Positions 1 through 64,000 of a DNA stretch of 64,000 nucleotides are shown here, one piece after another. This stretch comes from Auriscalpium vulgare (taxonomy: Eukaryota; Basidiomycota; Agaricomycetes; Russulales; Auriscalpiaceae), in the NCBI GenBank assembly GCA_019915015.1, contig JAHBBC010000002.1, positions 248,001 through 312,000 of the forward strand. Direction: 5' to 3'. The translations under genes and the position numbers were made by a program. The notes under the pieces were generated by a model that searched no databases, was not told the DNA's origin, and saw only the letters and a program-made list of their open reading frames with translations. How positions within the stretch are numbered: position 1 is the stretch's first letter; each line of letters opens with the position of its first letter.

Positions 1-2140
1 AGGGCCAAGTGGGCCCCGACAGCTGCAGGCACCAGCGTCCGCTGATGGGCGTCCAACTGATAGTGAGGCGGATATATACTGATATCCAATCCTCAGAGCG
101 CAGTAGTGAACGTATCAATTTGAGGGAGTGCAGTCAGGGTCCCGAGACTACGCACGGCAAATCCTGCTCGGTGTACGAGTGTGACACGATGACTAGGACT
201 TGGATCGGAGGGCGCGAGAGGCTGGGGGAGAGGACAATAGTGCGCGGGCTAGACACGGCACGGATCACCGAAATGATGCAGTGCTGGAGACGCGACGGGC
301 AAGCTCCCAAGAATGTGTCACGGAAGCTAGGAATGTCGGAGGGGACGCAAGGACTATTTCGACAGTTGAAGGGGAATTACGCAGCGGTGGCAATGGTCGG
401 GGGAATATATCGAGGACGAGAGGGACGAAGTACGAGGCGGTGACGAAGGAACTAGAGGGGCGTATATAAGCCTGATCTCTGTGTTGAAGGTGCGGGGTGT
501 CGAGGGAGAGAGTGGTGAGGCGTAGGGAGATTTCGAAGGGCAAGAGGGGATTTGTCGAGGGTCGTGGTATTGATATTCGTATTGATATTGCGGCGTGGTA
601 TTGGTGTCAAAGTTTCGTGCGTCTAAGAGCTAGAGCGACGGGTTGTGGTGAAGTCAGGCCACTTCAGAAGCTCTTTCGAGATCCTGAGTACGAGGGGGAA
701 TAGTAACTTGTTATTTCGTCTTCTAGCGACTCAGAACTATTTGTACGACAAGCGAGTCAAAATCCGTATAGTACGGACGTTGACATAGGAAGACAAATAC
801 GATCTAAAACACGGAAGATGTGGGTCAGATATCATGGGGTGTACGAAGTGGACGCGGGGGAGTGAGTATATGAAGGATGTGGCAAGAGAGGATCGTTGAA
901 TTAAGGGATGGTTTAGGTTTAGTTCCAACTTACGATCGCCGCTAGGGGGCGAAGTGCGTTAAGCGCGGCTAGCGCTTAGATCGTAAGGCGCTGGTGGTGT
1001 ATCATAAAGTTGAGTAGGGTATCCAATGTATTCCGAGTGTAAATTGAAGGGAGGGACGTACGACGGGCGGTCTTGGCTCGCTGTGTAGCGCTCCTGCCTA
1101 TCTCGGACGGCTGTGGATTAACGTAGGCGGGACCGTATCGTGGATCGAGATGTGGGGAATATCGAGGAATTGGGGGACGCAGAAGGGAGGTGTGATTGAC
1201 AGCGGCGCATCACGGCGGGGAAGGATTGTGGCGTGTGGCTCCGAGTCAGATAGCCGCTGTGTGACTGCTGTGCGGGGCCGAAGGATTGTGGCGTGTGGCT
1301 CGGGGCGCTTGGTGGGGCGTGTAGGCTATTTTGAGTGCGTTTGGGGCGCTTTCGATAGACGCTGCGGGGTGGTAGTGAAACCTGATGGTGCAGACCGAGG
1401 CTGGCGGGCTGAGGTCACGTGATTTTGGAAGATGCCGAAAATGCCAAAAGTCGGGGGTTTCTCCGCTAGACGGCTGGGCAGGCGTATCACCGTGAGTCTG
1501 TGCTCTCCGAGATAACCTCGCTGATGCCGGACACGATGGTCTATAGCAATGCCTGACAGGCCAGGTGGTGGTTCGTTATGGGGTATCGGGTACAGTGAGT
1601 GAGCCGCCTGAGTGTTGAAGGCAGAAAAGATGTTGTGGAGAAAGGAAAGGCGTGTCAGTCGGACAGCCGGCGCTGAGAGTCGGAGGTGGCAACGGCAGCG
1701 GGCCGAAAGAGCCGGCCGGGCAAGTCTGTTCACGGTACGATATCCTTCGTACCTCAAGAATCGCAACTCGCTGGGTACTGACTGGGTACTGAAATTTGGT
1801 TTGCCAGTAGTGCCACCAATGTCCGTGGCCGACATCTGTGCGCCAATGTGTAGTTCAGCACGCCACACAAATACCATTTATGTATATGCAGCATGGCATA
1901 CAAAGGAGATGCATAGATAGCTCAATACACATATTGAAATAATCAGCCGTGCGAGACCGCAACGCTACACGCTGACAATCGCGACGGCGGGAAATGGGCG
2001 CGGGAACGTCACAGGAGGCGGCGGCGTCACACATGCGCGCTCTCGACGGGACCCCGCGTTGTACCACCGTCAACCGACCGCCGTCCTGCTGCTCACCACG
2101 CCCTCTCCTTCCAACGTCAACCCATTCACCCCTCGAACTC
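1..2140. other. No recognisable gene; minor repeats
   Basis: I see no domain or exon structure that I recognise here. The open frames are short, overlap on both strands and look like chance frames in GC-rich DNA. Two small structures are visible. A 9-bp inverted repeat (CTTACGATC at 929-937, GATCGTAAG at 979-987) encloses a second small palindrome at 961-977. A 21-bp direct repeat (1221-1241 and 1281-1301) has exactly 60 bp spacing. Confidence 0.5.
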
Positions 2141-2145
2141 GAAGC

Positions 2146-2490
2146 ATGGATCCGCCCGTACGCACCGTCAGTGGGAATGACGCGAGAGCGCGCGCGCCAG
2201 ACAGCGCCAGATCAAACGAAGACGCCGCTGCCCCGCGCAGCAACGCCTCTACGCGGCGCTCCTCATCAAGCAGCGCCGGGTGGTCAATTGCAGCGACGCA
2301 AGGGACGTCGGTGAGCCATCCGGGGCTGGCAGATATAGCCGACGAACACTTGAACGAGGACGCCGCCTCGGCGCGTGCGGCCACCACCGCCTCCACCACC
2401 ACCACGGTGACAACGAGGGCCGACAGCCTATGGGCTAGCAGCCCTAGCATGTCCACACCGCCACCTCAAACATCAGCGCAGGCAGCTTGA
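2146..2490 (+). CDS. Hypothetical low-complexity ORF
   Basis: This is an open frame of about 114 codons, starting at the ATG at 2146, rich in Ala, Ser, Thr and Arg. No domain is recognised. The neighbouring frame from 2487 to 2906 is also open and Ala/Thr rich with repeated Gly-Ser-Asp-Met-His-type motifs, so the two may be one protein interrupted by a small indel or an intron. High GC content makes long chance frames likely here, and the reverse strand is also open. It may be a real disordered protein, but there is no independent support. Confidence 0.2.
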   Translation: MDPPVRTVSGNDARARAPDSARSNEDAAAPRSNASTRRSSSSSAGWSIAATQGTSVSHPGLADIADEHLNEDAASARAATTASTTTTVTTRADSLWASSPSMSTPPPQTSAQAA

Positions 2491-2909
2491 ACACGCACGA
2501 CACGGTGGCCAGCGCCTCGAGTGCAGGCAGCGCAGACATGCACGCCGCGGCGGCCAGCAAGAACGCGGCGGCGAACGCCTTGATCGCAGGCAGCGTGGAC
2601 ATGCACGACGCGGCAGCCAGCGCTGCGCTAAGCGGCACGGTGAACACGACCGCTGGGACGGGCAATGCATCCACCGGCACCGCTACTACCTCTGCGTGCG
2701 CGGAGCACACCAGCAGTGCCGCTCACGCGACAGGTGCCATGCGCGCTGTGACGCAACGAGCTTTGTCGGCGACACGCAATCTGGCAGCGCATGGTACGTC
2801 GTCCGCGCGGGGGATGGCGGCCGCGCGCGCTCTAGCAGGGCGGGTAGGCGTAAGGGCGGTGGGGGGTTTGGTGGCAAGGTTGAGAGGTTGCAGAGGCGGA
2901 CGGTAGTGG

Positions 2910-3364
2910 TGGGTGGCGCCGGCACTGCGTGGCCATAGGTAAGTCTACTTGCAGATTGGAAAGCAAGCCCCCTGACCTCATCCTTCAGCGAGATTGCGGG
3001 CAGTTGCTGTGATCTTCTTCTTTTCTTTCTTTTTCTTGCTTGGACTTCCTCGCTGCTAGAGAACATATTGCTTTTCGGCAGTCACCTTACACACACACAC
3101 AAATCACAGACAACTCCCGGCGCCGCAACGGCTATGCGCCCAGGAGCGATTCTCCCAGAACGAAAATACCTCTACACGTCTTCGACACTCCCTAGTCATT
3201 TCCAACGATAACGAGCACCACGCCTGTACTCAGCACTCGTAAGTATTCCTCCACAACGGCCAAGAAAAATAGCTCACCGTCAGTCCGACAGCTTGATCAG
3301 GTCGCACGGCAAGCTCGTCTGCTCTCCTCTCCCTTTGTCAGTCTTGGCGGAGAACACGCAACAC
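2910..3364. other. Non-coding gap
   Basis: No gene is seen. It contains a short (AC)n run near 3090 and otherwise unremarkable sequence leading up to the left end of element Y. Confidence 0.5.
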
Positions 3365-3536
3365 TGGGGAGTAGTTTAGTGCACTATGTCCCTACAGTTG
3401 TAACAAGTGGGTGGTGTTATAGGCAGGCAGGATAGTGAAGTGCAAGTATAGGGCAGTATAGTGCACTATAGTGCATATATCAGTACTATAGTGTCCTTGG
3501 ATGCACTATAGTAGTCGCATGACTATAAGGACCATT

Positions 3537-5804
3537 TACGATTACTCTTAATCGTTCTTTTCTCTAACCAGTCAGGCCAAAAAATGTGTGTTTGGATCGT
3601 TACCAAAGGAAATTATATCCCACGGTCAAGTCGCGTCGTCCCACCTGCCTAATTGAGTAATTCTTACCTAAGTAGCTTCTGCCCAATGCTTTTTCACACC
3701 TTTGCATCTCAAAAGACACTCGTGTCTGTGAGTATTTTGTGTTTTGCAAGCTAAATAGCACAGATATGCATATGATTCGAATTGTTCTGTGATGAGAATA
3801 GGAGGGCAAACCGCCAATTGATCCGGTTTACTATGTCATTTTTCTCTACTCCGGCTACTACAATACCCGGGCCCAACTGTTTCATTACTAAAAATCCACA
3901 CACAGTGGGAATTGAACCCACAGCACATGGTTCATAACTTACATAATATAGGCTAAGAGCGTCAACCACTAGACTACAAGGCTGCATATCTATAATAGTT
4001 GTGTATAGCTTGTATCAACCTTCTACCTCCTTGTGCCTTACAAAACATTTTGCTCTTTCTATCAGATTCTTGCCTTTTCCCTGATACAATGCACACATAT
4101 TATATATTGTCGGAAAGCTACAACCAATGCACACACAATGGTCATGGTGCTGGAGTCTGAAGGACTTGTGATGTATCTCTGGTGCGTATTTACCACCTGT
4201 GTGTAGACCCAGGTCTACCAAGCGCGGGCATGTGTAAGCCTACAGCTTACTACATACATTTTTCCTTTCTCTTTTCTCTCTCATCGGACTCGTACATAGT
4301 ATATATTCTCGTCCCCGTACTTACGCACCAGCGCGCCCCGGCAATCGCCGCGCCGCTGCCACGTCACAGTCGCGTTGTGTTCGCTCTGCTCTCTCTCTCC
4401 TCATCTACAACTGCCTCTCCTGTACCCACACCTCCTCTGCTTCCTAGCAATCCCGACTTGGTTCCTATCTGCGTCGCCTGATTCTTGTCTTTGAGTGTTT
4501 CCGCCGCACGGCGGTCTCCAGCATGTGACCAATGATAAGCCTCACTCCGCGCTCCGATACAATTCTTCACCAATTTTCGCACTTTTGACAAGTTAACAGT
4601 CATGCAATTCTGGAGGTTGGAGAGTCACACACATGAGCTCCAACCACCCGATATAGTCTCTCTGAATTCTTGCAAGATTGAAGCCAGAGTTCTGACCTTT
4701 GGAGTCTCGCAGGGCATTTGGGCGATCGGAATCATACCTTGGACACCACACTCAGACCATCAACTCAGTTGCACACCCCACACACAGTCATCCGACCACT
4801 TGCACATTGTTTCAACTGCATCCACATGACCTCAAGCATAGCATCCTCTCACAGCTGTCACAACTTGGCGGGATTTCATATGACATTTTTATTGTCGAGA
4901 TTGTTGTTAGAACATGTTCGCCACACCGCTCCAATAACTCTGTGACTGCCGGGTACCTCTATAGTTTGCGCCATTATCCTCCATCCATTGTCCAGCTTAG
5001 CTCTTGAGCTTACACCACATTTCTCTGATCTAGATTGTTCTGTGATTGCGCCAGTGCTCCAATTATTGCTCCACTGCTCTGACCGTTGCACACACCATTC
5101 CAGTACATTCCTCTGAACAATTGCAGTGTTCCAACATTGCAGCACTTGCTTACAACCTATCCCATATCGGAGCGCATTCTATTGCTCGCTGCGTCTCCAT
5201 TGTGTTCAATTATATTCATATTGTCTTGTCCCACACTGTAGGACACCTCTCCCACACTTCTTGACAGTACAGACCATTCCCCATGTGCTTGCACTGCCCC
5301 TCACTGGTCTCTTTATCTTTAATGGTCATACACACAGTGTCTGATCACTCACAGTTACTTGCATCATGTGTTCTTACGTCTGGACTCCCGTTGATAATTC
5401 TCCAAACGCTTGCACATTCCGATCATCACCTCCAATCACACACCCCACGCACATATGAAACACTCTGTTCGTCTTTGGGATCCTGACACTTGCTCACACA
5501 CATTACAATATCCTCTTTAGTGCTCTAGTAGGGATCTGGTTTCGGACACATGTGACATTACCACCCTACTACATGTGGGTGCCCAACACCACAACTTTGT
5601 CCTGACATTCCAATACATCATAGAGTCACTTTCCTGCAAGCAGAGCCAGAGCCATTAACCCCAAGTATTATATCTGCAACATATTCAAAACAACATAACC
5701 ATACCAGGCAGTCAGTTGTATGTTGGATGGCCAAGCCCCCCTCCCCCCTAAATGATTAAGAGTAATTGTACTGCCATGCGTGCATTGGCCCATTAACCCC
5801 AAGT
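3537..5804 (+). mobile_element. Element X, copy 1 (2268 bp), inserted in left arm of Y
   Basis: The 5' end is TACGATTACTCTTAATCG, itself a hairpin (6-bp stem, CTCT loop). The 3' end is ATTAACCCCAAGT. A near-copy of the 5' palindrome lies inverted about 35 bp from the 3' end. The undisturbed right arm of Y (7425-7465) gives the empty site: GGACCATT joins directly to GTATTCTTGC, so X1 sits between T and G with no target duplication longer than 1 bp. The inside holds a tRNA-like module (minus strand, near 3895-3985) and a 1-kb CpG-depleted repeat (4490-5560) shared with other sites in the window. No coding capacity is recognised; it is neither a classic LTR nor a canonical TIR element. Confidence 0.75.
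3895..3985 (-). other. tRNA-like module inside X1 (A and B boxes)
   Basis: On the minus strand, TAGTCTAGTGG (3966-3976) matches the RNA polymerase III A-box consensus TRGYNNARNNG and GGTTCAATTCC (3908-3918) matches the B box exactly. The T-arm GTGGG-loop-CCCAC is intact. The boxes lie 58 nt apart, more than in an ordinary tRNA, and no good acceptor stem closes it. It is therefore a tRNA-derived sequence, not a functional tRNA gene. The same module sits at 16761-16850 in X2. Confidence 0.6.
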
Positions 5805-7440
5805 GTATTCTTGCACCAATATAATGGGCTTTGAAAATGTTATAAATAATGGTGTAGATGCACAGGTGGAACTGCTATATAGAGGTAATTTAGCAGAATA
5901 TATCTGGCTAACGGTAGAGAGCTGTAGGGCAATCACTGGCCAATGGATCCCATGGGTTTATGTACTATAGTGAATCAATAATATATTACAGAAATGCTGG
6001 GATATATGCACCTTCTCTCCTTTCTCTATAAATTCGGATAATATTACAGCATGTGGCTTAGTAGAGTGCATATGTGACCTGAATTTACCAGAATACAGGG
6101 GGTCATTTCTGAGGAGTTGTGCAGTGCACACTGTATCAGATATTCATCTACTATAGTGATATTATACTCTTTAAAGCTTTCTTAATTTGTTATGGGATGA
6201 CTGGACATTCATAAATCATGAAGAAAAAGGTGAGCATATGTACCACGCATGCCACTGCTGTCTGAATTTATCATAATATTTAAGACTAATGGCAAGCCGC
6301 ACCAATGCATATATACTTATACACTATAGTGTTATTTAGCTTGCTTCTATCCTCAAACTTTTTCAGCACTGAATAGCTCCTCAATACTTGGGGAAACAAA
6401 TCCCTAGATATTCCAGAGCACTATTACACCATGCCCCTTCCATCCCTGAAAGTTTTGTGTCCTTGCATGCAATTGGTATATAGTACCATACTTCTGATCC
6501 TTTGATACAGCCTAAATGATCCATATGTCCCTGTCCCATCTATCCAAGCATATGTGTGAACTGAAATGATTATCTATTTTTCAATGAGCCATGATCCATG
6601 AAGCTTACTTGAGCACAAGCTCATCCATCTGAGGTACAAGATCCTCTGTAAAAGAAATAGCTATTTATATTCATATGCCTGATCATAAACTGGATCACCC
6701 TGGGACAAGGATACCTCAGACATTACAGGCTGTATGAGAGTGGAAGTACGGCACTTTCTGCCAACTCTAGATAGAATTCCCATATTTTGAGCATTGGGTG
6801 GGGCATGGTCTGTGAATGCTCTATGATATCTCTGGATTATATTGACCAAGTACTGGAGAGCTATTGGACACATCATATGCTTTTGTGGCCAACCAATTAG
6901 ATCACCACTATAGTGCACAAATCTATATGCCTTGGTGTGGCTCACCAATGGCTTCAGATATTATGATAAATTCTGACAGCAGTGGCATGTGTAGTACATA
7001 TGCTCACCTTTTTTGTCATGATTTATGAATGCCCAGTCATCCCATAACAAATTAAGAAAGCTTGAAAGAGTATAACATCACTATAGTAGATGAATATCTG
7101 ATACAGTGTGGACTGCACAACTCCTCAGAACTGACCCCCTATATTCTTGTAAATTCAGGTCACATATGCACTCTACTAAGCCACATGCTGTGATATTATC
7201 CGAATTTATAGAGCTCATTTGAAAGGAGAGAAGGTGCATATATCCCAGCATTTCTGTAATATATTATTGATTCACTATAGTACATAAACTCATGGGATCC
7301 ATTGGCCAGTGATTGCCCTACAGCTCTCTACCGTTAGCCAGATATATTCTGCTAAATTACCTCTATATAGCAGTTCCACCTGTGCATCTACACCATTATT
7401 TATAACATTTTCAAAGCCCATTATATTGGTGCAAGAATAC
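5805..7440. repeat. Inner inverted repeat of element Y
   Basis: 5805-6280 and 6957-7440 are near-identical inverted copies, about 480 bp each, around a 676-bp spacer (6281-6956). The arms begin with GTATTCTTGC on the left and end with GCAAGAATAC on the right. The spacer is AT-rich and shows distant similarity to 34,680-34,830. There is no gene. Confidence 0.8.
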
Positions 7441-7562
7441 AATGGTCCTTATAGTCATGCTACTACTATAGTGCATCCAAGGACACTATAGTACTGATAT
7501 ATGCACTATAGTGCACTATACTGCCCTATTACTTGCACTTCACTATCCTGCCTGCCTATAAC

Positions 7563-8514
7563 ACTTGGGGTCAATGGGCCAATGCATGCATGGCAGTACA
7601 ATTACTCTTAATTGTTTAGGGGGGAGGGGGGGGTGTCCATTTCCAGTACAACTCACTGTCTGTCAGTGTAGCTGTCTGCATATAATATAACAACCTGCTT
7701 CACCTCACGCTGCCTACCCTGCAACACACTGACCTGTTACCCCACCCTGCACTCTGACGCATCACGCACACAGCCTACATGTTCTGCACAACATCACACC
7801 ACACATTGCCTGCACAGTACCACAGTGCTATGTTGATATACTGACATACAAATATGTCATGCTTTACACTTCCTTTGCACTGACATACAAGTTAGCACAC
7901 TACCTGTGCTGTGACATGATACCCCATCTTGCATTGCACCCCACACTGCACATGCTGACATGACATCCCACCTGTTATTGTCCCCTTGCACAGACACAAT
8001 ACGCTACCATTCTGTAGGCAAGGGGATGGATGGTCCCTGTAGACTATACCTAGACACATTAAGTCAGTGTATATGTCTCTATTTTCTGTTAATCTATGCT
8101 GTTAGACTGTATTAAATTAGCTTAATATATAGGTGGTAGGTTCAGTACACACTTGTAATAGCTTGGGTAGAAAAAAAAATAACATAGTAACTTGGGTCAA
8201 CTGACTGATACCCAAAACCTCTGTCTACAACACCCGTGGGAACTTTTTTCCAAAAGAAAGAAAATATGAGGCCTGTCTTTCTCATCACAGAACAATTGGA
8301 ATCATATACATATCTAGACTAGTTAGTTTGAAAAGTGCAAAATACGTACAGACACGAGTGTGGGATAGAAAGTATAGGTAAAAGTCACTTAGGTAAGAAT
8401 TACTGAATTAGGCAGGTGGAACAGCCGTGGGAATAAATTTCCTTTCATGCTTTTCCTAAAGCGCACTTTTTGACCTGACTGGTTAGAGAAATAAACAATT
8501 AAGAGTTAATTGTA
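7563..8514 (-). mobile_element. Element X, copy 3 (952 bp), inserted in right arm of Y
   Basis: Read on the minus strand it starts with TACAATTAACTCTTAATTG and ends with CCATTGACCCCAAGT, the same termini as X1 and X2. The empty site is given by the left arm of Y (3400-3430), where GTGGGTGGT continues directly into GTTATAGGCAGG; again there is no target duplication and T precedes, G follows. It keeps the 5' third of X and the last ~100 bp but lacks the 1-kb repeat. It also lacks a clear tRNA-like module, so it is an internally deleted copy. Confidence 0.7.
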
Positions 8515-8564
8515 ACCACCCACTTGTTACAACTGTAGGGACATAGTGAATCAACTAAGCCCCA

Positions 8565-9330
8565 CAGCCCGCGACCGCCCATCCAGAACTTGGCTCATAC
8601 GACGTCGAGCACCGCGAGCGAACGTGAATGCGTATGCGGCAGCGAAGCCTCTGCTAGCAGATTTGCGCACGGCGCCAGTGTCGTCCTCGAACGAGTAGCT
8701 GTCGAGGCTTGTATGAGGGGTGGTCTCGTCCTCGTCAAGTCCTTGCAAGGCATGAGATACGAGTGGTCTCACATATCAGATGTGCGGCAGAGGCAAATCA
8801 GACGGGTGGCGAAAATACATCCGCACACGCCGGTCGCCATTCTGCTTGACCATCTCCACATCCCAGGCAAATCGCCAGCCTCTCGTTCTTCTCTCACTGC
8901 TTCATGGTGCTATGTTCTCTATTATCTCTTCAAGTTCAGCTTGGTTGCGCGCCGACTGCATCATGCTCCAGTGTTCGGTTGCCCCACCGCATCTATCCTT
9001 AAGCAGACTCCCGCACCGCGTGCCTTCATAGTAAGTATGCCTGAGTGCTGCGCGTAGGTTGTTGATTCCACGACAACTACCAAGGGCCGCGCCCTGTGCC
9101 ATCGACGGAAGCTCACACCGCCGACCAAGAGCGAGAACATACCTCCTCCTAGTGTTGATCATGTCTCCCTGCTTAACACCTCCAATCAGATCACATCCTA
9201 TCCATCGTTGACCTTTTGCTTTCATCAATACATCGCTGTCCCCAAAGCATGATTCCCAGCGACGATACTCCATCAATTCTCTTCACAACGTCGCTAGCTC
9301 ATTTAGCAACATAGACCAGCAATGGCCAGA
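8565..9330. other. No recognisable gene
   Basis: Moderately GC-rich sequence right of element Y with short open frames on both strands (for example 8590-9057). I recognise no domain and no convincing exon structure. It may hold the promoter or 5' exons of the zinc-cluster gene to the right. Confidence 0.35.
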
Positions 9331-9530
9331 TAGCATGCCGCAAACGACCTCAAAGTATAACTTAGACTTGCCACAATATCAATATCACCTCAACCCTCAT
9401 CCCGGCTACCTGAACCACCTCTCGAGGCTCATTTTGAACCTAGAGCCTTTCACCAGGAGCCCCTGCGTGCTCCCCTCTTCAACACTGATATCAACATGCT
9501 GCAAGCCTCTCTCGATACGTGGTACTTTGA

Positions 9531-10273
9531 GGCCGCCGCCTCTTCTACCTCCGTGATAGCCGTTACACCAACCGACGCTTCGAACAACTTCGCGATGTTT
9601 CAAGCAAGGCAGGCGCTTGCGTACAGAGGAATCCTTGCGGGCCATCGTATACGACGAAGCCACATGCTACCGCATGCGTCGATAGCAACGCCTGCCTCGA
9701 GCGCCCTGATACTCCGCGAGGCTCATCGCCGTCTTCGCACTCGGAGGTAGAATCGACGGTGAACGGCGTTGGCGTCATGTCGCAGACCGTGACCACCAAG
9801 CGGACCTTCCAGTCCTGTAAGCGGTGCCGTATCGGCAAAAGAAAGGTAAGAGCACCTCCCGTAACCATACCCATCGTAGCCGGCGAGCTGACTGTCTTCG
9901 TGTGCAGTGCTCCGGAGACCGTCCGGCTTGCTATCGCTGTCTTGTCAATGATTTCCGATGCGAGTATGACCCTAAGCGCAAGATGCGTGGCCCGAGCAAA
10001 CCCAAGCCGCTTGAAGCCACCATGACGAGGAGGCGAGGCCGGAACAAACCCAAGCCCCTCCCCCCTTCCAATACTCCTTCCTCGCCCAGCAACGAGCCCG
10101 ACCCTATCATCATCTCGCCGCAGCCCATCGCCAGCTGGCATGGCTTTTTGCCGTACCCGGCAGTCTGGTTGCAGGGCCCAGGAGCCAATCCGGAGCCTTG
10201 CGTCCAGACGGACGAGCACGCTATCGCAACATGTACAGCGGTCCGCCCATGCCATCCCCGCCGTTTTCTATAA
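9531..10273 (+). CDS. Zn2Cys6 fungal zinc-cluster DNA-binding protein, 5' end uncertain
   Basis: Exon 1 ends at 9845, the intron is 9846-9907 (GTAAGA...TGCAG, 62 nt), and exon 2 is 9908-10273. The spliced product carries C-x2-C-x6-C-x6-C-x2-C-x6-C, the pattern that folds around two zinc ions in fungal transcription factors. The intron falls just before the third cysteine. A basic Pro/Lys-rich tail follows. The only ATG in this frame near the motif is 9777, but the frame is open and coding-like back to 9531, so the true start is upstream. Frames upstream (9335-9430 and 9425-9600) also look coding but are in different phases, which suggests missed introns or small indels. No regulatory domain is visible downstream. 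Nuclear DNA binding is inferred from the family. Confidence 0.65.
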
Positions 10274-10441
10274 ATAAGTGCCCGTAACTTGCAACGTATC
10301 AGACACGCGGCCTTAGCCATCCAGGCAGATGGTGCTGGCTTTCATTAACGCAAGTTTTTCTATATGTCAGACGGCGGTATCAAATGGTTTCGGCACAGTG
10401 ATGACAATGCCACCAATCTAAGAGAAATATCTGGCCAGACG

Positions 10442-11272
10442 TCATGACGTCGGGCTCGCAGGTGGTGTGTATGCGTCTGTTGCGGCGAAACGCTCCTCAA
10501 CCTTCGCCTCGAGCTTCTTGAGCTTCCTCCTGATGGAGGTCATAACCTTCGCCTCCTTCGCAGCGCGCTCCTGTTCCCCAGCAACCTCCTCCTGAAGCTG
10601 CTTGAGGCCAGCTAAGCTCTTCTCCTATCCCTCTTCCACAATGGCGAGGCGTTCTCTGAGCGCTTCGGTTTCTCCAGCGTATTTCACACCCCACATCTGC
10701 ACCAGCTCCCGTGCCTGCGCCAGCTCTCCCGGCGCCTGCGCCAGCTGCGTCTCAAGACCTTCAACGCGCTGCAGTACATCACTGAGGGCCTTCTTCACAG
10801 TGTCTTCAACCTTCTGCGCGACATCTGACTCCATTTGGCCATGCTTGAGATGGACACGGTGCCACAATTTGTTGCCACGGCCTTCGGCCATGACCACTCT
10901 GCGATAATACCTGTGCTCTGCCTCGGCCATTTTCGTGACAGAGGATATGATACCAGAGAGCTCCGTCTCGGATGCAGAGAGACGCACATCAAAGCTCTCG
11001 CTGATGCCAGCGAGCTTCAGGTCATATGAAGCGAGACGCGCCTCCACTCGGGAAAGTTGCTCGGCAACATCACAGCCCTGACGAGCGTGGTCGCAGCCTT
11101 CTTGACAGTGATCGGAGATGGGATGCGCGCGTCGCTGGAATAGCGATTTGAGAAAGCCTAGATAGCTTTGAGCAGGGTTCTCAGAGGCGGTGCAGATGGC
11201 GTGTGCGTCGGGTGGGGGAAGGTGGTCGTCGGAAAGGATCAAGTCAGATTCCGAGAGGAACGGGTTCTGCAT
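10442..11272 (-). pseudogene. Coiled-coil protein gene with an in-frame TAG
   Basis: Starting at the ATG at 11,272, the frame runs through a long Glu/Lys/Leu-rich stretch with heptad character. Repeated Val-Glu-x-Leu-x-x-x-Leu-type segments suggest a coiled coil over most of the protein. An in-frame TAG lies at 10,625-10,627; the same frame then continues coiled-coil-like for about 60 codons to a TGA at 10,442-10,444. Either the stop is a recent nonsense mutation or sequence error, or the protein ends there (about 215 residues) and the rest is fossil. No GT-AG intron of plausible size removes it. Function unknown; no signal peptide or membrane segment is seen. Confidence 0.45.
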
Positions 11273-11779
11273 CGTTTCGTAGCGTCCGCGGGCAACGCAT
11301 TTTTGTTTGACGATCGGGTGGCTGGTACTACACATGTCAGAAACCGCCAGTGAAATGCAGGCGGGCGGCTCACCTGGGATATAGGAAGGGCAGGCTATAG
11401 AAGATGTGCATGCTAGGAAGTCGCTTTTTATACAGAGGGAATCGACCCGTCGCACAAAGGGTGCTTTGCTTCGGTCTTTGCATTGTTCTTTCAGGCAAGA
11501 ATGGGAAACCTTTTCAGTCATTTGTCCAGCAGGATGGCAAAGGTCCCGGTGTGCCAGTGCGATGCACATTCGGCGGGCAGATTGTTTATTCCACATCTAT
11601 ATTTGCGGACAATGTGAGAGCCCAAAGATGATGCGTCGTCAATGGAGGCGCGACATCTGGACCGGCCCGCAATATGACTCCCACGGGTGCACCACTTCCC
11701 AGGCGCATGCGCTTTGGCCTCCGCTAATTTTTTAACATCCTTTATTACCTATCATTTGCTGGCACCAGTCATCTGCAAC

Positions 11780-12124
11780 ATGATCCTCATTCTATCCTAC
11801 CTTCGGATCTCCACCAGGTCCTGGCCATATTGACGACGGTATGACTTTCCTCTTAGTGGAGGAAGAAAGGATGTCCAAGTAGAAGTCATCAACCCGGGAG
11901 ACGGAAAGCACTACCCCAGCCTGGCTGTCTGTCTTCCATCTCAGAAAGACGCTATCTGGCGGGCTAGAGCTTCCCCTTTGGATGTCAGTGGTGAGCCACG
12001 ATCCCTTCTACCGAGCGCCTTGGCCTGCTAGCCTGCCGAGGTGGACGTTCCTGCAATTGACAAGGAGGTGCGAGCGACTGCACGCGCTGGTGTTGACAAT
12101 GTTCTTCCAACCAGAGATCACTAA
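11780..12124 (+). CDS. Small hypothetical three-exon gene
   Basis: A consistent model has exons 11780-11817, 11857-11983 and 12032-12124, with introns of 39 and 48 nt that begin GT and end AG. Phases match at both junctions and give about 85 residues ending in TAA. The middle exon encodes a coherent acidic/polar sequence (Val-Glu-Val-Ile-Asn-Pro-Gly-Asp). The first exon is the weakest part, because another frame there is also plausible. No family is recognised. It lies 450 bp upstream of another small multi-exon gene of similar build. Confidence 0.35.
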
Positions 12125-12545
12125 AAGAATTTCTGCGCCGACATCAGCTGCTGTCTGATTTATCGGTTGCCGGTGACGAGTCACGACGACCATACGATAC
12201 GGTTTGTTATTGTAGTCAAGCACCGTGGTGCGCCCTGGTTGTCTCCTCTACGAAAAGCAGCCAGGCAAACCGTCTCAATGTGTATAGAGGAGACCGAAGA
12301 CGAAGGAGACGAGGAGGCAGTAGAGCACATGGAGGAGCCTGGCGTCCTGCCGACGTTTGAAGGTGCGCGTGTTTTGCTATCGAGTGCACGGCAGTCCCTG
12401 ATGCATCTGTCGATCCAGATAAGTACCGGCTAGCATATGGCCGAGTACTTGGACGGCTGCATACCCCTGACGTCCTCCATGTCGCACGTCGTCATGACAT
12501 CAATAGAACCTCAAGGTTGCCGCGCCCTCTTTGCTTATCAGATCC

Positions 12546-12552
12546 TATATAA
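12546..12552 (+). promoter_or_regulatory. TATA box
   Basis: TATATAA lies 33 bp upstream of the first ATG of the following gene. Transcription would then start close to that ATG, which makes the second ATG (12,588) a credible alternative start. Confidence 0.5.
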
Positions 12553-12578
12553 GCCCTGAGCTGTAGGACGATGCCTAC

Positions 12579-13343
12579 ATGTTTGCCATGGATCACACCA
12601 ACACGCTCGCCATGGATAGCGCTTTCAAGATCACCGTTAAAGGGGGCTTCACGCCTGCCACGGCACAGGATCTGGCGGCATTCCTAGCTGCCACCGGAAG
12701 CGATGTAGGTCTATTTTCCCAGCGTTGCAATCCGGAGCTATGCTGATGATCGCTGAATGCCTAGTTGAAGCCATTCAGGGGGCTTTTGTTTCCTTGCAAT
12801 CAAAGCAACTATGGCCTTGTCCTGATCCCCACCGTAGTCCCTCCCGCTGACGCAGATGAGACCGCGGAGACGTGCGCCCAGATATCCCCGATATTCGGCT
12901 CAGACGAAGGCGTCCACCGTGCGTACGTGAATGTCGAGGGCGAGGAGGGTGACTCCGACGTGTTGTTCGTCGTGATGTTTTGTCTCACAGTGCGTCTCTA
13001 AACCCTTGCCAACCTGCCGTTTTAAGATCGAAGATCCTCTCGAAGAAAACCAATCGGTGTTCAAGCTGTGCCCCTTTCTCCGCTGGTCGGGGCCGTTGCT
13101 TGTCATGCAATGCAATGAAGAGGGTAAGATCGTTGACTTCACCCTGTCCAATAAGGTCAGGCTGTCAGCTGAGAAAGCTGTCGTCAAGTACGCCTGGGCC
13201 TTTTTTCCTCCTGCCTGTTCAACAGCTGATTTCATTTGGGTAGATATGTCGATGTAATAACCACATCGATCGAGCTCCACTACGAGAACGGGGGAGAGGT
13301 TGTAGAGCCCGCTGATCTTCCGGAAGAAATCGACATGGATTAG
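12579..13343 (+). CDS. Hypothetical four-exon gene, about 203 residues
   Basis: Exons 12579-12704, 12765-12989, 13027-13187 and 13244-13343 join in matching phase through introns of 60, 37 and 56 nt, all GT-AG. The protein has about 203 residues, with a hydrophobic central region (Val-Leu-Phe-Val-Val-Met-Phe) and an acidic C terminus ending Glu-Ile-Asp-Met-Asp. I do not recognise the family. There is no signal peptide, and the hydrophobic stretch is too short for a confident membrane span. The 37-nt second intron is unusually short, but joining without it puts a stop in frame. A TATA box precedes the gene. The start could also be the in-frame ATG at 12,588. Confidence 0.55.
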
Positions 13344-13461
13344 TTAGTGTAGAGTACACGTACAGACCGGGGTCCTCGACACCTTTCTACACCTATGTGG
13401 AATCACAGTCCAGCTTGGAAATGAACGTATAAGACGCTTCTCCCGGCCGGTGCTTGGTCAC

Positions 13462-13740
13462 CGTTGAACGGCCGACCTGACAGTTCCGAGCGGACAACGC
13501 GTCGCGCGCGCGATCATCCAGCCACAGAGGCCAGTGGAAGCAGAGTTGGGAATCGATTATGAGGCGGAGTTCCAACACAGCACATTCCCGTCCACCTCCT
13601 CATACCTACTCTGGATCTCGAGCGGTAATAGAGGAACCTGTTTCTTCAACATGTCTGGGGGCACGTCACCCACGTATCAGGAAATTGTGTATCTAGATTC
13701 GACGAATAATGGCAAAACATCTCAAGATATGGCAAGTCTC
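13462..13740 (+). CDS. Probable internal exon of an unknown gene
   Basis: An open frame without an ATG encodes a coherent, mixed-composition sequence (Ala-Asp-Leu-Thr-Val-Pro-Ser-Gly and onward, with several aromatic residues) and ends near a possible splice site around 13,720. A second open stretch at 13,800-13,880 follows a CTGCAG acceptor. They may be upstream exons of the split gene at 14,073-17,640, but I could not join them with matching phase. No domain recognised. Confidence 0.3.
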
Positions 13741-14169
13741 TTTCAGTCTCTTTCGAGGCCATATATTTCATACGCTGACGCCTCTACTGCAGAAAACACG
13801 GCGCAAGCATTTCGTTGCAAGGCGCTACAAGACATTAGAGGGAGGGCAACTGGTAGATACAGAGAGAGGCGCTGGGAAGTGCGTCCATCCTGCGTATTTT
13901 CACTGATCTCGATCCGAACGTCGTTGCAGACAGGTTGTCAACCGACATATATCGGCCCCAGTGACCACAGAAAACGCCCAGCCGGCACGACCAAGCAGCG
14001 CTGTCCGTTTCTCGTCAGCGCTGTACGTTCATCCCATCTGTCTGTCTGCTTTAGATGATGTCTAAACTCCAGTCCCAGCAGCATCGGCGCCGAGGAGTAC
14101 AAATACTACAAATACATCCTCAATGTCCTCATGCAACATTCATCATCGCCAAAGATTCACACTATCGCC

Positions 14170-17100
14170 ACTTGGGGTTAATGGGCCAATGCACGCATGA
14201 CAGTACAATTACTCTTAATCATTTAGGGGGGAGGGGGGCTTGGCCATCCAACATACAACTGACTGCCTGGTGTAGTTATGTCCTTTTTGAATATGTTGGA
14301 GATATAATACTTGGGGTTAATGGCTCTGGCTCCGCATGCAGGAAAGTGACTCTGTGACTGTATTGAGATGTCAGGGCAAAGTTGTGGTGATGGGCACCCA
14401 CATGTAGTAGGGTGGTAATGTCACATGTGTCCAAAACCAGATCCCTAGTACAGCACTAAAGGGGATATTGTAATGTGTGTGAGCAAGTGAAAGAGACAAG
14501 TGAGGGGCAGTGCAAGCGCATGGGGAATGGTCAGTGCTGTCAAGAAGTGTGGAAGAGGTGTCCTACAATGTGGAACAAGACAATATGAACGGAATAGAAG
14601 ACAATGGAGATGTGGCGAGCAATAGAATGCACTCTGATATAGGAGGGAGTTGTAGGCAACTGCTGCGATGTTGTGACACTGCAATTTTTCAGAGGAATGC
14701 ACTGGAATGGTGTGTGCAATGGTTGGAGTGGTGGAGCAATAATTAGAGCACTGGCACAATCACAGAACAATTGGAATCAGAGAAATGCAGCATGAGCTCG
14801 AGAGCTGAGCTGTACTATGGTTGGAGGATAGGCGTGACTGTGGAGGTACTTGGCAGTCACAGAGTTATCGGAGTAGTGTGGCGCACATGTTCTAACAACA
14901 ATCTCGATGATCAAAATGTCATATGAAATCCTGCCAAGATGTGACAGCAGTCTGTGCTCAAGGTCATGTGGTCGCAGTCAAAACAATGTGCGAGTGGTTG
15001 GATGACTGTGTGTGGGGCATGCAACTGAGTCGATGGTCTGAGTGTGGTGTCCAAGGTATGATTCCTATTGCGTGAATGCCCTGCGAGACTCCAACGGTCA
15101 CAACTCTGGCTCCAATCTTGCGAGCGTTGAGAGACTAATTGGGTGGTTGGAGCTTGTCTGCGCAACTTTCTGACCTCCGGAATTGCGTGACTGTCGGCTT
15201 GTCAAAAGTGTGAACATTGGAAAATGATTGCCTCGCAGCGAGGTGACAAGCCTCGTCCCGCGCGCTGAGAGGAATTCTTAACTATCTTTTTGCAGTTTCA
15301 ACCAAGTCCTTGGTCACATTACCTAGGCCTTCCCGTGCCACAATTAGAACACTCTGCCGACTCCCATGCTACTCGCACTAAGCACCCGACCGCATGCCCA
15401 GTCGCCATACGCTAGCCAGCACAACATTTCCCATGCCTGTCACGGCGCATCAGATTTGCATTAGACTTGCACAGCCTGGTCGCACGACAGCCACGCCTGG
15501 CGCTACACAGTGCTGGTGCTCCCACGCCATCCGAGTACTGCCCCAGTTGCCCATTGTCCGCACCACTGTCCCGACCGCTCCAACACCCTCTGACTCAGCG
15601 CTCCCGACATGCCCGCTCCCCTCCAACACATCCTAGCATCTATCGACACATGCTACCATCTCATATTCATGAGCGCCTTGCGATTGACTCGCAACCCAGC
15701 CACTCCACATGTTGGAAGCATTGCCTCCCGAACATTCACGATCGGAAGACGCAGCCTTGTGTCACCATTATCGGACCACCGCTATCATGCTCAATATGGC
15801 ACGCCTTGTCTGTTCCCATGCTCCCCGAGGCTGTTTCCCACAGTCAACAACAGAGCCGATCATTTCCCGCGCTGTTTCCTTTGTCCTTTGACAGTGCAGA
15901 TCACTCGCTCGACATCGTCCCCTGCCTCGTTCCTCGTTGTCTGACTGTCGCATGACTCCCCCGCATTGTCCGTACCATTTGATATGATGCTGCTATCTTT
16001 ACCTTTGTCTTTCTGACATCTCTGTACTTACTTGATTGGACACGCACTGTATTTGTCACAACATATAAATAGTTGTCGGATACTCTGTGCAATGCAAGTT
16101 ACGTTCCCCCCTCATCGCTCCCAGCACATTTCATTTGTGCACTATTGTCGCCTTCGTATCATATAGCGGTCAACACCGGTTGACTGCTCTGGCGCCTTAG
16201 CCTCAGCCATCGTCTTAGCCTTTGTTCTCGCTTCCTGTCTCATCGCTCCCATCTTGTTCCATCCTTGTTGCCTTTGCCCGAGTCATCGATTGCAGTCGCG
16301 TTGCAGTCTTCCGGCGTCGCTCGTCTTGTCACCGTCGCGCCCTCAATCGGAACGCCATAGGTTTGATCTGAGATGGTCGTTGCTTACTCCGGGACTCCTG
16401 ACGCTCGCTCGCACACACATCAACACCCTCGGTAGCGCTCTAGGGATCTGGTCGACTCTGCTGTTTACTGCCCTACCTGGTGGTGTCCATCAGCGGAACG
16501 AGGAATATCATCAGCGTGAATGCACTTGGTAGATCTTGGTCTACACACAGGGAAATATGCACTGGCTAATACATCACAAGTCCTGCAGACTCCAGTACCC
16601 TAACCATTGTGTGTGCATTTATTGTAGCTTTCTGACAATATATAATATGTGTATATTGTATCAGGGAAAAGGCAAGAATTTGATAAAAAGAGCAAAGTGT
16701 ATTGTAGGGTAAGAGGGGATAGAAGGTTGATACAGACTATCCACAGCTGTTCAATGAGTATAGCCTTCTAGTCTAGTGGTTACTGCTCTTAGACTATGTT
16801 ATGTAACTCATAAACTGCATGCTGTGGGTTCAATTCCCTCTATGTGCGCATTTTTAATAGTAAAAATATTAGGCCGGGTATTGTAATAGCCGGAGTAGAG
16901 AAAAATGACGTAGCAAACCGGATCAATTGGTAGAATGCCCTCTAAAACTACGTCATCTTTCTCTGCATCAACCGTGGGAACTTTCTACCAAAAATGGAAA
17001 CTCTAAGGCCTCTTTTTCTGATCACAGAACAATTTGAATCATGAGCATATCAGTGTTAGTTAGCTTGCAAAACGCAAAATACTCGCAGACACGAGTGTCT

Positions 17101-17275
17101 TTTGGAGCGAGGATGTGGAAAAGCATTGGGCAGAAGCTGCTTAGCTAAGAATTACTGAATTTGGCAGGTGGAACAACGCGACTTGACCGTGTGAGACCAT
17201 TTCCTAAAGCGACTTTCCTGACGGGCACTTTTTGGCCTGACTGGTTGGAGAAAAAAACGATTAAGAGTAATCGTA
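14170..17275 (-). mobile_element. Element X, copy 2 (3106 bp), inserted in a host exon
   Basis: On the minus strand it begins TACGATTACTCTTAATCG and ends CATTAACCCCAAGT, identical in design to X1. Flanks are T before and G after, with no target duplication beyond 1 bp. It contains the tRNA-like module (16,761-16,850), the 220-bp segment 16,515-16,745 also found in X1 (4005-4230), and the 1-kb repeat in the same relative orientation (14,440-15,260). About 1.2 kb extra (15,260-16,510) carries a second, oppositely oriented repeat of the same family with a TATAAATAG box near 16,065. That extra piece explains why X2 is longer than X1. Confidence 0.75.
16761..16850 (+). other. tRNA-like module inside X2
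   Basis: TAGTCTAGTGG (16,769-16,779) and GGTTCAATTCC (16,827-16,837) match RNA polymerase III A- and B-box consensus sequences. They have the same 58-nt spacing as in X1. Sequence flanking the module on both sides is shared with X1, so it travels as an internal part of X, not as a tRNA head at the end of a SINE. Confidence 0.6.
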
Positions 17276-17637
17276 AAGGTCTTATCCCGCGATGTGAGCG
17301 ATCCTGGAAAATACAAGTCGGTCCTCACTGGGCATCTGGCCACCTTGGACCTCGACTTTGAAACCGCGATTGAGCTTGACAAGATACTACGGCCGGTCGC
17401 CCAAATCGCCTCCAGGTATGTACACGATCATCTTCGAGATGAGAGGATTGACCAACGTCTGCGTCTGTACAGCTCTAGCATTCCAGGAGCCTTCATTCAT
17501 GGTCCAACGCCTGCCAGGGCACCGACACCTCCCGCACCAGAGGCAATCCGCACGCGCCAAAAGGTCGATGCCCTTTCCACCACGCGCCACGCTAGATCGT
17601 TCTCGTCCGCAAGCGGTGCTGGAGAAACGGTCTGGCA

Positions 17638-17690
17638 CTTGCTGGGAGTGGGCCGGTGCGCAGCACGGCGGTACGATTCCACTCTCAGTT
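17638..17690 (+). repeat. Short repeat shared with 36,596 and 47,043
   Basis: About 50 bp starting ACTTGCTGGGAGTGGGCC recur at 36,596-36,650 and 47,043-47,097. Most differences are CpG to TpG or CpA changes. It interrupts the preceding proline-rich exon and probably marks the edge of an older insertion of unknown type. Confidence 0.4.
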
Positions 17691-17909
17691 GGACTCAGAT
17701 TTCTCTAGAATTTCTTTTATATTACATATATCTATTGCAGGTACATTGGATGAATATAATGACTACTTAGAGCATTCAGGGCAGAGCCCCTGCTGCACTG
17801 TGTGACACTGCTATGCAACTGGGCCGCTCGCCCTGCAATGCACTGGACAGCGGTGGGCGAAGCACATATCTCGGGCTGCGCGCTACGGGCTACTTTGGTA
17901 TGGGCAGAT

Positions 17910-18340
17910 GTGCCAGGCCTATTACTAAGAGTGATGACATCATTCCGGGTTATAAATTGCATCTAAAGCCCGGAATGATGACATTGTCTTTACACTATGC
18001 AATCACTACAATATCACTATTCTGCATCACTTGTAAGCATTGCAAGGTTTGCTGAATGCTGCATTTACAACAATTCATGTGATCATTCTGAGCAAAAGCA
18101 AGGGAGTGTGGAAAGTCAGAGTGCGAGGCCTATTACTAAGCAATGACATCATTCCGGGTTTTAAATGCAATTTAAAACCCGGAATGATGTCATCATCTTC
18201 ACACTACTCATGCTGTCAATCTCGACAATATCACTCTTATGTATCATTTGTAGGCATTACATGGTTTTGTAATTACTGTATTTGCAACAATTCATGTGAT
18301 CATTATGAGCAATCGTGAGGGAGCATTGAAAGTGCGAGTA
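17910..18340 (+). repeat. Tandem pair of ~210-bp units, each with a long hairpin
   Basis: Unit 1 (about 17,910-18,117) and unit 2 (about 18,118-18,340) are diverged direct copies. Unit 2 holds a perfect 24-bp stem (18,143-18,166 paired with 18,170-18,193) closed by a 3-base loop, with CATTCCGGG in the stem. Unit 1 has the same hairpin with several mismatches (17,934-17,985). The second unit ends right at the start of the next putative gene. This could be a duplicated miniature inverted-repeat element. Confidence 0.65.
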
Positions 18341-18722
18341 GACATAGCGTGGGAGTGTATTTCAAAAAAGGCGACACAGACTGTCGTTGCATGGGTCGAA
18401 AAAATGCTGGATGTAGATGACATAAGCAACGATTCAAAGGAATCGTAACCGCAGCGAATCTGCGGAGGACCTCGTGAAGCCCGCCAACGTTTCTTGCGCA
18501 CCCGGAGACATGTACATCCACAAAAATACCGCATCCGGAGCAGTTCAAGCCTGGGTCAGGCAGAATCACGGAACATGGGCCAACGCAAAAGTAGGTACAG
18601 ATCATCCGTACATGTGGGACCGGTATCTGTCTTTGAAACAGAATGACGAGCCGAGCTGGGTCACAAGGGCGACGATATCAACGCAGGAGACCAGGCAGAT
18701 CAAGAAGGGTCGAGGGAACACC
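18305..18722 (+). CDS. Hypothetical gene with a probable one-base frameshift
   Basis: The ATG at 18,305 opens a coherent frame (Met-Ser-Asn-Arg-Glu) to about 18,446. The coding character then continues in the next phase (Asn-Arg-Ser-Glu-Ser-Ala-Glu-Asp) through a Trp/His-rich segment to a GTGAGT donor at 18,723. No intron fits the 1-base phase change, so an inserted base near 18,447 or a sequencing error is likely. Downstream exons are not identified. The family is unknown. Confidence 0.35.
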
Positions 18723-18970
18723 GTGAGTTAGCGTCCTGTATAATATCTTCTTTAGCAAGAGGTTTGCCTTTGGGCGTATCATAGGCCCTCATCGTCGGCA
18801 GTCCGATAGGCTGTCAGCGACGCGCACATTGCCGTAGAACATGCGTTTGTATGTGTAAGCAGACTGCAAGTCACGACTCGCAGCCGTCTTGACATCAGGA
18901 TCGGACGATCGATGCATGCCTGTGTGCATGCCCCGCTGGAAACCATGCACCACAGGCGTGTTTTCTACGG

Positions 18971-18977
18971 TATATAA
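18971..18977 (+). promoter_or_regulatory. TATA box
   Basis: TATATAA lies 77 bp upstream of the ATG of the following two-exon gene, with pyrimidine-rich sequence between; a plausible core promoter. Confidence 0.45.
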
Positions 18978-19047
18978 GCCACAGTCTTTCGCCTGTCCGG
19001 CAGAGTACACCTCCCCTCCTCCCCCGCACACCGCCTCCTCTGCTCTG

Positions 19048-19490
19048 ATGACAATACTTCGTTTGATCCCCCAGGGCTGCGCTACAGTAAGTGAATAGCT
19101 CGCACCATGAAGTGCGGATATTCCGTTGATGACTATGATTAGGAGCGCCGTACCCACCATGTCAGGGGCCACCTGTACCCAAGCAGATCGTCTTTCAACA
19201 CGCGCACCATTGTAGAGTTCGATGCCATCTGCGCTGTGGAGCCGGAAAACGGCACTACAATACGTCCCTACGTCGTCGTTGAGGACAAGCTACGCGGCAT
19301 CGGGAATTCGACGGCCCCTATCCACGACTGCCGCGTTGTTGTCCACGGTCGCTATACGTTCATCGTCTCCGGATACTATGATTCCAAGGAGCCGATTAAC
19401 AAATCGCTCACGAAGAGGTACCCCCACCTTCGTTGGCGCGACGCTGTATCCGTCCTCTTCGAAGGAAAGAATTGTCACTACCTCAAGTGA
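19048..19490 (+). CDS. Hypothetical two-exon gene, about 128 residues
   Basis: Exon 1 is 19048-19086, the intron 19087-19142 (GTAAGT...GATTAG, 56 nt), and exon 2 is 19143-19490. The apparent in-frame stop at 19,140-19,142 is the intron acceptor, and the join keeps phase. The protein has about 128 residues with several Val-rich strands (Tyr-Val-Val-Val-Glu-Asp; Cys-Arg-Val-Val-Val-His-Gly). This suggests a beta-rich fold. No family recognised, no signal peptide. It resembles the gene at 12,579-13,343 in size and promoter spacing, but I cannot show homology. Confidence 0.5.
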
Positions 19491-19796
19491 TCACCCTCTA
19501 GCCCTGCCGCTGAGCGCGCCGTGCTTCTGTGAGCTCAAGCCTATTTTTTGTCCACTGACGCTGACGAATGCTTCAGGTTCATGACTTGATTCTTGTTTCT
19601 CCTGTCGATTGGGGAAGGGATGGAGGCGGTCAACATGCCCACCAGCATTCGGTGGCCGCACGCAAACTTTAACTGTAAGCTTATTTTACGCCGTTTGATC
19701 GGTACCGCAGTACCGTCTGATAGTGATATGTTTATAGGAATGCGGGGGCTGCTGGCCTCCCAACCCCGGTCGCATAGACGACACATTTATAACCTT
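19491..19796. other. Non-coding gap
   Basis: Short stretch between the preceding gene and the Harbinger element; small open frames only, nothing recognised. Confidence 0.5.
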
Positions 19797-19799
19797 TAA

Positions 19800-19841
19800 G
19801 GGCCCAATCGGGAGTCGCGGTTGGGTTGGGTTGGGTTGGGT
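19800..19841 (+). repeat. Left terminal inverted repeat with TTGGG array
   Basis: GGGCCCAATCGGGAG, then TCGCGG and four TTGGG units. It pairs with 22,718-22,761, which has five units and two substitutions in the first 20 bases. The array resembles a telomere repeat but is part of the transposon end. Confidence 0.85.
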
Positions 19842-20049
19842 CTGGCCAGCCAAAAGAGCGTGGGACCGGGGTTGCTCTCGGATCAGGATTTTGAACCTGA
19901 CCTGACCCTACCCAATGCGGTCAGTTCTGCACCTCGGGTAGGGTTGGGGTTGTCACGCTAGGTGCGACGTGTTCCTGATGCCCGTCTTGACTACCTACCT
20001 CTCTTTCCACTGTCACTACAGACCCTCCCTCCTCTCATATACAATCTAC

Positions 20050-21216
20050 ATGCTGGAAACCTGCTCCGGGGCCGCTTCGGAGGCCCCTCCCAGTGAGACA
20101 CCAGCCTCTGCGAGCCAAGATACCCAGGAAGGCAACGATCCCGGCCCGGACTCGACTGCTGCTGCAAAGAAGAAGGCAACATGGACGACAACCGACGACC
20201 GCACCCTCATTGAGCATATGGAGAGCCGGAAGAGTCAATTCCAGTCGGACAGTGGCTGGAAGTCACAGATGTGGCATACAGCTGCCGAAAGGCTTGCGGG
20301 TAGTGAGAAGGTTAGCGAGGGAGCTGTCAAGGGCTCGAAGAGCTGCCAGGATCGCTTCGGAACAGTCTGTCCTTAAATTTTCTTCTCTCTTTCTTTTCTA
20401 ACAAGTGGTATATAACTTGTAGCTCAAGAAAGACTATGTCTTGGTCAAGCAGCTCCGGGACTTGTCCGGATTTGGCTGGGACAGTGTCAACTGCCTTGTC
20501 ACAGCCCCGGACACTGTCTGGGACACATATATTGCAGTTAAGCCCCCGTTTCATGCATTCCTACTATATCTGACTTCTGCAGAGCCATCCCAAGGCCGCA
20601 AAATGGAGGAAAAAATATTTTCCTCTGTATGATGACATGGCAGTGCTCGTGGACGGCCGTGTAGCCACCGGGGAGGGTGCCTTCCGTGCAGGGCAAGCTA
20701 CCTCTGACAGTGAGTCCGGTGAGGATGCCGATGACGGTGGTGCGACAACTCCGGTGCGTTCTTGTAGCTCTGCTCGGAATGTCGACTCATATTTATCTAG
20801 ACGTTGCCCGTGACTCGGGTCGCAAGCGGGCACCTTCTGAGGTGGCCGAGTCAGCACCTCGCTCGACTCGTCAGTCTAGGAAGAAGCGAAAGTCTCCCCA
20901 TGATGATGCCATTGGGGCTCTTGTTGGCCTCACAGGGGCCATCAAGGGACTTATCGGTAATTCTGGAGAGGCAAGTAGCTCCACTGTGGCCGCTTCAGGC
21001 AGCAGTGGTATCAATCTCGACATCCTCTCAACTCCTGCGCGTCGTCGCTATGCTATTCAGGCACTTGAACGTGACGCACAGCTGTCTCCGCCCAGCTTTG
21101 TCAAGATTGTGAATCACATTCAGGAGAATCCAAAGTGGGCTGATGCTTATCTTGCGGTGACGAAGAAGGAGTATCAGGATAGAATGGTGGAGGACAAGTT
21201 GGATGAGTTGTTCTAG
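20050..21216 (+). CDS. Harbinger Myb/SANT-like partner protein
   Basis: Proposed exons: 20050-20364, 20423-20536, 20583-20718 and 20801-21216. Introns 1 and 2 have clear GT-AG ends and matching phase; for intron 3 the GTGAGG donor at 20,719 keeps frame, though 20,754 is an alternative donor that would not. The protein has about 326 residues. The trihelix/Myb-like domain spans roughly residues 50-150 (Trp-Thr-Thr-Thr-Asp-Asp ... Trp ... Leu-Lys-Lys-Asp-Tyr ... Gly-Phe-Gly-Trp-Asp). A basic segment (Arg-Lys-Lys-Arg-Lys) near residue 215 may be a nuclear signal. In Harbinger systems such proteins carry the transposase to the nucleus and bind transposon ends; that role is inferred here. Confidence 0.75.
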
Positions 21217-21226
21217 ATACATACAA

Positions 21227-22629
21227 CTACAATTCCCCCCTCTCAGCTAGAATTGCTTGGTAGTCCTCCCACATTGCCTGAGCAATCTCATCCCTGCGAT
21301 TATGTGACTCTTCCCTCTCTGCTGTTGTGATCTGTCCTCCAAGCATGCTTGATTCGGATACATCGACAGCATGTTCATCTTCGTTGACATCAATAGAGTA
21401 TGTGTTGATGTCATTGGGATCATGTTCACGGATGAAGTTGAACAAGGCGGCAATTGCGGGAATGAGTTTTGCTTGTGTCTTCAAGTTGAACTCTGGCGCG
21501 GAAACAGGAAGTGGGAACTTTCGCTTGCAAACACCAAAGATCTGTTCGATGATGTTACGTGCTTGTGAGTGGCGAAGATTGAAAAGCTCCTTTGCATTCT
21601 GTGGCCTGTAGATAAAAGTCAATACATTGAAGAACACATAGCAATAACAAAATATTACTTCTGACTTCCTTGTGCCCACTCTCTAAGGTGATAGCAAACT
21701 TGGCGATAAGGCACAAGTAGAGCTTCACAGGAAGGAAAACCGGCATCACCGAGATAGAATTGACCCTTCGGAATTGGAAAATCAGTGCTCCGTGCGTCGT
21801 CCGTCCGCCGCACTTCCCTCCCAGGCGTTCAAAATGTAACAGAACCGCAGTGCAAATGTGCATGCAGCCAGCACGTTCTGGGAGAGATAGCCCTTCCGAT
21901 TCCGATGACGACCAGCATCAGCTGCGGGTGCGAATGCTGCAAAATGTGTGCCATCGACTGCCCCACGACACCATTGAAAAAAGGGATAGAGCTTGGAGTT
22001 CTCTCGAATCTCTTGTGGTGTCTCGTCAGGTGGGAGGAAGACATATCGGGTGTAGAATTCCTTCGCAATGAGGGCATTAAGCACCTGGTGAAAGGCTCTG
22101 AAGAAATGTAAGCAAGCAACTCCCAGAATAAAGAGATTAGAATGTACTCGCTGACAGTACTGCCACTCCGTTGGAAGCGCTGCTTGACTTGTCGAAAAGG
22201 AAGGGTAGTGCGAGCTGTGTAGACGAAGATACCGAGCTGTTCCATTGCTGATAAGAATCGAGTCGACCGGAAACCACTGTAAATCTGAAGCTTATATAGG
22301 AGCTGCCGGAAAACAGGCTTCGTCATCCCGAAAGCATAATAGAAGCTCTCTGGATGATCAGCCAGCAGCTCCTTGATCCAGCCCAGTCCGGTAAGGATTG
22401 AAGTGTGCTGTGGACGAGATGGGAAGAGGATAGGGAGGAGGGCTGTGACAGCGGCTGTTGCTGCTATAGCTGTCAATATAGCAAGAGGTTTCTTCACCAA
22501 GCGGGACCGTGTGCTTGCTGAGATTGAACGGCGCACATTTGCGACCTTGTGCGAGGTGGTGCGACTCATGAAGAGTGAATGCGAGAAGTTATCGCGCAGC
22601 TCCGAGTTGATCTCAATGCAATGTGACAT
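21227..22629 (-). pseudogene. Harbinger DDE transposase, one frameshift
   Basis: Exons on the minus strand: 22629-22148, 22097-21659 and 21605-21227, with introns of 50 and 53 nt and clean GT-AG ends. Catalytic motifs are visible in order: Ala-Val-Asp-Gly-Thr-His (first D), Leu-Gly-Asp-Ala-Gly-Phe (second D) and Asn-Ile-Ile-Glu-Gln-Ile-Phe (E). The second exon carries one base too many, or a similar lesion, near 21,792-21,811, just before the second D, so the frame breaks there. The N terminus contains an Ala-rich hydrophobic stretch. The transposase would cut and paste the element; this copy cannot make the full protein unless the lesion is a sequence error. Confidence 0.8.
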
Positions 22630-22717
22630 GTGTGACTATGTGTTACTGTTGTGACTACCCGCCCGTTGCAAGCCGTCATCGAGTCGCGCGTCAGGTTGAA
22701 GACCCTGCAGGCCCACC

Positions 22718-22761
22718 CAACCCAACCCAACCCAACCCAACCGCGGCTCCCGATCGGGCCC
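22718..22761 (-). repeat. Right terminal inverted repeat
   Basis: Reverse complement of the left end: GGGCCCGATCGGGAG, CCGCGG, then five TTGGG units. It is directly followed by the TAA duplication. Confidence 0.85.
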
Positions 22762-22764
22762 TAA

Positions 22765-23237
22765 GACTTTCATACGTGAACTGTACTTGCTACGATAGCC
22801 TTTTCCCTTGAGCTACAATATCTATGTTATGGTTACACTCTTCCGGGGCGTCGTCCTTGCTACAATGCACAAGTAAGAAAAATAGAAGGGACACCCATGG
22901 ACCCACATCTCATGGCACACGTGATCGATTGACCGTCTTGACTCGTCACTCGGAGGAGCCCCGAGGCAAGCTGGCTTGCCGTCGCGATCAGTCGGCGGAC
23001 ACTCAATCCTCCTGTTGCCGCAACGTACATTCAGTGATGCTTTCCAGCTGGATAGTGGTCCCGCCCCGTCCTAGGAAACAAACTCGCACTCACTTCAAGT
23101 CGTCGCAGGCGCCTTCTGGAGAATCGCAGGCGGCGCTTATGAAACACAAGCCGCAGGCGCATGGATCAGATTATCGATGAAACGACGCACAAAACACATC
23201 CACCGTCGGTCTCTCCTCATCCCCAGTCTTCAGCCCC
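22765..23237. other. Upstream region of the interrupted host gene
   Basis: No gene recognised. It probably contains the promoter of the gene starting at 23,238, but I see no TATA box that I would trust. Confidence 0.4.
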
Positions 23238-24482
23238 ATGTCACGTTCGCGTAGACGTCGCGAGCTCACTGAGGAGTATACGGGACTTTTCTCCGGTACA
23301 AGCGAGTGTTATTTTCTATCATTTTTGCTAACTTACAAGGACCTCGCAGAGGAGCAAGAGCTGCTGGAGCAAGAGTCGTTGGCGAGAGAATCGTCGGAGC
23401 GAGAAACGCAATCATCCCAATCAAACAGGAAGTGCTCATGGCGGAGGTGCGTAAGCGTCTCGCGACACCGGTGTATTGTTCTCAAGTAGAGCTTAACAGC
23501 GTCGAAATTGGGTGGCAAAGGTGACCGCAGCGCTTGACTTCTTCGGTATGTACTGTTCTGATGCCTGCCCCAGGCAAGCTGGAGGGCCTTCGTGTGGGTG
23601 TTCGTGGGCAGGCAAGGCCACGCCCCGGGCCTCCGTAGCGCTCACGGAGTCGTCAGTGCAGACCGGTGGATGCGGTCAAAGCTGCTGTGAGCTCTCCACT
23701 TCAAAGAGTGTTGCGTTGACAACTGATTGGGTCCAATTTACAGGAAGTGATCCGCATTGTGCTGCGGGAGCTCTTCCAGGACACCGACCCTTTCGGCCCA
23801 GAAGTCGATCACATGAAGGCCACAACGTTCACGCTACAATGGGAGGCCTCAAAACAAAGCCTAAACTGCTGCAACCTCGATAACTTCCGAATCGACATCC
23901 ACGGCACTCCGAAGTCAGCATGGAACGCGTCGGCGTCCCGGGTCTTCGCACCCTATGTCATTCAGAGGGCTAAGTGGCCCGACACCCAGAAGACCCGCGA
24001 CACCGTCTATGAAGCATTCGCGACATGGGTAAAGAGTCTCAAAGTCGAATATAAGAAGGAAAAGAAGACCCCCGGAGAGCGAAGGGTGCTCAAGTCGAAT
24101 CACAATAGGTCGATGCGCAAGATGGACGTGAGTACCCCTTTCGACCGTTTCAAGGGCACAGTTTCAGTGATCCTTTCTAGACCTACCATCGACACCGTAA
24201 CACTGCCAAGAATAATGGGCTCAGCCATTACGTCGAGGTCCTCAACGTCATGGGCCCGACTGCAATGTCGACCGACGAGTCCGAAACGGAAGACGGGAGG
24301 ATCGTCTATAACAGGTATAGGCCAGTATGGAGAGCAGAGCAGTTCGGACCCTGGTTTGACCTGCTTGACCACCTCAATATGAAGCAGCGTCTGTCCAATA
24401 TCATCAATCTCGACCGTCGAGGAGCCCTCCCTCACGTGCGTAGAGAGACGGCTCGGATCCGGCTGAGCTCTCAGCCCCGCCC

Positions 24483-24924
24483 TGTTACACGCCGCGCTGC
24501 CTCGCTTGGTAACGGCACGGACATATGACTTTCTTTCTCTTATTCCCTAACACCTTACTCTATCATGTGACGGATGGATGACTGATCCATGACTGATATG
24601 CCTGCAGGCCTCCTGCATGCATCCCAACAGCTGTTGGACTTATATCCCGCACGTACTGATTGGCTGATACGGAAGACTCCCTTTACTATATAAACCTCAT
24701 GTACATGCGACGACTCTTCAGCCTATTCATTTGTATCTGATCCCCTCTGATACTCTGAAGTGTGTGCTAGAACGGCGCAGGGCTACCTCCTCTCATCTTG
24801 TACCCTCGCCCGCAGACAGGTCGATCTAGACTTGCATCGATACCACTACAACTCCTTGCGGCGTTGTTAGTGCGTGACCCCGATACCCTCTCCCCGCATC
24901 TCGCGTACGGGCTAGAGTGTAACA
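24483..24924 (+). repeat. 5' LTR
   Basis: 442 bp, TG...CA ends, with TATATAAA at 24,687-24,694 and the predicted transcription start near 24,720. Pair of the 3' LTR. Confidence 0.92.
24687..24694 (+). promoter_or_regulatory. LTR TATA box
   Basis: TATATAAA in the 5' LTR, 33 bp upstream of AGCCTATTCA (24,720-24,729), the expected 5' end of the element RNA. The 3' LTR has the same box at 32,160-32,167. Confidence 0.7.
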
Positions 24925-24926
24925 TC

Positions 24927-24936
24927 TGAATAGGCT
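24927..24936 (+). other. Self-priming primer-binding site
   Basis: TGAATAGGCT starts two bases after the 5' LTR and is the exact reverse complement of AGCCTATTCA at 24,720-24,729, the predicted first ten bases of the element RNA. In Tf1 and sushi-group chromoviruses the folded-back 5' end of the RNA, after cleavage, primes minus-strand DNA synthesis instead of a tRNA. Position and length fit that mechanism. Confidence 0.75.
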
Positions 24937-25595
24937 CTCCCAAAGTCTACATCGACGCAGTGGCGATCTTCAAGAAAATCAAAGGAGAAGAGCGATTCTC
25001 CTCAGACTGGTATTCATACCCAGAGAAGATCGACTACAACGAACACCTAGGACACTACTTCGAAAGAGACGAAAACCGAACACTCAAAGTAGTACCAACT
25101 CGACTTGGTTGGTTCTACAACCTCGGAGAAGGGTGGCAACAATTCGAGAGCCCTGACGCTCCAGACCCACCAAAGACTATCAGGACTAGGATAGTGAGCC
25201 AGGACAGGCCATTTCCCTACGATTATCCAGGACATCCAGAACTCCCTGGACACGATTCATCACAAGTCGCGCAGACCCTCGGTACCCAAGCAGGGACGTC
25301 GAAAGGGGAAGCAGTCGCACCAGGATTATCCTATCAGGATATTGAAGTCAATCCGTCGGAACTACCCCAGTATCCACCACCGGAACAAAGCTTTGATCAA
25401 ACATACCGCGAGGTATACGATCCAATCGAATCATCACCTTCGGTGAAATCAGAGAGACCCATTGAACCACCATCGACATATCCCTCTCCGCCTCCACGAT
25501 CATCCCCACTCCGTCCATTGACACCACCGCTTCCACCATCGAGACCTCCTACACCCCCAGCACCCCACGCATTCTATCAGAACCCAGCAGCCGCA

Positions 25596-26666
25596 ATGTC
25601 AACCAAAGAGATCGGACAGAAGCCGGACAAGTATGATGGAGCTCGAAGCAAGTTCAGAGCGTTCAAGAACAGCTTCATGATCTACGCATCCATCAACGAT
25701 GTCATCTACGATAACGACAAGAAGAGAAACGGCTTACTCTTCACCCTTCTCACCGGAGCAGACATGGACAACTGGAAGGAGACGATGCAGGAAGAAGCGG
25801 TGCTCAGAACCTCATCAGCGGTAATATCGACAGAGAAACTCCTTGAAATACTGGAGCAAGAGAGAGGCGCGCAGAAGCCGAAGGAGACCGCATTCCGCGA
25901 ACTTCAAGAACTCAAGCAGAACGCTTGGGAGGTCGACACCTATATCACGACCTTCAAAGGACTCCAACGCATGGCAGGCCTAAACGATTCCATGTCCACC
26001 CTGGAATTCTTCAAGCGCGGTCTGAACCACGCGCTTTATCGATCGGTGCTCAGCCGAGAGAAGAAGATGCCAGAGACACTAGGCCTATCCAAAGATGCGC
26101 GAGGCACGGAGATCCCGGAGACAGGATGGTTCCATTGTGCCCTAGAGGCCGAAAATATGGACCGCGAGACCTTCTACAAGAAGGAAGGACACTACCCCAA
26201 AGGAGGGCAGAACAAGAAGAGCAACTCGAGCTCGAGCGACTATCGCAAGAAACGCGATCCTGACGCCATGGACACATCTCCCGACAACGTTCCCTCGGCA
26301 TACAATCGACGAGTTTTCCTTAGCCCCGACGAAAGGAAGAAGCTCATGGCCGAAGGACGTTGCTTCCAATGCAAGCAGAAGGGCCACCTTATCGGAAAAT
26401 GCCCTGAAGCGACGAACGACAAAGGGAAGCAGAAGGAAAAGACGTCCTCGGCATCCACCAATTGGCGCAGCCGATTCCAGAAAGCTAGAGAAGCCAAGAC
26501 GGAGGAAGCCAAAGACAAGGACAAAGAAGAGAAACCCCCGACATACGCTTCATCGTCCGACGACGCGAAGCTAGACGTCCGAACCCTTGTAGCAATGTTC
26601 AACAACATGAAGGACGAAGAACAAGAAGAGTTCTACGAAGAATCCATGAAACAGGATTTTGCTTAG
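25596..26666 (+). CDS. gag: Chromovirus Gag
   Basis: Capsid/nucleocapsid precursor. The first ATG in frame is 25,596, giving 356 residues. The region after it contains the capsid-like helical stretch (Lys-Tyr-Asp-Gly, Phe-Lys-Asn-Ser-Phe, Thr-Gly-Ala-Asp-Met-Asp-Asn-Trp). Near the C terminus is a zinc knuckle C-x2-C-x4-H-x4-C (about 26,361-26,405). The same frame is open upstream for a further 222 codons to the stop in the primer-binding site, with coding-like sequence rich in Pro and aromatic residues but no ATG; a GTG at 24,960 occupies the place expected for a start. Either the start codon was lost, or initiation is non-AUG. The C terminus overlaps the pol frame at the slip site. Confidence 0.85.
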   Translation: MSTKEIGQKPDKYDGARSKFRAFKNSFMIYASINDVIYDNDKKRNGLLFTLLTGADMDNWKETMQEEAVLRTSSAVISTEKLLEILEQERGAQKPKETAFRELQELKQNAWEVDTYITTFKGLQRMAGLNDSMSTLEFFKRGLNHALYRSVLSREKKMPETLGLSKDARGTEIPETGWFHCALEAENMDRETFYKKEGHYPKGGQNKKSNSSSSDYRKKRDPDAMDTSPDNVPSAYNRRVFLSPDERKKLMAEGRCFQCKQKGHLIGKCPEATNDKGKQKEKTSSASTNWRSRFQKAREAKTEEAKDKDKEEKPPTYASSSDDAKLDVRTLVAMFNNMKDEEQEEFYEESMKQDFA

Positions 26667-26695
26667 GCCCAAACCTGACGGCTTGGACGAGGGCC
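26654..26695 (+). other. Putative -1 ribosomal frameshift signal at the gag-pol junction
   Basis: In the gag frame the heptamer G GAT TTT (26,654-26,660) fits X XXY YYZ and is followed by GCT TAG. After a 5-base spacer, GGCCC (26,666-26,670) can pair with GGGCC (26,691-26,695). The pol frame is exactly -1 relative to gag and open through this site. GGAUUUU is a known slip sequence in plant RNA viruses; its use here is inference. Confidence 0.55.
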
Positions 26696-29600
26696 ATATT
26701 CCATCGCTCTGTATTTGTACGCGGAAATCAGTCAAATTCCATGCGTTTTTCTATTCAACTGCAGAGCGAACAAAGAGCCGAGATAGCAGCGTTGATCGAT
26801 AGTGGTGCTACCGCAAACTTCTTGCATCAGAAGCTGGTAGACCGCTATAAGATCCCTGCTCAAGGACTTCCGCAACCGATCACGGTCAGAAATGCGGACG
26901 GAACGCCCAACAAAATGGGCGTAGTCACGAAGTACGTCGAGATGGACTACTCCATGGATGAACATCAAGGACGAGCACGATTCCTGATCACGGAACTCGG
27001 GCAAGAGAACATTATCCTTGGTCTTCCATGGTTGCAGAAGAACAACCCACACATCGACTGGAATCAAGGAACAATGCAATTCGAGCGATGCCCGCCGATT
27101 TGCCAGATGAAGACCTCCAACTGGCGGTCTATTGCGATCAAGATGATCGAAAAGAAGGCTGGACGACGACAGCGCATCCAGCGGATGAAGGAAGCCTTTG
27201 TACACCGAATGGAGACAAAGGCGCAGACAGAACAAGGAGCGGAAGAATTCTTACGAGGATATTTCGCCGAACAAGGACTCGACACAATTGATGTCGAAAA
27301 TAACGACGAAATCTACTGGAACCCAGGGTACGGAAGGACAGAATGCACAGAAGAGACCCTCAGACGAACAACCCCGGCGCAACAGATGGCGGAACAAGCA
27401 GCGGACAAGACGGCCAAGACATTTGAAGAAATGGTACCGGAGCAGTATCGACCGTTCCACAAGGTGTTCTCAGAGGAAGAAGCACAACGATTTCCCGCAG
27501 AACGACCTTGGGATCACGGAATAGAACTGAAAGACGACGCTCCGAAGACGATAGACTGCAAAGTGTATCCCTTGACAGCAATAGAACAAGAGGCATTGAA
27601 CAAAATGCTTGAAGAACACGTCAAGAAGGGATACATTCGTCCATCAAATTTACCATACGCATCCCCTTTCTTCTTCGTAAAGAAGAAAGATGGCAAACTC
27701 CGTCCGGTACAAGACTACAGACAGCTCAACGACAAAACGATCAAGAATCACTACCCCCTTCCTCTGATTCCCGAACTTATCGACCGCATCAAGGATGCCA
27801 AGATCTTCACGAAGTTCGACGTACGGTGGGGGTACAACAATATTCGGATCAAGGAAGGCGACGAATGGAAGGCCGCATTCAAAACAAACCAGGGACTATT
27901 CGAACCCTTGGTTATGTTCTTTGGGCTCACGAATTCACCGGCAACCTTCCAAACAATGATGAACGAGCTGTTCAAAGATCTGCTTGCCACAGGAAAAGTC
28001 ATCATATACATGGACGATATCCTTATCGCAACAAAGGATCTTGAAGAACATCGACGACTGGTGACACAAGTTCTCCAACGACTTCAGGATAATGACCTCT
28101 TCCTGAAGCCGGAGAAGTGCGCTTTCGAGCAAGACGAAATCGATTACCTCGGAATGATTATCGGAAACGGACATACGCGCATGGACCCTATCAAGATCCG
28201 CGGTATTGAAGAATGGGCTCGACCAACCACGGTGAAACAAGTCCGTGGATTCCTTGGTTTCGCCAACTTCTACCGCCGGTTCATCCAGGACTTCGGACGC
28301 ATATCAAGGCCACTGAATGACCTCACAAAAAAGGACACGAATTCGTTTGGACCACGGACTGCGAACGAGCGTTTAATAATCTCAAACGACGCTTTACCAC
28401 AGCCCCAGTCCTGGTACAGGCAGATCAAACGAAGCCCTTTATCGTGGACACGGACGGGTCAGGCTTTGCCTCCGGAGCGGTACTACAACAGAAGGATGAC
28501 CAGGGACGACTCCATCCATGCGCATTCGACTCGCACTCTTTCTCGCCAGAAGAACGGAACTACGACATCTATGATCGTGAACTCCTGGCGGTGATGCGAG
28601 CCCTCGAGACATGGAGACATCATCTCCGAGACGCACAACACACGGTGACGATACGCACAGATCACAAGAATCTGACGTATTTCAAGAAGGCACACAAGCT
28701 GAACAGAAGACAAGCCCGATGGGCCGAAGAACTGATGCAGTACGATCTACACCTCGTTCATATTCCGGGAAAAACCAACGGCGTTGCCGACTACATGTCG
28801 CGCAACTGGGAACTAGACGATGGAAAGAAGGACAACGAAGATCGCATCCTTCTTCCCGAAGAACTATTCACAGACCCGGAACAACGACAACAGGTGCGAA
28901 CAGCAGAAACAAGCGGAGTGGCCAGCATAGGACTGGACCAATTACGCGAGGACATCGAGAAGGCAATCGACAACCACCACGAGGAATACCTGATGGGTAT
29001 CAAGAAGAAGAACGGCTGGTCGACGGACTACGATGCAGAACGGCAAGTGGCAGTTTTGTTATACCAAGGCAAAGCTTTTGTCCCAGAAGCATGTCGACGA
29101 GACGCACTACGGCGATTCCACGATCACCCGGCATTTGGACACCCTGGCATCGACAAAACTCTTCTCCTTATACGAGAAGAATTCAACTGGCCGGGAATGA
29201 AGGACTATGTCACAGCATACGTCAATGGCTGTGGCAATTGCCAGACGGTGAAAAATCTACCCAATCGCAAAAAAGCGCCACTTGTGCCGATTCGACCTGC
29301 AGCGGACGCCCACCCCTACGACACGATCTCTGCCGATTTCATCGTCAAATTGCCCGTTAGTGATGGTTTCGACTCTATCTTGGTCGTGGTGGACCACGAT
29401 CTTACGAAGGGGGTAAATTTCATTCCTTGCAATGAAACCATCACGGCAGAACAGACGGCAGAACTCCTATACATCCATGTGTGGCGAAGATTCGGACTTT
29501 CGAAACGATTCATATCCGATAGGGGTCCCCAATTCGCGTCCAAGGTAATGCGAGCGTTATGCGCAAACCTGGGCATAGAACAGAACATCAGCACGGCATA

Positions 29601-30432
29601 CCACCCCCAGACGGACGGACAAACGGAGCGGGTCAATCAAGAACTGGAGCAGTACCTCCGAGCATACTGCAACTACGCGCAAGACAATTGGGCAAAGCAA
29701 CTGCCTATGGCTGAATTCGCGCATAACATCCGACCACACTCCACGACAAAGAAATCCCCGTTCGAGTTACTCATGGGATATCAACCACGAGCAATCATGC
29801 CGAGAACGATCACGTCCAATGTCCCGACAGCAGCCGCAAGGCTGGGAGACCTCCTCAAAGCACGACAGCAAGCGAGAGAGGCGCGAAAAGTCAAAGACCA
29901 ACTGGTGGCGAACCGAATCCGAAACAACCTTCGACCTCTGAAGGAAGGAGATGAGGTATTACTTGAAGCCACCAACTTGAAAACGACACATCCGACGGCG
30001 AAACTGGCACCAAGACGCTACGGACCCCTCAAGGTCAAGCGGGTACTAGGGCCAGTGACGTACGAACTAGAGATCCCGAAGCAATGGAAGGATCGAGGCC
30101 TTCACCCGGTTTTCCATGTCAATCTCCTAACGCCGTACAGAGAGACTGCAGAGTACGGGAAGAACTTTGAACGACCACCGCCTGACCTCGATGACGAAGG
30201 ACAAGAACAATGGGAGATCGAGACAATCCTCCAATCGCGAAAGTACCGGAACAACGTACAGTTCTTCGTCCAATGGAAGGGCTACCCCGAGTCAGAGAAC
30301 TCGTGGGTCGCAGCAGCAGACATGGGAAGCGCACTGGAATTGGTAGAAGAATTCCACGAGAAGAACCCCGCAGCAGTCCACATGACGGACACGATGCTGA
30401 AGAAGCTGGGGAAACAAAGGGCCGACCAATGA
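26661..30432 (+). pseudogene. pol: Chromovirus Pol (PR-RT-RNaseH-IN-chromodomain), one frameshift
   Basis: The first part (open from the gag overlap; first ATG 26,741, to about 28,345) has the protease motif Asp-Ser-Gly-Ala-Thr and a complete reverse transcriptase with Tyr-Met-Asp-Asp. Near 28,345-28,352 a base is missing (ACGAATTCG), and coding continues in the next frame to 30,432. There follow RNase H (Asp-Thr-Asp-Gly-Ser; Asp-His-Lys-Asn-Leu-Thr-Tyr) and the integrase zinc domain (His-Pro-Ala-Phe-Gly-His; Cys-Gly-Asn-Cys). Next come the DDE residues (Ser-Ala-Asp-Phe; Ser-Asp-Arg-Gly-Pro-Gln; Thr-Glu-Arg-Val-Asn), a GPY/F-like module and a chromodomain (about 30,210-30,370) with Trp-Lys-Gly-Tyr. 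The lesion falls between RT and RNase H; without it the copy would look functional. Chromodomains direct integration to heterochromatin marks in related elements. Confidence 0.9.
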
Positions 30433-30577
30433 GGAGAAGAGATAGCGGAGCGGAGTACGGACGACACCCTATTGGACAAGATAAGCAGACGTCAAGAGCA
30501 TAAAGACGACGCTAGCAGAGGGTAGATTCCCTCAGACTCCCCCGTCTACTCAAATACGCCCCACTTCCTCAGCCATT

Positions 30578-31918
30578 ATGTCGACTCGCTCCGTCAACAG
30601 CTACTACTACGCGGTCCCCAACGGACCCCGCGTTCACATCAGATTACTTGGCTCCAACGTCACCATCAGAAGAGTCACCCCAGCAGTATTCCAAGAGTTC
30701 GACGCCACGGTTTACGACAACGAACCGATCATGGAACGCATCGCGTTCATCAACCACTATCGGACTAGCCCCGAACACTATCAAGTAGTGCAAGCTCATA
30801 TGGCATACGTCAATGAGTACATCGACCACGTCCTCGACACCCTGACAGTACCCGATCCGGTCATCGAGATCACTCAAGGTATCCCGAATACCCGCACGCC
30901 AACAACTAGCGATGAAGAACCGAGCGCACCCCCCATCCTATCAAATGTTGCATCGTCGCCTGCACCAGGAGAGCAATCCCCTCCATCTGAGTACGACGAC
31001 GCAGAATCATCATTCGAGTACCCATCATCAGAACCACTACCCATTCCGTCCGGTGACGAACTCCCTATTGACGTCAGTACTTGGGAGGAGCCGACATCAC
31101 CACCGTATCAACCAGCACGAACACAATCCCCCGAGCTTGGAAGCAGTGGACGTCCCATTGACTTATGCTCGCCGTCGCCTAGCTGGACACGAGACACATC
31201 CCCATCTCCAGAACCACGATCACCGTCGCCTGAAGAACAGGACCCATGGCGACTTCAAGAACACCCCCGAACCTTTGGGGAATACGGAACACAGTACGAA
31301 GGCCGACCGCTGCTCGCCAGACCATGGGGAGGAGTTTATGAACCCCTGGACGAGGACACAGGACGACTCCCCGACGAAACCCATCAGATCCTCATCGACG
31401 ACAACGTCCACACTCAAGAAGTGATCGCTCGAGAGGGAGACGAGGGTCTACGAGCAGACATACGCCGCTATCAGGACGCCCACCGCCTCTATTGCGAGGC
31501 CGATGAACAACTGGATGGCTTGAAGACCCAAGTACTAGGTCTTCAGCGACAGATGTACGCAACAGAGCTACAGCTGGAGCGGTTCACGGAGATGCGGTGA
31601 GAAGCCGGTCAACGACTTTCAGACGCGAACATTGACCATAGACTGGACCGACGGAGCTACAAGATGGCGCGCGCACGTGTGGTAGCGCAGAGGATACGCG
31701 GAGGAGCAGACAAGGCAGGAGAAAGGAGACGACGACGCAAGAAAGGCAAGCAGGTCCGACGCTGTTGGATCTGTCACTCCCCGGATCACATCCAACGCTG
31801 CTGCCCCCGCAACCCCTACTCCATTCCCCGTAGCCGATACTACGACGATGACGAAGAAGACCGTATCGCCGGCGACAACATGCTTTGCGAGTTCGACAAC
31901 CTGAACGGCGAATGCTAA
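30578..31918 (+). pseudogene. Chromovirus ORF3, zinc-knuckle protein of unknown role (one nonsense codon)
   Basis: This separate ORF lies between pol and the 3' LTR. It starts at ATG 30,578 and is open to a TGA at 31,598-31,600. The same frame then continues to 31,918, about 446 codons in all. The minus-strand relative at 55,903-56,484 reads CGA at that position, so TGA is a nonsense change. Regions: a conserved N-terminal ~110 residues (Phe-Ile-Asn-His-Tyr-Arg-Thr-Ser-Pro), an acidic Pro/Ser-rich linker, a coiled-coil-like stretch (31,480-31,600), a very basic segment, and C-x2-C-x4-H-x4-C (Cys-Trp-Ile-Cys...). There is no signal peptide or membrane span, so it is not an envelope gene. A second nucleocapsid-like or RNA-binding role is possible. 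Confidence 0.75.
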
Positions 31919-31943
31919 GGTGTTGTCGCGGTCGACAACAATT

Positions 31944-31957
31944 CTAGCAGAGGGTGA
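31944..31957 (+). other. Polypurine tract candidate
   Basis: CTAGCAGAGGGTGA abuts the 3' LTR; AGAGGG is the likely plus-strand primer. The first 12 bases recur exactly at 30,512-30,523 between pol and ORF3. Confidence 0.5.
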
Positions 31958-32397
31958 TGTTACACGCCGCGCTGCCTCGCTTGGTAACGGCACGGACATA
32001 TGACTTTCTTTTCTATTCCCTAACACCTTACTCTATCATGTGACGGATGGATGACTGATCCATGACTGATATGCCTGCAGGCCTCCTGCATGCATCCCAA
32101 CAGCTGTTGGACTTATATCCCGCACGTACTGATTGGCTGATACGGAAGACTCCCTTTACTATATAAACCTCATGTACATGCGACGACTCTTCAGCCTATT
32201 CATTTGTATCTGATCCCCTCTGATACTCTGAAGTGTGTGCTAGAACGGCGCAGGGCTACCTCCTCTCATCTTGTACCCTCGCCCTCAGACAGGTCGATCT
32301 AGACTTGCATCGATACCACTACAACTCCTTGCGGCGTTGTTAGTGCGTGACCCCGATACCCTCTCCCCGCATCTCGCGTACGGGCTAGAGTGTAACA
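31958..32397 (+). repeat. 3' LTR
   Basis: 440 bp, nearly identical to the 5' LTR; followed by the CGCCC target duplication and then the continuation of the host exon. Confidence 0.92.
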
Positions 32398-32600
32398 CGC
32401 CCTAAGCTACCGGTCAATGCATACGACGCCGCTTGGTTTGCACAACAGCCTGTACCATATGGGGTGACCCATGTCTTGAAGCCGAATGTCGTGAAGGTCA
32501 TTAGTTTCGAAATCCCGCCAGAACTCGCACAGTGAGTACCCTACATTCAATATTTTGTCGTCGTTTTACCGTGTGTCACAGGCTCATAGCTATGCCATGA

Positions 32601-32686
32601 GAGAAGTGAGATGAAGGCTATCCAAAGGTGTTCATAGCATAAATATAATATTATTGCATGAACGTGCCCTGAATCCCGGTGATATG
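32601..32686. other. Short gap after the split host gene
   Basis: Nothing recognised. Confidence 0.5.
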
Positions 32687-33840
32687 CCTCGCTCCGCGCT
32701 GCGAGGCGATCATTACGGAATTTTCGCACATTCGTCAAGTCAACAGATACGCAATTCCGGAGATTGCAGCGTCACGCAGCAGTGCTCTGACCATCCAATT
32801 GGTTCCTCCGACCGCTCGCAAGATCGGAGCCAGAGTTCTGACTGTTGGAGTCTCGCAGAGCTGTCGCGCAATCGGAATCATACCTTGAACACCACGCTCG
32901 GACCAGCAACTCCGTCGCGCACATCACACGCAGTCATCCGACCACTCACTCATTGTTCCGACTGCCGACAGCGTCTCCCACAGTTGTCACAACGCGTCGG
33001 AATTCCATCAGACATTTCGATCATTGAGATCGTCGTTTCAGCACGTGCACCACGCCTCTCCGACGTCTCTGCGACTTCCGAGTACCCCCACAGTCGCGCC
33101 ATTGTCCTCCGACCATTGTCTAGCCCAGCTCTCGAGTTTGCGCCACATTCCTTCGATCCCGATCGTTCTGCGGTCGGACCAGCGCTCCAATTATCCCTCC
33201 ACAGTTCCGACCCATTGCACACGCAGTACCGGAGCATTCTTCCGACTGTTCGACGAGTCGCAAGATCGCAACACTCACCTGCGACCCCCTTGCAAGTCGG
33301 AGTGCATTCCATCACTCGCCACACCTCCATTGTCTCCTTTTCTGGTCGTATTGTCTTGTTCGACATTGTAGGATGTCTCTCCCACACTTCTTGACAGCGC
33401 AGATTGTTTTCCATGCGCTTGCACTGCCCTTCTGACAGCGCTGATCACTTGCTCTACATTGTCCTCTACAGCCTCGCAGACCTTCTGATATGTCCTATTG
33501 ACTCTCCTCCATTGTCTGTACCATGTGCGACTTGCGCACCATCGTTTGCTTTTGTTCCGACTGTTTTCCTTTGTTCCGACTTTATTCTCGATCGGACTCG
33601 TACTGTAGCGGTTGAGACGTATAAATAGCGGTCGCATCCATACTGCAATACAGATTTGGTTCCCCCCGCACGGTTCAGATCTCATTCGACGCCCAAATGC
33701 CTCGTCTCTATTGTATAGTTAGCTCGAGGCTAGCTCTGTTGCCTTTGCCTTTGCCTTTGTCTTCGTCGTTGTCGTCCCGCACTCAGCTTATCGTTCTCCT
33801 CGCTCTCATCTTGTTCCATCGTCGTCCCATTACAGGCGTC
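32687..33840 (+). repeat. CpG-rich copy of the 1-kb repeat found in X elements
   Basis: 32,687-33,400 aligns by eye with 4530-5270 and with the reverse complement of 14,540-15,250. 33,420-33,840 aligns with 15,870-16,260, including a TATAAATAG box (33,620-33,628). This copy keeps CpG where the others have TpG or CpA, so it is younger or less mutated. Long open frames here exist on both strands but track the repeat, not a protein. It may be the promoter-bearing end of an unrecognised element. Confidence 0.6.
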
Positions 33841-34766
33841 CCTGTAGGTTCATTAAAAATAAGACCGGTAGTTACCGGTCAGTTCATCTCAAGAATAGAC
33901 CGGTAACGTTATCCATTTAAATGAATCGACATACGACGACACATCAGTCATTAAAAATGCTTCGGGGTGTAAAAATGCTTCGATGCTATTAGCTACGGAG
34001 AAATCGGATAAAATCGGCAAAAATGGTGAAAAAATTCAGTCGGCGCTTGTTCCCACGGGCACGGGACCAAAATGAACCATTATAAATGGCTACCGGTAAA
34101 ACAAATTGGCACCTATAGGGTTCAAAAAAATGGGGAAAAACCTGGATAAATTGGCATATATTAGGGAGCATCAAATGCCACCCAATTTCGGCTCCCACGC
34201 GCCAAAATGTTCCCACGGTCCCAAAAAATGCCATTTATTATTATTCACACTGGTATATAATCCTTTTCATAGGCCCTAGGAAAACCTATTGATGACAATA
34301 CAGTACGTATATGAGGTGGAATTACATGTGAGACATATATACAGACTGTCCTAAGCCCAGTCCATTGGAATGGGAAGTGGATGGACCCACAAACAAACAG
34401 AGTATATCATAAGGAATATCCTACAGCCATGATCTTGTTTACCTAAGCTACCAAAATTTGCACACAAATAGCTCTCAATACTTTAAGACTTATAGTAGAT
34501 TTTTCATGACCCAAGCCCCCCTCAATTCTTCTCAAACACAATTTCTTTAGTATTTATGCTGTTGAAATAGTATTAATAGACACATTTTGACTACTTTTGT
34601 ATACATTTGGCAGGGTCTGACCGCTGTAGATGCCCAGTCAAAATGCAGCTAGTCTCTACCTTCATATTCCAACTGAGAACCAGGTCATTCATATGTACTT
34701 GTACAAGCCTGGTGACATTCTATATCTTGGAAGGTATGTTAGAGTGGAGATACAGTGATACCTACC
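33841..34766. other. AT-rich region without a gene
   Basis: Contains several ACCGGTA motifs, one as the palindrome ACCGGTAGTTACCGGT near 33,874, and runs of A. 34,680-34,766 is distantly similar to the centre of element Y. No coding potential is seen; probably decayed mobile DNA. Confidence 0.45.
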
Positions 34767-34795
34767 ACATTGTTGTAGGATTTTGATACTTTCAG

Positions 34796-35312
34796 GGGTC
34801 GGTGGGGCGTGGTCTGTGAGTGTCCTCATTGCCCTTGCACTACGTCGCTCCGACCGTCTTGCGACATCGGAGATCGCAGTCGCATTTCTCTCGTCCCGCA
34901 GAGATCGCACCCTCGATCGGATCGTCCGCACCACTCGTCCCTGTCTTCCGACCGTCGCCCCCACTCCTCCGACTGTTCACACGGTCGGAACGATTCAGCA
35001 TTGTTGTCTGCACGACCCAGTGTTGCTCCGACCGTCTTGCGACCTCGGAGATTGCAGTCTTGCTTCTGTCGTCGTGCAGCGGTCGCAGCCTCGATCGCAC
35101 CACTTGCACCACACATTCCGACCATCGCATCTGCGCCTCCGACCCCTCATTGACGACTCTCCGACCGATCACGCGTTACGACCAGCGCCTCCGATCGCAC
35201 ACCTCCCCACACTCGTCGGAGACGCACTCTGATTGTCTTCGGGACCCTGACACTTACTTGCACACATCACGGTACCCTCACCAGCGCTCTAGGGATCTGT
35301 GGGTGCGCATCA
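34796..35312 (+). repeat. CpG-rich 3' part of the 1-kb repeat (unit A)
   Basis: Matches 5380-5560 at its end (GACCCTGACACTTACTTGCACAC... AGGGATCTG) and contains repeated CTCCGACCG motifs. The copy in unit B is 45,243-45,759. Long frames on both strands reflect composition, not genes. Confidence 0.6.
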
Positions 35313-35472
35313 CTGGGTCCTGTCTAAGATGCACGCGCGTGTGCGCACGCCATACGTATGATTGTCCAGCCTTGCTTACACAGAACGTGCTGTACACGGT
35401 GCTGGCTTCTGGCCCGCCAGGTCTACATGAAAGCTGTGTGCGAGACACGAAGACAGCTCTACTTACACTCAT

Positions 35473-36263
35473 ATGCGATGGGTGCGACCGTTGCGACCGT
35501 TGCGTTGGACAGGAGGATTGGACTATGTGGTCGAGATATCAAGGTGAGTATCGCTCATGGTCTGAACTCTGTCGGAGTAAATACAAAGGGCACAATGCGA
35601 TGACTGACAGCTAGCAGCGTGCACGAAGGATCAGACATCCGATCCACGGGTTCCGTGCGAGGCACTCACACCGTCATCCCATTTGATCCCAATATATGCA
35701 GGCTATCTCAGCAGGTAAATTTCATAAGGTATTCAAAACGATTACGAGCTTGTCGAGTGGTTTGCGATGTTTTCCAATGCCTTTGTCAGGAAGCCGGTCA
35801 CAGGTGAATGAGCGCCGACATCTGCGCCTCGTCTGCGAAGGTAGACATCGGATAAACGTTATCAATAACGCCACGCAGCGTCCATGCTGCATCCTCCCAT
35901 CGTGAAGCGGGCCCGCGCGTGACAGAACTTTCCATAAAAGCAGAGCGGCTGCCCAAGAGGGCTGTATCCTGCTTTACCTTCATCCCCTCGATCTTTTCCA
36001 AAGACCTTCCAAGTACAAATGGTAAGCGCATGCACCTACTCGCTCTTCCCGGTCTCACCTTTCAGCAGAACGTTGAGCCGAACATCCCTGGTGCGGTCGA
36101 GGTGAACGTTGCTGGTGCGGCGGAGATGCATGCCCCGGTCGCCGCTGATCGCCTCGACGATGGCGATCGAAGCATGGTAACAGGCCCCCCGATCCACGCC
36201 CACGAGGACCTCGCCCAAGCCGCGGTCGTGAGTTTGTTTACATCGTTTAACTGCCGATACTAG
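35473..36263 (+). pseudogene. Remnant of a small multi-exon gene (unit A)
   Basis: Exons 35473-35543, 35618-35714 and 35790-35807 join in phase through GT-AG introns of 74 and 75 nt and give a 61-residue frame (Gly-Leu-Asp-Tyr-Val-Val-Glu-Ile). Further exon-like stretches follow: 35,900-36,025 (Thr-Glu-Leu-Ser-Ile-Lys-Ala-Glu) and, after an intron ending TTTCAG, 36,066-36,177. I could not connect them without breaking frame. It was probably one gene that has decayed. Family not recognised; style and size resemble the genes at 12.6 and 19.0 kb. Confidence 0.3.
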
Positions 36264-36888
36264 CACTTTGTGAGCCTAGCGCAGGGCTGCTGGATGGCAC
36301 TAGTGGAGCAAAGTCAAGCCAGCATTGACTGAAATTTTGACGCCGCGTGATAGTCTCTATCTTGGCAATTGCCGCAGACAGAGTATTGCCTGGATGCTGC
36401 AGATCACTTTGACGCTGATTGGGCGCCGCCGTGAGTTCTGCCTGAAGCCGTGCCTATTCATTTTTGAGTCGAGCAAGGTCAAATAGCGCAGATATGAGAG
36501 GGGGAGATTATCAGAGAGCTCTGCAGATAGCTCTTTATTAATTTGCAACACCCGCACAGCGCGCGTGGGCATCCCATTGTGCTGCATATGATACTTGCTG
36601 GGAGTGGGCCGACGCGTAGCGCGGCAGTACGATTCCGCTCTGAGGGGGTTTCTGGTTACATAATCAAATGATTATATAAATAATAGTCTTGAGACACTAC
36701 TTGACACTAAAACACAACTGGGAGTGGCCCTGGTACCAAATTTAAGTGATGGTGGGCAATACTGTGCACTGGAGGGCATCACAATTTACATAAGTTGGGT
36801 GTGCAGCTGCAGCTGAGGCGGTTGTTGTGGCCTGTGTTGTCTGGTACAACTCAGTTGTCAGTTGCTTCTGGCAGCTGCCCACAAGTCC
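36264..36888. other. Non-coding, includes the 50-bp repeat at 36,596
   Basis: No gene. Contains the TGCTGGGAGTGGGCC repeat shared with 17,638. The unit B counterpart is 46,711-47,335. Confidence 0.45.
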
Positions 36889-37778
36889 TCAAGCAGCTCT
36901 AGGGGCTGCAGGGGATGTAAATGACTGGTATTGAGGACATAAGACGAGGAGACATATCTGCAGGGGGATGTAAACGACTGAAGAGCAGTAAAGTCGTCCC
37001 CCTGCAGTATAAGGCAATATCCGGAGATTTCCGAGACCGTGGGAACTTAGCCTCGGCACCCGCAGGAGTGGGCACAGAGCACCCACATCAACAGCAAAGG
37101 CAATGTCCGGTCGAGTAGCCTGAGCAAGGAACATGATAGAGGCAACAGCGCTCCTATAGGGCATGTGCTGGGCTCACAGTTGCTGTGGTTGTAGCGCTCG
37201 AGCAGGTCAACAACATACTGGCGCTGGGAGAGCATGATGCGTCGCTTGGGACGATCCCGAGTAATATGGATGCCCAGCAGGAAGTTGGTCTCCCCCAGAT
37301 CGCGCAGCTTGAAGTGAAGATGCAGCTCGTCAACTAGCTGGCTGAGGATAGAGACGTTGTTCGAGGCGAGTGTGCCGTCGTCGACAAAGACAGGCAGGAT
37401 GACGTGGATCTTCCCATGGGAGAACACGTAGATGCTCGCATTCGAGTAGATGCAGACAAAGCCCATCTTGTCGCATAGGATGCCTGCCAGCTTGATCTTC
37501 CACGCACGAGCCGCCTGCTTCAGCCCATAAATGGACTTGTTCAGGGGACAGACTGTGCCGGGTGGACCGCGCTCAAAGCCCTCAGGCTGCTTCATGTAGA
37601 CAACTTCATCCAAATCACCGTTCAGGAATGCGTGGGAGATGTCGATGGAGCGCGGATGGAGGTCCTCGATCGCAGCAAGAGCAATGACAACGCGGATGGC
37701 CTGGAACTTGGTCATACTATTGTTACCTCGGAAGTGCAAAGCGACCCAGTAATGCAATTTCCCGCGCTCCGGGCTCAA
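36889..37778 (-). pseudogene. Ty1/copia reverse transcriptase fragment (unit A)
   Basis: Minus-strand frame with copia RT motifs in order: Asp-Ile-Ser-His-Ala-Phe-Leu-Asn-Gly-Asp-Leu, Tyr-Met-Lys-Gln-Pro-Glu-Gly-Phe, Tyr-Gly-Leu-Lys-Gln, and Phe-Val-Asp-Asp. It ends in a second frame with Tyr-Arg-Ser-Ala-Val-Ala-Ser and Thr-Arg-Pro-Asp-Ile-Ala-Phe-Ala-Val. It is truncated on both sides, with no integrase or gag. It is very close to the copia element at 57.7-61.4 kb and so from the same family. Confidence 0.8.
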
Positions 37779-38343
37779 ACCGAGCCCGATGGCCCTGACA
37801 ATATTTACACATACATCTAGCTACCATGGCATAATATGACTATATTTTCAAGGTATTATACTGTGAGGAAAGCATTTGACGGAGCAAAAGGTCAAGGTTA
37901 CCATGGAATGAGCAGAGTCATCACCTCAGAGAATGGCCATTTGGCCTCCGATTGCTGAGAGATTTGGCAGACAGTGTAACTAGTGTCCTGTTATGTGCTT
38001 TGAACAGTACTTTGGATTATGTGTTGGCATTTGCGGGTCCACCGAACAAAACAATGCTGGGAAGGGTGGTAAGCGTGACAGCCGCACGCCGCTTGTGATT
38101 CAAGCTCCGCCCGATGCCGTCGCTGCATCCGTCGCCGCAGCTGCCCGCAAGGTTGCCGTCTCCGCTCACACTCGCGTCCTCTGCAGGCAGAGAACACAGT
38201 CTTATGCTCAGTTTTGTCTTCCACTGTGCTATGCTAAACATCTGACATCTTATCTCGGACCTGTGTCTCGCTGCTCTGTGCTGGAGAGCCCGCACTTTGA
38301 TCTGAGCCACTCTGCACCTTCGACGGACAGGCTCTGGACTCAT

Positions 38344-39417
38344 GGCTCGCCTCAAAGCCTATCGCAAAAAAGGTCTCGCTATCAAGAAGAGAGAAGATCG
38401 GATCGACGAGGCTGTAGATGCTATCAGGAATGGGACATACAGGAATGCCAAGAGGCATCTCACGCTCTTGGCCTCGAGTCGCAGTACACGATGATCTGGC
38501 TCCGTTTCAACAAGAAGACAAAGCCGCGCAATCAGGCGCACAGCAAACAGCAGCTTCTCGAGCCTGCAGAAGAGCGTGTCCTTGTCAACTGGATCAGGTG
38601 GCTAGGCTACTCGGGCTTGCCACTCTCGAAGCGTACGATTGCGACAAAGGTCGAATCACTCTGCGGTCATCTGCCGTCGAGCAAGTGGATCCTGCGATTC
38701 ATCGAACGCCACCCAGACTGTTATCTTGGGCGACCCTCTGGGCTTGATATGAAACGCGCGCAAGCTTTCAACCGCACGACTGTTACCAACCACTTTGCCA
38801 CGCTGCAGGAGCTCTTCGACAAGGACGAGATCCCCTTGCGCAACCAACCTCCACAACTTCGACGAGATTGGGATACAGCTCGGGGGCGGACGTAAAGGCT
38901 CTGGAGAATTGTTCCTTTTCTCAGCTGCCGACAGGAGCAAGTACAAAATCAAGAGCGATGACCTGGAGCTGGTCACTGTCTTGGAGTCTGTTTGTGCGGA
39001 CGGCACCGCATACCTTCCTCTGGACCCGGACGATGTAGACGACAAGCCTTGCGCCATAATCAAGCCTTGCTTTGTCTTCGCTGGGGTTTACATGCACGCA
39101 CAGTGGTTTGAAGTAGACGGTGTGCTGTATGTCACATTTATTCACTGTCAACAGTATATCTAATACTCTAGGAACCGCGCAGCGTTGCAACGACAGACAA
39201 CGGTTGGGCAAACGACAAGGTCTGCATGCAGTGGTTTGTCCAGTGCTTCATACCGGGCGCGAAGGCACACGCCGACCGACCCATCCAAGCCAATTGTCCT
39301 GGCCTTCAACGGTCACGGGACGCACATCACCCTCGAGATGATCGACGCCGCCCTAGCCAACAATATCATCCTCTTTCAACTCCCCCCGCACACGACACAT
39401 CGTCTCCAGCCATGCGA
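38344..39417 (+). pseudogene. pogo/Fot-like transposase fragment (unit A)
   Basis: Starts Met-Ala-Arg-Leu-Lys-Ala-Tyr-Arg-Lys-Lys. A helix-turn-helix and CENP-B-like segment follows (Leu-Leu-Glu-Pro-Ala-Glu-Glu-Arg-Val-Leu-Val-Asn-Trp-Ile). Then come DDE blocks: Asn-Phe-Asp-Glu-Ile-Gly, Thr-Thr-Asp-Asn-Gly-Trp, Phe-Asn-Gly-His-Gly-Thr-His, and Leu-Gln-Pro-Cys-Asp. The second catalytic position reads Asn where Asp is expected. There are at least two frameshifts (near 38,452 and 38,850) and one more near 39,285; a GT-AG intron sits near 39,120-39,171. It ends abruptly at 39,417 against X-derived sequence. Inactive. Confidence 0.75.
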
Positions 39418-39424
39418 CATACAT

Positions 39425-39690
39425 TACACATGTGAAATTACCACCCTACTACATGTGGGTGTCCATCACTGCAACTTTGCCCTGACATTCCAATACAGTC
39501 ACAAAGTCACTTTCCTGCACGCGGAGCCAGAGCTATTAACCCCAAGTATTATATCTGCAACATATTCAAAAGAACATAACTACACCAGGCAGTCAGTTGT
39601 ATGTTGGATGGCCAAGCCCCCCTCCCCTCCCCCCTGAATAATCAAGAGTAATTGTACTGCCATGCGTGCATTGGCCCATTAACCCCAAGT
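39425..39690 (+). mobile_element. 3' end of an X element (unit A)
   Basis: Matches the last ~265 bp of X1, from the ACACATGTGA motif to ATTAACCCCAAGT. It then joins chromovirus integrase sequence at 39,691 (TCATATCTGAC). The 3' boundary agrees with the ends defined from X1-X3. Its 5' side is truncated against the pogo-like fragment. Confidence 0.65.
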
Positions 39691-40804
39691 TCATATCTGA
39701 CAGGGGTCCCCAATTCGCGTCCAAGGTCATGCGAACGTTATGCGCAAACCTGGGCATAGAACAGAATATCAGCACGGCATGCCACCCCCAGACGGACGGA
39801 CAAACGGAGCCGGTCAATCAAGAACTGGAACAGTACCTTCGAGCGTACTGCAACCACGCGCAAGACAATTGGGCGAAACAACTGCCTATGGCCGAATTCG
39901 CGCATAACATTCGACCACACTCCATGACAAAGAAGTCCCCGTTCGAGCTACTCATGGGATACCAACCACGAGCAATCATGCCAAGGACAATCACATCCAA
40001 CGTCCTGACAGCAGCCGCGAAACTGAGAGACCTCCTCAAAGCACGACAGCAAGCGAGAGAGGCACGAAAAGTCAAAGATCAATTGGTGGCAAATCGAATC
40101 CGAAACAACCTTCGACCTCTGAAGGTAGGGGACGAAGTATTACTTGAAGCCACCAATTTGAAGACAACATATCTGACGGCGAAACTGGCACCACAATGCT
40201 ATAGACCCCTCAAGGTCAAGCGGGTGCTAGGGCCAGTGACGTATGAACTGGACATTCTGAGGCCTTCAACCTGTTTTTCATGTTAATCTCCTAACACCGT
40301 ACAGAGAAACTGCGGAATACGGGAAGAACTTTGAACGACCACCGCCTATGACGAAGGACAAGAGCAATGGGAGATCAAGATGATCCTCCAATCGCGAAAA
40401 TACCGGAACAACGTACAGTTCTTTGTCCAATGGAAGGGCTATCCCAAGTCAGAACTCATGGGTTGCAGCAGCAGACATGGGAAGCGCACTGGAATTGGTA
40501 GAAGAATTCCACGACGGACACAATGCTGAAGAAGCTGGGGAAACAAAGGGCTGACCAATGAGGAGAAGAGATAGTAGAGCGGAGTACGGACGACACCCTA
40601 TTGGACAAGATAAACAGACGTCAAGAGCATAAAGACAACGCTAGCAGAGGGTAGATTTCCACAGACTCCCCCGTCTACTCAAATGTGCCCCACTTCCTCA
40701 GCCATCATGTCGACTCGCTCTGTCAACAACTACTACTACGTGGTCCCCAATGGACCCCGCATTCACATCAGGCTGCTTGGCAGCAATGTCACTATCAGAA
40801 GAGT
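39691..40804 (+). pseudogene. Chromovirus integrase/chromodomain fragment and ORF3 start (unit A)
   Basis: Homologous to 29,510-30,690 of the full element. It starts within the integrase core (Ser-Asp-Arg-Gly-Pro-Gln) and carries Thr-Glu-Pro-Val-Asn where the full copy has Thr-Glu-Arg-Val-Asn. The frame breaks after 40,255 through small deletions, and a degenerate chromodomain follows. The CTAGCAGAGGGT motif is conserved at about 40,643. ORF3 starts at the ATG 40,707 and is cut by the Harbinger-type insertion at 40,805. Confidence 0.8.
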
Positions 40805-41007
40805 GGATAACTTCCCGTAAGCCGCGCCAGATTTCAGACGGGTCTCAGGCCGGACCTGAGTCGTCTGAAGCCGGCGGCTCCAGACCGTAAGGCCATATCC
40901 GGGCCCAAATCAGCACGCGATGCCAGATTGTACAGTACATAAATTGATTGTGCACGAGCTATGAGCTATCCTTTCCCCCACCCGACGCACCACGCTCCCG
41001 CTACGCA

Positions 41008-42169
41008 ATGAGCAGTGAAGAGAGCGAGGACAGCGAAGACGACGAGCTCGCCGTCATCGCAGCCGGCGTTGTCGTCTTCGGAGCGCTCGAAGCTGACCAA
41101 CGTCGTCGTGAACGCCGCCGGCTCCATCGAACGTACCTCACGCGCCCCGAACTCCTTCCCAACCCTCGGGAGAGCACACCGTGGCAGGTGCTGTACGCTA
41201 GCCGCAGTGATCGTGCATTCATCACGACGATGGGCTTCGACTGCGACACGTTCGAGAAGATCTCGACATCAGGCTTCACCCTGGCCTGGAACTCGACACC
41301 AATTCCCCGTCCCGACACCAATTCCAACGGTGCACCTCGTCTCGGGGGCCGTTCTCTCGACTCTGCAGGTGCCCTGGGCCTCGTCCTACACTACCTTTCC
41401 TCCTCCATGCCTTCGACAAGTCTACAGCAAGTCTTTGCACTCATCCCCACCACTGTTACACGCTATATCCAATTCACACTCGACATCCTCCTTGAGACGC
41501 TGCAGAGCATCCCCGAGGCTCAAATCCGGTGGTTGCAGGGCACCGAGTTCGCCGAGGCGAATGCTTTAATTGTTGCGCGACATCCGCTGCTTGATGGAGC
41601 CTTTGCGTCTGGTGATGGGCTCAAGTTGCCTGTCGAGACGTCATCCGACCCAGAGATAGAGAATGCGACATACAACGGTGCAAAAACAGCTTGACCGCTG
41701 TATGTCAAGCTTCGCAACAACACTCCGGACGGATATTATCTCGTCGCAGACACAGCTTTCCCCCGAGGAATAACCGTATCGCCGGTCGAATCCGGTGCCA
41801 CTCAAGGCTGGGCAGCATCTGCCTGACGACCCACAAGAGCGAGCGGAGCTCATGCGCTTCGACAAGCAGCTCGTCTCTTTTCGCCAAACTGCAGAGTGGG
41901 GTATGCGGGCATTGCAGGGCTCATTCGGCAGGCTGCGTGTTCCTATGGATATAGAGGATGACGAAGGGCGGGTTAACCTTATTGAAGTATGTGTTCGCTT
42001 GAATAATCTTCGCGCTATTTGTATTGGGATCAACCAGATTCGCAATGTGTACATGCCGATCTGGCGACAGGCTGACGATGATCTGTGGTTTGGCTTTGAA
42101 AAAACATGTTATTCACAGATATCCGCCGTCGAGACCAAGTTGCTCGATTTCACGCTATTGATGTTGTAA
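41008..42169 (+). pseudogene. DDE transposase of the second Harbinger-type element (unit A)
   Basis: Starts Met-Ser-Ser-Glu-Glu-Ser-Glu-Asp (41,008). Motifs of the fungal DDE endonuclease family: Leu-His-Tyr-Leu-Ser-Ser, Gly-Asp-Gly-Leu (first D), Val-Ala-Asp-Thr-Ala-Phe-Pro-Arg-Gly (second D), Glu-Trp-Gly-Met-Arg (E). Between Glu-Asn-Ala-Thr-Tyr-Asn-Gly and Leu-Tyr-Val-Lys-Leu-Arg only a few codons with a TGA remain where about 25-30 residues are expected, so there is an internal deletion. In this copy two single-base losses (near 41,769 and 41,792) additionally break the frame. Confidence 0.8.
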
Positions 42170-42412
42170 TATAAACAGAGAATACTGATTTGCTATTTAC
42201 ATTACAATGGGTACTATGTACAATTAGAAGAAGAAGGTACCATATAAACACCAACACACAATCAAAGGTGTATAGGATTAAGAGGGCGGACTACAGGGAT
42301 ATCTGGGTATTAGTGGGATCATGTAAGCCAGGGTAGAAATGTGCAGGAAAATAGGCAGCAGGTATATGGGTATGCAACGGTGGGAGTCGTGATAGTAGAT
42401 GATAGTGATCAA

Positions 42413-44224
42413 TTAATAGAGTGCACGCTGCTTGCCTTGAGCAACAGACAAAAAACCGGTGAGCGCCTCGGCAGCCTCCTCTTCCAGCCTACGCGTGGAG
42501 TTGTCATCTGCACGTGCAGCATCCAAAGATGTACGTGTGGGACTATCATTGCGATGCATAGCATCCACAATAGTGGTGGGGAATGTCCAGACATTTTGCG
42601 AGGGCCGCTCGACAACCGGTGTCGCAGGAGTATGACGTGCGGGGGAATGTCCGGTCGCTAGTGGCTAAGGCAAGAGATGAGTATGACGCATAAGCAAGAT
42701 GACTCCTCACTCACCAGATTTTGTATGCTACCAAAAGGTGAGAGAGAGAGGTCCTGCAGGTGATGGCGTCAACGCAAGCTCATAGTCGAGCTTCTGGATA
42801 TCGAGGTCGCTGAGCAGCGACGAGCGAACGGGGGATTGGGAATGATGATGACGAGCATGGTAATCGTAGGAAGGGTACGGCGTGCGAGATGGCCCGGGAA
42901 CAGCCGGTGAATGATACTGGGGCTGCGGCGGCATCGCAGGGGAAGGGAACACTGGCAGAGTGAGGGAATGATGGCACGGACTGCATGAAGAGCTTCTGCA
43001 GCATCTGGAAGTTCTCCGTGTTCTTGATCTCCATCTTCAATGAAGTGTTCTCGAGCCGGAGTGCGGTCACTTCATCTTGCAGGTGCGTGATCCGGTTGTC
43101 CTTGTCGCGCAAATCACGACGAAAGTCTCGCGCGTCTTGACGTTCCGCGCGCGCCACGGGATCAAGCGCGCTATTAAGGTTGCCGGCGAGGGCTGCCGTC
43201 TCTGCGTCGCGGGCACGCTTGCCGCTAGGGGTGGGCTTGGTCGACGACGACGATGACGAGACAGCGCCCTTGCCAACGACGTGCTGTGCACGTGCTGGCG
43301 TCACCTCGGCCTTCGGCTTCTTGACAGGTGCGGCCTCCGAGTCGGAGATTTCGACAACCTCGTTGTCGACGTCTTGTGTCATAGCGTCGTGAGTGCGAGC
43401 GCGAGCGCGGGATGTGTCGTGTGAACGAGAGCAAGAGCGAGCACGTGAGTCGGGAGAGGGAGCGCGGGGCGTGTCGTGCAACAGCGAGGGTGTACGGGCA
43501 GGTGATGCGGTCGTGTCGTCTATTTGCCGGATGTGTTTGCCACCCTCGAGCTCTTCACAGATCTTGATAGCTCTCGTGACGTGCGGATGCGGCTTTGCAT
43601 TTCCAGTCAGCGGCTCCGTCATCACAAGCTGTAAATACATCATCAGTACATGTGGAACGCCTATGTTAAGCACAATGCTTACCTTATTGAACTTTTCCTT
43701 GATAGATTTCACGTTGCGCAATGAGAACTGGTTCTCCCCCGCCCAGATAGCATATCTGTCATATACCTTATCCCAGCCCTCCCCCGCCTGCGGTTTATGC
43801 TTGGCGACGAGGTCCAAAATCTTGGCAACTTCAGGGTCCGAGTGATTGCTTGACGAACGGCCACCTGCGCCACCGCTGTTCGTGCGACTGGATGCCGGCT
43901 TTGCTGTCGAGCCGGACGTCTTCTGCGTCTTTGCCGGCGGCTGCGGTGCATCAGATGCCGGTGGTCCGCGCTTGGATGACGATGCCATGGCGCTTGCGTA
44001 GGCCGGGCGCGCACGAGGCTTGCTCAATCGTGGTGTCTCGGGCTCCGGAGGGGATGCTGGAGGTGGCAGGGGTACAGTGTCCTAAAAATCACGCGAGAAT
44101 CAGCAATATTCCTTGTGATACAATTACTACTTACCTGAACGGCAGTCATTGGCACTAACAGCCCGTCACGTACGACATATAGCCTTCCCTCCGGGTCTCG
44201 GACAGTCTGGATGGATTCTGGCAT
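42413..44224 (-). CDS. Partner gene of the second Harbinger-type element (unit A), DUF6818-like
   Basis: Minus strand. Exon 1 is 44224-44135 (Met-Pro-Glu-Ser-Ile-Gln), with an intron to 44,082. Exon 2 contains a conserved domain (Ile-Leu-Asp-Leu-Val-Ala-Lys-His ... Gly-Trp-Asp-Lys-Val) interrupted by a 54-nt in-frame intron (43,684-43,631). A Ser-rich linker with Glu-Ile-Ser-Asp-Ser-Glu (SUMO-interaction-like) and a coiled coil follow. The natural C terminus seems to shift frame near 42,955 and to end in a last exon closing Gly-Lys-Gln-Arg-Ala-Leu-Tyr-stop at 42,413. The exact 3' splice structure is uncertain. It resembles DUF6818-type proteins as I remember them. A DNA-binding accessory role is inferred from the pairing with the transposase. 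Confidence 0.6.
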
Positions 44225-44623
44225 GTGGAGGATGTTGTGTAGAGGAAAAGAGTGTGGGAATGAGGGAATCAAGACAAAAGAGAGTAGGATGTGATAGAGA
44301 GAAAGTAAAGACAGGATTTGTTCAGAGTTTCGTGCTGTGGATGTGAAAGGATGGAGAGTAGAGGCAGAGCAAAGAGGACGAGCGGGGAAGTGGAACAACG
44401 TGCCCGAGACGCGTCGGCATTCCGGCAATGACAAAGAATTTCTATATTCGGTGCGCTATCTAAACTCTGACAATTCTGAAGCCGCATTTTGGGGGTACCC
44501 CTCTCCAGACTCCAGATCTGAAGCGCGCTGGCAACCAGCGCCGGCTTCAGATTTGACCTCGGCTAACCGTCTGAAGCTGATCTGAGGTCTGGCACGGCTT
44601 CAGATGCTTACGGGAAGTCATCC

Positions 44624-45213
44624 AGTTACCCCAGAAGTATTCCAGGAGTTCAACGCCACGGTCCATGACAACGGGCCGGTCGCGGAGCGTATCACGTTTA
44701 TCAACCACTATCGGACCAGCCCTGCACACTATCAAGTGGTGCAAGCGCATATGGCATATGTCAGTGAGTACATCGATCACGTCCTCGACACTCTGACAGA
44801 ACCCGATCCGGTCGTCGAGATCACTCAAGGCATCCCAAATACCCGCACACCGACAACCAGTGATGAAGAACCGAGCGCACCCCCTATCCTATCGAATGGC
44901 GTACCGTCGCCTGCACCAAGAGAGCAATCCCCGCCATCCGAGTACGACGACACAGAATCAACATTCCAGTTGGCTTTAACAAGCCCTGCCCCTTCACCGG
45001 AACCACTACCCGTTCCATCCGGTGACGAACTTCCCATTGATGTCAGCACTTGGGAGGAGCCGACATCACCACCATATCAACCAACCACCACGAACGTTAT
45101 CCCCCGAGCTTGGAAGTAGTGGACGTCCCATTGACTTATGCTCGCCGTCGCCTAGCTGGACACGAGACACATCCCCATACCCAGAACCACGATCGCCGTC
45201 ACCAGAAGAGCAA
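44624..45213 (+). pseudogene. ORF3 continuation after the Harbinger insertion (unit A)
   Basis: Continues the ORF3 frame (Thr-Pro-Glu-Val-Phe-Gln-Glu-Phe) with the conserved N-terminal region and the Pro/Ser-rich linker. A small insertion near 45,085 shifts the frame, and the sequence is then cut by the tandem-duplication junction at 45,213. Confidence 0.75.
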
Positions 45214-45919
45214 ACATTGTTGTAGGATTTTGATACTTTCAGGGGTCGGTGGGGCGTGGTCTGTGAGTGTCCTCATTGCCCTTGCACTACGTCGCTCCGA
45301 CCGTCTTGCGACATCGGAGATCGCAGTCGCATTTCTCTCGTCCCGCAGAGATCGCACCCTCGATCGGATCGTCCGCACCACTCGTCCCTGTCTTCCGACC
45401 GTCGCCCCCACTCCTCCGACTGTTCACACGGTCGGAACGATTCAGCATTGTTGTCTGCACGACCCAGTGTTGCTCCGACCGTCTTGCGACCTCGGAGATT
45501 GCAGTCTTGCTTCTGTCGTCGTGCAGCGGTCGCAGCCTCGATCGCACCACTTGCACCACACATTCCGACCATCGCATCTGCGCCTCCGACCCCTCATTGA
45601 CGACTCTCCGACCGATCACGCGTTACGACCAGCGCCTCCGATCGCACACCTCCCCACACTCGTCGGAGACGCACTCTGATTGTCTTCGGGACCCTGACAC
45701 TTACTTGCACACATCACGGTACCCTCACCAGCGCTCTAGGGATCTGTGGGTGCGCATCACTGGGTCCTGTCTAAGATGCACGCGCGTGTGCGCACGCCAT
45801 ACGTATGATTGTCCAGCCTTGCTTACACAGAACGTGCTGTACACGGTGCTGGCTTCTGGCCCGCCAGGTCTACATGAAAGCTGTGTGCGAGACACGAAGA
45901 CAGCTCTACTTACACTCAT

Positions 45920-46710
45920 ATGCGATGGGTGCGACCGTTGCGACCGTTGCGTTGGACAGGAGGATTGGACTATGTGGTCGAGATATCAAGGTGAGTATCG
46001 CTCATGGTCTGAACTCTGTCGGAGTAAATACAAAGGGCACAATGCGATGACTGACAGCTAGCAGCGTGCACGAAGGATCAGACATCCGATCCACGGGTTC
46101 CGTGCGAGGCACTCACACCGTCATCCCATTTGATCCCAATATATGCAGGCTATCTCAGCAGGTAAATTTCATAAGGTATTCAAAACGATTACGAGCTTGT
46201 CGAGTGGTTTGCGATGTTTTCCAATGCCTTTGTCAGGAAGCCGGTCACAGGTGAATGAGCGCCGACATCTGCGCCTCGTCTGCGAAGGTAGACATCGGAT
46301 AAACGTTATCAATAACGCCACGCAGCGTCCATGCTGCATCCTCCCATCGTGAAGCGGGCCCGCGCGTGACAGAACTTTCCATAAAAGCAGAGCGGCTGCC
46401 CAAGAGGGCTGTATCCTGCTTTACCTTCATCCCCTCGATCTTTTCCAAAGACCTTCCAAGTACAAATGGTAAGCGCATGCACCTACTCGCTCTTCCCGGT
46501 CTCACCTTTCAGCAGAACGTTGAGCCGAACATCCCTGGTGCGGTCGAGGTGAACGTTGCTGGTGCGGCGGAGATGCATGCCCCGGTCGCCGCTGATCGCC
46601 TCGACGATGGCGATCGAAGCATGGTAACAGGCCCCCCGATCCACGCCCACGAGGACCTCGCCCAAGCCGCGGTCGTGAGTTTGTTTACATCGTTTAACTG
46701 CCGATACTAG
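45920..46710 (+). pseudogene. Remnant of a small multi-exon gene (unit B)
   Basis: Same sequence as 35,473-36,263; no difference seen. Confidence 0.3.
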
Positions 46711-47335
46711 CACTTTGTGAGCCTAGCGCAGGGCTGCTGGATGGCACTAGTGGAGCAAAGTCAAGCCAGCATTGACTGAAATTTTGACGCCGCGTGATAG
46801 TCTCTATCTTGGCAATTGCCGCAGACAGAGTATTGCCTGGATGCTGCAGATCACTTTGACGCTGATTGGGCGCCGCCGTGAGTTCTGCCTGAAGCCGTGC
46901 CTATTCATTTTTGAGTCGAGCAAGGTCAAATAGCGCAGATATGAGAGGGGGAGATTATCAGAGAGCTCTGCAGATAGCTCTTTATTAATTTGCAACACCC
47001 GCACAGCGCGCGTGGGCATCCCATTGTGCTGCATATGATACTTGCTGGGAGTGGGCCGACGCGTAGCGCGGCAGTACGATTCCGCTCTGAGGGGGTTTCT
47101 GGTTACATAATCAAATGATTATATAAATAATAGTCTTGAGACACTACTTGACACTAAAACACAACTGGGAGTGGCCCTGGTACCAAATTTAAGTGATGGT
47201 GGGCAATACTGTGCACTGGAGGGCATCACAATTTACATAAGTTGGGTGTGCAGCTGCAGCTGAGGCGGTTGTTGTGGCCTGTGTTGTCTGGTACAACTCA
47301 GTTGTCAGTTGCTTCTGGCAGCTGCCCACAAGTCC

Positions 47336-48225
47336 TCAAGCAGCTCTAGGGGCTGCAGGGGGATGTAAATGACTGGTATTGAGGACATAAGACGAGGAGA
47401 CATATCTGCAGGGGGATGTAAACGACTGAAGAGCAGTAAAGTCGTCCCCTGCAGTATAAGGCAATATCCGGAGATTTCCGAGACCGTGGGAACTTAGCCT
47501 CGGCACCCGCAGGAGTGGGCACAGAGCACCCACATCAACAGCAAAGGCAATGTCCGGTCGAGTAGCCTGAGCAAGGAACATGATAGAGGCAACAGCGCTC
47601 CTATAGGGCATGTGCTGGGCTCACAGTTGCTGTGGTTGTAGCGCTCGAGCAGGTCAACAACATACTGGCGCTGGGAGAGCATGATGCGTCGCTTGGGACG
47701 ATCCCGAGTAATATGGATGCCCAGCAGGAAGTTGGTCTCCCCCAGATCGCGCAGCTTGAAGTGAAGATGCAGCTCGTCAACTAGCTGGCTGAGGATAGAG
47801 ACGTTGTTCGAGGCGAGTGTGCCGTCGTCGACAAAGACAGGCAGGATGACGTGGATCTTCCCATGGGAGAACACGTAGATGCTCGCATTCGAGTAGATGC
47901 AGACAAAGCCCATCTTGTCGCATAGGATGCCTGCCAGCTTGATCTTCCACGCACGAGCCGCCTGCTTCAGCCCATAAATGGACTTGTTCAGGGGACAGAC
48001 TGTGCCGGGTGGACCGCGCTCAAAGCCCTCAGGCTGCTTCATGTAGACAACTTCATCCAAATCACCGTTCAGGAATGCGTGGGAGATGTCGATGGAGCGC
48101 GGATGGAGGTCCTCGATCGCAGCAAGAGCAATGACAACGCGGATGGCCTGGAACTTGGTCATACTATTGTTACCTCGGAAGTGCAAAGCGACCCAGTAAT
48201 GCAATTTCCCGCGCTCCGGGCTCAA
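47336..48225 (-). pseudogene. Ty1/copia reverse transcriptase fragment (unit B)
   Basis: Same fragment as in unit A. Two compensating one-base run-length differences (near 36,911 and 37,000 in A) change the frame of a short stretch between the copies. Confidence 0.8.
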
Positions 48226-48790
48226 ACCGAGCCCGATGGCCCTGACAATATTTACACATACATCTAGCTACCATGGCATAATATGACTATATTTTCAAGG
48301 TATTATACTGTGAGGAAAGCATTTGACGGAGCAAAAGGTCAAGGTTACCATGGAATGAGCAGAGTCATCACCTCAGAGAATGGCCATTTGGCCTCCGATT
48401 GCTGAGAGATTTGGCAGACAGTGTAACTAGTGTCCTGTTATGTGCTTTGAACAGTACTTTGGATTATGTGTTGGCATTTGCGGGTCCACCGAACAAAACA
48501 ATGCTGGGAAGGGTGGTAAGCGTGACAGCCGCACGCCGCTTGTGATTCAAGCTCCGCCCGATGCCGTCGCTGCATCCGTCGCCGCAGCTGCCCGCAAGGT
48601 TGCCGTCTCCGCTCACACTCGCGTCCTCTGCAGGCAGAGAACACAGTCTTATGCTCAGTTTTGTCTTCCACTGTGCTATGCTAAACATCTGACATCTTAT
48701 CTCGGACCTGTGTCTCGCTGCTCTGTGCTGGAGAGCCCGCACTTTGATCTGAGCCACTCTGCACCTTCGACGGACAGGCTCTGGACTCAT

Positions 48791-49864
48791 GGCTCGCCTC
48801 AAAGCCTATCGCAAAAAAGGTCTCGCTATCAAGAAGAGAGAAGATCGGATCGACGAGGCTGTAGATGCTATCAGGAATGGGACATACAGGAATGCCAAGA
48901 GGCATCTCACGCTCTTGGCCTCGAGTCGCAGTACACGATGATCTGGCTCCGTTTCAACAAGAAGACAAAGCCGCGCAATCAGGCGCACAGCAAACAGCAG
49001 CTTCTCGAGCCTGCAGAAGAGCGTGTCCTTGTCAACTGGATCAGGTGGCTAGGCTACTCGGGCTTGCCACTCTCGAAGCGTACGATTGCGACAAAGGTCG
49101 AATCACTCTGCGGTCATCTGCCGTCGAGCAAGTGGATCCTGCGATTCATCGAACGCCACCCAGACTGTTATCTTGGGCGACCCTCTGGGCTTGATATGAA
49201 ACGCGCGCAAGCTTTCAACCGCACGACTGTTACCAACCACTTTGCCACGCTGCAGGAGCTCTTCGACAAGGACGAGATCCCCTTGCGCAACCAACCTCCA
49301 CAACTTCGACGAGATTGGGATACAGCTCGGGGGCGGACGTAAAGGCTCTGGAGAATTGTTCCTTTTCTCAGCTGCCGACAGGAGCAAGTACAAAATCAAG
49401 AGCGATGACCTGGAGCTGGTCACTGTCTTGGAGTCTGTTTGTGCGGACGGCACCGCATACCTTCCTCTGGACCCGGACGATGTAGACGACAAGCCTTGCG
49501 CCATAATCAAGCCTTGCTTTGTCTTCGCTGGGGTTTACATGCACGCACAGTGGTTTGAAGTAGACGGTGTGCTGTATGTCACATTTATTCACTGTCAACA
49601 GTATATCTAATACTCTAGGAACCGCGCAGCGTTGCAACGACAGACAACGGTTGGGCAAACGACAAGGTCTGCATGCAGTGGTTTGTCCAGTGCTTCATAC
49701 CGGGCGCGAAGGCACACGCCGACCGACCCATCCAAGCCAATTGTCCTGGCCTTCAACGGTCACGGGACGCACATCACCCTCGAGATGATCGACGCCGCCC
49801 TAGCCAACAATATCATCCTCTTTCAACTCCCCCCGCACACGACACATCGTCTCCAGCCATGCGA
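48791..49864 (+). pseudogene. pogo/Fot-like transposase fragment (unit B)
   Basis: Identical to the unit A copy, including the frameshifts and the Asn substitution, so these lesions predate the duplication. Confidence 0.75.
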
Positions 49865-49871
49865 CATACAT

Positions 49872-50137
49872 TACACATGTGAAATTACCACCCTACTACA
49901 TGTGGGTGTCCATCACTGCAACTTTGCCCTGACATTCCAATACAGTCACAAAGTCACTTTCCTGCACGCGGAGCCAGAGCTATTAACCCCAAGTATTATA
50001 TCTGCAACATATTCAAAAGAACATAACTACACCAGGCAGTCAGTTGTATGTTGGATGGCCAAGCCCCCCTCCCCTCCCCCCTGAATAATCAAGAGTAATT
50101 GTACTGCCATGCGTGCATTGGCCCATTAACCCCAAGT
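49872..50137 (+). mobile_element. 3' end of an X element (unit B)
   Basis: Same as 39,425-39,690. Confidence 0.65.
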
Positions 50138-51251
50138 TCATATCTGACAGGGGTCCCCAATTCGCGTCCAAGGTCATGCGAACGTTATGCGCAAACCTGG
50201 GCATAGAACAGAATATCAGCACGGCATGCCACCCCCAGACGGACGGACAAACGGAGCCGGTCAATCAAGAACTGGAACAGTACCTTCGAGCGTACTGCAA
50301 CCACGCGCAAGACAATTGGGCGAAACAACTGCCTATGGCCGAATTCGCGCATAACATTCGACCACACTCCATGACAAAGAAGTCCCCGTTCGAGCTACTC
50401 ATGGGATACCAACCACGAGCAATCATGCCAAGGACAATCACATCCAACGTCCTGACAGCAGCCGCGAAACTGAGAGACCTCCTCAAAGCACGACAGCAAG
50501 CGAGAGAGGCACGAAAAGTCAAAGATCAATTGGTGGCAAATCGAATCCGAAACAACCTTCGACCTCTGAAGGTAGGGGACGAAGTATTACTTGAAGCCAC
50601 CAATTTGAAGACAACATATCTGACGGCGAAACTGGCACCACAATGCTATAGACCCCTCAAGGTCAAGCGGGTGCTAGGGCCAGTGACGTATGAACTGGAC
50701 ATTCTGAGGCCTTCAACCTGTTTTTCATGTTAATCTCCTAACACCGTACAGAGAAACTGCGGAATACGGGAAGAACTTTGAACGACCACCGCCTATGACG
50801 AAGGACAAGAGCAATGGGAGATCAAGATGATCCTCCAATCGCGAAAATACCGGAACAACGTACAGTTCTTTGTCCAATGGAAGGGCTATCCCAAGTCAGA
50901 ACTCATGGGTTGCAGCAGCAGACATGGGAAGCGCACTGGAATTGGTAGAAGAATTCCACGACGGACACAATGCTGAAGAAGCTGGGGAAACAAAGGGCTG
51001 ACCAATGAGGAGAAGAGATAGTAGAGCGGAGTACGGACGACACCCTATTGGACAAGATAAACAGACGTCAAGAGCATAAAGACAACGCTAGCAGAGGGTA
51101 GATTTCCACAGACTCCCCCGTCTACTCAAATGTGCCCCACTTCCTCAGCCATCATGTCGACTCGCTCTGTCAACAACTACTACTACGTGGTCCCCAATGG
51201 ACCCCGCATTCACATCAGGCTGCTTGGCAGCAATGTCACTATCAGAAGAGT
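50138..51251 (+). pseudogene. Chromovirus integrase/chromodomain fragment and ORF3 start (unit B)
   Basis: Same as the unit A copy; one run-length difference follows just inside the Harbinger insertion. Confidence 0.8.
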
Positions 51252-51455
51252 GGATAACTTCCCGTAAGCCGCGCCAGATTTCAGACGGGTCTCAGGCCGG
51301 ACCCTGAGTCGTCTGAAGCCGGCGGCTCCAGACCGTAAGGCCATATCCGGGCCCAAATCAGCACGCGATGCCAGATTGTACAGTACATAAATTGATTGTG
51401 CACGAGCTATGAGCTATCCTTTCCCCCACCCGACGCACCACGCTCCCGCTACGCA

Positions 51456-52619
51456 ATGAGCAGTGAAGAGAGCGAGGACAGCGAAGACGACGAGCTCGCC
51501 GTCATCGCAGCCGGCGTTGTCGTCTTCGGAGCGCTCGAAGCTGACCAACGTCGTCGTGAACGCCGCCGGCTCCATCGAACGTACCTCACGCGCCCCGAAC
51601 TCCTTCCCAACCCTCGGGAGAGCACACCGTGGCAGGTGCTGTACGCTAGCCGCAGTGATCGTGCATTCATCACGACGATGGGCTTCGACTGCGACACGTT
51701 CGAGAAGATCTCGACATCAGGCTTCACCCTGGCCTGGAACTCGACACCAATTCCCCGTCCCGACACCAATTCCAACGGTGCACCTCGTCTCGGGGGCCGT
51801 TCTCTCGACTCTGCAGGTGCCCTGGGCCTCGTCCTACACTACCTTTCCTCCTCCATGCCTTCGACAAGTCTACAGCAAGTCTTTGCACTCATCCCCACCA
51901 CTGTTACACGCTATATCCAATTCACACTCGACATCCTCCTTGAGACGCTGCAGAGCATCCCCGAGGCTCAAATCCGGTGGTTGCAGGGCACCGAGTTCGC
52001 CGAGGCGAATGCTTTAATTGTTGCGCGACATCCGCTGCTTGATGGAGCCTTTGCGTCTGGTGATGGGCTCAAGTTGCCTGTCGAGACGTCATCCGACCCA
52101 GAGATAGAGAATGCGACATACAACGGTGCAAAAACAGCTTGACCGCTGTATGTCAAGCTTCGCAACAACACTCCGGACGGATATTATCTCGTCGCAGACA
52201 CAGCTTTCCCCCGAGGGAATAACCGTATCGCCGGTCGAATCCGGGTGCCACTCAAGGCTGGGCAGCATCTGCCTGACGACCCACAAGAGCGAGCGGAGCT
52301 CATGCGCTTCGACAAGCAGCTCGTCTCTTTTCGCCAAACTGCAGAGTGGGGTATGCGGGCATTGCAGGGCTCATTCGGCAGGCTGCGTGTTCCTATGGAT
52401 ATAGAGGATGACGAAGGGCGGGTTAACCTTATTGAAGTATGTGTTCGCTTGAATAATCTTCGCGCTATTTGTATTGGGATCAACCAGATTCGCAATGTGT
52501 ACATGCCGATCTGGCGACAGGCTGACGATGATCTGTGGTTTGGCTTTGAAAAAACATGTTATTCACAGATATCCGCCGTCGAGACCAAGTTGCTCGATTT
52601 CACGCTATTGATGTTGTAA
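51456..52619 (+). pseudogene. DDE transposase of the second Harbinger-type element (unit B)
   Basis: As unit A, but the frame is continuous from the second D through the E motif to the stop. Only the internal deletion and its TGA (52,140-52,142) interrupt it. Confidence 0.8.
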
Positions 52620-52862
52620 TATAAACAGAGAATACTGATTTGCTATTTACATTACAATGGGTACTATGTACAATTAGAAGAAGAAGGTACCATATAAACA
52701 CCAACACACAATCAAAGGTGTATAGGATTAAGAGGGCGGACTACAGGGATATCTGGGTATTAGTGGGATCATGTAAGCCAGGGTAGAAATGTGCAGGAAA
52801 ATAGGCAGCAGGTATATGGGTATGCAACGGTGGGAGTCGTGATAGTAGATGATAGTGATCAA

Positions 52863-54674
52863 TTAATAGAGTGCACGCTGCTTGCCTTGAGCAACAGACA
52901 AAAAACCGGTGAGCGCCTCGGCAGCCTCCTCTTCCAGCCTACGCGTGGAGTTGTCATCTGCACGTGCAGCATCCAAAGATGTACGTGTGGGACTATCATT
53001 GCGATGCATAGCATCCACAATAGTGGTGGGGAATGTCCAGACATTTTGCGAGGGCCGCTCGACAACCGGTGTCGCAGGAGTATGACGTGCGGGGGAATGT
53101 CCGGTCGCTAGTGGCTAAGGCAAGAGATGAGTATGACGCATAAGCAAGATGACTCCTCACTCACCAGATTTTGTATGCTACCAAAAGGTGAGAGAGAGAG
53201 GTCCTGCAGGTGATGGCGTCAACGCAAGCTCATAGTCGAGCTTCTGGATATCGAGGTCGCTGAGCAGCGACGAGCGAACGGGGGATTGGGAATGATGATG
53301 ACGAGCATGGTAATCGTAGGAAGGGTACGGCGTGCGAGATGGCCCGGGAACAGCCGGTGAATGATACTGGGGCTGCGGCGGCATCGCAGGGGAAGGGAAC
53401 ACTGGCAGAGTGAGGGAATGATGGCACGGACTGCATGAAGAGCTTCTGCAGCATCTGGAAGTTCTCCGTGTTCTTGATCTCCATCTTCAATGAAGTGTTC
53501 TCGAGCCGGAGTGCGGTCACTTCATCTTGCAGGTGCGTGATCCGGTTGTCCTTGTCGCGCAAATCACGACGAAAGTCTCGCGCGTCTTGACGTTCCGCGC
53601 GCGCCACGGGATCAAGCGCGCTATTAAGGTTGCCGGCGAGGGCTGCCGTCTCTGCGTCGCGGGCACGCTTGCCGCTAGGGGTGGGCTTGGTCGACGACGA
53701 CGATGACGAGACAGCGCCCTTGCCAACGACGTGCTGTGCACGTGCTGGCGTCACCTCGGCCTTCGGCTTCTTGACAGGTGCGGCCTCCGAGTCGGAGATT
53801 TCGACAACCTCGTTGTCGACGTCTTGTGTCATAGCGTCGTGAGTGCGAGCGCGAGCGCGGGATGTGTCGTGTGAACGAGAGCAAGAGCGAGCACGTGAGT
53901 CGGGAGAGGGAGCGCGGGGCGTGTCGTGCAACAGCGAGGGTGTACGGGCAGGTGATGCGGTCGTGTCGTCTATTTGCCGGATGTGTTTGCCACCCTCGAG
54001 CTCTTCACAGATCTTGATAGCTCTCGTGACGTGCGGATGCGGCTTTGCATTTCCAGTCAGCGGCTCCGTCATCACAAGCTGTAAATACATCATCAGTACA
54101 TGTGGAACGCCTATGTTAAGCACAATGCTTACCTTATTGAACTTTTCCTTGATAGATTTCACGTTGCGCAATGAGAACTGGTTCTCCCCCGCCCAGATAG
54201 CATATCTGTCATATACCTTATCCCAGCCCTCCCCCGCCTGCGGTTTATGCTTGGCGACGAGGTCCAAAATCTTGGCAACTTCAGGGTCCGAGTGATTGCT
54301 TGACGAACGGCCACCTGCGCCACCGCTGTTCGTGCGACTGGATGCCGGCTTTGCTGTCGAGCCGGACGTCTTCTGCGTCTTTGCCGGCGGCTGCGGTGCA
54401 TCAGATGCCGGTGGTCCGCGCTTGGATGACGATGCCATGGCGCTTGCGTAGGCCGGGCGCGCACGAGGCTTGCTCAATCGTGGTGTCTCGGGCTCCGGAG
54501 GGGATGCTGGAGGTGGCAGGGGTACAGTGTCCTAAAAATCACGCGAGAATCAGCAATATTCCTTGTGATACAATTACTACTTACCTGAACGGCAGTCATT
54601 GGCACTAACAGCCCGTCACGTACGACATATAGCCTTCCCTCCGGGTCTCGGACAGTCTGGATGGATTCTGGCAT
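52863..54674 (-). CDS. Partner gene of the second Harbinger-type element (unit B), DUF6818-like
   Basis: Same sequence and structure as the unit A gene; no coding difference seen. Confidence 0.6.
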
Positions 54675-55074
54675 GTGGAGGATGTTGTGTAGAGGAAAAG
54701 AGTGTGGGAATGAGGGAATCAAGACAAAAGAGAGTAGGATGTGATAGAGAGAAAGTAAAGACAGGATTTGTTCAGAGTTTCGTGCTGTGGATGTGAAAGG
54801 ATGGAGAGTAGAGGCAGAGCAAAGAGGACGAGCGGGGAAGTGGAACAACGTGCCCGAGACGCGTCGGCATTCCGGCAATGACAAAGAATTTCTATATTCG
54901 GTGCGCTATCTAAACTCTGACAATTCTGAAGCCGCATTTTGGGGGTACCCCCTCTCCAGACTCCAGATCTGAAGCGCGCTGGCAACCAGCGCCGGCTTCA
55001 GATTTGACCTCGGCTAACCGTCTGAAGCTGATCTGAGGTCTGGCACGGCTTCAGATGCTTACGGGAAGTCATCC

Positions 55075-55688
55075 AGTTACCCCAGAAGTATTCCAGGAGT
55101 TCAACGCCACGGTCCATGACAACGGGCCGGTCGCGGAGCGTATCACGTTTATCAACCACTATCGGACCAGCCCTGCACACTATCAAGTGGTGCAAGCGCA
55201 TATGGCATATGTCAGTGAGTACATCGATCACGTCCTCGACACTCTGACAGAACCCGATCCGGTCGTCGAGATCACTCAAGGCATCCCAAATACCCGCACA
55301 CCGACAACCAGTGATGAAGAACCGAGCGCACCCCCTATCCTATCGAATGGCGTACCGTCGCCTGCACCAAGAGAGCAATCCCCGCCATCCGAGTACGACG
55401 ACACAGAATCAACATTCCAGTTGGCTTTAACAAGCCCTGCCCCTTCACCGGAACCACTACCCGTTCCATCCGGTGACGAACTTCCCATTGATGTCAGCAC
55501 TTGGGAGGAGCCGACATCACCACCATATCAACCAACCACCACGAACGTTATCCCCCGAGCTTGGAAGTAGTGGACGTCCCATTGACTTATGCTCGCCGTC
55601 GCCTAGCTGGACACGAGACACATCCCCATACCCAGAACCACGATCGCCGTCACCAGAAGAGCAAGACCCATGGCGACTTCAAAAATGG
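55075..55688 (+). pseudogene. ORF3 continuation after the Harbinger insertion (unit B)
   Basis: As in unit A but extends past the duplication end to Gln-Asp-Pro-Trp-Arg-Leu-Gln before it is broken at about 55,685 by an inverted gypsy segment. Confidence 0.75.
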
Positions 55689-56640
55689 TTTTGTTACAGG
55701 GTGTGAATGTGATGTGTTTATAGTGAACCTGTCCACTATAACGCAGATTGAATCGAATCCGTAGCAGGGCGGGAGTTCAACTACAAAGTCCGAAGTGATG
55801 TCTTGGAATGGTCGGCTGGGGATGGCGTTTGGAATAGTATTGACGTGTGTTTGATGATTCTGCACCTTGGTTGCTTGACAAGTAGCGCAACCGTTGATAT
55901 AATCACATATGAAGGCTGACATACCGGGCCACCAATATTTGCATCTTGTGGCGCCCTGGATGTCCTGCTGAAGGGTTGTCATGATGCATCCGGACGATGT
56001 CGCGTCGGTTGTCGAAGTCGGCGAGGATGTTATTGCCGGCTTGACGGGATTCCTCGTCATCGTCGTATTGACCGTGGTTGATGGAATAGGGATTGCAAGG
56101 ACAGTAGAGTTGGATATGGTCGGTGGAATGGCAAATCCAGCAGAGTCGGACCTGCTTGCCTTTCTTGCGTCGCCGTCTCCTTTCTCCTGCCTTGTCTGCT
56201 CCTCCGCGAATCCTTTGTGCTGTGTTACGCGCTCGCGCCATCTTGTAGCTCCTTCGGTCAAGTCTATGGTCAATGTTTGCGTCTGAAAGTTGTTGGCCTG
56301 CTTCTCGCCGCATCTCCGTGAACCGCTCCAGCTGTAGCTCCGTTGCATACATCTGCCGCTGAAGACCTAGGACTTGGGTCTTCAAGCCATCTAGTTGTTC
56401 ATCGGCTTCGCAATAGAGGCGGTGCGCGTCCTGGTAGCGGCGTATATCCGCTCGTAGACCCTCGTCTCCTTCTTGAGCGATCAATTCTTGAGTGACGTCA
56501 ATGAGGATCTGATGGATCTCATCGGGGAGTCGCCCTGTGTCTTCATCGAGGGGCTTACAAGCTCCTCCCCATGGTCTGGCGAGTAGCGGTCGGCTATCGT
56601 ACTGTGTTCCGTATTCCCCAAAGGCTCGGGGATGTCACTA
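55689..56640 (-). pseudogene. Mosaic of ORF3 C-terminal half and a gypsy integrase
   Basis: Read on the minus strand, 56,640 to about 56,010 is the C-terminal half of ORF3. It has the coiled coil, the basic segment and the C-x2-C-x4-H-x4-C knuckle, with no stop in the frame 56,484-55,903. It passes in frame into an integrase zinc-domain start (His-His-Asp-Asn-Pro-Ser-Ala-Gly-His-Pro-Gly) and then, after a frameshift, Gly-Cys-Ala-Thr-Cys and Asp-Phe-Val-Val-Glu-Leu-Pro-Pro of a different gypsy family. It was probably joined by template switching. The ORF3 part is a second, diverged copy that shows the full-length element's TGA is a lesion. Confidence 0.7.
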
Positions 56641-56735
56641 GCGACGGCACAGTTGACCTTCTCATCGACAAAATCTACCAACACTATGGCCTCTGGGAAC
56701 GGCTCATCTCCAACCGCGGACCCCAGTATGTGGGC
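56635..56735 (+). pseudogene. Short gypsy integrase fragment
   Basis: Plus-strand translation contains Asp-Lys-Ile-Tyr-Gln-His-Tyr-Gly-Leu followed by Ile-Ser-Asn-Arg-Gly-Pro-Gln, the region around the second catalytic Asp of gypsy integrases, here changed to Asn. It belongs to the mosaic but lies in the opposite orientation. Confidence 0.5.
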
Positions 56736-56739
56736 AGGC

Positions 56740-57655
56740 ATGGATTCCAGGAATGCACCGTCTTTCGTGAGTTGGCGGATAATATACTGGAACATGGTGG
56801 TGTACGACCCGAAGTAGGGCTCCGCCCAGGAGGTGACATATTGAAAGAGGAAGACGTTCTGGATCACATACAGTGCAGGCTTGGCTGTGTACTCAGTGAA
56901 TTCCGAGACCGTAGCAAGCTGCGCTTGTCAAATACAGGATAAGCGCAAAGCGGGTGACAATGGACTTGTCCATATTTGTGACCGTGGTTTGGGAGGACAG
57001 GCGTGCATGTGTGGTGGTCCTGGAGTTCGCTCTCGTCAGATAATTGACTTTTGTCGCGTCGTTGGATGGAGGGATGTGAACAGCAGCAGCCGCTATCTTG
57101 GGCGGCATTCCTGAATATATGTGATCGAGATTTGGCGGGTAGATGTGGTGACAGATTTGGGCGCCAGACAAGCGCCCGCCGAGTAGACATGGAAACTCCT
57201 CGTGATCTCCCGCCCTATTCCCGCCCAATGCCGCCTTATAAGCTTGAAGGACTCGTGCACCCTCTAGATAGCACCACGGTAGGGAAACGAGCTCGCTCTC
57301 GCGACTACTGGCAACTGGCAACTGGCGGAGTGTCTCGCTTGTCGTTATCTTTTGGCGACTGTTCAAAACATTCTAAGATGGCGGAGGGTGGCGGAGGGTG
57401 GCGGTCGCTCTAAGTGGGATGCGACAGCACGTGTTGCAGGAGAAAGATGGCGACTGCCCACACGGGAAGGAAAAAATTTCAACATGAGTCACGGGGTTGC
57501 TTCTTGTTGTTTGCGCTTTGTTTATGGCCGGTGTCAGTCAGCCTTCTGCGTTAAGAAGCTGACCGACACATTGCATGATGAGTAAAAGTAGACTTTGGGC
57601 GCATTTCTCCCCTGAATAGCAAGTTCCCTATAAATGCGGGACTTGCCTGCATGTG
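56740..57655. other. No recognisable gene
   Basis: Short open frames on both strands, including one at 57,189-57,413. There is a small tandem GGCGGAGGGT repeat near 57,378. Nothing I can assign. Confidence 0.4.
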
Positions 57656-57659
57656 CAGG

Positions 57660-60600
57660 CTAAGAACAAAGTATCTCATATATTTTGTGACGTGCTCTGG
57701 ATCCGATCCACAAGCTGCATGTAGGCACGCTCCTCCTCGCTCGTGGGGCCCATGTCTGCCGTGAGGCGAAGACCGAGCACCATAGGCGTCGTCACCGGCT
57801 TGCAGTCGCTGTGGTTGTAGCGCTCTCGAGCAGGTCAACAATGTACTGGCGCTGGGAGAGCATGATGCGTCGCTTGGGACGGTCCCGAGTGATCTGGATG
57901 CCCAGCAGGAAGTTGGTCTCCCCCAGATCGCGCAGCTTGAAGTGAACACGTAGCTCGTCGACTAGCTGGTCGAGGATAGAGGCGTTGTTCAAGGCGAGTG
58001 TGCCGTCGTCAACAAAGACAGGCAGGATGACGCGGATCTCCCCATGGGAGAACACGTAGATGCTCACATTCGAGTAGATGCAGACAAAGCCCATCTTGTC
58101 GCATAGGATGCCTGCCAGCTTGATCTTCCACGCACGAGCCGCCTGCTTCAGCCCATAAATGGACTTGTTCAGGAGACAGACTGTGCCGGGTGGACCGCAC
58201 TCAAAGCCCTCAGGCTGCTTCATGTAGACAACTTCATCCAAATCGCTGTTCAGGAATGCGTGGGAGATGTCGATGGAGCACAGATGGACCTCCTCGATCG
58301 CAGCAAGAGCAATGACAATGCGGATGGCCTGGAACTTGGTCGTAGGAGCAAAGGTCTTGAAGAAGTCGAAGCCAGACGCTGACTGTAGCCCTTGGCGACG
58401 AGTCGAGCCTTGTAGCGCTCGATCGAGCCGTCTGCATTGTGCTTGATCTTGTAGACCCAGCGACAGCCGATTGCAAACGCGCCCTCGGGCAGCGAAACTA
58501 GAGTCCGTGTCCCGTTGGCGATCTGCGCATCGTACTCCTCCTGCGACGCAGCCATCCAGAACGGCGCGTCTGAGCGCTGCATGGCCTCCTTGTAGCTCAT
58601 CGGCTCGCCCTGCGCAGAGAAGAAGGCGTGCTCGAGCGGCGCGTGAACAAGGTAGAGGCCTTGCGCAAAGGCAATGGAGTCAATGGCGTCCTCTGCCTCA
58701 TCAATGACGTCGAGTGGATCGTCTTTCTCCCCAAAGGACTCGATGACAGGAGCAGGCTCGCGCATTTTGGCTTTGGCAGGAATAGGCGTAGCCTTCCACC
58801 GCTCGCCCGGTCTGCGATGATTCCTGGAGCTGCGACGAACAGGCTCAGCTGCAGCAGGCGAGCGCGTTCGCTTGCGGCCGCGTTTGCTCGGGCCAGGAGC
58901 AGGCGGCGGCGAAGGCGACGGTGCAGGCGGCGAAGGCGCATGGACCTCTGGCGATGGTGAGCGCGACGGAGCGGGAGACGCAAGATCCGGCTCAGAACGC
59001 GGCGCTGAAGGTGCCTCCTCTGCAGGTGTCTCTGCAGGTGCCTCTGAAGGTGCCCTATCTCCCCCCTGAGGCGGAGCTTGCAGCGGTTCAACAGGAGCTG
59101 GATCGTCTGGAAGCGAAGGAAGAGGTGCAGGAGGCGGTGGATCGAGCGCTGGGACAGTAGACTTGGTCCCAGGGAAGGAGAGCTCGTCGAATTCCACTCT
59201 CTCGCTGATGAAGACCTTCTTTGTCATTGGGTTGTAGAACTTCCAGCCCTTGTAGCCCGGAGGATAGCCGAGGAAGATGCATTTCTGCATGTGCGACTCG
59301 AGGCTCTTGCGCTGATCCCGGTGAACATGCACATAGGCCGTACAGCCCCACACTCGAAGGTGCGAGACGCTTCTGGCCATGCCAGAGCTCGTAGGGCGTC
59401 GCCTTGGGCACAGCAGACGTTGGAGTGCGATTCCAGACGTGCACGTAAGCAGACAGCGCCTCCCCCCAGAAGGACGCTGGCAAATGCGACTCAGAAAGCA
59501 TAGCAGTGACCCCCTCCTGCATTGTGCGATTTGCACGCTCTGCAACACCATTCTGCTGAGGCCGGTTGCGCACAGTGTGAGGGCGCCCGATGCCATGAGC
59601 AGTCGTGAAGGAGATGAACTCATTGGACATGTACTCCCCGCCCTTGTCGTCCTGCAGGTCCTTGATCTTCGCATTCAGATGGTTCTCAGCATACGCCTTG
59701 AAGTCCTTGAACGCAGCAAAGACCTGGTCCTTGGTACGCATGAAGTAGACGGCACGGAACCGGGTGTGGTCGTCGATGAAGGTGACCCAGTAGCGATACC
59801 CGGAAGGCGTACAGACAGGGAGAGGACCATGGACGTCCGAGTGAATGAGATGGAGTGGAGCACGCGCTCTGTGCGTCGACAAAGGGAAGGGATTGGCATG
59901 CATCTTGCCGGCCAAGCACGGCTCGCAAATAGGATCGGGCTTCGCCTCCGAGTCAAGCGTCATCCCCGACACCAGCTGGTCGCGAAGAATCCGTCGTATC
60001 GTGTCATGTGAAGCGTGGGCGAAGCGTCGATGCCAAAGTGACAGATCTCGAGGAGTTGAGCTCGAAATGAGAGCCTGGAACGAAATGGGCTCTGTAGTGC
60101 CTTCCAAAAATGCTGTGTTGGAATAGTCGACGCGAGCAGTGAACAGCTCCTCCCCCGAGTGCGAGAACGCAAGCTGCGTTCCCTCAATCGTGATCCTGAA
60201 CCCGCGTTGGACCAATAGAAAGAGGACAGAGAGTAGATTGTTTCGAAGCGCAGGGACATGAAGGACTCTAGTGAACTCGACCGCCCGCTTTGGTTTCCCC
60301 CCAACAACTGGATTGAACACTACTGTCCCAACTCCCGCAGAGTAGACGCACGTCTGATTGGCGAGTCGAATGGGAAGGCGGAGAGGGGTGCAGTTGCGCA
60401 GCCAGTGCCGATGGGGCGTCATATGAGACGTGGCCCGTGTCTGCATTCCAGTCGGAGTTAGCGTCGGATTGGAGAGGCGCAAAGGGATTAGAGGGGTCAG
60501 GACTTGCACTAGTAGCGGCGCCAGCGGACTCGACAGCAGGAGACGCAGAGGCTGCGTTCGCAGACGGCTTTGGTGGGAGCAGACCAGAGTCATCGGCGAT

Positions 60601-61381
60601 GCGCTTGTAGCAGCCGGCAACGACATGCCCTTGCTTCTTGCAGTACGTGCACTGAGAACGCTGCCTCGCATCCCGGGAGGCCTTCTGCTGTGCCGCTTTC
60701 GCAGCAGCAGCGACTTGAGCAGCAGCAGTCGCCTGGGCAGCAGCGAGTGCGACCTGCGCAGCTGCTGCAGCAGCAGCCTTTGCCTCGTCCTCTGCACGAC
60801 GCTTGCTGCCAATCTCCTCGTTCTGGAACGCCTCGCGAAGCGACGAGACATCAAGAGAGTCGAGTAGGAGTAGGGCAGAGCGGAATGACTGGAACTCGGA
60901 GGGAAGCGCACGGATCATGGCCATGCAGACGAGCTCTGCGTCGAGCTCCTCGATAGTGAAGATCTTCGGACGCAGGTTCTTGCAGCGCAGCGCGGCGGCC
61001 TCGATGCGAGTGGTGAGAGCAGAGAGTGTCTCGTTCTCCTCCTTGCGAATGGAGAAGAGATCGTCGTAGGCGTTAAAAGCGACCGATGGGACGCTTGGTG
61101 ATGTAGAATACCTCGAGACGGTTCCACATGACGACCGGGTTGTCCTCCTCTCCTCCAAAGATGGTGCGCTGCGCAGGAGAGACAGCAAGGAAGAGCGAGC
61201 CGGCCGCTTTCGAGGCCTTCTCCTTACACTTGAGCTGCACAGCGGCGTCCGACAAGGGCATAACCTCCTTGCCCTTGACGAGAAGCCAGAAGCCCTTGGT
61301 GCGGAACCAGGCAGCCATCTCGGAGTTCCAGGTGATGTAGTTGTCCTCCTCGAGCTTGGTGATGTCAGGACTGTCCTTCAT
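57660..61381 (-). pseudogene. Ty1/copia retrotransposon, gag to RT, decayed
   Basis: Gag starts at 61,381 (Met-Lys-Asp-Ser-Pro-Asp), shifts frame near 61,075, and has an Ala-rich stretch and a C-x2-C-x4-H-x4-C knuckle near 60,650. Protease Asp-Thr-Gly is at about 60,440, where one missing G breaks the frame. Integrase is complete: Trp-His-Arg-Arg-Phe-Ala-His, Cys-Glu-Pro-Cys, His-Ser-Asp, Asp-Asp-Lys-Gly-Gly-Glu-Tyr, Gln-Asn-Gly-Val-Ala-Glu. A Pro/Ser-rich linker and RT (Phe-Val-Asp-Asp near 58,010) follow. Further frameshifts lie near 59,380 and 58,380. It is cut near 57,700 before the end of RT/RNase H. Gene order PR-IN-RT defines copia. LTRs are not identified. Confidence 0.85.
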
Positions 61382-61737
61382 GATGTGATAGGCGATAGCG
61401 GGGGAACAACGGTTATGACGGAGCTATGAATTCGCACGGAGGCGGCGGACGGGGGGGCGTAGGACGTGTGTGTGAAGCGGCGAGGTGATCCGAGGAGCGG
61501 TTGTGGAGCAGCACGGAGGTGGTAGGCGGGGCCTAGACGGCGAGGGGGTCCCCGCAAGGGTTGTGGTGCAACAAGCGAGGGACCCAATCTCCACCAAACC
61601 TCGCGTGCGGGTAGATGGCCTGGGCACCGACCCGTGCACGAATTTGAGCACGAAACGGTTGTGAAACGCGCCCGGGGTGCGTTAATGTTGATAAAGGGGC
61701 GAAAATACTCGTGTGAGCCGTTGGGAGCGCAGTTCTC
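61382..61737. other. 5' leader region of the copia element and spacer of the inverted pair
   Basis: No gene. Probably the untranslated leader or part of an LTR of the minus-strand copia copy. I could not find TG...CA ends or a clear tRNA primer site. Confidence 0.4.
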
Positions 61738-63480
61738 GATGGATTGCGCCTCTCCAATCCGACGCTAACTTCGACTGGAATGCAGACACTGGGGCCACGT
61801 CTCATATGACGCCCCATCGGCACTGGCTGCGCAACTGCACCCTTCTCCGCCTTCCCATTCGACTCGCCAATCAGACGTGCGTCTACTCTGCGGGAGTTGG
61901 GACAGTAGTGTTCAATCCAGTTGTTGGGGGGAAACCAAAGCGGGCGGTCGAGTTCACTAGAGTCCTTCATGTCCCTGCGCTTCGAAACAATCTACTCTCT
62001 GTCCTCTTTCTATTGGTCCAACGCGGGTTCAGGATCACGATTGAGGGCACGCAGCTTGCGTTCTCGCACTCGGGGGAGGTGCTGTTCACTGCTCGCGTCG
62101 ACTATTCCAACACAGCATTTTTGGAAGGCACTACAGAGCCCATTTCGTTCCAGGCTCTCATTTCGAGCTCAACTCCTCGAGATCTGTCACTTTGGCATCG
62201 ACGCTTCGCCCACGCTTCTCATGACACGATACGGGGGATTCTTCGCGACCAGCGGGTGTCGGGGATGACGGTTGACTCGGACGCAAAGCCCGATCCTATC
62301 TGCGAGCCGTGCTTGGCCGGCAAGATGCATGCCAATCCCTTCCCTTTGTCGACGCACAGAGCGCGTGCTCCACTCCATCTCATTCACTCGGACGTCCATG
62401 GTCCTCTCCCTGTCCGTATGCCTTCCGGGTTTCGCAACTGGGTAACCTTCATCGACGACCACACCCGGGTCCGTGCCGTGGGGCTGTACGGCCTATGTGC
62501 ATGTGCAGCGGGATCAGCGCAAGAGCCTCGAGTCGCACATGCAGAAATGCATCTTCCTCTGCTATCCTCCGGGCTACAAGGGCTGGAAGTTTACAACCCA
62601 ATGACAAAGTAGGTCTTCATCAGCGAGAGAGTGGAATTCGACGAGCTCTCCTTCCCTGGGACCAAGTCTACTGTCCCAGCACTCGATCCACCGCCTCCTG
62701 CACCTCTTCCTTCGCTTCCAGACGTTCCAGCTCCTGTTGAACCGCTGCAAGCTCCGCCTCAGGGGGGCACCTTCAGAGGCACCTGCAGAGACACCTGCAG
62801 AGGAGGCACCTTCAGCGCCGCGTTCTGAGCCGGATCTTGCGTCTCCCGCTCCGTCGCGCTCACCATCGCCAGAGGTCTATGCGCCTTCGCCCCCTGCACC
62901 GTCGCCTTCGCCGCCGCCTGCTCCTGGTCCGAGCCGTCGCCTTCGCCGCCGCCTGCTCCTGGTCCGAGTAAACGCGGTTGCAAGCGAACGCGCTCGCCTG
63001 CTGCAGCTGAGCCTGTTTGTCGCAGCTCCAGGAATCATTGCAGACCGGGCGAGTGGTGGAAGGCTACGCCTATTCCTGCCAAAGCCAAAATGCGCGAGCC
63101 TGCTCCTGTCATTGAGTCCTCTGGGGAGGAAGACGATCCACTCGACGTCATTGATGAGGCAGAGGACGCCAATTGACCCCATTGCTCTTGCGCAAGGCCT
63201 CTACCTTTTCCACGCGCCGCTCGAGCACGCCTTCTTCTCTGCGCAGGGCAAGCCAATGAGCTACAAGGAGGCCGTTCTGGATGGCTGCGTTGCAGGAGGA
63301 GTACGATGCGCAGATAGCCAACGGGACATGGACTATAGTTCCGCTGCCCGAGGGCGCGTTTGCAATCGGCTGTCGCTGGGTCTACAAGATCAAGCACAAT
63401 GTAGACGGCTCGATCGAGCGCTACAAGGCTCGACTCGTCGCCAAGGGCTACCGTCAGCGTCTGGCTTCGACTTCTTCAAG
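61738..63480 (+). pseudogene. Partial copia copy in inverted orientation
   Basis: Starts at the protease region with an intact Asp-Thr-Gly-Ala-Thr motif and matches the minus-strand copy to the RT start (Cys-Arg-Trp-Val-Tyr-Lys-Ile-Lys). About 400 bp of the integrase core is deleted at 62,479 (joins Arg-Val-Arg-Ala-Val to Gly-Leu-Tyr-Gly). Stops and indels follow near 62,610, 62,770 and 63,175. Gag is absent. With 57.9-60.5 kb it forms an imperfect inverted repeat. Confidence 0.8.
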
Positions 63481-63499
63481 ACCTTTGCTCCTACTATCG

Positions 63500-63615
63500 T
63501 TACCCCAGAAGTGCAAGACCGTTTGCACTTCTGTTCCGGCTACTCTAGAACTGTGGGAATCAAACCCAAACCTTGAGAATCTCAAGCATAGCCATCTCAA
63601 CTACATCTGAGCCAT
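63500..63615 (-). other. tRNA-like relic next to an 11-bp hairpin
   Basis: On the minus strand TAGTTGAGATGG fits an A box and GGTTTGATTCC differs from the B-box consensus at one base. The boxes are only 37 nt apart, so it is not a working tRNA. A hairpin CAGAAGTGCAA/TTGCACTTCTG lies at about 63,510-63,537, next to the broken end of the copia copy. It may be a short retroposon remnant. Confidence 0.35.
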
Positions 63616-63619
63616 TTAT

Positions 63620-64000
63620 TTCATATTTTATTTGGAGGGACTCGTAAAACTACATGCTGCCGAAGGAGGGGTCCATCTCGCCCGCCAAATGAGCGAGGTT
63701 GTCACAGAACGTCACGCCGCCGCGCCGGAAATTTTGGGAGTCCGACGTCGGCCCGCGGCGGCGGCATTGCCGGCATGCCAGCGCAGCACTTGCAGGCGAC
63801 ACAGCAACGCGATTTGAGCCCTCACGAGCTCGTCGCGCTTCGTACAATTTGACAGCAAGAAAATACATTTGTGGAAGGGCAGCTTGGAAGTTAGAAATAC
63901 AGTTAGACAGCCACCGAAAGTGAAATAACAATGAATATGTGGATTCTAAGTCATTGTCCAACCTGGCAATGGTTCAGGACAAATCATCGGCTGCGTGAGC
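63620..64000. other. No recognisable gene
   Basis: Open frames on both strands without recognisable domains, up to the window edge. Confidence 0.4.

Follow-up and report, generated by a model that had tools for sequence, protein, structure and literature searches.

Background

Helitron2 elements, as characterized in the available part of Bao and Jurka 2013 (PMC3627910), have asymmetric inverted repeats, a 5' hairpin that holds the 5' repeat, a 5' T and non-autonomous members, and the Helitron-1N1_CRe element described there inserts without duplication. The FoHeli elements of Fusarium oxysporum also have asymmetric repeats, a 5' hairpin and non-autonomous copies, together with multiple 5' termini, and the accessible portion of that report presents FoHeli3-5 as being without a 3' hairpin (PMC5148889). 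For Helentrons and HINEs/DINE-1, the sections at hand of PMC4067079 describe palindromic subterminal repeats close to either end, insertion linked to a T, and non-autonomous families. From mushrooms, according to the excerpts available, a Helitron2 family with a TET/JBP gene is reported in Agaricus bisporus (PMC12730594), and HELPO1 and HELPO2 of Pleurotus ostreatus carry PF14214 and PIF1 domains (PMC4289320).

Non-canonical Helitrons are easily overlooked: searches by structure, that in Pleurotus among them (PMC4289320, in the part available), seek CTRR ends. In the accessible text of the open-access PMC literature we found no non-autonomous Helitron2-type family of mushroom-type fungi with a comparable analysis of its ends; Helitron2 itself is reported in A. 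bisporus (PMC12730594).

Here we describe X, a new non-autonomous Helitron2-type family, ordinary in kind, with three copies in the window, by which we mean the whole 64-kb stretch of DNA that was analysed (C2:248001-312000); the genome searched comprises 51.6 Mb in 96 contigs. X differs from the described members with which we compared it, as far as their published accounts were available, in its single-T target and in its unsupported 3' hairpin, the latter as in FoHeli3-5. With its exact ends, its several natural empty sites and its near-identical length classes, the family offers a good starting point for detecting Helitron2-type elements in mushroom-type fungi and for studies that measure their target choice.

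Results and discussion

Three copies with common ends

An earlier note on this DNA had described X1, X2 and X3 as copies of one mobile family that share precise ends, insert without target duplication and belong in the Helitron/Helentron area. That much stands, and direct reading of the sequence bears out the ends of all three copies (Table 1); its proposals of a T|G insertion rule and of a host exon at X2 do not, as set out below. X1 and X2 align in four blocks of 82-94% identity, and the sequence that X3 has in common with X1 and X2 is confined to approximately 260-320 bp on the 5' side and 100-110 bp on the 3' side. The longest stop-free stretches in X1, X2 and X3 are 106, 179 and 76 aa, respectively, with none above 179 aa, and from this lack of coding capacity we infer that X must be served in trans. 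An Rfam search of positions 3001-17700 returned zero matches at E<=0.1. ARAGORN found no tRNA genes at its default settings; at lax settings it produced doubtful tRNA models, most of them intron-containing.

Table 1. Positions of X copies, their terminal repeats and their empty sites in the window
Feature	Position	Strand	Basis or remark
X1, non-autonomous copy, 2268 bp	3537..5804	+	ends read; empty site in Y right arm
X2, non-autonomous copy, 3106 bp	14170..17275	-	ends read
X3, non-autonomous copy, 952 bp	7563..8514	-	empty site in Y left arm
X1 5' ATIR and hairpin (stem 7, loop 4)	3538..3555	+	folding compared with shuffles
X1 3' ATIR, stops 34 bp before 3' end	5752..5770	+	aligned to X1 5' ATIR
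X3 5' ATIR and hairpin	8495..8513	-	relative to X1, G-to-A and C-to-T changes on both stem sides
X3 3' ATIR	7597..7615	-	same changes as X3 5' ATIR (21/22)
X2 5' ATIR and hairpin	17257..17274	-	read; sequence identical to that of X1
X2 3' ATIR	14204..14222	-	read directly
Natural empty site of X1 (Y right arm)	7421..7460	-	junction 7440|7441
Natural empty site of X3 (Y left arm)	3393..3435	+	junction 3415|3416
Further X copy, 3' end	39426..39690	+	92% to X2 over 266 bp

Insertion after a single T

X inserts after a single T without target duplication. Immediately upstream of the element stands a T at all 37 distinct 5' junctions in the sequence examined, as the earlier note had it for its three copies; three rows, which were misplaced 3' repeats matched by the 5' query, were left out of this count, and patterns starting with TTAC, which presuppose the T, were kept out of the test of T preference. 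At the same 37 junctions the base preceding that T is A in 12, G in 13, T in 12 and C in none. Beyond the 3' end any base may follow (A13, G11, C10 and T8 at 42 distinct 3' junctions), so that the G following all three copies in the window is due to chance and the proposed T|G becomes T|N. All 42 of these junctions have CCCCAAGT, but the search had selected for CCCCAAGT.

The natural empty sites that had been proposed for X1, in the right arm of Y, and for X3, in the left arm, are both present as paralogous sequences (99% and 96% identity, respectively, that of X3 reading GGT|GT): over 40 bp spanning each joined junction the match is perfect, and longer alignments have no gap there. For 19 paired copies, the flanks were joined and searched for in the sequence examined; five had a paralogous empty site, and X3 brings the number to six. 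The copy at C2:347427 has a paralogous empty site at 98% and that at C44:186006 one at 71%; the empty relatives of the copy at C14:504654 are two RepHel loci (91%), and the empty site of the copy at C2:2489338 lies inside tandem repeats (90%). All six sites read T|N with no target duplication, and hence none has a duplication of 2 bp or more; at most one T could be duplicated, which, with a T on either side of the boundary, is not assignable to element or target. Homology does not run past the proposed ends, as flanks diverge between copies right at them. The copy L016 gave only spurious empty-site matches, its flank being itself an X 5' end.

For the X2 site an empty copy was absent among the sequences compared. 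The suggestion that removal of X2 restores a host exon that reads through lacks support: joining the flanks gives a plus-strand frame of 201 aa, only 37 aa of which lie left of the junction, and minus-strand frames of 54 aa or less, while the right-hand 163 aa of the plus-strand frame have no Pfam match and drew 0 of 85 candidates at E<=0.001.

Terminal structure

The element ends are TAC...CCCCAAGT. The 5' end forms a hairpin with a stem of 7-8 bp, placed 1 base from the terminus; in X1 it has a folding energy of -4.6 kcal/mol (z -4.2, none of 200 shuffles being equally stable) and in X3 a z of -6.2 (one of 200 shuffles). The earlier note had also seen a palindrome here and an inverted near-copy about 35 bp from the 3' end. 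Both are present: the 3' near-copy in X1 agrees with the 5' ATIR at 17 of 19 positions, a score that none of 20,000 base shuffles equalled, and at 19 of 21 when 21 positions are taken, and it stops 34 bp from the end. In X3 identical substitutions occur in both ATIRs and on both sides of the hairpin (21/22), and this joint change is what paired function would require. Read directly from the sequence, this arrangement of the ends is that of Helitron2/Helentron elements with their asymmetric terminal inverted repeats. Between the 3' ATIR and the 3' end, the candidate for a 3' hairpin is a short GCCA/TGGC stem of at best 4-6 bp, and the four variants folded there no better than shuffles (z +0.5, +0.7, +0.5 and -0.1).

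Like Helitron2, then, X has ATIRs, a 5' hairpin formed from the ATIR, a 5' T, no duplication and non-autonomous copies. The spacing agrees as well: the 5' ATIR of Helitron2 lies 0-2 bp from the 5' end, compared with 1 bp in X, and the 3' ATIR lies approximately 20-30 bp from the end (38-60 bp in FoHeli1/2 and mite HINEs), compared with 34 bp in X, a few bp beyond the first of these ranges. Unlike Helitron2, X lacks support for a 3' hairpin, and its target is a single T rather than TTTT|T/C or TT; we do not count the TTTT/TT target as defining, since targets vary among described Helitron2-type elements. Resemblance to the FoHeli elements extends to the fungal host, the ATIRs, the 5' hairpin, the non-autonomous copies, the multiple 5' termini and, on the accessible account of FoHeli3-5, the absence of support for a 3' hairpin; the same source gives FoHeli termini of TCAG...ATTTT and TGCCT...CTCCTGT and, for FoHeli1/2, a TNAT|A target, all unlike those of X (PMC5148889). 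X has in common with Helentrons and HINEs/DINE-1 its palindromic repeats inside both ends, its T-linked insertion and its non-autonomous copies. Helentrons insert within TT according to the sections at hand of PMC4067079, whereas X needs one T, as at the GGT|GT site of X3. Since insertion into TT, a strict Helentron/HINE trait, is contradicted by the base counts at the -2 position (A12 G13 T12) and by the free +1 base, X is not a strict Helentron. The A. bisporus Helitron2, known in the available excerpt for its TET/JBP cargo, shares a mushroom host with X and is likened to it here by type alone (PMC12730594).

X has neither the TC...CTRR ends nor the A|T target of canonical Helitrons (Helitron1), its ends and target being TAC...CCCCAAGT and T|N. 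The earlier note had correctly recorded the absence of TC...CTRR; as an obstacle to a Helitron-type assignment this absence carries no weight, because Helitron2-type elements are also without such ends in the available parts of PMC3627910 and PMC5148889. HELPO1 and HELPO2, with ends of T[C/G] and CTRR (or CTTG) and an AT target in the text accessible to us, are likewise unlike X (PMC4289320). That X might nonetheless be a passenger of Helitron1 is scarcely credible. The genome does have one RepHel, L031, with GLPHMH and YVTKYLHKG, which we take to be canonical Helitron motifs; X, however, has a 5' hairpin with asymmetric inverted repeats in place of the ends and target that such a partner would lead one to expect.

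Copies and length classes in the genome

The genome search with the X ends that the earlier note had called for recovered full copies and the paralogous empty sites described above. The 99-base 5' query gave 141 candidates, 40 of which were scored and matched, and the 67-base 3' query gave 170 candidates, with 40 scored. Pattern searches found 53 3' ends of type 1 and 73 of type 2, and 129 5' ends with at most two mismatches; another pattern search gave 90 exact 5' ends. In all, more than 100 X ends occur in the genome, with discrete length classes.

By coordinate pairing, which is secure for tight length classes, 41 of 56 type-1 3' ends can be joined to a 5' end on the same strand no more than 15 kb away, and 32 of these 41 paired copies sit in such classes: five copies of 944-952 bp (the class of X3), seven of 2174-2354 bp (X1), 13 of 3086-3113 bp (X2), three of 3312 bp and four of 3779-3788 bp. 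The other nine pairs exceed 5 kb and may be nested or false, some reusing one 5' end, although the pair C2:2489338-2495306 is backed by its empty site. Among the type-2 3' ends, 35 of 73 pair with the 90 exact 5' ends, 18 of them at approximately 2.55-2.59 kb, all type-2 distances and lengths being approximate to about 15 bp because the pattern stops short of the terminus. The tight length classes suggest recent amplification from a few master copies. Composite ends also occur: 18 of the 20 inner 5' matches entered have an outer 5' end 245-253 bp further out, and at C24:658117/657803 two 3' ends are separated by 314 bp.

RepHel loci with the X 3' terminus

The Helitron Rep domain, PF14214, gave 50 rows in the genome, 48 of which were entered as loci (two rows of the C2:1758 gene being counted as one, and C93 omitted). 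Downstream of 11 of the 48 RepHel loci, on the same strand and within 12 kb, there is an X-type 3' end, and at eight it lies at a nearly fixed distance, 5767-5817 bp from the first base of the Rep domain; these eight span diverged RepHel groups. Over the same 12 kb the remaining 37 of the 48 lack an exact X-type 3' end, and at L099 direct reading of the expected 3' position found the X-type 3' end absent. Six of the eight were read: all terminate in CCCCAAGT followed by six different flanks, and each has an ATIR 34 bp inside the end that agrees with the X1 5' ATIR at 19-21 of 21 positions. A RepHel 3' ATIR folds as well (z -5.1). Over their final 115-119 bp, up to AAGT, X1 and X2 have 82-88% identity to RepHel group 1; for X3 the figure is 80-93% over the final 70-115 bp. 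The 3' end at C3:1030830 was not attributed to a RepHel, as it has a partner 5' end at a distance of 2.57 kb and more likely belongs to a nested copy.

The RepHel pieces have DUF6570 and Helitron_like_N domains, an HLH pair (HUH) and a Y-x3-Y pair (two tyrosines). Their relatives, among the best 120 of 587 at E<=0.001, include proteins with PF14214 and a PIF1 helicase, and nine named relatives of the Helitron helicase among the same best 120 of 587 come from Piloderma, Athelia, Peniophora, Tricholomella, Tetrapyrgos and Agrocybe. Three of them, checked for their taxonomy, belong to the Agaricomycetes, so that on the evidence of this transposon protein the host is likely to be a mushroom-type fungus. 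From these relatives we infer the helicase part of the putative partner RepHel. At one of the eight loci, L041, an in-frame stop closely precedes the Rep domain.

That X is moved by some other enzyme whose insertions are free of duplications, for instance a tyrosine recombinase (Crypton) or a serine recombinase, is very improbable: clean insertion taken alone fits these enzymes too, but the 3' end is common to RepHel loci at a fixed distance, and a hairpin with a subterminal inverted copy is the Helitron2 design in the published accounts, so far as these were available.

The 5' side of the RepHel unit was approached through two loci. C24:627392 and C10:1116461 are 95-100% alike at probes approximately 7.4, 10.4, 11.4, 12.1 and 12.9 kb upstream and unlike approximately 14.4 kb upstream, so that the common RepHel unit is at least 18.7 kb long, with its 5' end probably in the interval from C24:613081 to 614501. 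An X-type 5' end was absent from the 650 bases read of this expected interval of approximately 1.4 kb, and pattern searches of the interval found none. Two candidate positions were rejected as RepHel 5' ends. Termini 22-28 kb upstream were ruled out at C10:1084324 only, where a single-copy sequence lies 20 kb upstream, and C24:671315 was discarded for the RepHel at C24:663933, two relatives being still 100% identical over 249 bp there and alike further out. For the autonomous Rep/helicase relative sought by the earlier note, these RepHel loci are candidates: they carry the X-type 3' end, and an X-type 5' end was absent from the stretches read.

It is this one-sided match that makes it worth weighing whether X, while of Helitron2 type, has some other RepHel as its real partner, the eight loci having gained an X-type 3' terminus by readthrough or as chimeras. 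Only the 3' terminus is common to X and RepHel, with no X-type 5' terminus where one is expected, and the genome contains the composite ends described above. Yet the 3' distance is constant in eight loci of diverged RepHel groups, and the ATIR at six of them matches the 5' ATIR of X1 at least as well (19-21/21) as does X1's own 3' ATIR (19/21). We therefore regard this alternative as unlikely.

A candidate rolling-circle route

The end design, the insertion mode and the RepHel loci that share the 3' terminus are best explained by a Helitron2-type assignment of X. Very probably, to judge from these sequence features, X is a non-autonomous Helitron2-type rolling-circle family acted on in trans by the RepHel of relatives in the same genome that have the same 3' terminus. 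Such non-autonomous families are HINEs when the partner is a Helentron.

Following published Helitron models, including that in the available part of PMC3627910, RepHel would nick at the 5' T beside the hairpin, and one strand would then be displaced. Displacement would stop at the point where pairing between the 3' inverted repeat and the 5' repeat becomes possible, whereupon RepHel would cut after CCCCAAGT, and the copy would be joined into a nicked target after a T, with no staggered cutting.

We raise more tentatively, and as a doubtful proposition when all its parts are taken together, that X could represent a distinct Helitron2-type lineage: one with a single-T target preceded by any base but C, a lost 3' hairpin, an autonomous form of at least 18.7 kb and a RepHel with an N-terminal DUF6570, which would serve several non-autonomous families of the same ends and different interiors.

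Further observations in the window

No 5' end was seen for the further X copy listed last in Table 1 (39426..39690). The same 3' end recurs at 50137, in a tandem duplicate block, and the uninterrupted relative, at 29509, has a T before the junction.

Internal terminus-like sequences and nested copies in family X

In one subfamily of X, a family that is probably non-autonomous and of Helitron2 type, we observed a second sequence resembling a 5′ terminus. Its distance inward from the outer one is 245-253 bp in 18 of the 20 places compared in the A. vulgare genome assembly (examples in the table). This arrangement resembles the multiple 5′ termini of the Helitron2-like FoHeli elements of Fusarium oxysporum (PMC5148889).

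At two loci (L016, L066), X copies are either inserted into another X's 5′ repeat or placed in tandem with it. X1 and X2 each contain an extra ATTAACCCCAAGT about 138 bp inside the true 3′ end, and, on reading the sequence at both, no inverted repeat precedes it. This is possibly an older or bypassed terminus.

Both copies also contain, as judged by eye, tRNA-like A and B box motifs that agree in orientation relative to the element; neither ARAGORN (default settings) nor Rfam reported a tRNA in these stretches.

Features of the window and of the genome assembly (contigs C1, C4; locus L095)
Feature	Position	Strand	Basis or remark
Y, inverted-repeat element	3365-8564		arms ~700 bp; alignments
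A + B boxes, X1	3900-3990	minus	by eye
Inner ATTAACCCCAAGT, X1	5654-5666
Inner ATTAACCCCAAGT, X2	14309-14321
A + B boxes, X2	16755-16850	plus	by eye
Retrotransposon domains	26741-30429; 58253-62609
10.45 kb block, two head-to-tail copies	34767-45213; 45214-55664		99.94% identity
Double 5′ terminus-like sequences	C4:547705/547958; C1:872220/872473; L095		genome assembly

Other repeats

Subtracting X1 and X3 in the alignments leaves Y with a length of about 2 kb. The two-copy block represents either a recent segmental duplication or an effect of assembly. Elsewhere in the genome, a locus at C18:949340 (L031) carries a Rep-helicase of a different kind, with the motifs GLPHMH and YVTKYLHKG, and is possibly a canonical Helitron. 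The retrotransposon domains, of Gypsy type and Copia type, lie in repeat-rich surroundings.
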